Of a DNA stretch of 47,433 bases, positions 1-47,433 are shown in pieces. Source of the DNA: a virus. The notes beneath the pieces are model-generated. The model made no database searches and was not told the origin of the DNA. It saw only the letters and a list, made by a program, of their open reading frames with translations. The DNA lies in the IMG/VR virus record IMGVR_UViG_3300046660_000034, positions 1 through 47,433 of that record; one strand, written 5' to 3'. Both the position numbers and the translations under genes were made by a program. How positions within the stretch are numbered: the first letter of the stretch is position 1; every line of letters starts with the position of its first letter.

Positions 1-1311
1 AAGACCCGTTGCGACAGCAAGCTCAGCAGCCGCAAGCAGAACGCTCTGTACAGACCACAGGTATCAGAGGTCCGTCCATGCCTAGCATGGCGGGCCTCGG
101 CCAAGGTCAGTCGGAACTAGACGCGGCAATGGGCGGGCTTAACGACGTGCTCGGTCAGATGTTTGACGAGCAGAAGGACACCTGGATTACTGAGGGCAAG
201 ACTGCCTACATGTCCGGCGTGACCGAACAGGAACTCATGAAGAATGGGAACCGCTACACACAGATGGGCTATCAGCAACTGAAAGCCCGCAATGATGTGA
301 ACCAGTTTTATCTACAGGAGCAGTCGGACTTGGCGTCAGCGTCGAGCACGATGGAACCTGCTGCATACCAGTCCTATCTATCGGAGAAGCGTAAGACCTT
401 CCTCGATGGTATCCAAGACCCGTACGCTAAGAAGGTTGCGGTAGCTGCATTCGAACAGGTCAATCCAGACCTAGCCGCTAAGCAGTTCACACAGAACAAC
501 GCCTACAACCTTGACCAACGTGACAGCGAGGTCATGGAGTTCCTTGACACCGGGAGCATTGCCAGCCCAACCGCAGGCCGTGTCATCCCCGGCGAGACTA
601 GCCTCAAGATCAGCCCGACCGCTGTAGAGCCGGTCATGTCCCTAGTCGGACAGGATCGCGACCTCGGCATCAAGACCCTGATCGGTGAAGCTGGCAACCA
701 AGGCGAGTTCGGTATGGCTGCGGTGGCTCACGTCATGCGCAACCGTGCTACGGACAGCCGGTTCCCAGATAGCATCGCGGGCGTTGTCAAGCAGCCGAAC
801 CAGTTCTCAGTCTGGAACAAGGGTAAGGAAGGCCGGTCAGCCCAACTGTCTGCCCTCGGTCCCGGCAACCCGCTGTACGACAAGGCGGCAAAGGTATTCG
901 ATGCTGTCATGTCCGGTCGCCACGTCGATCCTACGGGCGGTGCGCTGAACTACCATAGCCCCGCTGGAATGACCGCGTACGCGGCGCAGGGTGTCAAGGT
1001 CAGCAAGTCTACGCTTGCCCGCACACAAGCAGCCGAGGCAGACGGCCAATCCGTTCGTATCGGCGGGCACGTCTTCTACGGAAAGACCAATGGCGTGGGC
1101 CGCGTGGTACGCGAGCCGCTAGAGCCTGTATCGCAGGGCGATTACGAAGACCCTATGATTTCTGTCGAGCAGCGGGACAACCCGTTCCCCGGCAAGGCCA
1201 AGGACGACCTACTGCCGTCTACTGCTGGCACCACTGGTGCACGTATCCTTGACGAGCAGAACGCACAGGCTGCGCAGAACGAAGGCGTTGCAGGAGTTAA
1301 AGAGGCTGGCG
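1..1311 (+). repeat. Left copy of a 1311-bp terminal duplication (partner 46123-47433)
   Basis: Base 1 aligns with 46123 and base 1311 with 47433 with no indels. My hand alignment counts about 57 substitutions (about 4%). Only three residues differ: Asn to His, Glu to Asp and Ala to Thr. This is not an identical terminal repeat of the T7 kind. Confidence 0.95.
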
Positions 1312-3314
1312 CTCCGAACGAGACGCTTGACTTCATCCGCAACTACAAGGGACTGCCCAAGGATCGTATGGCCAAGAACGTTGCCAAGTCTATGGCTCGG
1401 CAGCTTGATGCAGGCAACGACACGTTGTTCAACGATGCAGGCGGTGCATCCATCTTGTATGAGCTAGGCGCTGATGCAAGCGATATCGATGCAGTGCAGA
1501 AAGCCAAGGCACGGTACGACGCCAACCAGGACAAGAAGTACGACGAAGACGACTTGAAGTTCGAGGACGACGTTCTGCGCATGGCCGATGATCCCGGCGC
1601 TGATCCTGAGAAGATCAGAGGCTTGGTTACTGCTCGTGTCAAGGCTGGCGACTACACGGACGAACAGGGCAAGACCCTTGCACGACAGGCTAGCGCCTCG
1701 ATCCGTTCTCGTGAGAACGCCACTGCTGCTACCAATGACGCCGAGGCGAAGAAGCAGAAGGAAGCACGGGACAGTGTGTTCTCCAACCCCGATTTCCTAC
1801 AGGAGATTGGTGGACTGTATCAGCAGATCAAGGCCGGTACGGTAGACTTCGAAACGGCTGCGGACAACGTGAAGTTCATTGCCGATGGCTACGGTGCCAA
1901 GGATACGGACGTTGAGAAGATGATGGGAGAAATCCAGCGCATCGATCAGGGTCGTAAGGACGAGCTTCGGAACAAGGCAGAGGCAGCTATTGCCAGCACT
2001 GCTACCAGCACGGCGAACAAGACAGAAGCACAGCAGGCCATTGGCCGAGGCTTCGGTATCAGTACCCTTACTGGTGAGGTCAAGGTGACGGATGGTGCAG
2101 GACAGACGGTCAAGATGTCCACCAAGGACTTTGCTATCCAGCAGATCAAACAGGAAGCACTGATTAAGCATACGTCTACGATCCAGACGGACAGTGCAGT
2201 AGGCAAGACGTACGACACGAACAAGGCAGCAGTTGCTGTCGAAGTGTTCACTAAGCTACAGGCGCACGGCGTTGTAGACCCTGAGACCAAGGCCCAGATG
2301 ACTGCCGCTATGGCTGGCAACATCATCGATCCGAAGACCAAGGATGTCAACAAGTCCGCGCAGGAGGCTTACGACCTGTACACTACGCTGAGACGCAATC
2401 CGCAGATCAACGAAGGCTACTTGGCTGAGATGGTCGGCGACCCGTACACACGTACCCTGCTTGAGACGGCGTACACTCTGGACGGTGGCAACCTTACAGG
2501 ACCGGAAGCATTGGTCCGCGCTAAGGAACTACTGGCTCAGAAGGACTTCGATCCCAACCAGAAGATCGGTAGGGATGCTGTGTTCAACGCACAGTCTCAG
2601 AACATGGGTAAGTCTCTTGTAGAGGAAGCTACTAACCCTGGCTTCTGGTCGTACTTCGGTGCCCGCTTCGACAGCGGAGAAATCAACCGTGCAGTAACGA
2701 CCGGCGCACCTCAGATACAGCAGCAGCTACAGTCCGCCGCTGACGCCTACTATCTACAGTTCCCAGGCATCCAGCCGGAAGCCGCATTGAACTTGGCTAA
2801 GGCCGATGTCAAGAAGAACATGAAGGTAGTAGCAGGCAACGTCATCTTCACACCCGACAAGCTCAACGACAAGATGGGCTTGAAGAACCCAGAGAGCGTC
2901 AACGATGCTGTCAAGGGTTTCGTAGCAGAGTACGGCAAGGACTTGTTCTTCCACGGCGATGCTGCACAGCACCTCGGGGCGCTGACCAACGAGAGCATGA
3001 ACCCTACACCGGGCGACCGGTCATGGGGCAAGAATACCAGCCTGCCTGTCAATGTACGCTGGATGCCGAACGTCGGGCCTAACGGCTCATTCGCTATCAC
3101 CCGGATCAAGGACAGCAAGACGAACGAGCCGGACACGGCTACGCAAGTCTTCATACAGGCAGAGAAGATCGGCGCTTGGTACAAGACTAAGCAGACAGAA
3201 GGCAACACCTTGCAGAACGTCTTCGATACGGTCGTGCACGGTGGCGCTGCTAGGCACCAAACATACAATGCTGGCACTGCTGGCAACACTATGGGCTCAA
3301 TGCTCAAGAAGTAA
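1..3314 (+). CDS. Internal virion (ejectosome) protein, gp15-like, with SleB-type cell wall hydrolase domain; 5' end cut by window
   Basis: The reading frame is open from the first base. Comparison with the copy at 46086 shows that 37 bases of start are missing, so the full protein is about 1116 residues. Residues about 235-345 of the full protein look like a SleB/hydrolase_2 domain: an IGEAGNQGE stretch carries the likely catalytic Glu, followed by AAVAHVMRNR, QFSVWN and GGALNYHSP. The rest is long, charged and helical, as expected of T7 gp15-type proteins that form the periplasmic DNA-ejection channel. In T7 the wall-degrading domain is on gp16; here it is on the first large ejectosome protein. 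It is followed by the gp16-like gene. The function is inferred from synteny plus the domain; the hydrolase domain is the firm part. Confidence 0.85.
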   Translation, partial: DPLRQQAQQPQAERSVQTTGIRGPSMPSMAGLGQGQSELDAAMGGLNDVLGQMFDEQKDTWITEGKTAYMSGVTEQELMKNGNRYTQMGYQQLKARNDVNQFYLQEQSDLASASSTMEPAAYQSYLSEKRKTFLDGIQDPYAKKVAVAAFEQVNPDLAAKQFTQNNAYNLDQRDSEVMEFLDTGSIASPTAGRVIPGETSLKISPTAVEPVMSLVGQDRDLGIKTLIGEAGNQGEFGMAAVAHVMRNRATDSRFPDSIAGVVKQPNQFSVWNKGKEGRSAQLSALGPGNPLYDKAAKVFDAVMSGRHVDPTGGALNYHSPAGMTAYAAQGVKVSKSTLARTQAAEADGQSVRIGGHVFYGKTNGVGRVVREPLEPVSQGDYEDPMISVEQRDNPFPGKAKDDLLPSTAGTTGARILDEQNAQAAQNEGVAGVKEAGAPNETLDFIRNYKGLPKDRMAKNVAKSMARQLDAGNDTLFNDAGGASILYELGADASDIDAVQKAKARYDANQDKKYDEDDLKFEDDVLRMADDPGADPEKIRGLVTARVKAGDYTDEQGKTLARQASASIRSRENATAATNDAEAKKQKEARDSVFSNPDFLQEIGGLYQQIKAGTVDFETAADNVKFIADGYGAKDTDVEKMMGEIQRIDQGRKDELRNKAEAAIASTATSTANKTEAQQAIGRGFGISTLTGEVKVTDGAGQTVKMSTKDFAIQQIKQEALIKHTSTIQTDSAVGKTYDTNKAAVAVEVFTKLQAHGVVDPETKAQMTAAMAGNIIDPKTKDVNKSAQEAYDLYTTLRRNPQINEGYLAEMVGDPYTRTLLETAYTLDGGNLTGPEALVRAKELLAQKDFDPNQKIGRDAVFNAQSQNMGKSLVEEATNPGFWSYFGARFDSGEINRAVTTGAPQIQQQLQSAADAYYLQFPGIQPEAALNLAKADVKKNMKVVAGNVIFTPDKLNDKMGLKNPESVNDAVKGFVAEYGKDLFFHGDAAQHLGALTNESMNPTPGDRSWGKNTSLPVNVRWMPNVGPNGSFAITRIKDSKTNEPDTATQVFIQAEKIGAWYKTKQTEGNTLQNVFDTVVHGGAARHQTYNAGTAGNTMGSMLKK

Positions 3315-3317
3315 ACG

Positions 3318-3339
3318 GGGGCCGCCTACGGGCGGCCTC
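3318..3339 (+). terminator. Strong hairpin with UACG tetraloop between ejectosome genes
   Basis: GGCCGCC and GGCGGCC pair around a TACG loop closed by C-G (a cUNCGg tetraloop), extended to 9 bp with one wobble. It lies just after the stop codon of the gp15-like gene. No U-tract follows, so it is more likely an mRNA 3'-end or processing hairpin than a full intrinsic terminator. Confidence 0.5.
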
Positions 3340-3358
3340 TCCATTCACGGAGATGGCT

Positions 3359-6300
3359 ATGGCCTACGATAATATCCCAGAAGAATTTCGCCCGTTGGAC
3401 TTGTCAGAAGGTACTACCAACTCAATGGGCCAGCCTGTAGTTGGTGGTGAGAGCGCACAAGATGAAGCCTCCCGCAAGTACGAGGAAGAACAGAAGGCGC
3501 AGTCTTGGTATCAGACCATTGGTATCGCGACAGACGAGAACACAGAGACGCTGACAGAAGGCGTTGCAGACACATTCGTATCAGGTGGCAACATCGCATA
3601 CGACCTACTCGAAAGCTACAAGCGAGCCTATGACAATCCGTACGATCCTAGCTTCGACCCTAAGAAGTGGGTCAGCGAGAATGCCGTCAAGAACGGGATT
3701 GATGAGCAGTATCTACCGTCGTTCGGTGGAGTGGCTTCTGCTAACGAAGCAAACGCACTACTGGTAGACATCAATGGGCGCAAGGCAGCACAGCAGCGCA
3801 TCCAGCGCATGGGCGGTGCAGGTCAGCTTGCATCCGGCCTAATGGCTGGCATGTTCGATGTTGACACCCTGCTTAGCGCAGGCGTCGGCCTAGTCGGTAA
3901 GGGCGGCATCCTCGCTACGAGAGCGGGCCGCATGATGGCCGGTACTGCCGTGGGCACGACTGCCGCCACGGTCGGTGCAGCCGCCTCCCCTGAGAACGAT
4001 TGGGAAAACGTAGCGGTTGCCGCCCTGATGTCTGCTGGTCTGTCCAGCTTGGGCAAGGGCGGGGAAATCGACCCGCTGCACAAGGATATCAATGCCGGTA
4101 TCGCCAAGGCGCGTGACGAGTTCGATGTACGGTTGCGCGAGCGTGATCCTAACTTCGATTTCAACGATGACGTGGCCGTATCGCGTCCGCCTTTCGCGCC
4201 CGATCCCGAACCTGTACCGGAAACCGTGGCTAAACCTGCCGAGAAACCGGCAGAGCCAGGCGCTGAGAAGGTCGAGCGTACGCCCGATAGCTTCGACGCC
4301 TCCGAAGTCACAATGGACGCTGGTGACGAGATATGGGAAGTCGGGCGGCGGGCTGGCGACAAGGGCTCGATTGGCGCTCGCCAGTTGAACCAGACGCAGG
4401 CGGATTTCCGTCCAGCCTCACCTACCGTCGAGACTATCAAGGCTAACGCCGACAACTATGTACGAGCTAACAACCTAGAAGACAACTACTACTACAACTA
4501 CAACAAGGGTAGTTCCAAGGCTGCGCAGACAATTGGCTCGGGCGTACGGAAGACTGTTGACGCTCTCGGCGCTGGTGGTCTGGTAACGGACTTCGACAAG
4601 CTGTACAAGACAGGCTCGTCTGTAGCCAAGATGTTCGCGCATCAGTTCCTTTCGGATGGCTCGGCGCGTCTTACCAACGTACGGTCTGCTGTGCATCTTC
4701 GTGATGACTGGCGTGATGTACTGCGGGCTGAGTGGTATAAACCACTGGCAGATGCACGAGACAGCTACATGAAGCGGCAAGGCATTAGCCAGCTTAACTT
4801 TATGGCACGCGCGCGCGCGAATGCGGACTTCAACAAGAAGGTCGTACTGGCTCAGGAAGAGCTTAGGCTAAACGGGCGGTATCACCCGAACACCGATCCC
4901 GATGTACTCGCTGCTGCTACCGGTGTAAACAACTGGGGCAAGCTCGATGTTCAGATCGGGCGTGGCAATGGTTCCACTACAGCCGTTCCCGGCTACGAGC
5001 AAATCCAAGCGTACGATGGGTACTTCCCGCGTAAGGTCTCGTCCAAGCTACAGGCTGCTATCATCCGTGACAGCGCCCGCAATCCTGCCAAGTATGGTCG
5101 GCAGATCAGCGAGAAGGATGTAGAGGACATGTGGGCGGAATACTACACTGGCGCAGTAGGAGCGGCAGACGCTAGGTACATTGCTCGTGCAACCATGAAC
5201 CGCTCTAAGACACAGGACCGTGGCGCAGACATGTCTGTCTATGGTCTGTTGCAGGGCGATGGTAAGGAATACTTCGAAGGCTTCCTTCGTGCTCAGCAGC
5301 TACCGCAGGGCCGCATCGACAGTATCATGCGATCACTGGTCAAGGATGCAGAGACGCGCGGCAAGGCCGGTCATACCAATGGCCGACTAGATGGCGACAT
5401 TCGGTTCCAAGCGAGCAATGGCCTCAAGGTTATCGACTTCGTTGATACGGATGTTGAAAGCATTCTGACCTACCGCTCGGGCAATACGGCAGGGCGAGCA
5501 GCAGCCGCTGCACAAGGTATCCGCACACAGGAAGACGCTACCGCTATGATCGATGCAATACTCGATCAACAGCAGCGCAACGTGGTAAACCCGATCACAT
5601 TGCAGGATGCGCTTGCTAGCCCGAACAAGGTTGACGGCCTACAGTCGTTCGCCAACGACTTGCTCGACAAGGACAAGACCGTAACACGGGAATACCTACA
5701 GGGCATCATGGGGCAGTTCATGGGTGGCGGTGTCATCACAGGAACAGACGCGGCGGTCATTGCCCGTATGAAGCGCATGACCGTACTGGCGACAATGAAC
5801 GGCCTCGGCCTGACACAGCTTGCCGAAACGGGTGCGCTCATGGGTACAGTCGGTTGGCGTGAGTTCGTGAAGCAGCTTCCCGCTGCGATCAAGGGCGACC
5901 TGACCAACCCGCGTTCGGCGCTCATCCAAGAGCTACAGAGCATGGGCAAGCTCATACCAGAAGAACACCTGTACAACCCGCGCTACATGGCTGACCTAGA
6001 CATGTCACTGCATGCTCAATCCGAGTACGCACAGTTGATGGACCAGATCGTTGGTAAGGGCTTGCAGGTACAGGGCATGATATCGGGCATGAACAAGGTC
6101 CGGTATGCGCAGCAGAAGATGGCGATGATGGTCACAATCGACAAGCTGTTCCAAGCGGTCAAGGGCACGGTGCCCGACGCCATCTCAGCGGAACGGCTGG
6201 CACAGATCGGCATCGATCCGGCTATGATGTCGGAGCTTCGCAGGGTGGCACAGCACGTCACCATGAACGGCGGGAACGTCGAGAGCTTGAATACTAGGGC

Positions 6301-6895
6301 GTGGGGCAACGCCGCCCTGGTGGACGACTTCGGGCGGGCAATGGGCATCGCTACCGACCAGCTCGTGCAGAAAGCGCGTCTTGGCGAGAGCAATGCGTTC
6401 TTTGCTGGTAATGGCGTGGCGAGCATGTTCGGACAGTTCCTGTCCTACCCACTCACTGCTATAACTAAGCAGGCTGCACGTAACGCCTACGCGGGCGACA
6501 CGGAAGCAATGTATCAGGTCATGTACGGTTTCGTCATGGCTGGTATGATTGGTATGGCCAAGGCCACAGTCGCAGGACGCTACGAGGACTTGAACCCTGT
6601 AACGTTCGCTAAGCAGGGCTTCGTACAGGCTAACATAACTGGTTGGGTGCCTCTGGTATCTGACCCACTGATGAGCCTCCTTGGTACGGACAGCCTCAAG
6701 TTCAATCCGCACGGTGATGTGATCCGTACCCCGCCTCCGGTGGATGTACTCAATCGCACACTAAAGGCACCATCAGCTATCGCTGGTATCCTGACTGGCG
6801 ATCTAAGCAAGGAAAACATGCGGAACCTCCGCTATCTTCCCCTGATCGGGAACTGGTACGGGATGACTGCACTAACAAACCGTCTGGGAGATTGA
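3359..6895 (+). CDS. Large internal virion (ejectosome) protein, gp16-like
   Basis: The protein has 1178 residues from ATG 3359, seven bases after a GGAG ribosome site; the in-frame ATG at 3353 is too close to that site. The size and position, last of the three ejectosome genes and before the tail fibre, match T7 gp16, which spans the cell envelope during DNA entry. An Ala/Gly-rich hydrophobic stretch lies around residues 155-215. A Pro/Glu/Lys-rich linker near residues 280-310 separates the N-terminal part from a long helical body. A second hydrophobic patch sits near residues 1045-1075. I do not see a transglycosylase motif of the T7 gp16 kind; the wall hydrolase is in the upstream protein. 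Assignment rests on synteny and length. Confidence 0.75.
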   Translation: MAYDNIPEEFRPLDLSEGTTNSMGQPVVGGESAQDEASRKYEEEQKAQSWYQTIGIATDENTETLTEGVADTFVSGGNIAYDLLESYKRAYDNPYDPSFDPKKWVSENAVKNGIDEQYLPSFGGVASANEANALLVDINGRKAAQQRIQRMGGAGQLASGLMAGMFDVDTLLSAGVGLVGKGGILATRAGRMMAGTAVGTTAATVGAAASPENDWENVAVAALMSAGLSSLGKGGEIDPLHKDINAGIAKARDEFDVRLRERDPNFDFNDDVAVSRPPFAPDPEPVPETVAKPAEKPAEPGAEKVERTPDSFDASEVTMDAGDEIWEVGRRAGDKGSIGARQLNQTQADFRPASPTVETIKANADNYVRANNLEDNYYYNYNKGSSKAAQTIGSGVRKTVDALGAGGLVTDFDKLYKTGSSVAKMFAHQFLSDGSARLTNVRSAVHLRDDWRDVLRAEWYKPLADARDSYMKRQGISQLNFMARARANADFNKKVVLAQEELRLNGRYHPNTDPDVLAAATGVNNWGKLDVQIGRGNGSTTAVPGYEQIQAYDGYFPRKVSSKLQAAIIRDSARNPAKYGRQISEKDVEDMWAEYYTGAVGAADARYIARATMNRSKTQDRGADMSVYGLLQGDGKEYFEGFLRAQQLPQGRIDSIMRSLVKDAETRGKAGHTNGRLDGDIRFQASNGLKVIDFVDTDVESILTYRSGNTAGRAAAAAQGIRTQEDATAMIDAILDQQQRNVVNPITLQDALASPNKVDGLQSFANDLLDKDKTVTREYLQGIMGQFMGGGVITGTDAAVIARMKRMTVLATMNGLGLTQLAETGALMGTVGWREFVKQLPAAIKGDLTNPRSALIQELQSMGKLIPEEHLYNPRYMADLDMSLHAQSEYAQLMDQIVGKGLQVQGMISGMNKVRYAQQKMAMMVTIDKLFQAVKGTVPDAISAERLAQIGIDPAMMSELRRVAQHVTMNGGNVESLNTRAWGNAALVDDFGRAMGIATDQLVQKARLGESNAFFAGNGVASMFGQFLSYPLTAITKQAARNAYAGDTEAMYQVMYGFVMAGMIGMAKATVAGRYEDLNPVTFAKQGFVQANITGWVPLVSDPLMSLLGTDSLKFNPHGDVIRTPPPVDVLNRTLKAPSAIAGILTGDLSKENMRNLRYLPLIGNWYGMTALTNRLGD

Positions 6896-6908
6896 GCGCA
6901 AGCTCAGT

Positions 6909-6927
6909 CTTCCGGACCCTTTTAGGA
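6909..6927 (+). promoter_or_regulatory. Phage RNA polymerase promoter P1 (tail fibre/lysis/packaging operon)
   Basis: This is an exact CTTCCGGACCCTTTTAGGA, one of five copies in the window, all on the + strand and all between genes. It is followed at once by ATAAGGAGATAG, which is the ribosome site of the tail fibre gene. Initiation probably occurs near the final GGA, by analogy with T7-type promoters; the start site is inference. Confidence 0.9.
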
Positions 6928-6941
6928 ATAAGGAGATAGAA

Positions 6942-7895
6942 ATGGCGGCACTTTCGCGGGTTATAAAGACCGGCAATGGCGTGACTAACCAGTTCGTTGT
7001 TGACTTTGCCCTCGGATATCTAAAGCCCGCAGACGTGACTTGCCGTGTCGGCAATGAAGCGGATGGAGGCGGGAACCCGATCTACCGCACTATTACGTTC
7101 CTGTCTGAGACCCTGATGCAGATCAGTGGTACAGCCCCTGGTAACGGTGTGCAGGTATTGTTCGAGCGTACCGTAGAGAAGGAGGACACACTAGTCCACT
7201 TCTCCAATGGCGATGTTATGGATGAGGCCAATCTCGACCTATCGTTCAAACAGATTTTGATGGTTGTGCACGAGGTTCTAGACGGTCGCTTTGGTGCGTT
7301 CGATAGTGACCTCGATATGGGCGGCTTCCGTATTGCCAACTTGGGCGACCCGGAAGACGACAGCGATGCAGCGACTAAGTTCTATGTCGATGACCGTACG
7401 GCGCTCGGTGCTGAACAGGCCGCACTAGCTGCCGCTGCTGCCGAGGCTGCTTCTGATGCCGCATTGGCTTCGGAGACATCACACACCGGTTCTGCTTCGT
7501 CTGCTAGCGCAGCCGCAGCTAGCGCCCAAGCAGCAGCTAACAGTGCAACCGCAGCAGCCGGATCGGCTACTAGCGCAGCAGCAAGTGCCCTATCGGCACA
7601 GACACTGCTGACAGGTGGCCTTAACGGACAGTTCCTCGGCAAGAACTCCAATACGAACTTCGACTACTCTTGGAAGAACCTTCCCGGTGGTGGTGACATG
7701 TTCAAGGCGACTTACGACCCACAGGGTAAGAATACGGATGCTTTCTCGTGGAACAACTTCACGGACAAGCCTACGACCTTTCCTACTACCGTGGCGAACA
7801 TCTCTGACCTAAAGTCAATGGCAAAGCGAGACCTTACGATTTCCAGCGCAGCCCCTTCGGGCGGTATCGACGGAGACGTCTGGTACAAGATTTAA
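6942..7895 (+). CDS. Tail fibre protein with T7 gp17-like N-terminal virion-attachment domain
   Basis: The protein has 317 residues, from ATG 6942 after AAGGAG. The first about 150 residues follow the T7 gp17 N-terminal pattern: a VIKTGNGVTNQFVVDF start, an FERTV segment, and a DLDMGGFRIANLGDPEDDSDAATK segment near residues 122-145. This domain binds the tail hub. Next comes an Ala/Ser-rich trimeric coiled-coil-like shaft (about residues 155-225). A short C-terminal part ends in GDVWYKI, which resembles a small foot domain. It lacks a large receptor-binding tip. The next gene, which is glycine-rich, probably supplies the adhesin. Good confidence for the N-terminal domain. Confidence 0.88.
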   Translation: MAALSRVIKTGNGVTNQFVVDFALGYLKPADVTCRVGNEADGGGNPIYRTITFLSETLMQISGTAPGNGVQVLFERTVEKEDTLVHFSNGDVMDEANLDLSFKQILMVVHEVLDGRFGAFDSDLDMGGFRIANLGDPEDDSDAATKFYVDDRTALGAEQAALAAAAAEAASDAALASETSHTGSASSASAAAASAQAAANSATAAAGSATSAAASALSAQTLLTGGLNGQFLGKNSNTNFDYSWKNLPGGGDMFKATYDPQGKNTDAFSWNNFTDKPTTFPTTVANISDLKSMAKRDLTISSAAPSGGIDGDVWYKI

Positions 7896-7904
7896 GGAAC
7901 TACT

Positions 7905-8915
7905 ATGACCCTGCATGCAAAACAGGCAGGAGCATGGTCCACTGTACAGTCACTCTACATCAAGCAATCGGGTGTATGGGTGCCTGTACAGAACGCCTAC
8001 GTAAAGAATGCGGGCGCATGGGTTGAATACTACTCGTCTGAAGTAGTCGTTACCATAGCGGCGAACAGTACGAACGTCAATCTATCGACGCTGTTTACCT
8101 CTGCGGTATGGACTAGCTCAACAAACAAACGTGTCGTCATTAATGCTGGCGTCACCATAGGTGCAACCTCCACTGGTTTTGCTGCCGTTAGAACCGGTAC
8201 TGGATGGGGCGGCATACTAACACTACAGAACGCGGGCACCATTCAAGGTGCTGGTGGTGCTGGACCATCCGCTCCGGGTGGTTGGGCACTACTAGCTGAT
8301 AGTGGCGGACTGGTCGTTAATAACTCCGGTACTATTCGCTCTGGCGGTGGTGGAGGTGGTAACGGTGGTTCAGGCGGTGGCGGACAGTACAGCTACGGCG
8401 TGAACGAAGGCCCAGCATATAACAAAAACAGCCCTGTGTACGAGTGGTTCACTATTAAATCGAACAGCCACGATACCGTGTATTGGGGTAACGTACTTCA
8501 ATTCTCTGACGTACCAGTAAGCGGCGGATCGTACACAGTCAATGGTGTAACCTACACGCGCGTATCCAAACAAGAAGAGAATTCTTCTGTGGAATACTGG
8601 AGCGTTTCTCGGTCGTACACAGCTACCGCTAATACCAGCGGCGGTGATGGCGGAGCCGGTGGGCGTGGCCAAGGCCACGATGGCGGTAACGTCGGAGGGT
8701 CTGCCGGTAGTGCGGGCGGGACCAATGCTGGTACAGGCGGTACAGGTGGCGGCGGTGGAACGTGGGGCGTGAACGGCGCGACCGGTAACTCTGGCGGTAG
8801 CGGCAATCGTACTGGCGGAACAGCCGGTGCAGCCGGTGGTGTAGCAGGCATAAGCTACAACGCCTCTAACATCAGCATGACGAACACAGGAACAATTACG
8901 GGACGAACATCATGA
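7905..8915 (+). CDS. Glycine-rich tail adhesin-like protein
   Basis: The protein has 336 residues, preceded by AAGGAACT. The N-terminus holds three tandem repeats of about 14 residues with the pattern xxGxWxxVQxxYVK (residues 5-45), a motif seen in phage minor tail and fibre proteins. Then comes a beta-rich part with GTIQGAGGAG and GTIRSGGGGG turns. An insert of about 75 residues without glycine tracts follows, then a C-terminal block of GG-x repeats to residue 320. Such glycine tracts are known from polyglycine-II adhesin tips such as the gp38 of T4-like phages; assignment of that fold here is inference. Its place directly after the short tail fibre suggests that it is the host-recognition tip. 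It overlaps the holin start by four bases. Confidence 0.65.
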   Translation: MTLHAKQAGAWSTVQSLYIKQSGVWVPVQNAYVKNAGAWVEYYSSEVVVTIAANSTNVNLSTLFTSAVWTSSTNKRVVINAGVTIGATSTGFAAVRTGTGWGGILTLQNAGTIQGAGGAGPSAPGGWALLADSGGLVVNNSGTIRSGGGGGGNGGSGGGGQYSYGVNEGPAYNKNSPVYEWFTIKSNSHDTVYWGNVLQFSDVPVSGGSYTVNGVTYTRVSKQEENSSVEYWSVSRSYTATANTSGGDGGAGGRGQGHDGGNVGGSAGSAGGTNAGTGGTGGGGGTWGVNGATGNSGGSGNRTGGTAGAAGGVAGISYNASNISMTNTGTITGRTS

Positions 8916-9106
8916 AGGAACATATCGACAGCCTGCTGTCTTATACAGTGGGCGCGGGCTTCTTGTTCTACTCCCACTTACTGGCGAATGCTGATGCAAT
9001 TCTTACCCTCGGCGGTATGGTGCTGCTTGGTTGCCGCCTCTACGTGGACGGTGGCAAGGCAGTGAAGACGTGGAGGGCTAATCGTGGCCGCAGCGACAGA
9101 AGGTAA
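8912..9106 (+). CDS. Probable holin
   Basis: The protein has 64 residues and starts in an ATGA overlap with the upstream stop. It has two hydrophobic segments (about 10-25 and 29-46) and a short basic tail ending RANRGRSDRR, as in class II holins. The order tail fibre, holin, small terminase, large terminase is that of T7 genes 17, 17.5, 18 and 19. Holins have little sequence conservation, so the call rests on topology and synteny. Confidence 0.65.
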   Translation: MKEHIDSLLSYTVGAGFLFYSHLLANADAILTLGGMVLLGCRLYVDGGKAVKTWRANRGRSDRR

Positions 9107-9416
9107 ACTTGGCGACCTGCACAACAAGATGGCACAGGTTATGGGCAATGCCCTAACTCAGCTTGAAGTACAGCAGCAAGCATACGACATGGCGATGGCT
9201 AAGGCTATCGAGGAACAGAACCCAGAGTTGGCACCCGCCGCAGAACCGAACCTTAATCCGGCTCTGTTGTCCGTCATCGCTAGGTTTCTGGACAGCAATA
9301 AGATCACATGCGTACCGGAAGCCGGTAACGCTATGGGCGATCTGGAACGCAAGCTTGAAGCCAAGAAGGCTCGACGGGCGTTGAAAGTAGTCGGCGGCAT
9401 TAGCCACGACGAATAA
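9084..9416 (+). CDS. Small terminase subunit (DNA packaging, gp18-like)
   Basis: The protein has 110 residues starting with GTG 9084, eight bases after GGAGGG; it overlaps the holin end by 23 bases. It is helical and charged, with an Ala/Pro/Glu linker near residue 50 and a basic C-terminus (RKLEAKKARRALK). The small subunit recognises the concatemer and regulates the large subunit. The assignment comes from its position immediately upstream of the large terminase and its size; the sequence itself is not diagnostic. Confidence 0.65.
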   Translation: MAAATEGKLGDLHNKMAQVMGNALTQLEVQQQAYDMAMAKAIEEQNPELAPAAEPNLNPALLSVIARFLDSNKITCVPEAGNAMGDLERKLEAKKARRALKVVGGISHDE

Positions 9417-9427
9417 TGTACCTACTG

Positions 9428-9449
9428 GCTTGCTCCTACGGGAGCAGGC
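9428..9449 (+). other. 9-bp hairpin with UACG tetraloop between terminase genes
   Basis: GCTTGCTCC pairs with GGAGCAGGC (one T-G wobble) around TACG closed by C-G. It lies 12 bases after the small terminase stop and 24 bases before the large terminase ATG. It has the same loop as the hairpin at 3318 and no U-tract. A role in mRNA processing or stability is likely but inferred. Confidence 0.5.
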
Positions 9450-9472
9450 TTAATAGTTACATGGAGGCCATA

Positions 9473-11305
9473 ATGGCGGTTAGAGAAACCGTCGAACAGG
9501 CCTTAGAGCGGTGGCACTCACTAGAGTTGCTACAGGATCATTACAGAGAGTTCGAGGACTTTCTACGTGATGTCATTGAAGACCTTATGGGCTTTAATTG
9601 CTCTGAGGTCCAAGTAGACATCGGCAACTACATTGCGCACGGGCCGCAGTACCGCATGGTACAGGCTCAGCGTGGGCAGGCAAAGACTACCATCGCAGCG
9701 GCTTACGCCGTCTGGCGATTGATCCACAACCCGAAGACACGAGTTCTGATTATCTCCGCTGGTGATACTCAGGCTACTGAAATCGCGAACTGGATCATTC
9801 AGATCATCAACAACATGGATGAGCTTGAGTGCATGCGCCCAGACCGGGCTAATGGCGATAGAGCATCCGTGGAAGCATACGATATTCACTACAGCCTAAA
9901 GGGTGCGGAGAAATCCCCATCTGTTGCCTGTATTGGTATCACCTCGAACATGCAGGGCAAACGCGCTGATATCCTACTGGCCGACGACATCGAGAGCCAG
10001 AAGAACGGTGCTACACCGGTACAGCGCGACCGCTTGATACTGCTGTCGAAGGACTTCACATCCATTTGTAAGTCTGGCGAAATCATCTATCTCGGTACGC
10101 CTCAGACAGTGGACAGTGTGTACAACACCCTGCCCGCTCGCGGCTACGACATCAAGATTTGGCCGGGACGTTACCCGACGCCCAAGGAATTACCAGAGTA
10201 CGCGGGCCACCTAGCCCCATACGTGGCTGATCGCCTCGCTGCTGACCCAACTCTTGGGCAAGGCGGCGGTGCCATTGGCGACCGTGGGCAACCGGTTGAT
10301 CCGGTCTTGGTGAACGAGCTTGAACTTACAGCCAAGGAACTGGACCAAGGTCCGGCGTACTTCCAGCTACAGTACATGCTTAGCACGAGCCTATCGGACA
10401 GTAACAGGTTCCCGCTCAAGCTAAGCCAGCTTCGCGTTACGGCATTCGACCGTGACAACCTCATTGGTCCGATGACCATGAACTATGCGCGAACCGATCA
10501 GAACGTGTTGCAGCAGCCCCTGGGCTGGCCTACGACGCTGAAAGACCGCGTGTATAGGCTACAGGGCGTTGACGAATTCGCGGGCCTCAGCGGCCCTTAT
10601 ATGTACGTCGATCCTGCCGGTGGCGGACAGAACGCCGACGAAATCGCGGTTGCGATCACCGGGTTCCTAGCCGGTCGCGTGTTCCTTCTTTACGTAGACG
10701 GTCGTACTGGCGGTCCTACAGAAGCTAACCTTGAATGGCTCACCGAGCTTGCCAAGAAGTGGAAGGTACGGACCATTGGCATCGAGAAGAACTTCGGCAA
10801 CGGCGCGTTCCGCCTGATCTGGGAACCTGTACTAGTCAAGCAGCACAAGTGCGGCATTGAGGAAGTATGGGAGAGCGGTCAGAAAGAGCTACGCATTATC
10901 GACATACTTGAGCCTGTCATCAACAATGGCAAGCTTGTGGTACACGAGGACTTGTTCCGCGAGGATATCGAAAGTATCCAGCGTTATCCGGCAGCAGACC
11001 GGAATACGTACAGCGTCTGGCTACAGCTAGCCCGTGTTACCCGCGATAAAGGCGCATTGATCCATGACGATAGACTAGACGCTCTGGCGTCTGCTGTCCG
11101 GTTCTGGGTTGAGGCTCTTAGCGCCAATGACGAGCAGGCTCGCGCAGCCGCCCGTGCAGCAACATTCCGCAAGATGATGCAAGACCCGTTGGGTACTGGT
11201 CGCAAGCCCAAGGGCTTAGATCACGTCATCAATGCGAGCAGAGGCGAGACTGTCCACAACAGACAGGCACCTAACGCCCTGAACAAGTTCAGAAGGAAAT
11301 TCTAA
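9473..11305 (+). CDS. Large terminase subunit (packaging ATPase/nuclease, gp19-like)
   Basis: The protein has 610 residues from ATG 9473, seven bases after TGGAGG; an upstream in-frame ATG at 9416 has no ribosome site. The Walker A variant QRGQAKTT is at residues 66-73 and Walker B ILLADDIES at about 167-175, with Asp171-Asp172-Glu174. The C-terminal nuclease domain starts with YVDPAGGG (Asp380), continues with IGIEKNFGNG, and ends with DDRLDALASAV. These are the hallmarks of the T7 gp19/gp17-T4 motor that threads DNA through the portal and cuts it. The length is normal for the family. It overlaps the next gene by one base (TAATG). Confidence 0.93.
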   Translation: MAVRETVEQALERWHSLELLQDHYREFEDFLRDVIEDLMGFNCSEVQVDIGNYIAHGPQYRMVQAQRGQAKTTIAAAYAVWRLIHNPKTRVLIISAGDTQATEIANWIIQIINNMDELECMRPDRANGDRASVEAYDIHYSLKGAEKSPSVACIGITSNMQGKRADILLADDIESQKNGATPVQRDRLILLSKDFTSICKSGEIIYLGTPQTVDSVYNTLPARGYDIKIWPGRYPTPKELPEYAGHLAPYVADRLAADPTLGQGGGAIGDRGQPVDPVLVNELELTAKELDQGPAYFQLQYMLSTSLSDSNRFPLKLSQLRVTAFDRDNLIGPMTMNYARTDQNVLQQPLGWPTTLKDRVYRLQGVDEFAGLSGPYMYVDPAGGGQNADEIAVAITGFLAGRVFLLYVDGRTGGPTEANLEWLTELAKKWKVRTIGIEKNFGNGAFRLIWEPVLVKQHKCGIEEVWESGQKELRIIDILEPVINNGKLVVHEDLFREDIESIQRYPAADRNTYSVWLQLARVTRDKGALIHDDRLDALASAVRFWVEALSANDEQARAAARAATFRKMMQDPLGTGRKPKGLDHVINASRGETVHNRQAPNALNKFRRKF

Positions 11306-12954
11306 TGGTCGCCACACCGACCCTACGACGCAAGGGCTTTCTACAGCGGTGGAAAGGCCCATCTCGCAAGAGTGCAAGGCGTCCACTCTGGACACCGGAC
11401 CCTGACCGCTACATGCCAGCAGCCACCCGTACACGGTGGCCTACGGGGAGTACAGCCAATCCTTGGACCTATCCTACAGGGCTGAATTATCAGTGCTCAA
11501 AGCTGTTCTTCGGCTCACCGGACTACCCTACCAATAGCTTCCTGATTACCTACGTAGGCTTCGCGCTTACGGAGGGCGGTAACGCACCGCAGGAAACACA
11601 GTCTCCGAACGCGGACACCGTTATAGACCAAGCGTTCTTCGTGCATCCCAACGGTACAGAGTACCCGATCGATTTTATCGGTCAAGAAGCTGCCACGGTT
11701 ACAGCAGCTACGGGCGTGGTTCACGGCACTGTAACGTTACCACAAGACCTTCCAGGTTGGTCCGTTTACGGTATCCGCACGATCTACCACGGCGCTGAAC
11801 TCGCCCAGAGGTGCGGCATATATCGCATCCAGCGGCATCGCGGCGAGAAGTATTGGGGTGCTGGAAGCTTAGCGGCTGTGCAGGCTCTTGCTACGGCAAA
11901 TGGAGCAAGCACTGCTGCCCTCGACCCGGATAGTCTGTACAATACGCTTGGCAACGCTACGAACTCACAGATACAGGCTTACGGCCCGTCACTGATTTGT
12001 GCGAAGGGTTGGGACGGTAGGCCGGTGCCTCTCGTTACAGGTGATAGCCTTATCGAGCGCCAGGAAATTGCTGCCTCGGCAGACGCCCGTGGTAACATGG
12101 GTATGCTACGGCGTTGGGTGGACCAGCGCGACGACACATATGGAAGCTACATTCCCATTGTAATGGGCGTACCGGGCGGACACGATGAGTACGAACTTGC
12201 CACCAATGCCTACAAGCGCTGGGACTTGCTCGACGCAATCGCCGCTGGTTACAACAGCGGCAAACCGATCTGGACAGTAGTAGCTGACCAAGGCGGTAGA
12301 AACGACACTAACGCCGTGACTGCCACATGGTATAACCGCAAGTTTGGTCTAGCAGACAGAATACAGGTCCGCTATCCGAACACCACTATCGTTAGCTACA
12401 CCATTATACCGACGCTAAGCGCATCAACTGATAGCGGTCGTACGGTTAACGCTTATGGTATCTTGAGTGCAACCTGGCATACAGTCACCGGTCAGCTAGC
12501 TGCCGTAAACGCGGCTATCAAGGCATCTCCGCGCTATAAGTCTGTCATCGACATGGTGCCAGCGTTCATGGTTGAGGGCGATATAACGAAGGGTGTTGCG
12601 GCTGAGATGTTCCCGCTTGGGAATGTTACCGGTACTCCCGGCAACGGCGACGGCGTGACCACATGGAATACAATGGTGCTTCCTAGCACTGTGCTTCTTG
12701 GTGCGCGCATCATGTTCGAGTACCAGCCCGGTCTGTGGACCAATCGTACTCTTGTTGAGCGTGTGACCGAGAACGGCAATGGTACTACAGTATTCCGCGT
12801 TGCTGAGGTTCTGGCTACGGTTTGCAACAATCCGAACGCTACACTGCTCGGCCACGCCTACACGGCGTCTGACCTTATCCACCCGGCCTTGTACCATATT
12901 CTGCGTACGGTAAGCCGCATCCCGCAATCCGAGAAGTTCAAGTACCATGTTTAG
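11305..12954 (+). CDS. SGNH/GDSL-type hydrolase, probable virion polysaccharide esterase
   Basis: The protein has 549 residues. It carries the three main SGNH blocks in the right order: GDS at residues 246-248 (nucleophile Ser248), GRND at 331-334 (block III, Gly-x-Asn-Asp) and DLIH at 523-526 (block V, Asp and His of the triad). A long N-terminal beta-rich part (about 1-240) with a basic start (RRKGFLQRWKGPSRKSARR) may attach it to the virion. The C-terminal insert between blocks III and V is large. SGNH enzymes in phage tails deacetylate capsular or exopolysaccharide; that substrate is inference. It sits in the packaging/lysis part of the late operon and overlaps the spanin start by eight bases. 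Confidence 0.7.
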   Translation: MVATPTLRRKGFLQRWKGPSRKSARRPLWTPDPDRYMPAATRTRWPTGSTANPWTYPTGLNYQCSKLFFGSPDYPTNSFLITYVGFALTEGGNAPQETQSPNADTVIDQAFFVHPNGTEYPIDFIGQEAATVTAATGVVHGTVTLPQDLPGWSVYGIRTIYHGAELAQRCGIYRIQRHRGEKYWGAGSLAAVQALATANGASTAALDPDSLYNTLGNATNSQIQAYGPSLICAKGWDGRPVPLVTGDSLIERQEIAASADARGNMGMLRRWVDQRDDTYGSYIPIVMGVPGGHDEYELATNAYKRWDLLDAIAAGYNSGKPIWTVVADQGGRNDTNAVTATWYNRKFGLADRIQVRYPNTTIVSYTIIPTLSASTDSGRTVNAYGILSATWHTVTGQLAAVNAAIKASPRYKSVIDMVPAFMVEGDITKGVAAEMFPLGNVTGTPGNGDGVTTWNTMVLPSTVLLGARIMFEYQPGLWTNRTLVERVTENGNGTTVFRVAEVLATVCNNPNATLLGHAYTASDLIHPALYHILRTVSRIPQSEKFKYHV

Positions 12955-13180
12955 CATTCTTGCTGTACTGAAATCCAAGATCATGCAGTTCGCTACAATC
13001 GTGGTGTTCGTGCTGATCGTACTGGCTGGCGCATTTCGCGCCGGTCAGAAATCCTCCAAGGCCGATATCGCACAGTCCGCTGTACGTGAGGTCGCAACGA
13101 AAGCTCAAATCGATGCGCAAGTATCTGGCATGTCTGCTAGTGCTCGTCGTGACGAGTTGCGTAAGTGGGCCAACCAGTAA
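12947..13180 (+). CDS. Inner-membrane spanin (Rz-like)
   Basis: The protein has 77 residues: an N-terminal transmembrane segment (about 12-32, FATIVVFVLIVLAGAF) followed by a helical, charged, periplasmic-type region. The topology matches i-spanins, and a lipoprotein gene is nested in its 3' half in another frame, the classical Rz/Rz1 arrangement. In T7 the equivalent pair (18.5/18.7) lies beside the terminase genes, as here. Confidence 0.8.
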   Translation: MFSILAVLKSKIMQFATIVVFVLIVLAGAFRAGQKSSKADIAQSAVREVATKAQIDAQVSGMSASARRDELRKWANQ

Positions 13181-13307
13181 TTGGTGCCTGCTTAATCAAC
13201 CCATCCGGTACACACAGACCGAGATCGATCACCTGTCTGATACGAAGGTAGAGGAAGGTGTACAACATAACCGGTTCGGAGCAAAGCTCTGCGGCTGGAA
13301 AGCATAA
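13113..13307 (+). CDS. Outer-membrane lipoprotein spanin (Rz1-like)
   Basis: The protein has 64 residues from ATG 13113. It has a signal peptide MRKYLACLLVLVVTSC with a lipobox ending VTSC, so the predicted mature lipoprotein starts at Cys16. It overlaps the i-spanin gene by 68 bases in a different frame. Together they would fuse the inner and outer membranes after wall degradation. The upstream in-frame start at 13086 would put nine polar residues before the signal and is less likely. Confidence 0.8.
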   Translation: MRKYLACLLVLVVTSCVSGPTSNWCLLNQPIRYTQTEIDHLSDTKVEEGVQHNRFGAKLCGWKA

Positions 13308-13317
13308 GGACAATACA

Positions 13318-13605
13318 ATGACTGTTTCTTCCAATCCGGCACTGGTCGAGTTTCCGCGCGATACATGGGGTTTCACGACCGCATTGCGCAAGTATGGCCT
13401 ACTGGTAGCCGGTGCAATCCGAGGTGATGAGGCGAAGCTTGAGCTTTTCATCACGACCCTTGGTATCCTTGCACAGCATGCCCAAGCCCGCATCGAGGGC
13501 GACAAGGAGGCTCGTGCAGTCCGTCTGGCTGAGATTGCCGGCTCTGGCCGCGTCAATACGGCTGGTATTGCCCTTCCTGAACAGGAGAATGAAGCCAATG
13601 GGTAA
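13318..13605 (+). CDS. Small protein of unknown function in late operon
   Basis: The protein has 95 residues, ATG 13318 after AAGGACAAT. It has a mildly hydrophobic, helical middle (LRKYGLLVAGAI, LELFITTLGILAQHA) and a charged C-terminus. It overlaps the next gene by eight bases. I do not recognise it. Its place after the spanins and before two beta-rich small proteins suggests a virion or assembly role, but nothing in the sequence proves it. Confidence 0.6.
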   Translation: MTVSSNPALVEFPRDTWGFTTALRKYGLLVAGAIRGDEAKLELFITTLGILAQHAQARIEGDKEARAVRLAEIAGSGRVNTAGIALPEQENEANG

Positions 13606-13903
13606 GCCCATCGCATGGCCTTCCGTATCCAATACCGCCTACAAGGGCATGGTATCGGAAGTCCGCACCTATCTTAACATCTTGGGCCGCAGACTGACGC
13701 GTGCTCCGGGTGCAAACAACGACATTCGGAACCAGATTTCGACATTCCTGGCAGCATACGGCATCACGCCTCTGCTTCCGGCAAACCAGGCCATCGTCAC
13801 ATCGACGGTCAAGGTCATCATGCCAGCCTCCACCGGCTCGTATGTCAACGGCTACACCTTCACGGTAGTCGGCGGTGTCATTACCGCTGCTGTAGCCTCG
13901 TAA
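13598..13903 (+). CDS. Small protein of unknown function, possibly structural
   Basis: The protein has 101 residues from ATG 13598, ten bases after AGGAG; the ATG at 13589 is one base from that site. The C-terminal half is beta-rich and Thr/Ser/Val-rich (TVKVIMPASTGSY, YTFTVVGGVITAAVAS), reminiscent of small virion decoration proteins. It precedes a second beta-rich gene. No recognised family. Confidence 0.6.
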   Translation: MGKPIAWPSVSNTAYKGMVSEVRTYLNILGRRLTRAPGANNDIRNQISTFLAAYGITPLLPANQAIVTSTVKVIMPASTGSYVNGYTFTVVGGVITAAVAS

Positions 13904-13931
13904 TCCAGCCCATTAGTAGGAGAACTATACA

Positions 13932-14258
13932 ATGGCAAAGAACCGCATCGCTTCCCGCTCTGTCTCGCTGGCAGTACTGAACACCTGGTATCAGGTTCCG
14001 CTCGTCCAGTCCGGCAAGGAAGGCCATGTCCGTACCGTCTATGGTACGAACTCGCTCGCTACCATCGAAATTGCCCTGTCTGTTGCCGCTCCGGCTGGCG
14101 CAGGTACGGTACTTCCGGTCGTTGAAGCATCCCGTTACAGCATCCAGAACGCTGCTACGCATACCCTCTGGGTCCGTGCGACCAATGCAGCGGCTGTAGG
14201 CGCTTTCGTAGAGGTTGATCCCTCGGTGAATGGCAGCGTCCTGACCGTTACGGCCTAA
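13932..14258 (+). CDS. Small beta-rich protein, candidate decoration or fibre protein
   Basis: The protein has 108 residues, ATG 13932 behind AGGAGAACTATACA. It is mostly alternating hydrophobic/polar beta strands (WYQVPLVQSG, YSIQNAATHTLWVRA, GAFVEVDPSV), with no enzyme motif and no membrane segment. It is the last gene of the late operon; a UUCG hairpin follows the stop. A virion surface role is a guess from composition. Confidence 0.6.
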   Translation: MAKNRIASRSVSLAVLNTWYQVPLVQSGKEGHVRTVYGTNSLATIEIALSVAAPAGAGTVLPVVEASRYSIQNAATHTLWVRATNAAAVGAFVEVDPSVNGSVLTVTA

Positions 14259-14261
14259 TAT

Positions 14262-14512
14262 CCGTGTATTTGCCCGTGGGCGAGCTTCGGCTTTCTCACG
14301 GGTGATTGCCCATTTTATCCGTGCATCGCAGCCGTGGAGCAACGTCGTGGCAAGCAGGGCATGAAATCGGCTGAAACAGGGTTCCGATCCCGAAAACGAC
14401 GAATTTTTACGAGCGGGTATCTAATCCCACCGCGCCGCTGTGTTCCCCCGCTGGTAGCCTGTATAGTACCCGTGCTTTATAAACCGTGGTCATGATCCGT
14501 GTTTAAACCGTG
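14262..14512. repeat. Cluster of eight CCGTG pentamers
   Basis: CCGTG occurs at 14262, 14274, 14319, 14332, 14470, 14484, 14497 and 14508, all on the + strand. The last four are spaced 14, 13 and 11 bases and sit in an AT-rich context (ATAAACCGTG, TTTAAACCGTG). This looks like a protein-binding array; the binding protein is unknown. Confidence 0.4.
14273..14316 (+). terminator. Hairpin with UUCG tetraloop at end of late operon, probable transcript end
   Basis: CCCGTG pairs with CACGGG (14273-14278 with 14297-14302), and an inner AGC/GCT stem is capped by TTCG closed by C-G. It starts 15 bases after the last late gene. A TTTT run comes only at 14313, so efficiency as an intrinsic terminator is uncertain. 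Confidence 0.45.
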
Positions 14513-14513
14513 T

Positions 14514-14528
14514 TACAAGCCGGTTGTA
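14514..14528. repeat. 15-bp near-palindrome TACAAGCCGGTTGTA, copy 1
   Basis: An identical 15-mer recurs at 15460. Its two halves are almost self-complementary (TACAA/TTGTA around GCCGG), as in operators bound by dimeric repressors. The two copies bracket the promoter and AT-rich region. Confidence 0.5.
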
Positions 14529-14726
14529 TGCGATGGGACATAAGGGCAGGGTATGCACCCTTGTATAGCGTGTGGTTATGGACGTTCATGTCCGGGCATC
14601 TGTTTCCTTGTTATGTCCTTATCTCTCACTGTAGCCACACATTAAGCCTGTATCATACATATGTCAACACACTAGTATAAACATTCGTATATAAACCGGA
14701 TTATGCATACATATCAATAACATAGC

Positions 14727-14745
14727 CTTCCGGACCCTTTTAGGA
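14727..14745 (+). promoter_or_regulatory. Phage RNA polymerase promoter P2 in the large non-coding region
   Basis: This is an exact match to the 19-bp phage promoter. No gene start follows for 1.3 kb. Instead an AT-rich tract begins directly after it, so it may prime replication and/or make a long untranslated RNA reaching the gene at 16068. Confidence 0.85.
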
Positions 14746-14747
14746 AT

Positions 14748-15065
14748 ACAGGCCTGCTGTATCGGTTTAAGCAGATATACGGATGTATATATGAACAGTT
14801 AGATACTAGATAGCATACCAGAATATCATACTAGATGGATATGATAGGTGATAGAGACAGTACATAGATATAACATAGGATAGTACATAGATATCATACA
14901 TAGGTTATGAACATAGATAACCATAGATGATAATATAGATCATACTACTAGTACATACTAGGTTATACTATAGTATAATATACCAACAATATACCATCAA
15001 TGTATGGAATATCATAGGTAGAAACCAGATTAATATACATATTCGTAAATCAATAACATTGTAAT
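14748..15065. other. AT-rich tract behind promoter P2, candidate replication origin
   Basis: About 320 bases are strongly AT-rich with many ATAGAT/CATAGA words. The 13-mer AGTACATAGATAT is directly repeated at 14859 and 14882. I see no reading frame of note. In T7 the primary origin is a phage promoter followed by an AT-rich segment; the same arrangement here is the reason for the call. No direct evidence of initiation. Confidence 0.45.
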
Positions 15066-15101
15066 TATCTAATACGATTGTCTCGACAGTATATGGTCTA
15101 T

Positions 15102-15115
15102 CCCTAAATTTAGGG
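15102..15115. promoter_or_regulatory. Perfect palindrome CCCTAAATTTAGGG
   Basis: A 14-bp perfect dyad at the downstream edge of the AT-rich tract, followed by GTTTG. It could be an operator or a small hairpin; no protein can be assigned. Confidence 0.35.
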
Positions 15116-15396
15116 GTTTGTACTTATCCGCAAATCACCTAAATGACAGCGGCTAACACCAGTCCGAAAATAACATTCAACCATTTCAATGCGTTAGGAT
15201 AGGTACAGGCTTATTTACTGGTTTATTGGTACTAGACCACTAGACAAGCCTACCAGAACAGGACTAGTGTTAGCTCATCGAAACGACAACGGCACACGGC
15301 CTAGACGGTTCAGACGCTCTAAACGCTACGGCAGCTTGAGCTATGACACTGAAATGCAGGTGATGCTAAGCCGCTAGATACAGACTGAACTAACGC

Positions 15397-15462
15397 AGTG
15401 CATACCGACTACAAACTACCGCTTGACAGTGCATACGAACTAAGCCTACTGTAAGTGCATAC
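15397..15462. repeat. Three direct repeats of AGTGCATAC
   Basis: Copies are at 15397, 15428 and 15454, in direct orientation and 31 and 26 bases apart. The middle one overlaps a TTGACA hexamer (15423-15428), and a TACTGT lies 18 bases further on, so a host-type promoter covered by binding sites is possible but weak. Confidence 0.35.
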
Positions 15463-15474
15463 AAGCCGGTTGTA
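15460..15474. repeat. 15-bp near-palindrome TACAAGCCGGTTGTA, copy 2
   Basis: Identical to 14514-14528 and overlapping the third AGTGCATAC repeat by three bases. Confidence 0.5.
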
Positions 15475-15506
15475 ACACGCTGGATAGCGTCAAGACCGCC
15501 AGTTGA

Positions 15507-15524
15507 ACCTAGCTGATACTAGGT
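15507..15524. promoter_or_regulatory. Inverted repeat ACCTAG-N6-CTAGGT, operator-like
   Basis: A perfect 6-bp dyad with a 6-base spacer directly before the large hairpin at 15525. It could bind a dimeric regulator or form the base of the RNA structure. Confidence 0.35.
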
Positions 15525-15905
15525 ATCACATTGCTACCTCAACAAAGGGTAGCGCCCCTAATGTGATCGTATGGACGGAAGTCCGCTTGTGTACCGGCGC
15601 TAATGCCGATAGCCAAGGGCGAGAATGCCTACTAGCTAGCGTATACATGATAGAACCATCGTAGGACAACGCGAGTTGTCTGTCCGGAAGGATGTAGCCT
15701 TAATTGGCTAGCGAGCAGGCTTGCGGTTAGTACAGGGTGTCATGTCTTAAGCCGGAACGGCTGGCCGCGAATGGTTTGACATGCGGGGTTAGTGTAGTCG
15801 CTAGTACAACACACACAAAGCTACGGTAGAGTGTGATGCATGCAGGTTCCGGCCTGTGTGATGTAGTCAAGGCAAATGGCTTAGCTAACCAAGGGTCGTA
15901 ACAAC
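15525..15905 (+). ncRNA. Densely folded non-coding stretch, candidate structured RNA
   Basis: There is no plausible reading frame, but stem-loops follow each other. ATCACATT-GCTACC pairs with GGTAGC...AATGTGAT (14 bp, 15525-15567). GGAC-GGAA-GTCC is at 15573-15584 and CGGC/GCCG at 15595-15608. GACAAC-GCGA-GTTGTC (GNRA loop) is at 15665-15680. TAGCC-TTAATT-GGCTA lies near 15696-15711. CATGTC/GACATG (15741-15783) encloses AGCCG-GAA-CGGCT. CAGG/CCTG lies near 15843-15856. The base composition is balanced, unlike the AT-rich tract before it. It lies on the + strand downstream of promoter P2. I cannot match it to a known RNA family from memory. A chance run of hairpins or a leader for the gene at 16068 are alternatives. 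Confidence 0.35.
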
Positions 15906-16067
15906 TTTGTTATCTTGCATATACCAGTATCGATAGCGCCACGGTATTACCTCAACAACGCTATTATGCCGGGTATATTAACCAGTCGGTACAGCGTCGT
16001 ACTCTGGTATATGCGAGATAACAAACGTTATCTGCACATTATGTGCTTATCCATAGGAGTACCAACT

Positions 16068-16607
16068 ATGACTAAGACCAATAAAGCAGACGCCGCTACC
16101 GATGGTTTCAAGGCTATCGAGCGCAAGGACTTGCACAAGACGGAGCAGGCAATCTATGCCGCCCTCAAGTCAATCCAGAACCGTGGCCGTTCGTTGCAGA
16201 ACGACGTACACAAGGCAGCATGCAGTGTGCTTGAGCACATTGAACTGCACCATGACGTGACCATGATCGACAAGTTCATTGGCACGCTCATCAACCACCT
16301 GCCGAAGTCGTACCGCATCAACGCTATGCGTGACTGGCTTACGGCATACGGGCCGGTCAAGTTCGAGAACAACAAGCCGGTCTATGTGAAGGACAAGCCG
16401 TGCGATGTGGCGGAAGCATTGCGCAATCCCTTCTGGCTGTTCTCGCCGGAAGCCGAATACAAGCCGATGGACGTGACCGCTGCCATCAATGCCTTGCTCA
16501 AGAAGCTCGACAAGGATGCAGACGAGACGAAGCGCGACCATTCGGCAATCAAGGCGGCGCTTGAGGCTGCTATCCAGCCGAAGGCAACGGTTACGACCAA
16601 TGCCTAA
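16068..16607 (+). CDS. Early protein of unknown function (179 aa)
   Basis: ATG 16068 follows TAGGAGTACCAACT, a good ribosome site; upstream in-frame starts lack one. The protein is mostly helical and charged. A central segment HKAACSVLEHIELHHDVTM precedes a short strand pair rich in basic residues (VKFENNKPVYVKDK). The C-terminus is Ala/Lys-rich. No catalytic motif is visible. It is the first gene after the large non-coding region, so it is probably expressed first. Function unknown. Confidence 0.75.
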   Translation: MTKTNKADAATDGFKAIERKDLHKTEQAIYAALKSIQNRGRSLQNDVHKAACSVLEHIELHHDVTMIDKFIGTLINHLPKSYRINAMRDWLTAYGPVKFENNKPVYVKDKPCDVAEALRNPFWLFSPEAEYKPMDVTAAINALLKKLDKDADETKRDHSAIKAALEAAIQPKATVTTNA

Positions 16608-16827
16608 GCAGGCCAAACAACACACGTTGAAGCTGACTGACAACCAGCTTCGCAAACTCACTCGCCTTGTGGGCAACTACACGGCGGGTGATGAGCGCGA
16701 CCTGTACAATCTGTACAGCAAGCTGTGCACACTACACAAAGCCCTTGGCGACGAGCCGGGCGGCTATGGTCGTGTCAGCACTTGGCAGTCGCCCACGAAA
16801 CCAATCATCCGGTTTGATACCGAGTAG
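16600..16827 (+). CDS. Small basic protein of unknown function (75 aa)
   Basis: Starts at ATG 16600 inside the end of the preceding gene (8-base overlap), so it is probably translationally coupled. It is basic at the N-terminus (MPKQAKQHTLKL) with a helical middle (LRKLTRLVGNY). A repeated 49-bp element follows its stop codon. No family recognised. Confidence 0.55.
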   Translation: MPKQAKQHTLKLTDNQLRKLTRLVGNYTAGDERDLYNLYSKLCTLHKALGDEPGGYGRVSTWQSPTKPIIRFDTE

Positions 16828-16828
16828 C

Positions 16829-16877
16829 GTAACCGCCTGCACTACGGGCGATTGCGCAAACGAAACAGAATTCCGAA
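16829..16877 (+). repeat. 49-bp intergenic repeat, copy 1 (partner 19908-19956)
   Basis: It matches 19908-19956 at 42 of 49 positions, in the same orientation. The start (GTAACCGCCTGCACT) and the last 20 bases (ending AATTCCGAA) are identical. The variable middle still allows a 4-bp stem in each copy (CGCC/GGCG here, CTGC/GCAG in the other). The two copies bracket the integrase/attP block. Confidence 0.7.
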
Positions 16878-16890
16878 CAGGTTCCGGCCT

Positions 16891-17088
16891 ATGTTAAGCA
16901 ACAGAGAAGCATACCAGCGTGCAGAACAGTGCGGCATCCGCCTCACATGGCTCCGCGACATGCAAGAATACCGTGTCACACTCCAGCGGTGGACACGCAA
17001 GCAGGCCGAAGCACTGGCCTATTTCACCGATGACATTGAAGACGCGCTGCTTACCGGCATGCATATCAGCCGCACTAGCGCCGTATAA
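16891..17088 (+). CDS. Small protein of unknown function (65 aa)
   Basis: ATG 16891 is chosen because the longer TTG start at 16852 would lie inside the repeated non-coding element. There is no clear ribosome site. Helical segments carry charged residues (EAYQRAEQCGIRLTWL, RKQAEALAYFTDDIEDALL). The start is uncertain and so is the gene; the amino acid pattern looks protein-like. Confidence 0.5.
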   Translation: MLSNREAYQRAEQCGIRLTWLRDMQEYRVTLQRWTRKQAEALAYFTDDIEDALLTGMHISRTSAV

Positions 17089-17101
17089 CGAGGGAACTAC
17101 C

Positions 17102-17425
17102 ATGAACACGACTGCAATCAAGAGCCGCGCATTCTCTGGTGCCTCTAGCGTGGCATCTGCCATCAAGGCGCGTTCGCCAATCTCGTTCAGCGTATCCACC
17201 ATCCGCACGGATACCGTTGAAGGCATCATGAAGCCGCTTACCAAGCCGATTGATGACCTGGATACGCTCATCGACAACAAGGAATTCCGCATTGCCGCGC
17301 TCTATACCGAAAACGAGCGGCTGCGCTACCAGATCGAAGCCAACCTGGACCGTATCCAGCAGGCCCGCGATGAAATCGGCAAGGCAACCACCGCAATGTA
17401 CAAGTTGCGCGCCGTTCTCGGCTAA
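17102..17425 (+). CDS. Early protein of unknown function with C-terminal coiled coil (107 aa)
   Basis: ATG 17102 follows GAGGGAACTACC. The first about 40 residues are Ser/Ala-rich. Residues 50-100 form a heptad-like helix (DDLDTLIDNKEFRIAALY, ENERLRYQIEANLDRIQ), so it probably oligomerises. No other features. Confidence 0.65.
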   Translation: MNTTAIKSRAFSGASSVASAIKARSPISFSVSTIRTDTVEGIMKPLTKPIDDLDTLIDNKEFRIAALYTENERLRYQIEANLDRIQQARDEIGKATTAMYKLRAVLG

Positions 17426-17484
17426 TTTCGTCCACTCACTGGACGCACAATTCCTCAACCACCTGAAAGACAGGCTCAACGCAG

Positions 17485-17718
17485 ATGGAACAAACAGTCC
17501 GCTCTACTGGATTTGAACAGGTCATGCCCTCGGCTACGGATGCCAAGGGCTGGCACAATCTGAACCGCAAGCAGCGCCGCGCTTCCCTTGCAAAGTCACA
17601 GGCTGGCAGGCCCCTTACTGTTGACGAACACGGCATCGTATTGCCCAAGCGTCTGCGGCTCAAGACACACGCTGCCAAGGTGGCGTTCGAACGTGGGCTT
17701 GAGGCTCACGGCGCATGA
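17485..17718 (+). CDS. Small basic protein of unknown function (77 aa)
   Basis: ATG 17485. It is rich in Lys/Arg in the middle (NRKQRRASLAKSQ) and near the C-terminus (KRLRLKTHAAK), suggesting nucleic-acid binding, but there is no recognisable fold. It starts a tightly coupled trio: its stop overlaps the ATG of a 28-residue zinc-ribbon-like peptide. Confidence 0.55.
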   Translation: MEQTVRSTGFEQVMPSATDAKGWHNLNRKQRRASLAKSQAGRPLTVDEHGIVLPKRLRLKTHAAKVAFERGLEAHGA

Positions 17719-17801
17719 GGTACGCCGCATACTGGACATGTAGCAAGTGCAAGCACTTGAACTACAACTGCAACGCTTGCGAGCAATGCGGTAGCGTATA
17801 A
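17715..17801 (+). CDS. Zinc-ribbon-like microprotein (28 aa)
   Basis: ATG 17715 overlaps the previous stop (ATGA). The peptide has CSKC and CEQC pairs with an extra Cys-Asn-Ala-Cys spacing between them (five cysteines in 17 residues), as in a minimal zinc knuckle. Its stop overlaps the next ATG. It is too short for confidence by composition alone; the coupled frame and the cysteine pattern support it. Confidence 0.5.
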   Translation: MRYAAYWTCSKCKHLNYNCNACEQCGSV

Positions 17802-17953
17802 TGTACCGGCTGGTATGGGTGTTTGTGTGGTGGTTTAGCAGTTGGACTGCTATTGATAGCCACCTTATCCATCCGTACTGGTATGCTGTACTCGATTACA
17901 CGGCCTGCGATTGGCGCGTGTACAGGTTAGGCATTAAGTACGAGTTCATGTAG
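17801..17953 (+). CDS. Small Trp-rich membrane-type protein (50 aa)
   Basis: ATG 17801 lies in TAATG with the upstream stop. The N-terminus is hydrophobic and Trp-rich (LVWVFVWWFSSW), possibly a membrane anchor, followed by an aromatic tail (HPYWYAVLDY). No family recognised. Translational coupling is its main support. Bases 17954-18218 that follow hold no gene that I can support. Confidence 0.4.
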   Translation: MYRLVWVFVWWFSSWTAIDSHLIHPYWYAVLDYTACDWRVYRLGIKYEFM

Positions 17954-18218
17954 CTGCCGCATCTAGTATGCGTCGGAACATATTGACCTATGTGTCATGT
18001 CGCTCAGCCCGCAAGGGTATTCGGAGTGAGAACATCTCAGGTGCATGATTTATCCATAGGACACATCCACCAGTACAAACCACGTGATTGTACGATTAAC
18101 TGCCAGCCAACCATACTTTAGCCACAGCCTAAGAGACGCCGACGGGCGCAGCGAATGAGCTAACTATGTACTATAACTGAGCAGTTAATCAATACCACCA
18201 CGGAGAACCAGAGACTAA

Positions 18219-18437
18219 ATGGCAAACAGACGGCTTGCACTCTCACAGCGTCAAATCGAGGCGTTGTGCAAGGGTGCGGCACGGGCAAACATGAGCCCGG
18301 AGATAAACATCAACGGTACATGGGTACGGCTAATACCTAATGTACATACTGCGCTTGCTGCTCCCGCTGTAATGAGTAGGGAGCAGGAACTGGACGACGA
18401 GATAGATAGGTTCAAGGCCAAACATGGTTACAGTTGA
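18219..18437 (+). CDS. Candidate excisionase or integrase-accessory protein (72 aa)
   Basis: ATG 18219 lies downstream of CGGAGAACC. The N-terminal part (ALSQRQIEALCKGAARANM) could be a helix-turn-helix-sized unit; the C-terminus is acidic and charged. It overlaps the integrase start by 14 bases, so the two are co-translated. Small genes in this position are often recombination directionality factors. The sequence itself does not prove this. Confidence 0.55.
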   Translation: MANRRLALSQRQIEALCKGAARANMSPEININGTWVRLIPNVHTALAAPAVMSREQELDDEIDRFKAKHGYS

Positions 18438-19485
18438 TCTGAAAGGCGTTCATCGGGTCGAGGCTAAAGGCAACGTCTACTACTACGCATGGCGTGGCGG
18501 TCCAAGACTTAAAAGCAAGCCCGGAACACCAGCATTCATCGCAGAGTATAACGAAGCGTTGGAAAGCCGGATAGTGCCCGACCACGCTAAATTCAGGTCG
18601 CTCATACGAGCTTATGAGCAAAGCACTGACTACCAGAAACTGGCTGCGAGCACTAAGCGCAACTGGTCGCGTATGCTCAAGATAATCGATAATCATTTCG
18701 GTGAAATGAGCATTGCGGCATTTGATCGGACGAAGAAGATACGCCCGGTCATACGGCAATGGCGTGGACAGTATGCAGAGACGCCGCGCACCGCTGACTA
18801 CGGTATGCAGGTGTTGTCTCGTGTATTGTCCTACGCTGTTGATCCGCTCGGTAAGATCGCTGCCAATCCGTGCGAGGGCATCAAGTCATTGTACTCCAAT
18901 GACCGCTCAACAATCATATGGACGGATGAGGATATACAGGAGTTTAAGACAGCTATGGACAAGAAAGGTAAACTGTATTGCTCGGTAGAGATGGCTCACG
19001 CTATGGACCTTGCAATCAATACTGGCTTGCGCGTTGGCGACCTTGTTAAATTGCGCTGGGATCAAGTACGGGGCAATGCTATCTTTGTTGCTACTGGCAA
19101 GAGCGGCGGCAAGACCGAAGCAATCATTCCGATGCACGATGATCTACGAGAGTTGCTTGCGAAAATACCCAAGCGTGCTGTTACTGTACTCACTAGCAGC
19201 ACCGGCATGCCGTGGACCGAGAACGGTCTAGCATCGTCGTTCCATACAGCTAAGAAGGGATTGAGCGAGGACAAGCGCGGCTTGCACTTCCACGACCTAC
19301 GCGGAACAGCAGCCACCAAGTTCTACATCGCCGGACTAGAGGAACGCGTGATCGCAGAGATCATGGGATGGTCAGAAGATGAGGTAAAGAAGATCATTCG
19401 CAGGTACGTAGGCAGACAGGCGGCGACACTAGCACTCATCGAGCAGATGAAGGCGAATGTAAAACCGGCTGTAAAACAAGCCTAA
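18424..19485 (+). CDS. int: Tyrosine-family site-specific integrase
   Basis: The protein has 353 residues. The catalytic domain shows the full set: Arg203 (TGLRVGDL), Lys226/Lys230 in the beta-hairpin (TGKSGGKTE), His290-x-x-Arg293 (HFHDLRGTAATKF), Trp316 in the usual His/Trp place (IMGWSEDE) and the nucleophile Tyr328 (RRYVGR). A SAM-like core-binding domain occupies about 55-160, and a short N-terminal beta part probably binds arm sites. It would join attP at 19529-19577 to the host tRNA-Gly gene. An integrase is unusual but known among T7-like phages. It ends only about 20 bases before the attP region, the usual arrangement. Confidence 0.95.
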   Translation: MVTVDLKGVHRVEAKGNVYYYAWRGGPRLKSKPGTPAFIAEYNEALESRIVPDHAKFRSLIRAYEQSTDYQKLAASTKRNWSRMLKIIDNHFGEMSIAAFDRTKKIRPVIRQWRGQYAETPRTADYGMQVLSRVLSYAVDPLGKIAANPCEGIKSLYSNDRSTIIWTDEDIQEFKTAMDKKGKLYCSVEMAHAMDLAINTGLRVGDLVKLRWDQVRGNAIFVATGKSGGKTEAIIPMHDDLRELLAKIPKRAVTVLTSSTGMPWTENGLASSFHTAKKGLSEDKRGLHFHDLRGTAATKFYIAGLEERVIAEIMGWSEDEVKKIIRRYVGRQAATLALIEQMKANVKPAVKQA

Positions 19486-19507
19486 TATCTGTACGCTCAA
19501 ACGGTGC

Positions 19508-19606
19508 CTAACGTGTTGAAATCATTGCTGGAGCGGGTAGCGGGGATCGAACCCGCTTCTCCAGCTTGGAAGGCTGGCCCCGGATGCAATCATTTCAACA
19601 CGTTAG
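19508..19606. other. attP region: tRNA-Gly core flanked by 21-bp inverted repeats
   Basis: CTAACGTGTTGAAAT... at 19508-19528 is repeated in inverted orientation at 19586-19606 (20 of 21 match). Between them lies a 49-bp tRNA-Gly 3' half and eight unrelated bases. It lies directly downstream of the integrase gene. The tRNA identity makes this the attachment core; the inverted repeats may be integrase or directionality-factor sites. Confidence 0.8.
19529..19577 (-). tRNA. 3' half of tRNA-Gly(TCC), not a complete tRNA (attP core)
   Basis: On the minus strand it reads as an anticodon stem-loop (CCAGC-CTTCCAA-GCTGG, anticodon TCC), a variable loop AGAA, a T arm (GCGGG-TTCGATC-CCCGC), a 3' acceptor strand (TACCCGC) and T-CCA. 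The 5' half (acceptor strand and D arm) is absent, so it cannot be a functional tRNA. Integration here would restore the host tRNA gene 3' end, as usual for integrases that use tRNA genes. Confidence 0.85.
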
Positions 19607-19612
19607 CTATAA

Positions 19613-19679
19613 AGTTTTACAAAACAGGGCCTAAATACGGCTATTAGATATCAGTATCTTAGCTGGTCCCTGTAAAACT
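19613..19679. other. Imperfect inverted repeat next to attP
   Basis: AGTTTTAC-AAAA-CAGGG (19613-19629) is complementary to CCCTGTAAAACT (19668-19679), with a 4-base bulge in one arm. An AGATA-TCAG-TATCT hairpin lies inside at 19646-19659. It may be arm-type sites for integrase/excisionase, or a leader hairpin for the gene at 19705. Confidence 0.4.
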
Positions 19680-19704
19680 AATTTGTGCCTTGGAGGACAC
19701 CTAA

Positions 19705-19911
19705 ATGGCCCGAATTTTGATTGTCACCGATCTACATCAGAACGTTCAGGCGGCGTTCACCGTCGAGGCGGAATGCCGCGATTACCTCATACGAAACAAC
19801 GCTAAGTACCTTATGGTGCTTAAGCTACTAGACGGCGTACCAGCGTGCTCACAGCATAAGGAATACCGTCTTGCTGAGCAGTGGTTGATAGACCACGCTT
19901 GGCCCGAGTAA
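19705..19911 (+). CDS. Small protein of unknown function (68 aa)
   Basis: ATG 19705 follows TTGGAGGACACCTAA, a strong ribosome site. It starts MARILIVTDLHQN, resembling a Rossmann-type first strand, but is far too short for a known enzyme. Its stop codon lies inside the second copy of the 49-bp repeat. Function unknown. Confidence 0.65.
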   Translation: MARILIVTDLHQNVQAAFTVEAECRDYLIRNNAKYLMVLKLLDGVPACSQHKEYRLAEQWLIDHAWPE

Positions 19912-19956
19912 CCGCCTGCACTCAAGCAGATTGCAGAAACGAAACAGAATTCCGAA
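19908..19956 (+). repeat. 49-bp intergenic repeat, copy 2
   Basis: Partner of 16829-16877 (42/49 identical, direct orientation). It begins in the stop codon of the preceding gene. Here the variable part forms CTGC-ACTCAA-GCAG. The 148 bases after it, up to 20104, hold no gene that I can support, only the ribosome site TAGGAG at 20091. Confidence 0.7.
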
Positions 19957-20104
19957 GCCGGAATAGCGCCGCTGCCGCGTCCTGTCGGCACTGCCTGAAC
20001 ACGTCCTGACAAGACCCAGGCGGATGGACCATTGAGCCTGTCAAGAACTTTATTTCTGGCTCCACCGGATTAACAGCCGCGCCTCTACCATAGGAGTATT
20101 GACA

Positions 20105-20476
20105 ATGATTGCTGCACTTATCGTTGCAGGCTTTGCGCTTAGCCTTACCCTCTTCCTCGTGATGCAGCGTACCGGACGGCTCAAGCTCTTCCTCGGTTAT
20201 GCAGGCGTCGTGGACATACTCTTTACCATCCTCATCTTCGGCCTGTTCGCTCATACCTTCTCAGGTGTGGTTGCTGGAACGTTCGCCGGTCTCTTCATGG
20301 CATGCGGCCTTACTGTGCTGCGCAACATGATCGGCTACGAGCGTATTGGCCGCAAGGGTATCAAGTTCGTTGTGGTCTACACAGAACCTAAGTGGTCACT
20401 GCGTCGTACTGCACGGAATACAGTCAGCAACATCAAACAGAGGATCGAGCCGATCTTCTCGGAGGCAGTACAATGA
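20105..20476 (+). CDS. Small membrane protein of unknown function (123 aa)
   Basis: ATG 20105 is eight bases after TAGGAG. There are two or three hydrophobic segments (about 1-20 IAALIVAGFALSLTLFLVM, 32-50 VVDILFTILIFGLFAHTF, 55-75 AGTFAGLFMACGLTV), then a basic cytoplasmic-type tail. No family recognised. The stop overlaps the next start (ATGA). A role in host takeover or superinfection exclusion would fit its position but is a guess. Confidence 0.65.
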   Translation: MIAALIVAGFALSLTLFLVMQRTGRLKLFLGYAGVVDILFTILIFGLFAHTFSGVVAGTFAGLFMACGLTVLRNMIGYERIGRKGIKFVVVYTEPKWSLRRTARNTVSNIKQRIEPIFSEAVQ

Positions 20477-21057
20477 ATATGCATACGAAGGACATCTCGA
20501 CCGGTGACATTGGTGGCGTATGCCATCACAGCACAGCGGATTTCTGGGAAGAGTACGACCTGTACAAGATCAAGAAGGACGCGCCGGTCACAGATCGTAT
20601 CGACGTGCCAAACCTCGTCAAGAACGACGTGCGTACAGGCATGAAGCGCATGATCTACCGCGACAAGGCTGTTGTCGGAACGGTCTGGGTTATCCCGACT
20701 GCCGCACGCCGCCAGATGTGGGAAATGCTCGGTCTGGACGTTGGTGGACGCTTGATTGAAGACGAGTTCTGGCACCTGTCCAAACCGATCAATCTCGGCG
20801 GCGGTCGCTTCACTCGTAAGATTTCGGAGTTGTCTTGGGACGACGACGCAGCTAGTGCGGGCAACGAGCTTGGGTACATGCAGGAATGCGGTACAGCCCA
20901 GTCTTGGGAAAAGCCGTTCGCCTTCAATGACTACACGGTGAACAGACAGTGGTACGTCTCGGAGAAGCGCGACCCGAACCAAAAGCGGGTACGTGGTCTG
21001 GGAACCATACCATTTTATCGCCCCAGTCAACTGGCAGAAATCAACCGGGAGGTATAA
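20473..21057 (+). CDS. Early protein of unknown function (194 aa)
   Basis: ATG 20473 overlaps the preceding stop and has GGAGG eight bases upstream; the longer start at 20392 would run far into the membrane gene. The protein is Trp- and Asp-rich, with alternating strands and helices. Notable segments are KRMIYRDKAVVGTVWVIPTA and ELSWDDDAASAGNELG. No motif that I can name. Function unknown. Confidence 0.7.
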   Translation: MNMHTKDISTGDIGGVCHHSTADFWEEYDLYKIKKDAPVTDRIDVPNLVKNDVRTGMKRMIYRDKAVVGTVWVIPTAARRQMWEMLGLDVGGRLIEDEFWHLSKPINLGGGRFTRKISELSWDDDAASAGNELGYMQECGTAQSWEKPFAFNDYTVNRQWYVSEKRDPNQKRVRGLGTIPFYRPSQLAEINREV

Positions 21058-21091
21058 GGGCACCCTACCTCCCCCTGTACGGGAATTGAGT

Positions 21092-21235
21092 ATGAATTTT
21101 AAAGAGACTTTCAGCATGGTAATCGTCGGCGTCATTTGCGTCGGCGTCATGGTTATGCTACATGTACTACAGGGATGTGCAGGCTACCAGCCAGAGGGCG
21201 CTGGCCTAGATCAGACCCTGCAATACGTGAAGTAG
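21092..21235 (+). CDS. Small single-span membrane peptide, possible lipoprotein (47 aa)
   Basis: ATG 21092. A hydrophobic segment (about 8-26, SMVIVGVICVGVMVMLHVL) is followed by LQGC at 26-29, a marginal lipobox, then a short polar tail. It could be a lipoprotein or simply a membrane peptide. The ribosome site (GGGAATTGAGT) is moderate. Confidence 0.5.
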   Translation: MNFKETFSMVIVGVICVGVMVMLHVLQGCAGYQPEGAGLDQTLQYVK

Positions 21236-21309
21236 CATTGATAGTGTACGTGGTGCCCGAAGCTATAGGCGGGTTAAATGCCTCTCAACACCAGCCACGT
21301 CCATCAATG
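21236..21309 (+). other. Long-range stem in intergenic leader
   Basis: CATTGAT (21236-21242) and ACGTGG (21248-21253) pair with CCACGT (21295-21300) and ATCAATG (21303-21309), closing a loop of about 40 bases that contains CCCG/CGGG. It starts one base after a stop codon and ends 61 bases before the ATG at 21371, so it may be an mRNA-processing or leader structure. Confidence 0.4.
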
Positions 21310-21370
21310 AGTGCTACAAGAGTACTCTAAACCGCTGGCAAACAGCAACAACAACAGAAAAGGAACTACC

Positions 21371-21943
21371 ATGTCCAACGAAGCAGCAAACGCCCTCGCC
21401 GCCCTCGGTATCGCATCTGAAACCGTTGCATCCGTTGCAGTCGTCGCAACCGGCGAGCCCGCAGTACTGGAAGCCAAGGCAGCAACCGCTGAACTGCCGC
21501 TCGGTGGTGGTGAAGCCCCGGTCGAGCCGGTCGCAGCAGCCGCCCCGGTCGTGCAGGAAGAAGCCGCAGCCTTCAAGGCCGGTGAAGTCGAAGAGATCAG
21601 CTTCGATGAACTGCCGACCCTCAAGCGCGCCTTTGCTGGCGGCGGTCGTACCATCTACGGCATCGAAGACATCGCAGCACCTGGCACCGGTGGCAAGAAG
21701 TACCATGCCAAGCTCGTCAAGTTCGAAGGCGGCGACGAGAAGGCGTTCAAGCGTTCCGTACAGTCCTCGGCAACCGGTCAGAATACCAAGTCCAAGGCCG
21801 CAGACGCCCCGAACTACTACGTCACCCGCTCGCATGAAGTCGAAGGCAAGTTCGTCGGCATCTACGTGATCCGTACGGACGACCGCCCCGCCGACGAGGC
21901 TGTGTCGGATGCGACCACGGAAACGGCTGGCGAAGCCGCATAA
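21371..21943 (+). CDS. Abundant-type Ala/Glu-rich protein of unknown function (190 aa)
   Basis: ATG 21371 follows AAAAGGAACTACC; codons before it are unlikely to be translated. The N-terminal about 70 residues are low-complexity Ala/Val/Pro/Glu. The middle (about 80-165) looks folded (FDELPTLKRAFAGGGRTIYG, YYVTRSHEVEGKFVGIYVI). The C-terminus is acidic and Ala-rich. A strong terminator follows, so it ends a transcript. It may be a DNA-mimic or binding protein, but nothing proves it. Confidence 0.7.
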   Translation: MSNEAANALAALGIASETVASVAVVATGEPAVLEAKAATAELPLGGGEAPVEPVAAAAPVVQEEAAAFKAGEVEEISFDELPTLKRAFAGGGRTIYGIEDIAAPGTGGKKYHAKLVKFEGGDEKAFKRSVQSSATGQNTKSKAADAPNYYVTRSHEVEGKFVGIYVIRTDDRPADEAVSDATTETAGEAA

Positions 21944-21977
21944 TACTACTACTGCATAAAGCAGTCTGAATTACCAT

Positions 21978-22024
21978 AGTGGCGCGTTACCTCGGATGTA
22001 CAGGGACGCGCCACTGTTGTTTTT
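21978..22024 (+). terminator. Rho-independent terminator after early genes
   Basis: A perfect 10-bp stem, AGTGGCGCGT with ACGCGCCACT, encloses an 18-base loop and is followed by GTTGTTTTT. It separates the early block from the replication genes. Confidence 0.8.
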
Positions 22025-22077
22025 AATGCTCTAGCGATGCGGCTATGGCAGTTTAAACAACAGGAGCTAACACTAGC

Positions 22078-22512
22078 ATGGACATTCACGGCGCTTGGGT
22101 GGACACCTTCAACAAGTTCGCAATCGGTGATGCGGCTGCGATCTTCACGAAGTACCCGAGATTTTGGAGCGAAGCTGCACGAGGCGGTGAGTTCCATAGC
22201 AATATACTACCAATCTTCAACAGCAGTGCGTACGATGCTGCGGCGATGCTCGCCTACTACAAGGGCGAAGCAAACAGTAAGGATGCAGTTCGCATCTTCC
22301 AGACATTCACGCGAGAGACCATTGAACGCCACGGGTATAGCCCGGACGTATCAAGGTACATCGCTATTTGGTACTTCTTCATTGTGCTGATGCCTGAGTA
22401 TGACCGCCAGCGCAAGATCACAGAACTCACCGATGTAGTAGGCATGTTCCAGTGCTACATCAATACCGGTGAAATCGACTACGAACACGACTGGAACGAG
22501 GAACAGAATTAA
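22078..22512 (+). CDS. Protein of unknown function (144 aa)
   Basis: ATG 22078 follows CAGGAGCTAACACTAGC. Acidic and aromatic-rich, probably all-helical; it contains SRYIAIWYFFIVLMPEYDR, a hydrophobic helix that is too short and interrupted for a sure membrane span. Its last base is the first base of the endolysin ATG. No family recognised. Confidence 0.7.
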   Translation: MDIHGAWVDTFNKFAIGDAAAIFTKYPRFWSEAARGGEFHSNILPIFNSSAYDAAAMLAYYKGEANSKDAVRIFQTFTRETIERHGYSPDVSRYIAIWYFFIVLMPEYDRQRKITELTDVVGMFQCYINTGEIDYEHDWNEEQN

Positions 22513-23300
22513 TGGACAAGACAGTACCGGGTAGCGCAGCCGCTATCCTGAACTTCATCAGCGGACCGGAAAGCCGTGGTAACTACGATTGCTTCAACAG
22601 CAACGTACAGGCCAAGCTGCCGAAGGCGCTGACCAAGATGACCTTGAGAGAGGTGCTTGCAATCAACTACAAAGCCATCGGTGCACGGTCATCCGCAGCC
22701 GGTCGCTACCAGATCATCAAGGACACGCTGCTCGGCCTCATTGCTGAGCTATCGTTGCCGCTTACTGCCAAGTTCACGGCGGACCTACAGGATCGCCTTG
22801 GCTACCATCTGCTGCGACGTCGGGGCTACGATGCCTGGACCCTCGGCAAGATCAATACCGCTGAGTTCGCCAAGAGGCTGGCGCAGGAATGGGCATCGCT
22901 GCCTGTCCTGGCTGGCACGAAGGGCGCTAAGGGTAACAACATCCAACGCGGTCAGTCGTACTACGATGGTGACGGACTGAACAAGCATGGCGTAGCCGCT
23001 GGTGACTTCCAAGCGGCCCTCGAAATCGCCATCACGTACAAGGAACGCTTCGCGGTAGCAGTACCGGAGAAGAAGACCAGCAACACAACCAAGACCTTCA
23101 TCGCTGCCAGCGGTGTTGCACTCGGCGGTACGGGAGCAAGTATTGCGTCTTCCAACCCGCCGAACTTGCCAGACATCGGCACGGTCACTCTGATTGCTTC
23201 CTATGCCAAGGATGCATGGGTGGTCGGGCCGGTGTTCGGCGGGGTAACGCTAGCGGCAATCCTGGCCGGTGGCCTCTTCTGGTACTACAGGCGCGGCTAA
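22512..23300 (+). CDS. Endolysin, lambda R-like lysozyme/transglycosylase with C-terminal membrane hairpin
   Basis: The protein has 262 residues. The N-terminal catalytic domain resembles phage lambda R: an early Glu20 in SGPESRGNYDCF is the likely catalytic acid, then SSAAGRYQII at about 60-69 and EWASLPVLAG near 133-142. It should cleave the glycan strands of peptidoglycan. Unlike lambda R, it carries about 90 extra residues with two hydrophobic segments (about 196-214 and 236-259) and ends WYYRRG. This suggests membrane anchoring or a holin-like release function. T7 uses an amidase in its comparable early region; here a muramidase-type enzyme replaces it. Family assignment is good; the role of the membrane part is inference. 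Confidence 0.8.
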   Translation: MDKTVPGSAAAILNFISGPESRGNYDCFNSNVQAKLPKALTKMTLREVLAINYKAIGARSSAAGRYQIIKDTLLGLIAELSLPLTAKFTADLQDRLGYHLLRRRGYDAWTLGKINTAEFAKRLAQEWASLPVLAGTKGAKGNNIQRGQSYYDGDGLNKHGVAAGDFQAALEIAITYKERFAVAVPEKKTSNTTKTFIAASGVALGGTGASIASSNPPNLPDIGTVTLIASYAKDAWVVGPVFGGVTLAAILAGGLFWYYRRG

Positions 23301-24163
23301 TGGCCGAACCAGTCTGGCTGACTAAGGCGAAGACCTTACCGGCCGGACAGTCAATGCGGATTGAGTGCTGCTCGGCTGACCGGTCGATGCTCGTAGGCAA
23401 TACACGCAAAGGCTATACCGGATACTGTTTCCGGTGTCGCGATCCACTATTCCAGCCGCACGGTGAGTTCAGTCTTGCCACGCTGGCTAGACGCAGGGCG
23501 GAACTCGCTCTAGTGCAGGACCGCACAGTCCAATTACCCCGTGACTTTACGCTAGAGATACCGACAGATGAGGCCATTTGGCTATACAAGGCGGGTATAT
23601 CCTCAGAAATAGCTAGGTACTACGGGATTGGATGGTCTGAATATCTAGGGCGAGTTATCGTTCCAACCTATGCGAATGGCGAGCTAGTCGCCTACACAGC
23701 GAGGCTACAGCATGGAAGACCTAAGTACATCGAGAAATCCCTCGATCCTACTGGCTGCGTTTTTGTGGCGGCACCAGCTTTGCTTCTTCCCTCCTACCGG
23801 GATTGGGCACACACACAGGGACCGGATGCGGTACTTGTCGAGGACAACTTGTCAGCCATCAGGGTTGGCAGAGTGGCGCGACACGTCGTTTCACTCATGG
23901 GCACGTCTGCGAATGCACGGCAACTATCTAAAGCCCTCGCCGGTCATGCAGGCTTACAACCGGATGCTATGGGTGTGGTTGTTGTTTGGCTTGACCCAGA
24001 CAAACCCGGACGCTCTGCGTCAAGCCGCGTATGCGATGCACTACGGATGCTCGGCTATGAGGTTCGCGAGGTCAAATCAGATCGTGATCCCAAGCTATAT
24101 GCTAACCGGGACATAAAGGAGTTTCTTACACTTGATCGACATAGTTCTGCTGCGGTTGATTAA
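23300..24163 (+). CDS. DNA primase (zinc-binding plus TOPRIM domains), separate from helicase
   Basis: The protein has 287 residues from ATG 23300 (TAATG overlap). A zinc-binding region has Cys23-Cys24 and Cys43-x2-Cys46 (GYTGYCFRC), like T7 gp4 but with the first Cys pair adjacent. The TOPRIM domain shows AVLVEDNLSAI (conserved Glu) and VVWLDPDKPGR (Asp-x-Asp). It makes RNA primers for lagging-strand synthesis. In T7 primase and helicase are one protein; here they are two overlapping genes. Confidence 0.88.
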   Translation: MAEPVWLTKAKTLPAGQSMRIECCSADRSMLVGNTRKGYTGYCFRCRDPLFQPHGEFSLATLARRRAELALVQDRTVQLPRDFTLEIPTDEAIWLYKAGISSEIARYYGIGWSEYLGRVIVPTYANGELVAYTARLQHGRPKYIEKSLDPTGCVFVAAPALLLPSYRDWAHTQGPDAVLVEDNLSAIRVGRVARHVVSLMGTSANARQLSKALAGHAGLQPDAMGVVVVWLDPDKPGRSASSRVCDALRMLGYEVREVKSDRDPKLYANRDIKEFLTLDRHSSAAVD

Positions 24164-25394
24164 ACACCGCAAAGAATGGTCGATGCTGAAAGACGTAATA
24201 CCGAAGTCCAACCTCAGCGACGAGACACTAGCTCTTGTCGCGGACTTCGGGAAGTACTTTGAGGCGTATCCATCGCATGAGATACTGGACTTGCTTACCT
24301 TCATGCCCAAGTTTCGCACTTGGCATGCTGGAATTAGCGACGATCAGTTCGCATCATACACCGCTATCCTGCGTAACATCAGTCCGGAACCGGACGAAGA
24401 CCAGCGGCGGAACATCCTTCAAGACCTAGCTGACATCGAGTTGATGACCAAGGTGGCGAACACTATCGAGGCGTTCAAGGACGGCGACGTAGCGGACCCA
24501 TACAGCAGCATCACCGAACAGCTTGACAACTACCGGAAACGGCGTGGCCTCAAGGTCATGACGTACATTGACACGCCTATTGGCGACCTGTTGCAACAGG
24601 AGTTCGATGATGCCGGTGTGAAGTGGCGATTGAATGCGCTGAACAACAGCACACGACCGCTAAGGCCGGGAGACTTCGGCATTGTTGCCGGACGACCCGA
24701 CCAAGGCAAGACAACATTCATTACTAGCGAGGCGACCTATTGGGCACCTCAGCTACCGGAAGACCTGAACGTCATCTGGTTGAACAACGAAGGGCCGGGA
24801 GACAGAATTATCCCACGGCTCTACCAGTCTGCCCTTGGCATCAGCATGAGCGAGATGAAGCTTATGCACAGCGAAGGGAAACTTGTCGACGCCTACCGGG
24901 CAAAGATCGGTGGACGACTAGACAAGATACGGGTGTTCGATATCCACGGAAAGACCACTGGCATGGTGGCTAACATCCTGGAAGAGAACAAGGCAGGCAT
25001 AGCAATTTTCGACATGATCGATAACATCCACGGCTTTGGAGATGCTGCGCGTACCGACCTGATGCTTGAGAAGATGTACCAGTGGGCCAGAGAGCTTATG
25101 GTGCGCCTCAACTGCATCGGCATCGCTACCAGTCAGATCAGTCAGGACGGCGACGATATGCGCTTCCCTGCCCTACCAATGCTCAAGGATAGTAAGACCG
25201 GCAAGCAGGGAGCATGTGACTTCCAGCTTATGATCGGCTCGATCAGCGACCCGGCGTTTGTACACAGCCGCTTCCTGTCCCTTCCCAAGAACAAGCTCAT
25301 GCGCCCAGACGGTAAGAAAGACCCGAAGGCCGAAGTCAATTTCGATCCCGTACGAGCAAGGTACGAGGACGCACAGATGGAACTCACTCCATGA
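24132..25394 (+). CDS. Replicative DnaB-type helicase
   Basis: Up to 420 residues from TTG 24132, ten bases after AAAGGAG; ATG 24183 (403 residues) is the alternative but has a weak ribosome site. Walker A GRPDQGKTT has its Lys at residue 193, Walker B is AIFDMIDNIHG, and a sensor-like segment is GIATSQISQDGDD. It is the hexameric 5'-3' fork helicase. The N-terminal about 150 residues would contact the separate primase. It overlaps the primase gene by 32 bases if TTG is used and ends four bases into the next gene. Confidence 0.9.
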   Translation: MIDIVLLRLIKHRKEWSMLKDVIPKSNLSDETLALVADFGKYFEAYPSHEILDLLTFMPKFRTWHAGISDDQFASYTAILRNISPEPDEDQRRNILQDLADIELMTKVANTIEAFKDGDVADPYSSITEQLDNYRKRRGLKVMTYIDTPIGDLLQQEFDDAGVKWRLNALNNSTRPLRPGDFGIVAGRPDQGKTTFITSEATYWAPQLPEDLNVIWLNNEGPGDRIIPRLYQSALGISMSEMKLMHSEGKLVDAYRAKIGGRLDKIRVFDIHGKTTGMVANILEENKAGIAIFDMIDNIHGFGDAARTDLMLEKMYQWARELMVRLNCIGIATSQISQDGDDMRFPALPMLKDSKTGKQGACDFQLMIGSISDPAFVHSRFLSLPKNKLMRPDGKKDPKAEVNFDPVRARYEDAQMELTP

Positions 25395-26992
25395 CAAAGT
25401 GGTCCGAACTCTCTGCTGAGAAGCGAGAGGAATACAACGCGGCCAAGCGCAAGGCGCGGGCTGCGCGGAAGAAGATCGGATGGCTCAAGCCTGAGCAGTC
25501 CGACAAGAAACGCGCTGACGCCGATCCTCGTCCGATTGCGGGCGGTTCTATCCCCGATCCCTCGGAGAAGCGGCCAAGGCTTCCCGGTAAGCGGTTCATC
25601 CTCACCAGCGCACAGAACAACACCACGCTACACGAGGACTTCTGGAATGCGCTACAGACTTTTGCAGCAGAGCGAGGTGCTACGCTGCTGGTCAGCCGTT
25701 ATACCTATAACAAGAACGCATGGCGCAGTGCTAGCGCTCACGACGAAGGCGTCAATGCCACGGAGGACAGTGACAGCATCTGGTATGATCCTCGGATTAC
25801 GCCATACCTGTGTGACAGACAGGTCAAACTTGCAGACGACTTGGTATTCTGCGGTGAGTTGGATATCCTCCCCACCGCTGCAACGCCCCTCGAAAGCCTA
25901 CGTTCCTACACCGGTCAAAATTCCGGTATTGTGCCTCATGCAAAGGTACACATGGTTAGCCAAGCAACAATGCTGGACGACCCTGCCAAGCTCATGTACA
26001 GCACCGGAACTGTTACCCTGCGAAACTACATTGACCGCAAAGCAGGACAGGTGGCAACTTTCCACCATATGTTTGCTGCACTCTATGTGGAGGTAGACGA
26101 GGACGGTGACTGGTTCGCACGGCAGCTAATTGCCGATGACAACGGCGTGTTCTACGACCTAGACACGGCGTACGGCCCAGGCTGGTCCAAACCGGCAACC
26201 GACTTCGGAGATACAGTCGTCACCCTTGGCGACATCCACGTCGAGAAGGTTGACGCAGTTGCACTATCTGGTGCAATCGAGATGACGCAGTTCGTGAGGG
26301 CTAGGCATGCTACGGTGCATGACCTTGAGGACTTCACGCACAGAAATCACCACAACATCAACGACCCGTACTTCCTAGTCGAGCAGCACTTCCAAGGTGT
26401 CAAGTCGGTGGAAGCGGGCATGGCTATGGGCGCTCGTCTCTTGGCCGGTCTGCATAGAGCACTGCCTGATACGCAGTTGATCGTCATCAGATCGAACCAC
26501 GATCAAGCATTCGAGCGGTGGCTCAAGAATAGTACAGCCTTCTCTGATCCGGCCAACGCTCCATACTGGTGCACGGCTAACGCAGCGAAGCTCAACGCTA
26601 TTCGCCACGGCAAGGAACTGGATGTCTTCGTATGGGCCATGCACTACGCTGCTGCCTACGAAGGCTTCCCGCTGACGAACGTACGCTTTGTACAAGAGGA
26701 CGAAAGCGTTGTCATTAACGACATCGAACACGGGATGCATGGGCATCGTGGACCGAACGGGGCGAAGGGCAATCCAAAGTCGTTCCGGCAGATGGGTCGA
26801 AAGGTCAATACTGCTCACACTCACAGTGCTGGCATCATTGATGGGGTCTGGACAGCCGGAACTCTCAGCCTACTACGCCTTGGCTACAATGCAGGCCCAA
26901 GCTCGTGGTCTCATTCCAGCATTATCACGTATCCGTCGGGCAAACGAGCGATCGTTACGCAACGTGGTGCGAAATGGAGGGCAATAGCATGA
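25391..26992 (+). CDS. Calcineurin-like metallophosphoesterase
   Basis: The protein has 533 residues. A very basic N-terminus (residues 10-70) precedes the enzyme. Metal-binding motifs in order: GDIHVEK (Asp-x-His, about 277-283), VIRSNHDQAF (Asn-His-Asp), HGMHGHRG and AHTHSAGI (His-x-His). Such enzymes act as phosphodiesterases or nucleases on DNA or nucleotides. The location between helicase and nucleotide-pool genes suggests a role in DNA metabolism; the substrate cannot be read from sequence. Confidence 0.75.
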   Translation: MTKWSELSAEKREEYNAAKRKARAARKKIGWLKPEQSDKKRADADPRPIAGGSIPDPSEKRPRLPGKRFILTSAQNNTTLHEDFWNALQTFAAERGATLLVSRYTYNKNAWRSASAHDEGVNATEDSDSIWYDPRITPYLCDRQVKLADDLVFCGELDILPTAATPLESLRSYTGQNSGIVPHAKVHMVSQATMLDDPAKLMYSTGTVTLRNYIDRKAGQVATFHHMFAALYVEVDEDGDWFARQLIADDNGVFYDLDTAYGPGWSKPATDFGDTVVTLGDIHVEKVDAVALSGAIEMTQFVRARHATVHDLEDFTHRNHHNINDPYFLVEQHFQGVKSVEAGMAMGARLLAGLHRALPDTQLIVIRSNHDQAFERWLKNSTAFSDPANAPYWCTANAAKLNAIRHGKELDVFVWAMHYAAAYEGFPLTNVRFVQEDESVVINDIEHGMHGHRGPNGAKGNPKSFRQMGRKVNTAHTHSAGIIDGVWTAGTLSLLRLGYNAGPSSWSHSSIITYPSGKRAIVTQRGAKWRAIA

Positions 26993-27363
26993 ACGATCAG
27001 ACACAGAAGAAGGACGGCGGCAAGTCCGATCCACTGATGGTGGAAGAGGATTTGGTACTGGCTCTTGAGGCAGTCAACCGCGTACTGGACTACGGTAAGG
27101 CCAAGTATGGTTCGCGAGGCGGCTGGAAGGCCGTGGACATTGGGCGGTACAGGTCAGCACAAGCCCGTCATCGCCGCGAGGTTATGAAGGAAGGCGAGTA
27201 CAGCACCGACGAAGAGAGCGGCCTGCTGCATCTTGCACACGAGGCATGCAACGCCTTGTTCGTCCTACAGACTGCACTGTCTAGGGTAACTCCCCGTAGA
27301 CGCGAGCAGTATAACACATTCAATCAACCGGAGCCTATCAATGGGAAAAATACGGGTAGCTGA
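26989..27363 (+). CDS. MazG-like dATP/dGTP diphosphohydrolase family protein
   Basis: The protein has 124 residues from ATG 26989 (ATGA overlap). The pattern KKDGGKSDPLMV, then VLDYGKAKYGSRGGW, then RHRREVMKEGE and HLAHEACNALFVL, matches the DUF5664-type family that hydrolyses dATP/dGTP. It would adjust the nucleotide pool. It overlaps an HD-domain hydrolase gene by 23 bases. The family call is from memory of the pattern; activity is not certain. Confidence 0.65.
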   Translation: MNDQTQKKDGGKSDPLMVEEDLVLALEAVNRVLDYGKAKYGSRGGWKAVDIGRYRSAQARHRREVMKEGEYSTDEESGLLHLAHEACNALFVLQTALSRVTPRRREQYNTFNQPEPINGKNTGS

Positions 27364-27958
27364 TGGCACCCTTGTTGACCCGTACGCACCAACCGCTGCT
27401 GATGTCAAGCTGGACGTGTTCGCACACAGCTTGGCACAGTTGGCTCGGTTTACGGGACACGCAAAGTTCCCGTTCAGCGTCGGTCAACATACGATCAACC
27501 TATGCGACACAATGGGTCGCATATTCACCAACCGACAGACTACCACCCGCTACCATGTCAAACGGGCTGCGTTGTCCCACGACATGAGCGAAGTATGGTT
27601 CAACGACCTATCTTCACCGGTCAAGAAGGAGAACCCAGACTACCGGGAAGCGGAGCATCAGGCCGGTCTGTTCATTGCACATGTGCTCAAGGTTCCAACC
27701 GATGCACTGATGCTGCTCGACCCGTACGACAAGCGTATGTACAAGAACGAGCGCACGGCGTTGTTCCCGGTCATCGACGGGGAAGGTATGGGCGACAACT
27801 ACATACCTATCGGTGACCATTACATCGGCAGTCATGCGTTCATCGAAATGAACTGGCGCAGTGTGCGGGCCTCTCTTTGGTCGCACTACGAATACTACTT
27901 TCCGGAACATACGGACTTTGTACCGTTCTGGCGGCGCAAGGAGTTCATCCTTGGGTAA
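27341..27958 (+). CDS. HD-domain phosphohydrolase (YfbR-like)
   Basis: The protein has 205 residues. ATG 27341 is seven bases after GGAG and lies inside the preceding gene. Metal ligands appear as VGQHTINLC (His) and AALSHDMSEVWFNDLSSPVKK (His-Asp), the classical signature of phage HD nucleotidases acting on deoxynucleotides. A later HYIGSHAFIEMNW segment may help bind substrate. It forms a cassette with the MazG-like gene. A DatZ-like dATPase is possible, but no PurZ is present. Confidence 0.8.
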   Translation: MGKIRVADGTLVDPYAPTAADVKLDVFAHSLAQLARFTGHAKFPFSVGQHTINLCDTMGRIFTNRQTTTRYHVKRAALSHDMSEVWFNDLSSPVKKENPDYREAEHQAGLFIAHVLKVPTDALMLLDPYDKRMYKNERTALFPVIDGEGMGDNYIPIGDHYIGSHAFIEMNWRSVRASLWSHYEYYFPEHTDFVPFWRRKEFILG

Positions 27959-28865
27959 CGCGACAATCGAACTTGCGAGGACGGAGTACCGTCCAGACAA
28001 GATGGAATATCCAGCGGCTGTGTCGCTGAAACTGGACGGCGTACCCGGTGTGTTCATCGGGAACAGGATGCCACAGACGCGGCAAGGAACGGACATCAGG
28101 TCAGTGGCGCATATCCAGAACTGGATTGTGCAGAACCTGCCGCCAGCCGTAGGCATCGTTGGAGAGCTTTATGATCCAGTGCTCAAGTTCAAGATCATCA
28201 GCGGCCAAGTCCGCGATACCAAACAGCAACACAGCAATCTCGTGCTGCATGCGTTCGACCTGTTCGTGCCGGATAATCCTACTGCGAAGTGGGGCCAGCG
28301 CACCGAAGCACTGCGCCTCATCCTTGAGGACGTGGCCGGTAAGCTCGGAAAGCATCCGAATGATCTACCGGTTGTCCGCATCCCTCAAATCATAGTTCAG
28401 AACGAGCAGGAAGCACGGGACGCACACGACGCCATCATGGCAGCGAACCCGGATGCAGAAGGCACGATCTTGACGAGCTTGTCTAAAGTCTGGTCGCCCA
28501 ATGACCGGCTATGGACGACGCAGAAGTGCAAGCCGGAACCTACCATCGACGTGGAAATCATCGGCTTCCAAGAGGCTGTAGACGAGGACGGCGTAGGGCT
28601 TGGGCGTGTAGGTCGATTGATCGCCACGCTCAACCGTATCGGCAAGGACGGTAAGCAGACGTACGCACAGATCGGGATCGGTCCTGGCAGGCTTACGCAC
28701 AAGGAAGCCAAGCAGTTATGGCTTGACTACAAGGCAGGCAAATACGTTCGGCGCATTGCCGAGGTGAAGTACATGAAGGACGACAGTTATGACGCACTCC
28801 GCCAACCCACCTTCCAGCGGTGGCGGGACGACAAGTCAGAAGCAGACGTTCTCGACGCGGCTTAG
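27951..28865 (+). CDS. ATP-dependent DNA ligase
   Basis: The protein has 304 residues from TTG 27951, seven bases after AAGGAG; this overlaps the HD gene by eight bases. The nucleotidyl-lysine motif SLKLDG has Lys27, followed by GELYDP (motif III), DAEGTILTS (motif IV) and QKCKPEPTIDVEIIGF (motif V). A small C-terminal OB-fold domain completes a T7-ligase-sized enzyme. It joins Okazaki fragments. Confidence 0.85.
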   Translation: MGNATIELARTEYRPDKMEYPAAVSLKLDGVPGVFIGNRMPQTRQGTDIRSVAHIQNWIVQNLPPAVGIVGELYDPVLKFKIISGQVRDTKQQHSNLVLHAFDLFVPDNPTAKWGQRTEALRLILEDVAGKLGKHPNDLPVVRIPQIIVQNEQEARDAHDAIMAANPDAEGTILTSLSKVWSPNDRLWTTQKCKPEPTIDVEIIGFQEAVDEDGVGLGRVGRLIATLNRIGKDGKQTYAQIGIGPGRLTHKEAKQLWLDYKAGKYVRRIAEVKYMKDDSYDALRQPTFQRWRDDKSEADVLDAA

Positions 28866-28986
28866 GCTTGAGTGGGAAGTCCTGATCGATGGTCAGTGGC
28901 TTCCCTACGACATGCAACCGGGAGACAGGACAGTATGGAGGCACTCGCCATCGGCGGTTCCTGTGCGGTACTTGGACTTGGAATAG
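28789..28986 (+). CDS. Small protein of unknown function overlapping ligase 3' end (65 aa)
   Basis: ATG 28789 has AAGGA eight bases upstream and overlaps the ligase by 77 bases in another frame. The part beyond the ligase (LRLEWEVLIDGQWLPYDM, RYLDLE) looks protein-like. The overlap region is less convincing, so the start is uncertain. Confidence 0.45.
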   Translation: MTHSANPPSSGGGTTSQKQTFSTRLRLEWEVLIDGQWLPYDMQPGDRTVWRHSPSAVPVRYLDLE

Positions 28987-29036
28987 CCTACGTCCGCTTC
29001 CTACTAGACACCTATCATCTCATAAAGGAGAACTGA
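28935..29036 (+). CDS. Single-span membrane microprotein (33 aa)
   Basis: ATG 28935 follows GGAGACAGGACAGT, in a different frame from the 65-residue gene it overlaps. It starts MEALAIGGSCAVLGLGIAYV, an uninterrupted hydrophobic helix, then RFLLDTYHLIKEN. It ends one base before the next ATG. It is too short for homology by eye; topology and position support it. Confidence 0.4.
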   Translation: MEALAIGGSCAVLGLGIAYVRFLLDTYHLIKEN

Positions 29037-29037
29037 T

Positions 29038-29466
29038 ATGAAGGTCGATACGATCGACATCATCATGACGCTTGGCGTTCCGTACCTGATCGGAGGTTCC
29101 TATGTGGTATCCCCGGTGCACGCTAACGACCTGGATATCTGCGTACACGAGTACAACTACGACGATAAGTTCAGGGATCGTCTGTATGCCAAAGGCTTCT
29201 TTGCGCTGAGCCAAGGAGACGAGAAGTACGACGAGATAGATCATATGCGGATCATCGACATCTACGAGGGCGTCGTCAAAGGCGAAAAGTGGAACATCAT
29301 CGTTGTCGGTGCTGTGTTCTGGCCTGCGTATGTCGGCGCAGTCAATACAATGACCAGCGACCCGCACCTGTACATGCAGCGCGATCAAAGGGTTGCACTG
29401 CATCGTGCTCTGTCGAGAGAGGTCGCCGCGATAGCAAGGGTGGAGCTACCAGAAGGAGCCGCCTGA
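29038..29466 (+). CDS. Nucleotidyltransferase-fold protein
   Basis: The protein has 142 residues, ATG 29038 after AAGGAGAACTGAT. It has the fold signature Gly19-Gly20-Ser21 followed ten residues later by Asp31-x-Asp33 (LIGGSYVV...NDLDICV), the metal-binding pair of pol-beta-like nucleotidyltransferases. A third acidic strand, HMRIIDIYEG, follows. It lies directly before DNA polymerase (TGATG overlap). Substrate unknown; RNA, DNA or protein are all possible. Confidence 0.6.
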   Translation: MKVDTIDIIMTLGVPYLIGGSYVVSPVHANDLDICVHEYNYDDKFRDRLYAKGFFALSQGDEKYDEIDHMRIIDIYEGVVKGEKWNIIVVGAVFWPAYVGAVNTMTSDPHLYMQRDQRVALHRALSREVAAIARVELPEGAA

Positions 29467-31892
29467 TGTACATGATCTTCGACCTTGAGACAACCATCCA
29501 CGAACGGTACAAGCGTAAGGCCAATCCTTGGTACGAGGAAAACTGGATCGTCGCGCACGGATGGAAGTTCGAGGGCGACAAGTACTGTAGTTGGAAATAC
29601 TACAACGAGAAGCAACGCGAGGGCCGCTGGATTGTCATCCCAGACAATGTAACGGTCATCGTAGGACACAACATCAAGTTCGACCTGACCTGGGAAATGG
29701 TCATGGGCAACCCGTACTTGAAAGCATTCCTAAAGCGTGGGGGTAAGATATGGTGCACCCAATACGCTGAGTACCTACTAGGCGCGCAAGTACAGGAAGT
29801 GCAGATGAATGCACTGACCGACGTTGCACCGAAGTACGGAGGCACCAAGAAGATAGATGCTGTCAAAGCCATGTGGGATGAGGGCATCAATACACCGGAC
29901 ATACCGGAAGACTTGCTCATTGACTACTTGGTTGGCACTGAGGAAGAAGGACGGAACGCTGGTGACATTGGTAATACTGAGCTTATATACCTTGGCCAAC
30001 GTGCTGAGGTTGTCAAGCAAGGCATGCTTAAGATGGTTGAAGACCGTATGGACGGTCTGCTGGCAACAACCGAAATGGAATTCCGTGGCCTCAAGGTCGA
30101 TGTACAAGAGGCTGGACGCCGGTTGGCTGTACTGTCTGCCGACCTTGCAAAAGCAGAGGCCGAACTACTCACCTACATCCCGGTCGATCTACCATTCGAG
30201 TTCAACTGGAACAGCCCGATACACTCGTCTGCCCTGATCTTCGGAGGTACTGCCAAGTATGAGAAACCAGCGAACTATATCGATGAGAAGACAGGCGAAC
30301 TCGCTCGCCTCAAAGCATCAGAAGTCAGGGCACTATTTACAGCGAACGGGAACACGATCCCAGTGGCGTTTGCTGCGTGTCACGGATACGACGAAGTGCG
30401 GATGCTCTACTACCTCGATACTCCTGTTGGACGGCTATGGCAGGACACGTTTGGCGGTGGTGCGAAGAAGGGAACCGGCAAGACACGTAAAGTCGATGTG
30501 CCCGGAGAACTCAAGACCCGCATTACTGAGTTCACCTATACGTTCCCCGGCCATACCAAGGCTCGTGAAGAGTGGGCTACGAGCCGCAATGACGCTCTAG
30601 GCGCGCCGGTCTACTCGACCAGCAGCGAGGTCATGGAGGCGCTTGGTAAGCGCAACGTGCCGTTCACCAAGGCTTTGTCGCATAAGATGAAGCTGGATAA
30701 GGAGATCGGCACTTACTACTACAAGGTGGACAAGAAGGGTAAAGCCTCTGGTCTGCTTGTCAGTGTGCAGGTTGAGGATCACATGATCCACCATAACCTG
30801 AACCATACCAGCACGGTTACTACCCGACTGTCTTCTTCTGGTAGCGGCGGGAACCTACAGAACTTGCCGCGTAAGGACGAGGACGACAAGACCGGGGAAC
30901 AGAAATCCCAGGTCAAGAAGATGTTCGTTAGCCGGTTCACGGAAGCATATTGCCTAGCTCATGGCCTACCGTGGCGGGGCGCTGGCACCGGTCGCAAGGT
31001 CGAGGCCGACTACAGCCAGCTTGAAGTTGTGGTGCAGGGCGTCCTGTCCAAAGACCCGCAGCTTTGCGAGGACTTGCGGCAGAAGATCGACTTCCATTGC
31101 AAGCGCGTCTCAGCCAAGCACGGTATTAGCTACGCCGATGCAGTCCAGTGGTGCAAGAAGGGCGTCTCGATGCCTGCCTTGGAAGCCAAGGGATTGACCG
31201 GCAAGGTGGAGCGTACGAAGTGCAAAATCTTCTCGTTCCAACGGGCGTACGGCGCTGGCGCTGAGACCATCGCAGAAGAAACCGGAATGGCTGTTGATGA
31301 AGTCAAGGAGCTTATGCGCCTTGAGGATGAGATGTATCCCGGCGTTGTGTACTTCAATCAGGAAGTCAGCGCCGCATGCAGTCAGTCCGCACGACCATTC
31401 AATGCTGTTAAGGAAGACGGATCATGGGGAACGTTCAGACGTGGTTACTGGCGTGCACCTACTGGCACGTTGTACTCTTGGCGCACATACGAAGCGCAGG
31501 GTTGGCAGAAGAAGCGCGGTATCAGCGACAGCTTCAATCCACCAGAGCAGAAGAACTATCCAACTCAGGGTACAGGCGGCGAGTTCGTTCAAGCAATCCT
31601 CGGCTTGCTGGTACGCCACTTCATTGCCACGGACTTCTACGGCGGTAAAGCGTTCCTAGTGAACACTGTGCACGACTGCGTATGGGTTGATTGCCACAGC
31701 GATGTTCTCGATCAGGTCTGCGCTGACATCAAACGTATCATGGAGAGCATACCGGACTACTACAACGAGCGGTACGACATGGGCATTACGGTGCCCTTCC
31801 CGGTCGAGGTGGAGCAAGGGCTTAACATGAACGACCTGTCGCATTGGCACCCTGCCAACGACAACGAGCATGGTCAGGCGGTGGCGGCTTAG
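29466..31892 (+). CDS. DNA polymerase, family A, T7 gp5-like
   Basis: The protein has 808 residues from ATG 29466. The N-terminal 3'-5' exonuclease has Asp6-x-Glu8 (IFDLETT) and Asn69-x3-Asp73 (GHNIKFD). The polymerase domain has motif A around Asp515 (VEADYSQLE), motif B with Lys/Phe/Tyr-Gly (KCKIFSFQRAYGAGAE) and motif C His736-Asp737 (NTVHDCVWVD). It copies the phage genome, in T7 with host thioredoxin; a thioredoxin-binding loop cannot be judged here. A phage promoter follows immediately after its stop codon. Confidence 0.95.
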   Translation: MYMIFDLETTIHERYKRKANPWYEENWIVAHGWKFEGDKYCSWKYYNEKQREGRWIVIPDNVTVIVGHNIKFDLTWEMVMGNPYLKAFLKRGGKIWCTQYAEYLLGAQVQEVQMNALTDVAPKYGGTKKIDAVKAMWDEGINTPDIPEDLLIDYLVGTEEEGRNAGDIGNTELIYLGQRAEVVKQGMLKMVEDRMDGLLATTEMEFRGLKVDVQEAGRRLAVLSADLAKAEAELLTYIPVDLPFEFNWNSPIHSSALIFGGTAKYEKPANYIDEKTGELARLKASEVRALFTANGNTIPVAFAACHGYDEVRMLYYLDTPVGRLWQDTFGGGAKKGTGKTRKVDVPGELKTRITEFTYTFPGHTKAREEWATSRNDALGAPVYSTSSEVMEALGKRNVPFTKALSHKMKLDKEIGTYYYKVDKKGKASGLLVSVQVEDHMIHHNLNHTSTVTTRLSSSGSGGNLQNLPRKDEDDKTGEQKSQVKKMFVSRFTEAYCLAHGLPWRGAGTGRKVEADYSQLEVVVQGVLSKDPQLCEDLRQKIDFHCKRVSAKHGISYADAVQWCKKGVSMPALEAKGLTGKVERTKCKIFSFQRAYGAGAETIAEETGMAVDEVKELMRLEDEMYPGVVYFNQEVSAACSQSARPFNAVKEDGSWGTFRRGYWRAPTGTLYSWRTYEAQGWQKKRGISDSFNPPEQKNYPTQGTGGEFVQAILGLLVRHFIATDFYGGKAFLVNTVHDCVWVDCHSDVLDQVCADIKRIMESIPDYYNERYDMGITVPFPVEVEQGLNMNDLSHWHPANDNEHGQAVAA

Positions 31893-31899
31893 GCCGTCG

Positions 31900-31918
31900 C
31901 TTCCGGACCCTTTTAGGA
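31900..31918 (+). promoter_or_regulatory. Phage RNA polymerase promoter P3
   Basis: An exact match to the 19-bp consensus, starting eight bases after the DNA polymerase stop. It should drive the gene at 32047 and onwards through the exonuclease/RNA polymerase genes. An AT-rich tract follows directly, as for P2. Confidence 0.9.
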
Positions 31919-31920
31919 TG

Positions 31921-31996
31921 GGAGATATATAGTATATCAGTATAAGCTAGTATTAACTGGTATATAATACAGTACACTATCCTGTATATTAACTAG
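31921..31996. other. AT-rich tract behind promoter P3, candidate secondary origin
   Basis: About 75 bases of TA-rich sequence with overlapping GTATAT/AGTATA words and almost no G or C runs. The promoter-plus-AT-tract arrangement is the same as at 14727-15065. It could also be simply an untranslated leader. Confidence 0.4.
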
Positions 31997-32046
31997 GGCA
32001 TCAATAGGTATTGCACCCGAACAGCCCGCAACGAAGGAAGACTAGT

Positions 32047-32988
32047 ATGACGCAGCAAGACATGAGCCTTGACGATATGATGGAACTGGATGGTCTTGAG
32101 GACCAGACCCAGGAAGTCAGTCATGGCGACTTTGACAATCGTCCCGAAGAAGGTGTGACCGTTGGTCGCCTCATCTCGTACATCGAGATTGGTAAGCATG
32201 ATGGTGGTTCCTACCAGGGCAAGAAGAAGCCCGACGCCGATAAGGTGCGACTGGAATTCGAACTGCTTGGCCCGACCAACATCATCGAATGGGAAGTCGA
32301 GGGCGTCAAGAAGGAAGCCGGTCAGGTCGTATCCGTGACCATGAAGAAGAGCCTGTCCGACAAGGCTGGTTTCAAGAAGCTGTTCAAGAAGATGCAGTAC
32401 GGTCGTGAAGACAAGTCGCACATCTTGAAGATGCTCGGTGAAGCATTCATCATCACCATCTACTACAACAAGGTGCAGAAGGACGGTAAGGAAGTCACCT
32501 ACGTCAATCTGCACAAGGACGGCGAATGGGGCATCATGGCACCGTTCCAAGTCGATGCCATTACCAAGCAGAAGAAGTTCTACGACATCCGTCCGCAGAC
32601 ACAGCCGCTTCGCTGGTTCCTCTGGGATCGTCCGCAGCACAGCAATTGGGATGCCCTGTTCATCGACGGTGTACGGGAGAAGAAGACCAAGGATGCTGCT
32701 GGCGTCGAGACTGTCGAGAACATCAGCAAGAACTGGTTGCAGGAACTGATCTTGTCGGCCAAGAACTACAACGGTTCGAAGCTGCAACAGCTTCTTGCCG
32801 GTGTCGCCAACCTTCCCACCACGGAAGAGCAGGCCGCCGAACAGAAGCAGGAAGCTGCACCGGCTGTTGCACAGGCTCAGGTACAGGAGCAGAAGCCGGT
32901 TGAACAGACCGTCGATGCGAACGTAGCTGCCGCCGCTATGGCCGCACAGGCTGACCCGCTCGCTGCACTCGGCTTCAAAGCCGCGTAA
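32047..32988 (+). CDS. Probable ssDNA-binding protein
   Basis: The protein has 313 residues from ATG 32047 (AAGGAAGACTAGT before it). The central part (about 45-215) is a beta-rich, Lys-rich domain with OB-like alternation (KVRLEFELLGPTNIIEWEVE, AFIITIYYNKV). The C-terminal about 60 residues are Ala/Gln/Glu low-complexity ending LAALGFKAA, a flexible tail as in single-stranded DNA-binding proteins. It lies between DNA polymerase and exonuclease with its own promoter, as expected of an abundant T7 gp2.5 analogue. The fold is not proven by motif. Confidence 0.5.
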   Translation: MTQQDMSLDDMMELDGLEDQTQEVSHGDFDNRPEEGVTVGRLISYIEIGKHDGGSYQGKKKPDADKVRLEFELLGPTNIIEWEVEGVKKEAGQVVSVTMKKSLSDKAGFKKLFKKMQYGREDKSHILKMLGEAFIITIYYNKVQKDGKEVTYVNLHKDGEWGIMAPFQVDAITKQKKFYDIRPQTQPLRWFLWDRPQHSNWDALFIDGVREKKTKDAAGVETVENISKNWLQELILSAKNYNGSKLQQLLAGVANLPTTEEQAAEQKQEAAPAVAQAQVQEQKPVEQTVDANVAAAAMAAQADPLAALGFKAA

Positions 32989-33017
32989 TCCATCAACCCA
33001 CTAGCGGAAACTACAAG

Positions 33018-33047
33018 CCCACTCGGTTATGCCGGGTGGGTTTTCAT
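33018..33047 (+). terminator. Rho-independent terminator
   Basis: CCCACTCGG pairs with CCGGGTGGG around TTATG and is followed by TTTTCATTT. It lies 29 bases after the probable ssDNA-binding gene, so it limits read-through from P3 into the exonuclease genes. Confidence 0.85.
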
Positions 33048-33061
33048 TTGGAGCAAGAGCA

Positions 33062-33277
33062 ATGAGCGACACGAACGAAAACCCGAACACGTACCTGCCC
33101 AAGCCGACTGGACTACGAGTGTCCTACGTCTTCACAGAAGGCGACCGGCTGCACCTGTTCAACGTAGCAGACATCAACCTGTCCGGCGCTTGGCATCGAG
33201 TTACTGCCGGAGACGGCAAGCTGTACATCGTCAACCCTGTCAAGGTGAACTACATCATCAACGAGGACGTAGCCTAA
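33062..33277 (+). CDS. Small protein of unknown function (71 aa)
   Basis: ATG 33062 lies after GGAGCAAGAGCA; the longer start at 33029 would begin in the terminator hairpin. It is beta-rich (LRVSYVFTEGDRLHLF, KLYIVNPVKVNYII). Its stop overlaps the exonuclease ATG (TAATG). No family recognised. Confidence 0.65.
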   Translation: MSDTNENPNTYLPKPTGLRVSYVFTEGDRLHLFNVADINLSGAWHRVTAGDGKLYIVNPVKVNYIINEDVA

Positions 33278-34383
33278 TGGACCAGTCGTTAGACGATCTG
33301 CTGCTTAGCGGCGATCTGGACGGCATGAGCCACGAGGCCGTCTATCCAGAAGTTATTCCCGGACGAACGGTACATATCGATGCTGACTTCGTGGCGTACC
33401 ACATCAGCTACGAGAAGCCGGACGATCCGAAGACGCTTGACGACATGCAGCACAATGCTGAGGTCATCATCGAACACATGCGGCGTTCGGCAGCAGCCGA
33501 GCATGTCCACATGCATCTCACCCCATCAACCAGCGACAAGGGTGGCCGGTACAGCTTCGCCATCCAGAAGCCGTATCAAGGGCAGCGCACAGATGACAAA
33601 AAGCCCCGCCTTCTTCACATCATGCGACAGTGGTTGTCTAGCCGGTATCCCGGCACACTTCACGAATTCTGTGAGGCGGATGACGGGATGTCCAGTGCGC
33701 AGTACGCCGCCCTCGCCTCTGGACACGGGCATCTATCCATCATCGCCAGCAAGGACAAAGACCTGCGAATGGTCCCAGGATGGCACATGGTCTGGGATAC
33801 CGGAGAGCTTACGTATATCGATCCTGATCGGCCATTTGGCTGGGTTGAACTTGTTGAGCGTACCAGCGCATCAGGACAGACAACCAAACAGTTGAAGGGC
33901 TACGGTCATAAATGGTTCTGGGCACAGATGCTCATTGGAGACCAAGCCGACAACATCCAGGGCTTGCCGAAGATTACCGGCAAATACATGAACTCGATCC
34001 AGCCGACAGCACCGATCCTTGAAGCCCGCAGGATACTGGCGGATACCAAGGCAACCGAGAAGCATAAGCACAAGGCGATCAAGGCACTGAACGAGCGCAA
34101 GCCCGGTCTCTGCGGACCAGCCACGGCAATCCTTCTGCTCGACCTCGTTAACAGCAACCATGAAGCATTGCTGCTCATCAAGTCGCTGTACGAGAGTTAC
34201 GGCAATGAAATCGGCTTCACACATCACCAGACCGGCGAACCAGTTCGTTGGGATCGGGTGTTCCTTTCCGAAGCACGTATGCTCTGGATGCGCCGCGAGC
34301 GCACAAACCCAGACTGCGTGTTGAACTTCTTACAGGAGGTAGCTCTTGAAGCTCAACAGCCCCACCATCTACGTGCTGCATAA
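33277..34383 (+). CDS. 5'-3' exonuclease (T7 gp6-like, FEN/PIN family)
   Basis: The protein has 368 residues from ATG 33277. Acidic metal-binding residues appear in order: HIDADFVAY, FCEADDGMS, IIASKDKDLRM and GDQADNIQGLPKITGK, the last being the helix-hairpin segment typical of this family. It removes RNA primers and degrades host DNA. About 20 N-terminal residues (DDLLLSGDLDG) precede the first motif. Confidence 0.88.
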   Translation: MDQSLDDLLLSGDLDGMSHEAVYPEVIPGRTVHIDADFVAYHISYEKPDDPKTLDDMQHNAEVIIEHMRRSAAAEHVHMHLTPSTSDKGGRYSFAIQKPYQGQRTDDKKPRLLHIMRQWLSSRYPGTLHEFCEADDGMSSAQYAALASGHGHLSIIASKDKDLRMVPGWHMVWDTGELTYIDPDRPFGWVELVERTSASGQTTKQLKGYGHKWFWAQMLIGDQADNIQGLPKITGKYMNSIQPTAPILEARRILADTKATEKHKHKAIKALNERKPGLCGPATAILLLDLVNSNHEALLLIKSLYESYGNEIGFTHHQTGEPVRWDRVFLSEARMLWMRRERTNPDCVLNFLQEVALEAQQPHHLRAA

Positions 34384-34648
34384 GGTCAACGGTCAGTGGG
34401 CGCAGAGTGCGTTCAACTTCGACGGCCTTGTGGATAGGCGACGAGTGAAGCGGGAAATAATCAAGTCGTACCGGCGTGCTGGCGAGGTGGTTGCACCAGC
34501 CTACATCGAGGCTTCCATCGAAGCCAGCCTCCGGCGACACAACGCACACTCAAAGAACGTGCTTCTCGGTACTAAGGTACTGGCCTGCATCAACGATGCG
34601 GTAGAGGCCCACGAACAGGACGCCAATGCTTACGAGACGACGACTTAA
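34346..34648 (+). CDS. Protein of unknown function (100 aa)
   Basis: TTG 34346 lies five bases after AGGAGGT, a very strong ribosome site, and overlaps the exonuclease by 38 bases. The protein is basic and helical (DRRRVKREIIKSYRRAGE, EASIEASLRRHNAH). It may bind nucleic acid, given its neighbours, but no motif is certain. Its end overlaps the endonuclease start by 23 bases. Confidence 0.65.
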   Translation: MKLNSPTIYVLHKVNGQWAQSAFNFDGLVDRRRVKREIIKSYRRAGEVVAPAYIEASIEASLRRHNAHSKNVLLGTKVLACINDAVEAHEQDANAYETTT

Positions 34649-35018
34649 AACCACGGAGGTCTCTGTCGTCAAGAAGCGATTGTTCGATAAGCAGGCAGGC
34701 ATCTGCCCTCTGTGCAAGACACGGATGGACACACTACCAGATGCCTGTCTCGACCACGATCACGACAGCGGACTGCTCCGCGATGTACTCTGCCGGAATT
34801 GCAACGGCATTGAGGGTAAGATCAAGAACTTAGTCACCCGTGCTAGACGCGGGATGGCATACAAGAACTACCTTGGCAATGTTATCCTGTACTGGATACG
34901 CCACGAGGAAGACCACACAGGTCTCTACCACCCAACCCACAAATCGGACGACGAGAAGAGGCTCCTGCGGAACAAGCGGGCAAGGGTCAGTCGTGCCAAG
35001 AAGAAGGCATCCACCTAG
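34626..35018 (+). CDS. Recombination endonuclease VII (T4 gp49-like Holliday junction resolvase)
   Basis: The protein has 130 residues. It carries a zinc-binding CPLC, the catalytic CLDHDHDSG stretch, and LCRNCNGIEGK with the second Cys pair, the pattern of the endonuclease VII / HNH-like family. It resolves branched DNA before packaging. T7 uses an unrelated endonuclease I for this step, so the gene has been replaced by a different family here. The C-terminus is strongly basic. Confidence 0.88.
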   Translation: MLTRRRLKTTEVSVVKKRLFDKQAGICPLCKTRMDTLPDACLDHDHDSGLLRDVLCRNCNGIEGKIKNLVTRARRGMAYKNYLGNVILYWIRHEEDHTGLYHPTHKSDDEKRLLRNKRARVSRAKKKAST

Positions 35019-35024
35019 CATACC

Positions 35025-37514
35025 ATGACAATCGAACAACAGTTGGAACTTGAGCGCAAAATGGTTGAGCGCGGCAAGGAACTGTACCGTTTGAGTGTCA
35101 AGAACGCGGAAGAAACTGGACGTGGGCACGAGACGACACCTGCTCGGAAGATGATGCAGGAGTTCATCCACCCACTAGCCGCAGCACTTGAGGAATGGGC
35201 TAATATTAAGGGGCCTGGCGCAAATGGTTTGTACCGGCCTCTTATCCGCATCTGTGATCCACAGATCGCAATCTACCTCGCGCTGTATAAGCTGTTCGAC
35301 AGTTTCGCCATTGAGCAATCCCTAACGACTACCGCAGGCCAGATTGGTCGCATGGTCGAGGATGAGCTACGTTTCACGGCATTCAAGGAGAAGTTTAGCA
35401 ACTACTACGACGAAGTGTTGCAGGACTTCAAACGCAAGGGTACAGAGAACTACCGGCACAAGCATCGGGTATTGACCCATAAAGCTAATGAGTACGAGGA
35501 CGGCTGGATAGACTGGTCGCCCTCCGAACGTATCGGCGTAGGGATGAAGTTGATTGACATCATCCTAGAGAACACGGACCTCATACGGAAGACCGAGTTC
35601 TTCGCCAAGAACAAGACACAGATACGTGTCGAGCCTACCGACAGCGCCCTTGAGTGGATCGAAGATCACCATGAGATGCGCGAGCTTCTGAACCCTGTCC
35701 GCATGCCTTGCGTGATCGAACCCGATCCTTGGACCAGCGTGGACCAGGGCGGGTACTATTCGCCAGAGATACGGTCGCTGACCAAGCTGATTAAGTTCGG
35801 CAATGGTGGCAAGAAGGAACATGCCCGGCATATCAACCGGCACAATGCGCGGCTGTTTGACAAGCCTATCAAGGCCGTCAACCACATGCAGAAGACGCCG
35901 TGGGCAGTCAATACCGTAGTGCTGGACATAGCCCGTGAAGCATGGGCCAGGAACCTAGCCATCGGCATGCCGCACAAGGACAAGCTGGAACCGCCAACCT
36001 CGCCTGTCAAGGACATCCCCAAGGACGAAATGACAGACGAACAGATGGCAATGTTCGAGGATTGGAAACATGAAGCATCCAGCGTCTACACGCAAGAGAA
36101 GGAACGCATTGCAAAGTCTTTCCAGACTACCAGGATACTTAGACTTGCTGGCGAGTACCGCGACCTTCCATCGTTCTGGTACGTTTGGTACATGGACTTT
36201 CGGGGTCGTATGTATACCGCAACTAATGGCTTCTCTCCACAGGGGCCTGACATGGCCAAAGGGCTATTAAGGTTCGCTAGTGGCAAGCCTCTAGGTGCGA
36301 ACGGTCTGTACTGGCTGATGGTCAACATAGCCAACCGGTTTGGCTACGACAAGGAAGATTACGACACCCGCGTACAGTGGGTGCGTGACAGACACCTGAA
36401 CTGGATGGCTGTCGCCCAAGACCCGCTTTCGAACCGGGAACATTGGGCCGGGGCGGATAAGCCTTGGCAGATGCTGGCGACCGTTCTGGAATACGCTGCT
36501 GCCCACGAGATGGCCTCTCTGGGCTTCCCGATTGAAGAGTACGTGTCTCACATCCCGATTGGGCTCGACGGCTCCTGTAACGGCCTACAGAACTTTTCGG
36601 CCATGCTCCGCGATCCGGTCGGCGGGGCTGCTACGAACCTAGTACCACAAAGCAAACCAGCGGACATCTACACGGCTGTAGGAACAGTTTGTGCTGGCAA
36701 GCTACGCAGGCTCAAGTTGGAAGACTTGATCGAGGACGAGCACAAGGTTGCTCTCATGCAGTGGTACAAGTTCATGGACTTCCACGGTAAGGGCGGACTG
36801 CCGCGCAAGATACCTAAACGACCCGTGATGACCCTACCCTATGGGGCAACACGACAATCCTGCACGAAGTACATCTACGAGGGCATCGTGTCCATCGAAG
36901 GTACGGACAAGGATAAGTTCGTTATCAAGGTCGGGCGGTTCAAGGCTAGCACGTTCCTTACGCCTTACCTTTGGGCATCCATTGGCGAGGTAGTGGTTGC
37001 TGCACGACAGGCTATGGACTGGCTACAGAAATGCGCTGGCATAGTGGCTAAGGAAGGCCCGCTGTACTGGTTCACGCCAGACGGCTTTCCGGTCTACCAA
37101 GCGATATACAAGACGGAAGACATCCGAGTACGCACGCAGCTTGCAGGCGATTTGAGACTAAAGATCAGTCAGTACACAGACGAGATTGACCCACGGGGTA
37201 TGCGCTCATCAGTGTCACCGAACTTTGTCCACAGTATGGACGCCGCGCATTTGCGCGAGACCGTACGCCGCTGCGAAGAACTCGGCATTACAGACATTGC
37301 TTGTATCCACGATGACTACGGCACATACGCCTGCGACACAGATGCACTGCATAGCATCATCCGTGAAGCGTTCATCCACCTGTACTCGACGCACGACCCG
37401 CTACAAGAGTTCAGTGACCAGCAGACAGAACTTGGACACGTCATGCCAGAGATGCCTACCAAGGGCGATCTGGATATCGAACAAGTCCGACACTCCAAAT
37501 ACTTCTTTGGCTGA
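35025..37514 (+). CDS. Single-subunit DNA-directed RNA polymerase, T7-like
   Basis: The protein has 829 residues. Palm and finger motifs are intact: IGLDGSCNGLQNFSAMLRD with catalytic Asp515, KRPVMTLPYGATRQ with Lys598 and Tyr606, and CIHDDYGTYA with His762-Asp763. VSPNFVHSMDAAHL is also conserved. It should transcribe from the five CTTCCGGACCCTTTTAGGA promoters in this genome; no other phage-type polymerase is present. It lies between replication and structural genes, as in phiKMV-like phages, so its own expression must depend on an upstream transcript. Confidence 0.96.
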   Translation: MTIEQQLELERKMVERGKELYRLSVKNAEETGRGHETTPARKMMQEFIHPLAAALEEWANIKGPGANGLYRPLIRICDPQIAIYLALYKLFDSFAIEQSLTTTAGQIGRMVEDELRFTAFKEKFSNYYDEVLQDFKRKGTENYRHKHRVLTHKANEYEDGWIDWSPSERIGVGMKLIDIILENTDLIRKTEFFAKNKTQIRVEPTDSALEWIEDHHEMRELLNPVRMPCVIEPDPWTSVDQGGYYSPEIRSLTKLIKFGNGGKKEHARHINRHNARLFDKPIKAVNHMQKTPWAVNTVVLDIAREAWARNLAIGMPHKDKLEPPTSPVKDIPKDEMTDEQMAMFEDWKHEASSVYTQEKERIAKSFQTTRILRLAGEYRDLPSFWYVWYMDFRGRMYTATNGFSPQGPDMAKGLLRFASGKPLGANGLYWLMVNIANRFGYDKEDYDTRVQWVRDRHLNWMAVAQDPLSNREHWAGADKPWQMLATVLEYAAAHEMASLGFPIEEYVSHIPIGLDGSCNGLQNFSAMLRDPVGGAATNLVPQSKPADIYTAVGTVCAGKLRRLKLEDLIEDEHKVALMQWYKFMDFHGKGGLPRKIPKRPVMTLPYGATRQSCTKYIYEGIVSIEGTDKDKFVIKVGRFKASTFLTPYLWASIGEVVVAARQAMDWLQKCAGIVAKEGPLYWFTPDGFPVYQAIYKTEDIRVRTQLAGDLRLKISQYTDEIDPRGMRSSVSPNFVHSMDAAHLRETVRRCEELGITDIACIHDDYGTYACDTDALHSIIREAFIHLYSTHDPLQEFSDQQTELGHVMPEMPTKGDLDIEQVRHSKYFFG

Positions 37515-37517
37515 GAG

Positions 37518-37536
37518 CTTCCGGACCCTTTTAGGA
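37518..37536 (+). promoter_or_regulatory. Phage RNA polymerase promoter P4 (start of structural region)
   Basis: An exact consensus match three bases after the RNA polymerase stop. It drives the small genes, portal and scaffold. Confidence 0.9.
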
Positions 37537-37560
37537 TAAACACCTTGAAAGGGTTCGGCC

Positions 37561-37743
37561 ATCAGCAAGTATGATGACTTGTCGGACGAGGATAAACTCG
37601 AACTTGCCATATCATTTGTAGCTACCGGTGCGGCTCTGCCAGCGCCGATAGTTGCGTTTCTGCACGAGCAGCAGCTTTACGAAGTGATATGCTTTCCTAC
37701 GAGGACGCCATGTCAGGCATCAACACAGGCTCCCTGCGCCTAG
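37561..37743 (+). CDS. Small protein, probably starting at a non-standard ATC codon (up to 60 aa)
   Basis: The frame is open from 37549 to the stop at 37741. Its middle (LSDEDKLELAISFVATGAAL, then LHEQQLYEVIC) looks truly coding. No ATG or GTG precedes it. AAAGGG (37548-37553) stands seven bases before ATC 37561, which would give the natural-looking start (M)SKYDDLSDEDK. TTG 37579 is the alternative (54 residues) but has no ribosome site. The 3' end overlaps the next gene by 34 bases in another frame. Confidence 0.4.
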   Translation: MSKYDDLSDEDKLELAISFVATGAALPAPIVAFLHEQQLYEVICFPTRTPCQASTQAPCA

Positions 37744-37958
37744 TAAGTCAGGAAATGATCGAGGCATTGGAACTGGCATTCCCAGGACCGACCATCGACC
37801 ACAGCACACCGGTAGACAAGATCAGATGGGATGCAGCACAGAAAGCTGTAGTCGATTGGATCAAGCACAAGGCCGGTGCGAAACAGACAGTAGGCAACCC
37901 GTCAAACGAGCCGGGTCGTCCAATGCCGACAGGAGCTATTGTTAGGATCGGTCAATGA
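37710..37958 (+). CDS. Small protein of unknown function (82 aa)
   Basis: ATG 37710 is five bases after GAGG; ATG 37689, in frame, lacks a ribosome site. A helical N-terminal part (RLVSQEMIEALELAFPGP) and an amphipathic middle (WDAAQKAVVDWIKHKAG) are followed by a Pro/Gly tail. Located between RNA polymerase and portal; T7 has small genes there too, but I see no clear counterpart. The stop overlaps the next start. Confidence 0.65.
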   Translation: MSGINTGSLRLVSQEMIEALELAFPGPTIDHSTPVDKIRWDAAQKAVVDWIKHKAGAKQTVGNPSNEPGRPMPTGAIVRIGQ

Positions 37959-38395
37959 TCCGAGACATTAGCTTGTACGATGTCGGACCCATCTGCGAAC
38001 TACTAGTTGACCTCGGTAACGAGAGCCCTGCCTACGCCTATGTGGAAAAGGATTGGGATTACGTACCGCCACGCCTACGCGAAATGATCTGCCTTCCCGG
38101 CTTCATCGGAGTTATCGATGATGACTACAAGGGCTTCATGTTCGGTTCGGTTGAGGCGCATTGGTACAGTTCGCGTATCGACGCATTCGAACAACTGCTC
38201 TACGTAGGTGCGCCATACCGTGGCACCATGTTAGCCGCGCGCCTCATCAAAGCTTTCGAGCAGCGAGCAAAGGCCGCTGGCGCAAAGAACATCTACGCGG
38301 GCGCAACCACCGACATGCAGGAAGAACGAACCATCAGGCTCTATGAGCGCCTTGGTTATCGTACGACCATGCCTGCCGTTAGAAAGGAATTGTAG
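37955..38395 (+). CDS. GNAT-family N-acetyltransferase
   Basis: The protein has 146 residues from ATG 37955 (ATGA overlap). It shows the GNAT layout: an N-terminal strand MIRDISLYD, a beta-4 LLYVGAPYRGTMLAARLIKAF with the acetyl-CoA-binding R/Q-x-x-G-x-A-like turn (YRGTMLA), and the late RLYERLGYRTT segment. The target may be a host protein or a phage head protein. T7-like genomes carry such genes near the head genes only sporadically. Confidence 0.8.
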   Translation: MIRDISLYDVGPICELLVDLGNESPAYAYVEKDWDYVPPRLREMICLPGFIGVIDDDYKGFMFGSVEAHWYSSRIDAFEQLLYVGAPYRGTMLAARLIKAFEQRAKAAGAKNIYAGATTDMQEERTIRLYERLGYRTTMPAVRKEL

Positions 38396-38661
38396 TGGGC
38401 ATTGAAACACTACTGTTAGGCGGCTTAGCTGCTGCCTCAGTAGCCTCCACATTGTTCCAAGAGCAACCCGCCGCACCACCCAAAGCCGCAGTACCAGCCG
38501 TAGCAGCAGACGCTGCCCGAACCGCTGGCGCTACCGTTCGTGTCGGTGTGAACGACGAGGACAAGGACAAGGCAGACCAAGAGTATGCCAAGCCCTTTGT
38601 TGAACAACGCAAACAGGCAAAGACCATCACAGGTCTAGGCCGTGGAGGCTTAGCAATCTAA
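38395..38661 (+). CDS. Small Ala/Pro-rich protein upstream of portal (88 aa)
   Basis: GTG 38395 has AAAGGA seven bases upstream. A short hydrophobic N-terminus (LLLGGLAAASVASTLF) is followed by a Pro/Ala-rich, then charged, segment and a Gly-rich end. It may be a minor virion protein; function unknown. Coupled to the next gene by TAATG. Confidence 0.65.
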   Translation: MGIETLLLGGLAAASVASTLFQEQPAAPPKAAVPAVAADAARTAGATVRVGVNDEDKDKADQEYAKPFVEQRKQAKTITGLGRGGLAI

Positions 38662-38912
38662 TGTGCTTTAACAAGCAGAAGACAACGCCAGCGGCAGTAT
38701 TGCCTGCTGCCGCTACACCGGTTGCACAGCCGGTATCATCCAGCGCCAATGTACGCTCAGCGGTCAAAGACCCGAAGCGCGACAGCAACGCCGACCTTCG
38801 ATCAGACGTTACACAAGACACTCCTGTCACGACCGTACCAACGGACAATGCAGGCGATGTGTCGCTTGGTGCCAAGAAGAAGCGTAAGGGCGTCGTCGGT
38901 CTCGACCTGTAA
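38661..38912 (+). CDS. Small protein of unknown function upstream of portal (83 aa)
   Basis: ATG 38661. It starts MCFNKQK and is disordered in composition (Ala, Pro, Thr, Ser, Asp), ending in a basic GAKKKRKGVVGLDL. It resembles the short peptides often found before podovirus portal genes, with no defined activity. Confidence 0.6.
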   Translation: MCFNKQKTTPAAVLPAAATPVAQPVSSSANVRSAVKDPKRDSNADLRSDVTQDTPVTTVPTDNAGDVSLGAKKKRKGVVGLDL

Positions 38913-38921
38913 GGAGCTACC

Positions 38922-40511
38922 ATGAGCACATCCAGTGCGCCAAGGGGTAGCATACGACATAGATGGGAAACACTGCATCACTGTAAGGGCGACTTGCTCC
39001 AACGGTCCGAACAGTATTCCGCATGGACATTGCCCAATGTCTTTCCCGAAGAGAACTTCGGCAAGAGCATAGAACTAATGCAGTCTAACGACAGCGTTGG
39101 TGCTCGTGGTCTTAACAGCATGGCTAACAAAGTTGTTACGACCCTATTCCGTATGCAAGGTACATTCTTCCGGCTACACTTGGATGAGACACAGCGAGAA
39201 CAACTCGAAGCTCTCAGCAAGGACAGCAAGAAGGCAGACGTAGGTCAAGCTCTTAGCAAGATCGACCAAGTATTCAACAGCGCCGAGCGCAAGGCAATGG
39301 ATCGCCTTGCGATGGTACAGTTCCGCGACAAGGCAGTAGACATTGCCAAGTTGCTGCTAATCACTGGCAACGCACTACAGTACATCCCAGAAGGCGGCGG
39401 ACCTACTCAGGTCTACTCGCTTCGTGACTACTCGATAGTGCGCGATGTGGCCGGTACAGTCATCGAGATTGTAACCCGCGATAGCAAAGCATTCGAGACG
39501 TTCTCGGATGACGTCAAGGCCCAACTCCGCTTCACCAAGCAGTATTCCAGAGATGGCTACGAGGATCGAACTCCCGTTGTCATCTATACGCGTATCCGCC
39601 TTGAAGACGATGGCAAGTACCACGTCACGCAGGCTGCGGACCTCGTAGACCTGGACCTTGGCGATCAGCCGGTGTCCTACCCCAAGAAGCTGCTTCCGTG
39701 GCTTCCGCTTACGTGGAACCTTGCCAGAGGCGAGGACTACGGGCGTGGTCTTGTAGAAGACTACAGCGGGGCTTTCCACAGCATTGAAGTCCTCACGCAA
39801 AGCCTGATTAACATGGCTGGCGTCATGGGCGACATTAAGTACCTCGTCAACCCGGCTTCCATGCTGGACGTTGAGTTACTGAACAGATCGCCTAGTGGCT
39901 CGTACCACTCAGGTAAGGAAGGTGACATCACGTCGCCTCAGCTTGATAAGCAGCGGGATGCACAGTTCATCCTGTCTATGATCGACCGCTTCACGCAACA
40001 GATCAGTCAAGCGTTCATGCTGAACAGCGGCATGGTGCGGGACGCAGAGCGCGTTACCGCCGAAGAAATCCGTATGATCGCACAGGAACTTGAGAACGCC
40101 CACGGTGGCGTCTACTCACGTCTGGCGCACCAGTGGCAGCAGCCGCTGGCATACATCCTCCTTGATACTATCGGCTTCGATGGTGCTCGTTGGGGAGTAG
40201 AGCCACGGATCGTTACTGGCATGGACAACCTGTCCCGTGCTGGCGAAATGGACAACGTGCGTCTCTGGATTGCCGACCTAGCCGGACTGGAAGCAGTACC
40301 GGAAGACATTCGCGGGGTTATCAACCCACTCAAGTTCGCAGAGTTCTGCGGTCTCAACAGACAGGTCGATTGGGCCAAGCTCTGCTACACGGACCAAGAA
40401 CTACAGGCCAAGCAACAGCAGCAGATGCAGCAGCAACAGCAGCTAATGAATGCACAGGCCGGTGCGAACATCCAACAGAAGGCAGGTGAAGCTGCCGTGA
40501 CACAGGAATAA
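38922..40511 (+). CDS. Portal (head-tail connector) protein, gp8-like
   Basis: The protein has 529 residues, after AAGGAGCTACC. The N-terminal RWETLHHCKGDLLQRSEQYSAW and SVGARGLNSMANKVVTTLF segments and the DAERVTAEEIR segment match T7-type portals. The C-terminus is a Gln-rich helix (AKQQQQMQQQQQ), as in the barrel or crown. It forms the dodecameric ring that DNA passes through, contacting terminase, scaffold and tail tube. The length is normal for the family. Confidence 0.93.
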   Translation: MSTSSAPRGSIRHRWETLHHCKGDLLQRSEQYSAWTLPNVFPEENFGKSIELMQSNDSVGARGLNSMANKVVTTLFRMQGTFFRLHLDETQREQLEALSKDSKKADVGQALSKIDQVFNSAERKAMDRLAMVQFRDKAVDIAKLLLITGNALQYIPEGGGPTQVYSLRDYSIVRDVAGTVIEIVTRDSKAFETFSDDVKAQLRFTKQYSRDGYEDRTPVVIYTRIRLEDDGKYHVTQAADLVDLDLGDQPVSYPKKLLPWLPLTWNLARGEDYGRGLVEDYSGAFHSIEVLTQSLINMAGVMGDIKYLVNPASMLDVELLNRSPSGSYHSGKEGDITSPQLDKQRDAQFILSMIDRFTQQISQAFMLNSGMVRDAERVTAEEIRMIAQELENAHGGVYSRLAHQWQQPLAYILLDTIGFDGARWGVEPRIVTGMDNLSRAGEMDNVRLWIADLAGLEAVPEDIRGVINPLKFAEFCGLNRQVDWAKLCYTDQELQAKQQQQMQQQQQLMNAQAGANIQQKAGEAAVTQE

Positions 40512-40517
40512 TACAGC

Positions 40518-41387
40518 ATGGCTGGTGAAGACAACAACTCTCAAGGCGCAGGTCTTGAGAACCTTTCTGATGGGCAGACTTCTGGTAAAGGCGCTCCGCC
40601 CAAGCCGGTAGTACAAAACGCACCCATCCCCAAGAACGACAACGGTTCCGGCGACGGCGTTGTGCCGAAGGAAGACGAGGCGGCTAAGAAAGCTGCCGCT
40701 GACAAGGCTAAGGAAGCCGAGGAAGCTGCCAAGAAGGACGACGAGGAAGACGAACTACCGGCAGTTACCGAGTACGCAACCTGGGAAGACCCGTCTGCAC
40801 AAGCAGCCGTGGAACTGCTCAAGGAAGCTGGAGTAACCCCGGCAGAAGCTGCTGGCATCTTCGACGAGGCTGTCAAGGCTAACGACCCGCGTCTTATCGA
40901 CGTCAAGAAACTGGAAGCCAAGGTAGGCAAGGCTAAGGCCCTGCTCATCATGAACGGCGTACAGGAATACCATCGCCGTACGACCACTGAGAACGACGCA
41001 ACCGTACAGACGGTCAAGAAGGTCTTCGGTGGCGATCAGGGATGGGATACCGTCAAGACCTGGGCGCAGACCCGCGAGAAGACCGATCCAGCCTTCAAGA
41101 AGGAACTGGATGGCATCCGCGAGGACTTGAACAAGGGCGGACGTGCAGCCACGGCAGCAGCCAAGGACTTGCTCGCGCTCTACAACGGTTCGCCCGATAC
41201 CAAGGGACTAGGCACAGCGGCAAAGACGCTCGTCAAGGGCGATGGTGCGCCGCAGCCCGTAGGCGGTCCGCTCACAAGAGCCGCATACAACGTCGAGCTT
41301 AAGAAGGCGTACGGCGACAATGCGTCCAAGTCCGTAATCGATCAACTCAACGCCCGCCGTCAGGCTGGTATGGCTGCTGGTATCTAA
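40518..41387 (+). CDS. Scaffold (capsid assembly) protein, gp9-like
   Basis: The protein has 289 residues. The N-terminal half is acidic and low-complexity with Ala/Lys/Glu runs (AAKKAAADKAKEAEEAAKKD). The middle is helical, and the C-terminus (AAYNVELKKAYGDNASKSV) is the likely shell-binding end. The position between portal and capsid is that of T7 gene 9. It is removed before packaging. Confidence 0.85.
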   Translation: MAGEDNNSQGAGLENLSDGQTSGKGAPPKPVVQNAPIPKNDNGSGDGVVPKEDEAAKKAAADKAKEAEEAAKKDDEEDELPAVTEYATWEDPSAQAAVELLKEAGVTPAEAAGIFDEAVKANDPRLIDVKKLEAKVGKAKALLIMNGVQEYHRRTTTENDATVQTVKKVFGGDQGWDTVKTWAQTREKTDPAFKKELDGIREDLNKGGRAATAAAKDLLALYNGSPDTKGLGTAAKTLVKGDGAPQPVGGPLTRAAYNVELKKAYGDNASKSVIDQLNARRQAGMAAGI

Positions 41388-41395
41388 CGCTAGCG

Positions 41396-41443
41396 ATCCC
41401 GCTTCTGGACCCTTTTAGGAATAAAGAAGCGGGATTTCCCCGC
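41396..41443 (+). promoter_or_regulatory. Nested alternative hairpins around promoter P5
   Basis: ATCCCGCTTC (41396-41405) is perfectly inverted at 41426-41435 (GAAGCGGGAT), bracketing the promoter. The right arm can instead pair downstream: GCGGG (41429-41433) with CCCGC (41439-41443). Read-through RNA could form the long stem, whereas RNA started at P5 only has the short one. Confidence 0.6.
41402..41420 (+). promoter_or_regulatory. Phage RNA polymerase promoter P5 (capsid)
   Basis: CTTCTGGACCCTTTTAGGA has one change from the consensus (C to T at the fifth base). It drives the capsid gene directly and the tail tube genes beyond the terminator. Confidence 0.85.
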
Positions 41444-41475
41444 GTGGATAGCCCGCAACAGAAGGAATACACACT

Positions 41476-42456
41476 ATGGCAGGAGAACTTCCTACCGATA
41501 GCTCGCATCTCAGCGACGTGTCCGTCGATCTGCTTCTTGAGCAGTACGGCGGTGAGGTTGAGAGCCAGTTCAAGAAGACTTCGATCATGCGCCAGTACGC
41601 GCGCATTCGTCCGGTACTTGGTACGGACACGATCACCAATAACCGCGTAGGTCGTACGCAGCTACAGGCACTGACGCCCGGCGTTCGTCCTGATGGCACG
41701 GCCACTCCGTTCGGCAAGGTCTCGCTGACGGTTGATACCATCATCCTCGCCCGCGACAACCGTTCGCTGCTCAATGAATTGCAGTCGCACTTCAATGCTC
41801 GCATGGAACTCGCGCAGGATCATGGCAAGGAAATCTCGTACTTCTTTGACGAGGCTTTCATCATCATGGGCATCAAGGGCGCTGGTATGGCTGCCCCGAC
41901 CGATACGATCAACAGCCTCGGCCAGAACTCGATTGGTGCAGGCCGGACCAAGACGCTCGCCGCCGCTGGTGACGAACTCGACCCGGACAAGCTGTACCGT
42001 GCAATCGCCGACATCATCGTCCTGATGGAAGAAGACGAAATCCCGGTTGAAGAACTGGTAGTCTTCGTTCGTCCGACCGAATTCGACGTACTGCTCGACA
42101 ACGACAAGCTCATCCGCTCGGAGTTCAGCGCCGACAACGGCGACTTTGCCAAGGGCCTGATCTGGTCGATCAAGGGCGCGCGTATCGTCAAGACCGCTCG
42201 TATCCCCAAGAACGCCATCACCGGCCACAAGTTGTCCAATGCCCGTAACGGCAATGCGTACGACATCTCCGCAGCAGAAGCCAAGTGCGCCGCTGTCATC
42301 CTGCACCCGAAGTCCCTGCTCGCAGGCGAGACTGTGCCGCTGACCTCGGACGTCTGGTTCAACCGCGAAGAGAAGCAGTGGTTCATCGATAGCTTCCTGT
42401 CGTTCGGCGTCACCGTCAACCGTCCTGACGTTTGCGGTCGCGTCCTCAAGTTCTAA
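41476..42456 (+). CDS. Major capsid protein, gp10-like
   Basis: The protein has 326 residues from ATG 41476 (AGAAGGAATACACACT before it). HK97-fold character is visible as the N-terminal arm, an E-loop region near residues 60-80 (TQLQALTPGVRPDGT), the spine helix NELQSHFNARMELAQDHG, and the P-domain EELVVFVRPTEFDVLLDNDK as in T7-like capsids. Codons are strongly C/G-ending, as in a very highly expressed gene. It has its own promoter upstream and a strong terminator downstream. Confidence 0.93.
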   Translation: MAGELPTDSSHLSDVSVDLLLEQYGGEVESQFKKTSIMRQYARIRPVLGTDTITNNRVGRTQLQALTPGVRPDGTATPFGKVSLTVDTIILARDNRSLLNELQSHFNARMELAQDHGKEISYFFDEAFIIMGIKGAGMAAPTDTINSLGQNSIGAGRTKTLAAAGDELDPDKLYRAIADIIVLMEEDEIPVEELVVFVRPTEFDVLLDNDKLIRSEFSADNGDFAKGLIWSIKGARIVKTARIPKNAITGHKLSNARNGNAYDISAAEAKCAAVILHPKSLLAGETVPLTSDVWFNREEKQWFIDSFLSFGVTVNRPDVCGRVLKF

Positions 42457-42475
42457 GCTTCACCAGCCGTGAACT

Positions 42476-42512
42476 AGCCCTCAGTCCCATTCGTGGGGTT
42501 GGGGGCTTTTTT
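42476..42512 (+). terminator. Strong Rho-independent terminator after capsid gene
   Basis: A 13-bp stem (three wobbles) from AGCCCTCAGTCCC and GGGGTTGGGGGCT, loop ATTCGT, then six T. Same place as the T7 terminator T-phi after gene 10. Confidence 0.9.
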
Positions 42513-42527
42513 CGTTAGGAGTACAGG

Positions 42528-43157
42528 ATGCCAACACGAGCACAGATTATCAATCACATGCTCCGAACGCTTGGAGAGGGTGGCGTATCATACGACCAGT
42601 CTCTGCATCCCACCGTACAGCTTTGCAATAACTGCTTGGACGTAGTGTCCTCGGAAGTGCAGGGCCGTGGCTGGTGGTTCAACAAGGAGTACGCACTCAC
42701 GCTTGTACCAGATAACCGAGGCGAGGTCGTTGTACCTCCCGAAGCTCTGGACATGATTATCCGTGGCGTCGAGAACATGGGGTCGTCTGACAAGATACGA
42801 CTAGTCCGTAGGGACAACCGTATCTACGATGCTATCAAACACACGTTCGAACTGAACGCTAGTGTGTCCGTAGACATTACTATGCTGATGTCAATAGACG
42901 ACATTCCATCCGCTGCACAGACGTACATCCAGCACAAGGCTGCTGAGACTGTCTTCCTCGATGAAGATGGCGACGTACAGAAGTTGCAGAAGCTAGAGCA
43001 GCGCACAGCATTTGCATGGCAAGCCCTACAGGCTGCGCAGCTTAAAACAATCTCAGTCAACGCCCTAGACCGGAATACTGCACAGCAGCTTAACAGCGGC
43101 TGGCGTCCCGGTGGACAAGGGCGCAACCCGAACTACATTGGCGGAAGGCTCCGCTAG
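42528..43157 (+). CDS. Tail tube protein A, gp11-like
   Basis: The protein has 209 residues, after TTAGGAGTACAGG. The N-terminal HMLRTLGEGGVS, the GRGWWFNKEYALTLVPD segment and the C-terminal GWRPGGQGRNP are typical of the T7 gp11 family, which joins portal and nozzle. It is co-transcribed with the tail tube B gene nine bases downstream. Confidence 0.9.
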   Translation: MPTRAQIINHMLRTLGEGGVSYDQSLHPTVQLCNNCLDVVSSEVQGRGWWFNKEYALTLVPDNRGEVVVPPEALDMIIRGVENMGSSDKIRLVRRDNRIYDAIKHTFELNASVSVDITMLMSIDDIPSAAQTYIQHKAAETVFLDEDGDVQKLQKLEQRTAFAWQALQAAQLKTISVNALDRNTAQQLNSGWRPGGQGRNPNYIGGRLR

Positions 43158-43165
43158 GAGATACT

Positions 43166-45562
43166 ATGGCGAAAGTTGACGGATCAGTTAAGTCCTTACT
43201 ACAGGGCGTATCCCAACAGCCGCCGCGCGACCGGCTACCGGGTCAGGCTACTCTTCAAGAGAACATGTCGTCTGACCCGATCACTGGCCTTACTCGCCGC
43301 CCTGCGACAGACTTGGTAAACAAGCTGCTGACCAGCGCGGACATTCGCGGCTGGCACGACTTCGATACGAAAGATGGGAACAGATTTATCGCTGCCTTCT
43401 ACAGCAACACAGTCAAGGTATTCGACCTTAACGGTACAGAAAAGACGGTTACTGTAGACAGCAACGCACAAGCGTACATATCCCTCGCCGGAGAACTACG
43501 CTTTAATACTATCGAGAACGACACGTACGTAGTCAATCGCAGCAAGACCGTTTCTATGCTGACGACACAGCGCGTGTACTTCAACAACGAGAACAGGCAG
43601 GTATTCATCATCCAAGTATTGGGTGGTCAGTACGGTCGCGTGTACAACGTCAAGATCAATGGCGTGGAGTACGCGAACTTCCAAGTAGCGAATGGCGGCA
43701 CGGCAACGGACATCGAGCAGACACGCACGAAGTACATTGCCAACCAGTTGTACAGCGACCTGTCTACTGCACTGTCGGCGTCATGGTCCGTCACACTCAA
43801 GGACGACATCATCGTACTGTACGCCAACAGCACGGCGGATTACACGGTAACGGTGAACGATGACTATGGTAATACGAACATCAAGGCTTGCGGCGTAACT
43901 GTCGCACGTACCGAAGACCTGCCGCGCATGGCACCACACAACTACGTGGTTCGCGTGGCTGAGAAGACAGACCCGGAAACCGATCTTTGGTTCCGGTTCA
44001 TTGTCGAGGGCTTTGAGGACGACTGGACTACTACTAACAGCATGACGCGCTTCGGACAGGAGGGCTACTGGCAGGAGACGGTTGCGCCGCTCACGGACAT
44101 CTCGCTCGATCCTGCCTCAATGCCGCACATACTGGAATACAATGCAGGCACTGGCGCGTTCCACTTCATGCGCAATGTATGGAAGGATCGTGCCGTTGGT
44201 ACGACTACCAGTAACCCAGACCCTTCGTTCATAGGAGCGCGTATCACAGATGTTGCAACCTTCCAAGGACGGCTGGTACTCACCAGCGGGCCTAATGTCA
44301 TCATGTCTAGGACAGACCGCGAGGACGACTTCTGGTTTGGTTCCGCAGCCGAGCAGGCGGAGAGCGATCCTATCGATGTGCGGTCTAAGGTGGAAGCGTC
44401 TACTATGCAGGCCATCATTCAGCACAACCGCGACCTAGTGATCTTCTCTAACAAGGGGCAGTTCATTGTCTACGGGCGAACCAAGATCACGCCCGCTAAC
44501 GCAGCCCTTGTGCTGTCGTCGGCATTCGAGGCAGAGCTTCGCGCTAAGCCGGTGGCGGCGGGTCGTAACGTGTTCTTCGCCACCAACTTTGGTTCCTATA
44601 CGGGTATCAGAGAGTTCTATGTAGAGAGCGGTACGGACATCAACGACAGCCGCGCTATCACGCAGCACGTCAAGAAATACATCGAGGGACGCGTTACCAA
44701 GCTTATCTCTAGTTCAAACTACGATACGCTGCTCGTCCAGACGGATGCAGACGCTGGCGTTGTGTACTGGTATCAGTACATCTGGAACGAGAATGAGAAA
44801 GTACAGTCGTCTTGGTCGAAGCTAATATTCACCGATCCTGTAGTGTACATGTTCTTCGATGAGGAAACAGTGTACTTCATTACCAAGAACGGTAGCGACT
44901 ACTACCTTACGCGCATGAGCCTAGACGTGCAAGCATCGCTTGACGTTGGATACCATGTCCACCTCGACAACCGCTTCGACGTGTTCGAAGTGAGCACAGG
45001 TTTTGTGCTTCCGTACCAATACCTCAAGGATACGAACCTTGTTGCAGTACAGGCTACAGCCTGCCCGACACCGGGCTTGACTGTGCCTATCAGCAGCATC
45101 GTCAACGTGCCTGGAACTGGTTGGGTGGCAACGCTTGGCGCGGATATGTTCGGCGGCGACATCGTGGTTGGCTCGCCGTTTACCAGCAAGTACGTCCCGA
45201 CAATGCCTCAGGTCAAAGACCAGGATGGCGTGAAGGTCGGTACTGGCAATCTTGTCATCAGCAAGTTCAAGATCGCGCTCAGCAAGACTGGCGAGATTAT
45301 TGGACAGTTGCTCAGCAAGTTCGGTAACGGGCCGGAGATACGGTTCAACGGGCGCATCGTTGGTAACATCAATAACGTGGTCGGTGAGCAGCCGCTTAGC
45401 GACGACACATTCACACTGCCTTTCGGTCAGAAGGCGGACCTAGCGGAGATACAATTGTCTACGTCTAGCCACCTCCCCATGACCCTGCTCGATATCGAGT
45501 GGGAAGGACAGTACACGAAGCGCGGTAAGCGCATCAGCACAAACACGCAGTCAGGAGGCTAG
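43166..45562 (+). CDS. Tail tube protein B (nozzle), gp12-like
   Basis: The protein has 798 residues, after AGGAGATACT. It starts with KSLLQGVSQQPPRDRLPGQ, the hallmark of T7 gp12-like nozzle proteins. It contains ITDVATFQGRLVLTSGPNVIMSRT-like beta-propeller repeats and a C-terminal beta domain. The length matches T7 gp12 (794). It forms the tail channel and carries the fibres. Confidence 0.93.
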   Translation: MAKVDGSVKSLLQGVSQQPPRDRLPGQATLQENMSSDPITGLTRRPATDLVNKLLTSADIRGWHDFDTKDGNRFIAAFYSNTVKVFDLNGTEKTVTVDSNAQAYISLAGELRFNTIENDTYVVNRSKTVSMLTTQRVYFNNENRQVFIIQVLGGQYGRVYNVKINGVEYANFQVANGGTATDIEQTRTKYIANQLYSDLSTALSASWSVTLKDDIIVLYANSTADYTVTVNDDYGNTNIKACGVTVARTEDLPRMAPHNYVVRVAEKTDPETDLWFRFIVEGFEDDWTTTNSMTRFGQEGYWQETVAPLTDISLDPASMPHILEYNAGTGAFHFMRNVWKDRAVGTTTSNPDPSFIGARITDVATFQGRLVLTSGPNVIMSRTDREDDFWFGSAAEQAESDPIDVRSKVEASTMQAIIQHNRDLVIFSNKGQFIVYGRTKITPANAALVLSSAFEAELRAKPVAAGRNVFFATNFGSYTGIREFYVESGTDINDSRAITQHVKKYIEGRVTKLISSSNYDTLLVQTDADAGVVYWYQYIWNENEKVQSSWSKLIFTDPVVYMFFDEETVYFITKNGSDYYLTRMSLDVQASLDVGYHVHLDNRFDVFEVSTGFVLPYQYLKDTNLVAVQATACPTPGLTVPISSIVNVPGTGWVATLGADMFGGDIVVGSPFTSKYVPTMPQVKDQDGVKVGTGNLVISKFKIALSKTGEIIGQLLSKFGNGPEIRFNGRIVGNINNVVGEQPLSDDTFTLPFGQKADLAEIQLSTSSHLPMTLLDIEWEGQYTKRGKRISTNTQSGG

Positions 45563-45563
45563 C

Positions 45564-46076
45564 ATGTGGCTTGAAGCTGGCCTAAAGGCCGCCGAAGGTA
45601 TCACCGGCTTTATCACGCAGTCAAGAGATGCTGCGTACAGGAAGAAGCTACAGAAGTACAACAATGCCATGACACAACTGGCAAACGGTGTGAACCAAAA
45701 CGCGATCACCACTAACCAGAACATGGCAATCGAGCGCAGCCTAACGGAGCAGTTCCAGATCAGCAGATCGGAATATACTACGATTGGTGCAGCCGAGGTT
45801 TCTGCGGCAGCATCCGACACGGCAGGGCGTTCTGTAAACCAGACGCTCTACCAAGTCCACCGATCAGCAGACGAGGCGGAAAGCAATCGCCAGTCTGATC
45901 TAGCAGCACAGCTTGACGGTTTCGCACAACAGCGCGTCAACTCAGCCCTACAGACAGCACAGCAGATCGACTACAGCTTCATCCCGAAGCCCAACCCGGT
46001 CACGGCTATGCTAGGTCTTGGCACGGAGTTGTACAAGCTACAGAAGCGTGGCAACCCAAGCACAATACCCGGATAA
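45564..46076 (+). CDS. Internal virion protein, gp14-like
   Basis: The protein has 170 residues, after CAGGAGGCTAGC. It is mostly one long Gln/Ala-rich amphipathic helix (TGFITQSRDAAYRKKL, AAQLDGFAQQRVNSALQTAQQ) with a short hydrophobic end. The position between nozzle and gp15-like genes and the composition fit T7 gp14, which forms the outer-membrane pore during DNA entry. Confidence 0.8.
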   Translation: MWLEAGLKAAEGITGFITQSRDAAYRKKLQKYNNAMTQLANGVNQNAITTNQNMAIERSLTEQFQISRSEYTTIGAAEVSAAASDTAGRSVNQTLYQVHRSADEAESNRQSDLAAQLDGFAQQRVNSALQTAQQIDYSFIPKPNPVTAMLGLGTELYKLQKRGNPSTIPG

Positions 46077-46085
46077 GGAGCGCAC

Positions 46086-47433
46086 ATGGCGCAGCAAGTA
46101 GAAGGCCGTCGCGACATCGTACAAGACCCGTTGCGACAGCAAGCTCAGCAGCCGCAAGCAGAACGCTCTGTACAGACCACAGGTATCAGAGGTCCGTCCA
46201 TGCCTAGCATGGCGGGCCTCGGCCAAGGTCAGTCGGAACTAGACGCGGCGATGGGCGGACTGCATGACGTGCTCGGTCAGATGTTTGACGAGCAGAAGGA
46301 CACATGGATTACTGAGGGCAAGACTGCCTACATGTCCGGTGTTACCGAACAGGAACTCATGAAGAATGGGAACCGCTACACACAGATGGGCTATCAGCAA
46401 CTGAAAGCCCGCAACGATGTGAACCAGTTTTATCTACAGGAACAGTCGGACTTGGCCTCAGCGTCGAGCACGATGGACCCTGCCGCATACCAGTCTTATC
46501 TGTCGGAGAAGCGTAAGACCTTCCTCGACGGTATCCAAGACCCGTACGCTAAGAAGGTTGCGGTAGCTGCATTCGAACAGGTCAATCCAGACCTAGCCGC
46601 TAAGCAGTTCACACAGAACAACGCATACAACCTTGACCAGCGTGACAGCGAAGTCATGGAGTTCCTAGACACAGGGAGCATTGCCAGCCCAACCGCAGGC
46701 CGTGTCATCCCTGGCGAGACTAGCCTCAAGATAAGCCCAACCGCTGTAGAGCCGGTCATGTCCCTAGTCGGGCAGGATCGAGACCTCGGCATCAAGACGC
46801 TGATCGGTGAAGCTGGCAATCAGGGCGAGTTCGGTATGGCTGCGGTGGCTCACGTCATGCGCAACCGTGCTACGGACAGCCGGTTCCCAGATAGCATCGC
46901 TGGCGTTGTCAAGCAGCCGAACCAGTTCTCAGTCTGGAACAAGGGTAAGGAAGGCCGGTCAGCCCAACTGTCTGCCCTCGGTCCCGGCAACCCGCTGTAC
47001 GACAAGGCGGCAAAGGTATTCGATGCTGTCATGTCCGGTCGCCACGTCGATCCTACGGGCGGCGCGCTGAACTACCACAGCCCCGCTGGAATGACCGCGT
47101 ACGCGGCGCAGGGTGTCAAGGTGAGCAAGTCCACGCTCGCCCGAACTCAGGCAGCAGAGACAGACGGTCAATCCGTGCGTATCGGCGGGCATGTCTTCTA
47201 CGGCAAGACCAATGGCGTAGGCCGTGTGGTTCGCGAGCCGCTAGAGCCCGTATCGCAGGGCGACTACGAAGACCCTATGATTTCTGTCGAGCAGCGGGAT
47301 AACCCGTTCCCCGGCAAGGCCAAGGATGATCTACTGCCGTCTACTGCGGGCACCACTGGTGCACGTATCCTTGACGAGCAGAATGCACAGGCTGCACAGA
47401 ACGAAGGTGTTGCAGGAGTTAAAGAGGCGGGCG
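46086..47433 (+). CDS. Second, divergent copy of the gp15-like ejectosome gene; 3' end cut by window
   Basis: Starts at ATG 46086 with AAGGAGCGCAC before it, giving the true start (MAQQVEGRRDIVQDPL) missing from the copy at position 1. It runs 449 codons to the window end and includes the complete SleB-type domain. It differs from the first copy at about 57 bases but only three residues. This is what shows that the window wraps round one genome unit and into a related genome. Confidence 0.9.
   Translation, partial: MAQQVEGRRDIVQDPLRQQAQQPQAERSVQTTGIRGPSMPSMAGLGQGQSELDAAMGGLHDVLGQMFDEQKDTWITEGKTAYMSGVTEQELMKNGNRYTQMGYQQLKARNDVNQFYLQEQSDLASASSTMDPAAYQSYLSEKRKTFLDGIQDPYAKKVAVAAFEQVNPDLAAKQFTQNNAYNLDQRDSEVMEFLDTGSIASPTAGRVIPGETSLKISPTAVEPVMSLVGQDRDLGIKTLIGEAGNQGEFGMAAVAHVMRNRATDSRFPDSIAGVVKQPNQFSVWNKGKEGRSAQLSALGPGNPLYDKAAKVFDAVMSGRHVDPTGGALNYHSPAGMTAYAAQGVKVSKSTLARTQAAETDGQSVRIGGHVFYGKTNGVGRVVREPLEPVSQGDYEDPMISVEQRDNPFPGKAKDDLLPSTAGTTGARILDEQNAQAAQNEGVAGVKEAG
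46123..47433 (+). repeat. Right copy of the 1311-bp terminal duplication
   Basis: Aligned without gaps to 1-1311; substitutions cluster between positions equivalent to 120-150, 360-700 and 1000-1130, with stretches of over 100 identical bases between. The pattern looks like natural strain divergence, not sequencing error. Confidence 0.95.

Follow-up and report, generated by a model that had tools for sequence, protein, structure and literature searches.

In the genome of phage T7, gene 0.3 near the left end is preceded by early promoters, an untranslated leader and the RNase III site R0.3, and we know of no structured leader RNA of the kind reported here in T7. The large RNAs known from phages are few, and what most of them do is poorly understood. 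GOLLD and ROOL, which are borne by phages or prophages and often lie near tRNA islands, share with OLE a large and ornate build and a poorly understood function (PMC12286853). STnc6030 of prophage BTP1, a large RNA of 786 nt that acts in superinfection exclusion, is complementary to structural-gene mRNA and encoded in cis, opposite its target (PMC12197685). The c4 RNA of P1/P7 is a structured antisense RNA with short segments complementary to phage mRNA, in its case the ant antirepressor mRNA around the ribosome binding site (PMC12197685), and structural-gene regulation has been proposed for an antisense transcript near the capsid gene, within the structural region, of LUZ100, a T7-like phage with temperate features (PMC10134795).

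The window, by which we mean the whole stretch of DNA analysed (47,433 nucleotides), covers nearly the whole genome of a T7-like podophage that infects rhizobia. It encodes a DNA polymerase as well as the following landmark genes:

9416-11305, large terminase subunit
18424-19485, integrase
35025-37514, single-subunit RNA polymerase
38922-40511, portal
41476-42456, capsid

The nearest named relatives are the Rhizobium phages RHEph15, RHEph27, RHph_TM34, Y2_7, Y48 and Y1_20 (about 68-74% identity in the RNA region), with X3_9 (about 52%) and Paso (about 46%) further away over the same region, and all of them have a gap of comparable length that separates the right-end genes from the first early gene. 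The two ends of the contig repeat each other (1-1311 and 46123-47433, 95.7% identity) and may come from two strains; at this identity the self-overlap is imperfect, and a genome length of about 46.1 kb is probable. Two further repeats were observed in the early region and beside the integrase gene: a 49-bp direct repeat (16829-16877 and 19908-19956, 86% identical), possibly a pair of regulatory sites, and a 21-bp inverted repeat with a 57-bp loop directly after the integrase gene (19508-19528/19586-19606), which might provide attP arm sites or form a processing hairpin. The attL/attR marks in the records of some relatives are 12-bp features whose positions vary by record, and were set aside.

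An earlier note on this DNA had proposed a large structured RNA at 15080-15910, in a gene-free gap of 1.8 kb without a credible reading frame. The gap indeed has no credible frame: no + strand ORF of at least 55 aa lies in 14681-15914 and none of at least 80 aa on either strand in 14343-15914, and a coding explanation was rejected. The proposed interval is structured, but about 15277 is the probable start of the RNA, and its last structural element extends as far as 16025. The main features of the gap are:

14420, probable left terminus of the physical phage genome (TCTAAT...) and start of the direct terminal repeat, placed by homology with Paso and Palo
14725-14748, + strand, phage RNA polymerase promoter-like repeat CTTCCGGACCCTTTTAGGAATA, which recurs in the window
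15184-15196, + strand, IHF-like site TTTCAATGCGTTA, which differs from WATCAANNNNTTR at one position
15241-15270, + strand, candidate early host promoter, -35 TAGACA (15241-15246), 18 bp, -10 TAGTGT (15265-15270)
15277-16067, + strand, structured early RNA and leader of the gene at 16068, identified by covariation and by the syntenic ORF-free gap in relatives
15906-16025, + strand, terminal hairpin with 22-bp arms (15906-15927/16004-16025), a 95% inverted repeat
16055-16607, + strand, first early gene with its SD-like AGGAG (16055-16059), ATG at 16068, 179 aa, PHROG 1448, function unknown

The records of Paso (repeat 1-371) and Palo (1-260), whose terminal repeats are PhageTerm predictions, both start with TCTAATAC. 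The Paso record ends in ...ATTTTTACGTGCGGGTA, and the window reads ATTTTTACGAGCGGGTA^TCTAATC at about 14420, some 850 bases upstream of the structured part. The repeat at 14725-14748 is probably the promoter P2 of the earlier note; in the form CTTC(C/T)GGACCCTTTTAGGA it occurs five times in the window, always on the + strand (at about 6908, 14726, 31899, 37517 and 41401; chance expectation 0), and is a clear candidate for the promoter that the phage RNA polymerase uses. X3_9, RHEph02 and Atu_ph03 have diverged forms of it. Between this repeat and the RNA, AT-rich repeats of the CATAGATA/TACTAGATA type fill 14750-15060; they are present in most relatives and are origin-like.

The IHF consensus is WATCAANNNNTTR, and 11 of the 22 related gaps contain it exactly, most of them at the equivalent position, whereas shuffled sequence gives 0.4. 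The boxes in the window (TAGACA-18-TAGTGT), from which the start at about 15277 is predicted, match the promoter consensus weakly; at the equivalent position, just 3' of the IHF-like site, X3_9, Atu_ph03, L035 and L037 have TTTACA/TTGCAA-16/18-TATAA(C/A). In several gaps the IHF consensus is followed by a sigma-70-like promoter directly before the conserved RNA start, and this conservation supports a promoter-like element at 15184-15270. At the other end of the RNA, the terminal hairpin shows an A-U to G-C double change in TM34/Y1_20, and its position is taken by long hairpins of unrelated sequence in Palo, L118, L025, L030, L049, L054, L067 and L117. It resembles an RNase III substrate, and cutting is predicted.

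The locus therefore appears to hold an untranslated leader between the terminal repeat with its early promoter and the first early gene, as T7-type left ends do. It shares with T7 the terminal repeat, a phage promoter near the end, one or more host promoters, the untranslated leader and a hairpin before the first early gene. The suggestion that the RNA might serve the gene at 16068 as a long leader is supported by this synteny with the T7 early leader and by the promoter-like element directly before the structured part; moreover, no terminator is evident ahead of the first gene, whose ATG is preceded by the long hairpin and the SD-like AGGAG. Unlike that of T7, however, the leader is a conserved multi-helix RNA of 630 nt, accompanied by an IHF-like site and an antisense segment. 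It differs from GOLLD, ROOL and OLE in lacking an Rfam match and in its genome context; from STnc6030 in being structured and trans-encoded, 23 kb from its predicted target; from c4 in being a large leader RNA that would act on head genes; and from the LUZ100 transcript in lying at the left end.

The RNA can be divided into the following parts, which include the stems that had been noted before:

15307-15356, + strand, motif A, a conserved 5' domain (GGUUC..GCUCUAAACGCUACGGCAGCUUGAGC..GACACUG), aligned with X3_9 and Paso
15477-15490, + strand, hairpin ACGCU-GGAU-AGCGU, with a double change to GCGCU/AGCGC in X3_9; also in L035/L042 and L044
15507-15524, + strand, hairpin with an invariant CUGAUA loop, the loop constant and the stem replaced
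15525-15567, + strand, interrupted stem, a lineage-specific insertion held by the window, Y2_7, TM34 and RHEph27
15565-15728, + strand, central domain closed by GAUCGUA/UGCGGUU (15565-15571/15722-15728), with compensatory changes
15573-15584, 15595-15608, 15617-15630, 15664-15681, 15682-15693 and 15695-15710, + strand, hairpins of the central domain
15741-15783, + strand, three-way junction of CAUGUC/GACAUG, AGCCG-GAA-CGGCU and GGCC-GCGAAU-GGUU, every arm of which covaries (Y2_7, Y1_20, X3_9)
15787-15890, + strand, long-range helix GGUUAGU/GCUAACC (15787-15793/15884-15890) around a UUCCG hairpin (15839-15860)

The stem at 15525-15567 and the hairpins GGAC-GGAA-GUCC (15573-15584) and GGACAAC-GCGA-GUUGUCU (15664-15681) are real. 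However, the first of these, described as a 14-bp stem, is an insertion missing from RHph_Y1_20 and X3_9 and does not belong to the core, and the GNRA loops, although present, are not conserved. The helix CAUGUC/GACAUG (15741-15746/15778-15783) was correctly seen to enclose AGCCG-GAA-CGGCU, but the element is really a three-way junction, with GGCC-GCGAAU-GGUU as its third arm. A 10-nt likeness of GTCGTAACAA to the 3' end of 16S rRNA was discarded as chance-level for a comparison of this size.

Several helices are replaced wholesale between relatives. For instance, the stem below the CUGAUA loop is ACCUAG/CUAGGU in the window, CUAGGG/CCCUAG in X3_9 and UCCUG/CAGGA in Paso; helices of the central domain become CUUACGUAA/UUGCGUAAG in Y1_20 and GUACGGAUCAUG/CAUGGUCCGUAU in X3_9; and the long-range helix GGUUAGU/GCUAACC becomes GGAUAUCC/GGGUAUUC in Y1_20 and GUAUGAC/GUCAUAC in X3_9. 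The last of these keeps an identical register in four lineages in A3, an unfitted MAFFT alignment made on sequence only (five relatives, window positions 15735-15902, four named helices). In A3 the four helices are paired in 95.2% of cells, compared with 25-40% for slid structures, and 13 pairs show double-sided change, compared with 0-4 (0 of 500 shuffles as good). RNAalifold independently recovers the main helices of A3, with double-sided changes in 25 of its 44 pairs. Among 16 hand-listed helices, double-sided change affects 68 of 86 positions, and strands of the same phage pair at 438 of 438 positions while strands swapped between phages pair at 61%, a figure that illustrates the pattern and is no test of it, since these helices were picked for pairing. 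In the covarying helices, read on the + strand, 21 cells hold G.U and one holds A.C, a count somewhat biased by the selection of helices on that strand; tolerance of G.U and not of A.C points to a + strand RNA and not to a DNA site or the other strand.

The covariation sought in relatives is thus present, and it is the decisive evidence that the fold is conserved. We conclude that the interval from the left end to the first early gene contains a + strand locus for a structured RNA of about 630-790 nt, and we have little doubt that it is a structured early leader. In RHph_Y1_20 (L014) the equivalent of about 15459-15790 is clearly diverged while its flanks are highly similar to those of sister phages, and this central domain looks to have been swapped by recombination with the fold retained.

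Folding energy was rejected as a proof in itself, being modestly unusual and too weak across the likely transcript. The comparison with shuffled sequence that had been proposed gives an excess for 15100-16067 (z = -4.67 on the + strand and -3.33 on the - strand), but a small one over the likely transcript (15277-16067, z = -1.90, equalled by 0 of 20 shuffles) and its inner part 15500-15905 (z = -1.86, equalled by 4 of 100). The + strand z is negative in all of 19 other gap regions from related phages (-0.9 to -6.9) and runs from +0.6 to -2.1 in coding controls of the window, values that are rough at 16 shuffles each.

A covariance model of the 3' domain (R1) recovers the window and seven named phages, all at E < 1e-30, and nothing convincing outside this clade. 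Other lineages share the layout and single motifs but not the 3' domain: many alphaproteobacterial relatives among the Autographiviridae have an ORF-free gap of 1-2 kb in the equivalent position, motif A is found in Paso and, by nhmmer, in L022 (1e-5), L026 (9e-5) and L024 (0.003), and the ACGCU-GGAU-AGCGU hairpin recurs in L035 and L044. A related metagenome phage has, downstream of its ORF-free gap, a Type II hammerhead ribozyme that scores above the Rfam gathering score (L046:11002-11065). Rfam holds no family at its gathering threshold in the whole window and none at E <= 1 in 14250-16100, no tRNA or tmRNA was found, and no described relative of the RNA was found in the open-licence papers searched. 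Covariation in relatives together with the absence of an Rfam match agrees with the proposal of a new structured phage RNA, and the RNA is not previously catalogued.

A possible partner of the RNA lies among the head genes:

15892-15912, + strand, antisense segment AGGGTCGTAACAACTTTGTTA, the exact complement of 39125-39145
39125-39145, + strand, target TAACAAAGTTGTTACGACCCT in the portal gene (38922-40511), codons 68-75

The 21 nt pair without mismatch, and the match is kept in the window and in six of six close relatives checked. In X3_9 the homologous segment, AGGCGAAACACATTGTGTT, is antisense to another site (X3_9 25668-25686; 18 nt exactly, 19 with a G.U), which is flanked by the scaffold and capsid genes and directly precedes a phage promoter. 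If the partner stretches are set aside, the longest antisense match in every other 1-kb stretch is at most 15 nt in the window and at most 14 nt in X3_9. Likewise, the best antisense duplexes of the RNA genome-wide reach -32.8 kcal/mol (window) and -30.8 kcal/mol (X3_9), and the next best about -24. The RNA is therefore complementary to phage mRNA beyond chance, as trans-acting antisense phage RNAs are.

Guide and target are invariant within the close clade, so any intermolecular covariation has to be read from the comparison with X3_9 alone. A prophage search found a related portal in two of 397 genomes of the order, none close enough to serve as an independent guide. The portal target carries no synonymous change in five relatives, a weak support given that 46 of 522 windows of equal size are likewise unchanged. 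In predicted folds the antisense segment is largely paired internally and the portal target partly so. In the gap of L117, a Pannonibacter prophage (13148-15122), the best antisense duplex falls in the scaffold gene (17 bp, -34 kcal/mol); its target is a low-complexity proline-rich repeat, and this match was excluded from the argument.

These observations can be assembled into a model of an early leader RNA acting in trans as antisense on head-gene mRNA, a tentative reading to which we give somewhat less than an even chance. At the onset of infection the host RNA polymerase would transcribe the RNA, as leader of the early operon, from the IHF-assisted promoter at 15184-15270, and the phage polymerase would do so again from 14726. 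RNase III would then cut the 22-bp terminal hairpin, as at the R0.3 site of T7, and so separate a processed early mRNA from a stable RNA with the antisense segment at its 3' end. This segment would pair in trans with head-gene mRNA, portal in the window phage and the scaffold-capsid junction in X3_9, and restrain the production of heads, be it early in infection, during lysogeny or by a superinfecting relative. The steps become less secure from transcription as a leader, through cutting by RNase III, for which T7 provides the analogy, to pairing in trans. Transcription, trans regulation and its purpose (head-gene timing, lysogeny or superinfection control) are what we infer, and the match to head genes suggests, short of proof, that the RNA times capsid production. 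A rather unlikely extension is that the segment at the foot of the processing hairpin is re-targetable, is exposed by cutting, and silences head-gene mRNA of the phage itself or of superinfecting relatives.

The same leader may instead act in cis only, protecting and processing the early mRNA and setting translation of the first gene, with an antisense match that is coincidental or otherwise caused. We consider this reading doubtful although well short of negligible. It fits a location that in every relative immediately precedes the first early gene and a hairpin that adjoins the SD-like sequence, and most lineages with this layout have no such match; a comparable one is absent from Paso, Palo, RHEph02, Atu_ph03, L118, L119 and G151, so that an antisense function, if real, would be confined to the clade. 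Nevertheless, two lineages have, at the same position of the RNA, an outlying match to different sites of the head region, and the size of the RNA and the number of its conserved elements exceed the needs of processing.

Both targets are near-palindromic, like operators, with cores TAACAA-NN-TTGTTA and ACACA-N-TGTGT, and the phage has an integrase gene; the sequence shared over 21 bp (and 18 bp) might be a DNA operator, present once in the early leader and once among the head genes, that serves a phage repressor in lysogeny control. This is improbable, as only two genomic sites occur at up to 2 mismatches, the identity runs 7 nt past the palindrome and operators usually vary, the first site of the window lies within a helix whose pairing is kept and the second inside coding sequence, and no repressor gene was identified in the window phage. 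Still less probable is an assembled particle or scaffold (with ribosome or protein, or as a cage) comparable to GOLLD/ROOL assembly, in which the antisense segment would be incidental. Size, ornateness and phage origin would suit it, and the invariant loops CUGAUA, GAGAAU and UUCCG suggest tertiary or protein contacts, but neither sequence nor structure matches the Rfam models of GOLLD, ROOL or OLE, membership of which is unsupported, and an early leader is not the tRNA-island neighbourhood in which GOLLD and ROOL are often found (PMC12286853). A DNA element whose hairpins are needed as DNA, such as a replication origin or the packaging signal once considered here, has the nearby genome end and, as at T7 origins, AT-rich repeats and a phage promoter upstream in its favour, but is very improbable given the G.U and A.C counts above and an end at about 14420, outside the structured part.

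With its early-leader position, likely promoter, processing-type hairpin and predicted partner in portal or capsid mRNA, the RNA described here has a function that is directly testable in cultured Rhizobium etli phages, and RHEph15, RHEph27, RHph_TM34 and X3_9 are sequenced isolates usable for laboratory work. A leader acting in trans would also bear on how integrase-carrying T7-like phages restrain their late genes. If the antisense segment is truly re-targetable, it would represent an RNA-based late-gene timer or immunity in a T7-like temperate phage.
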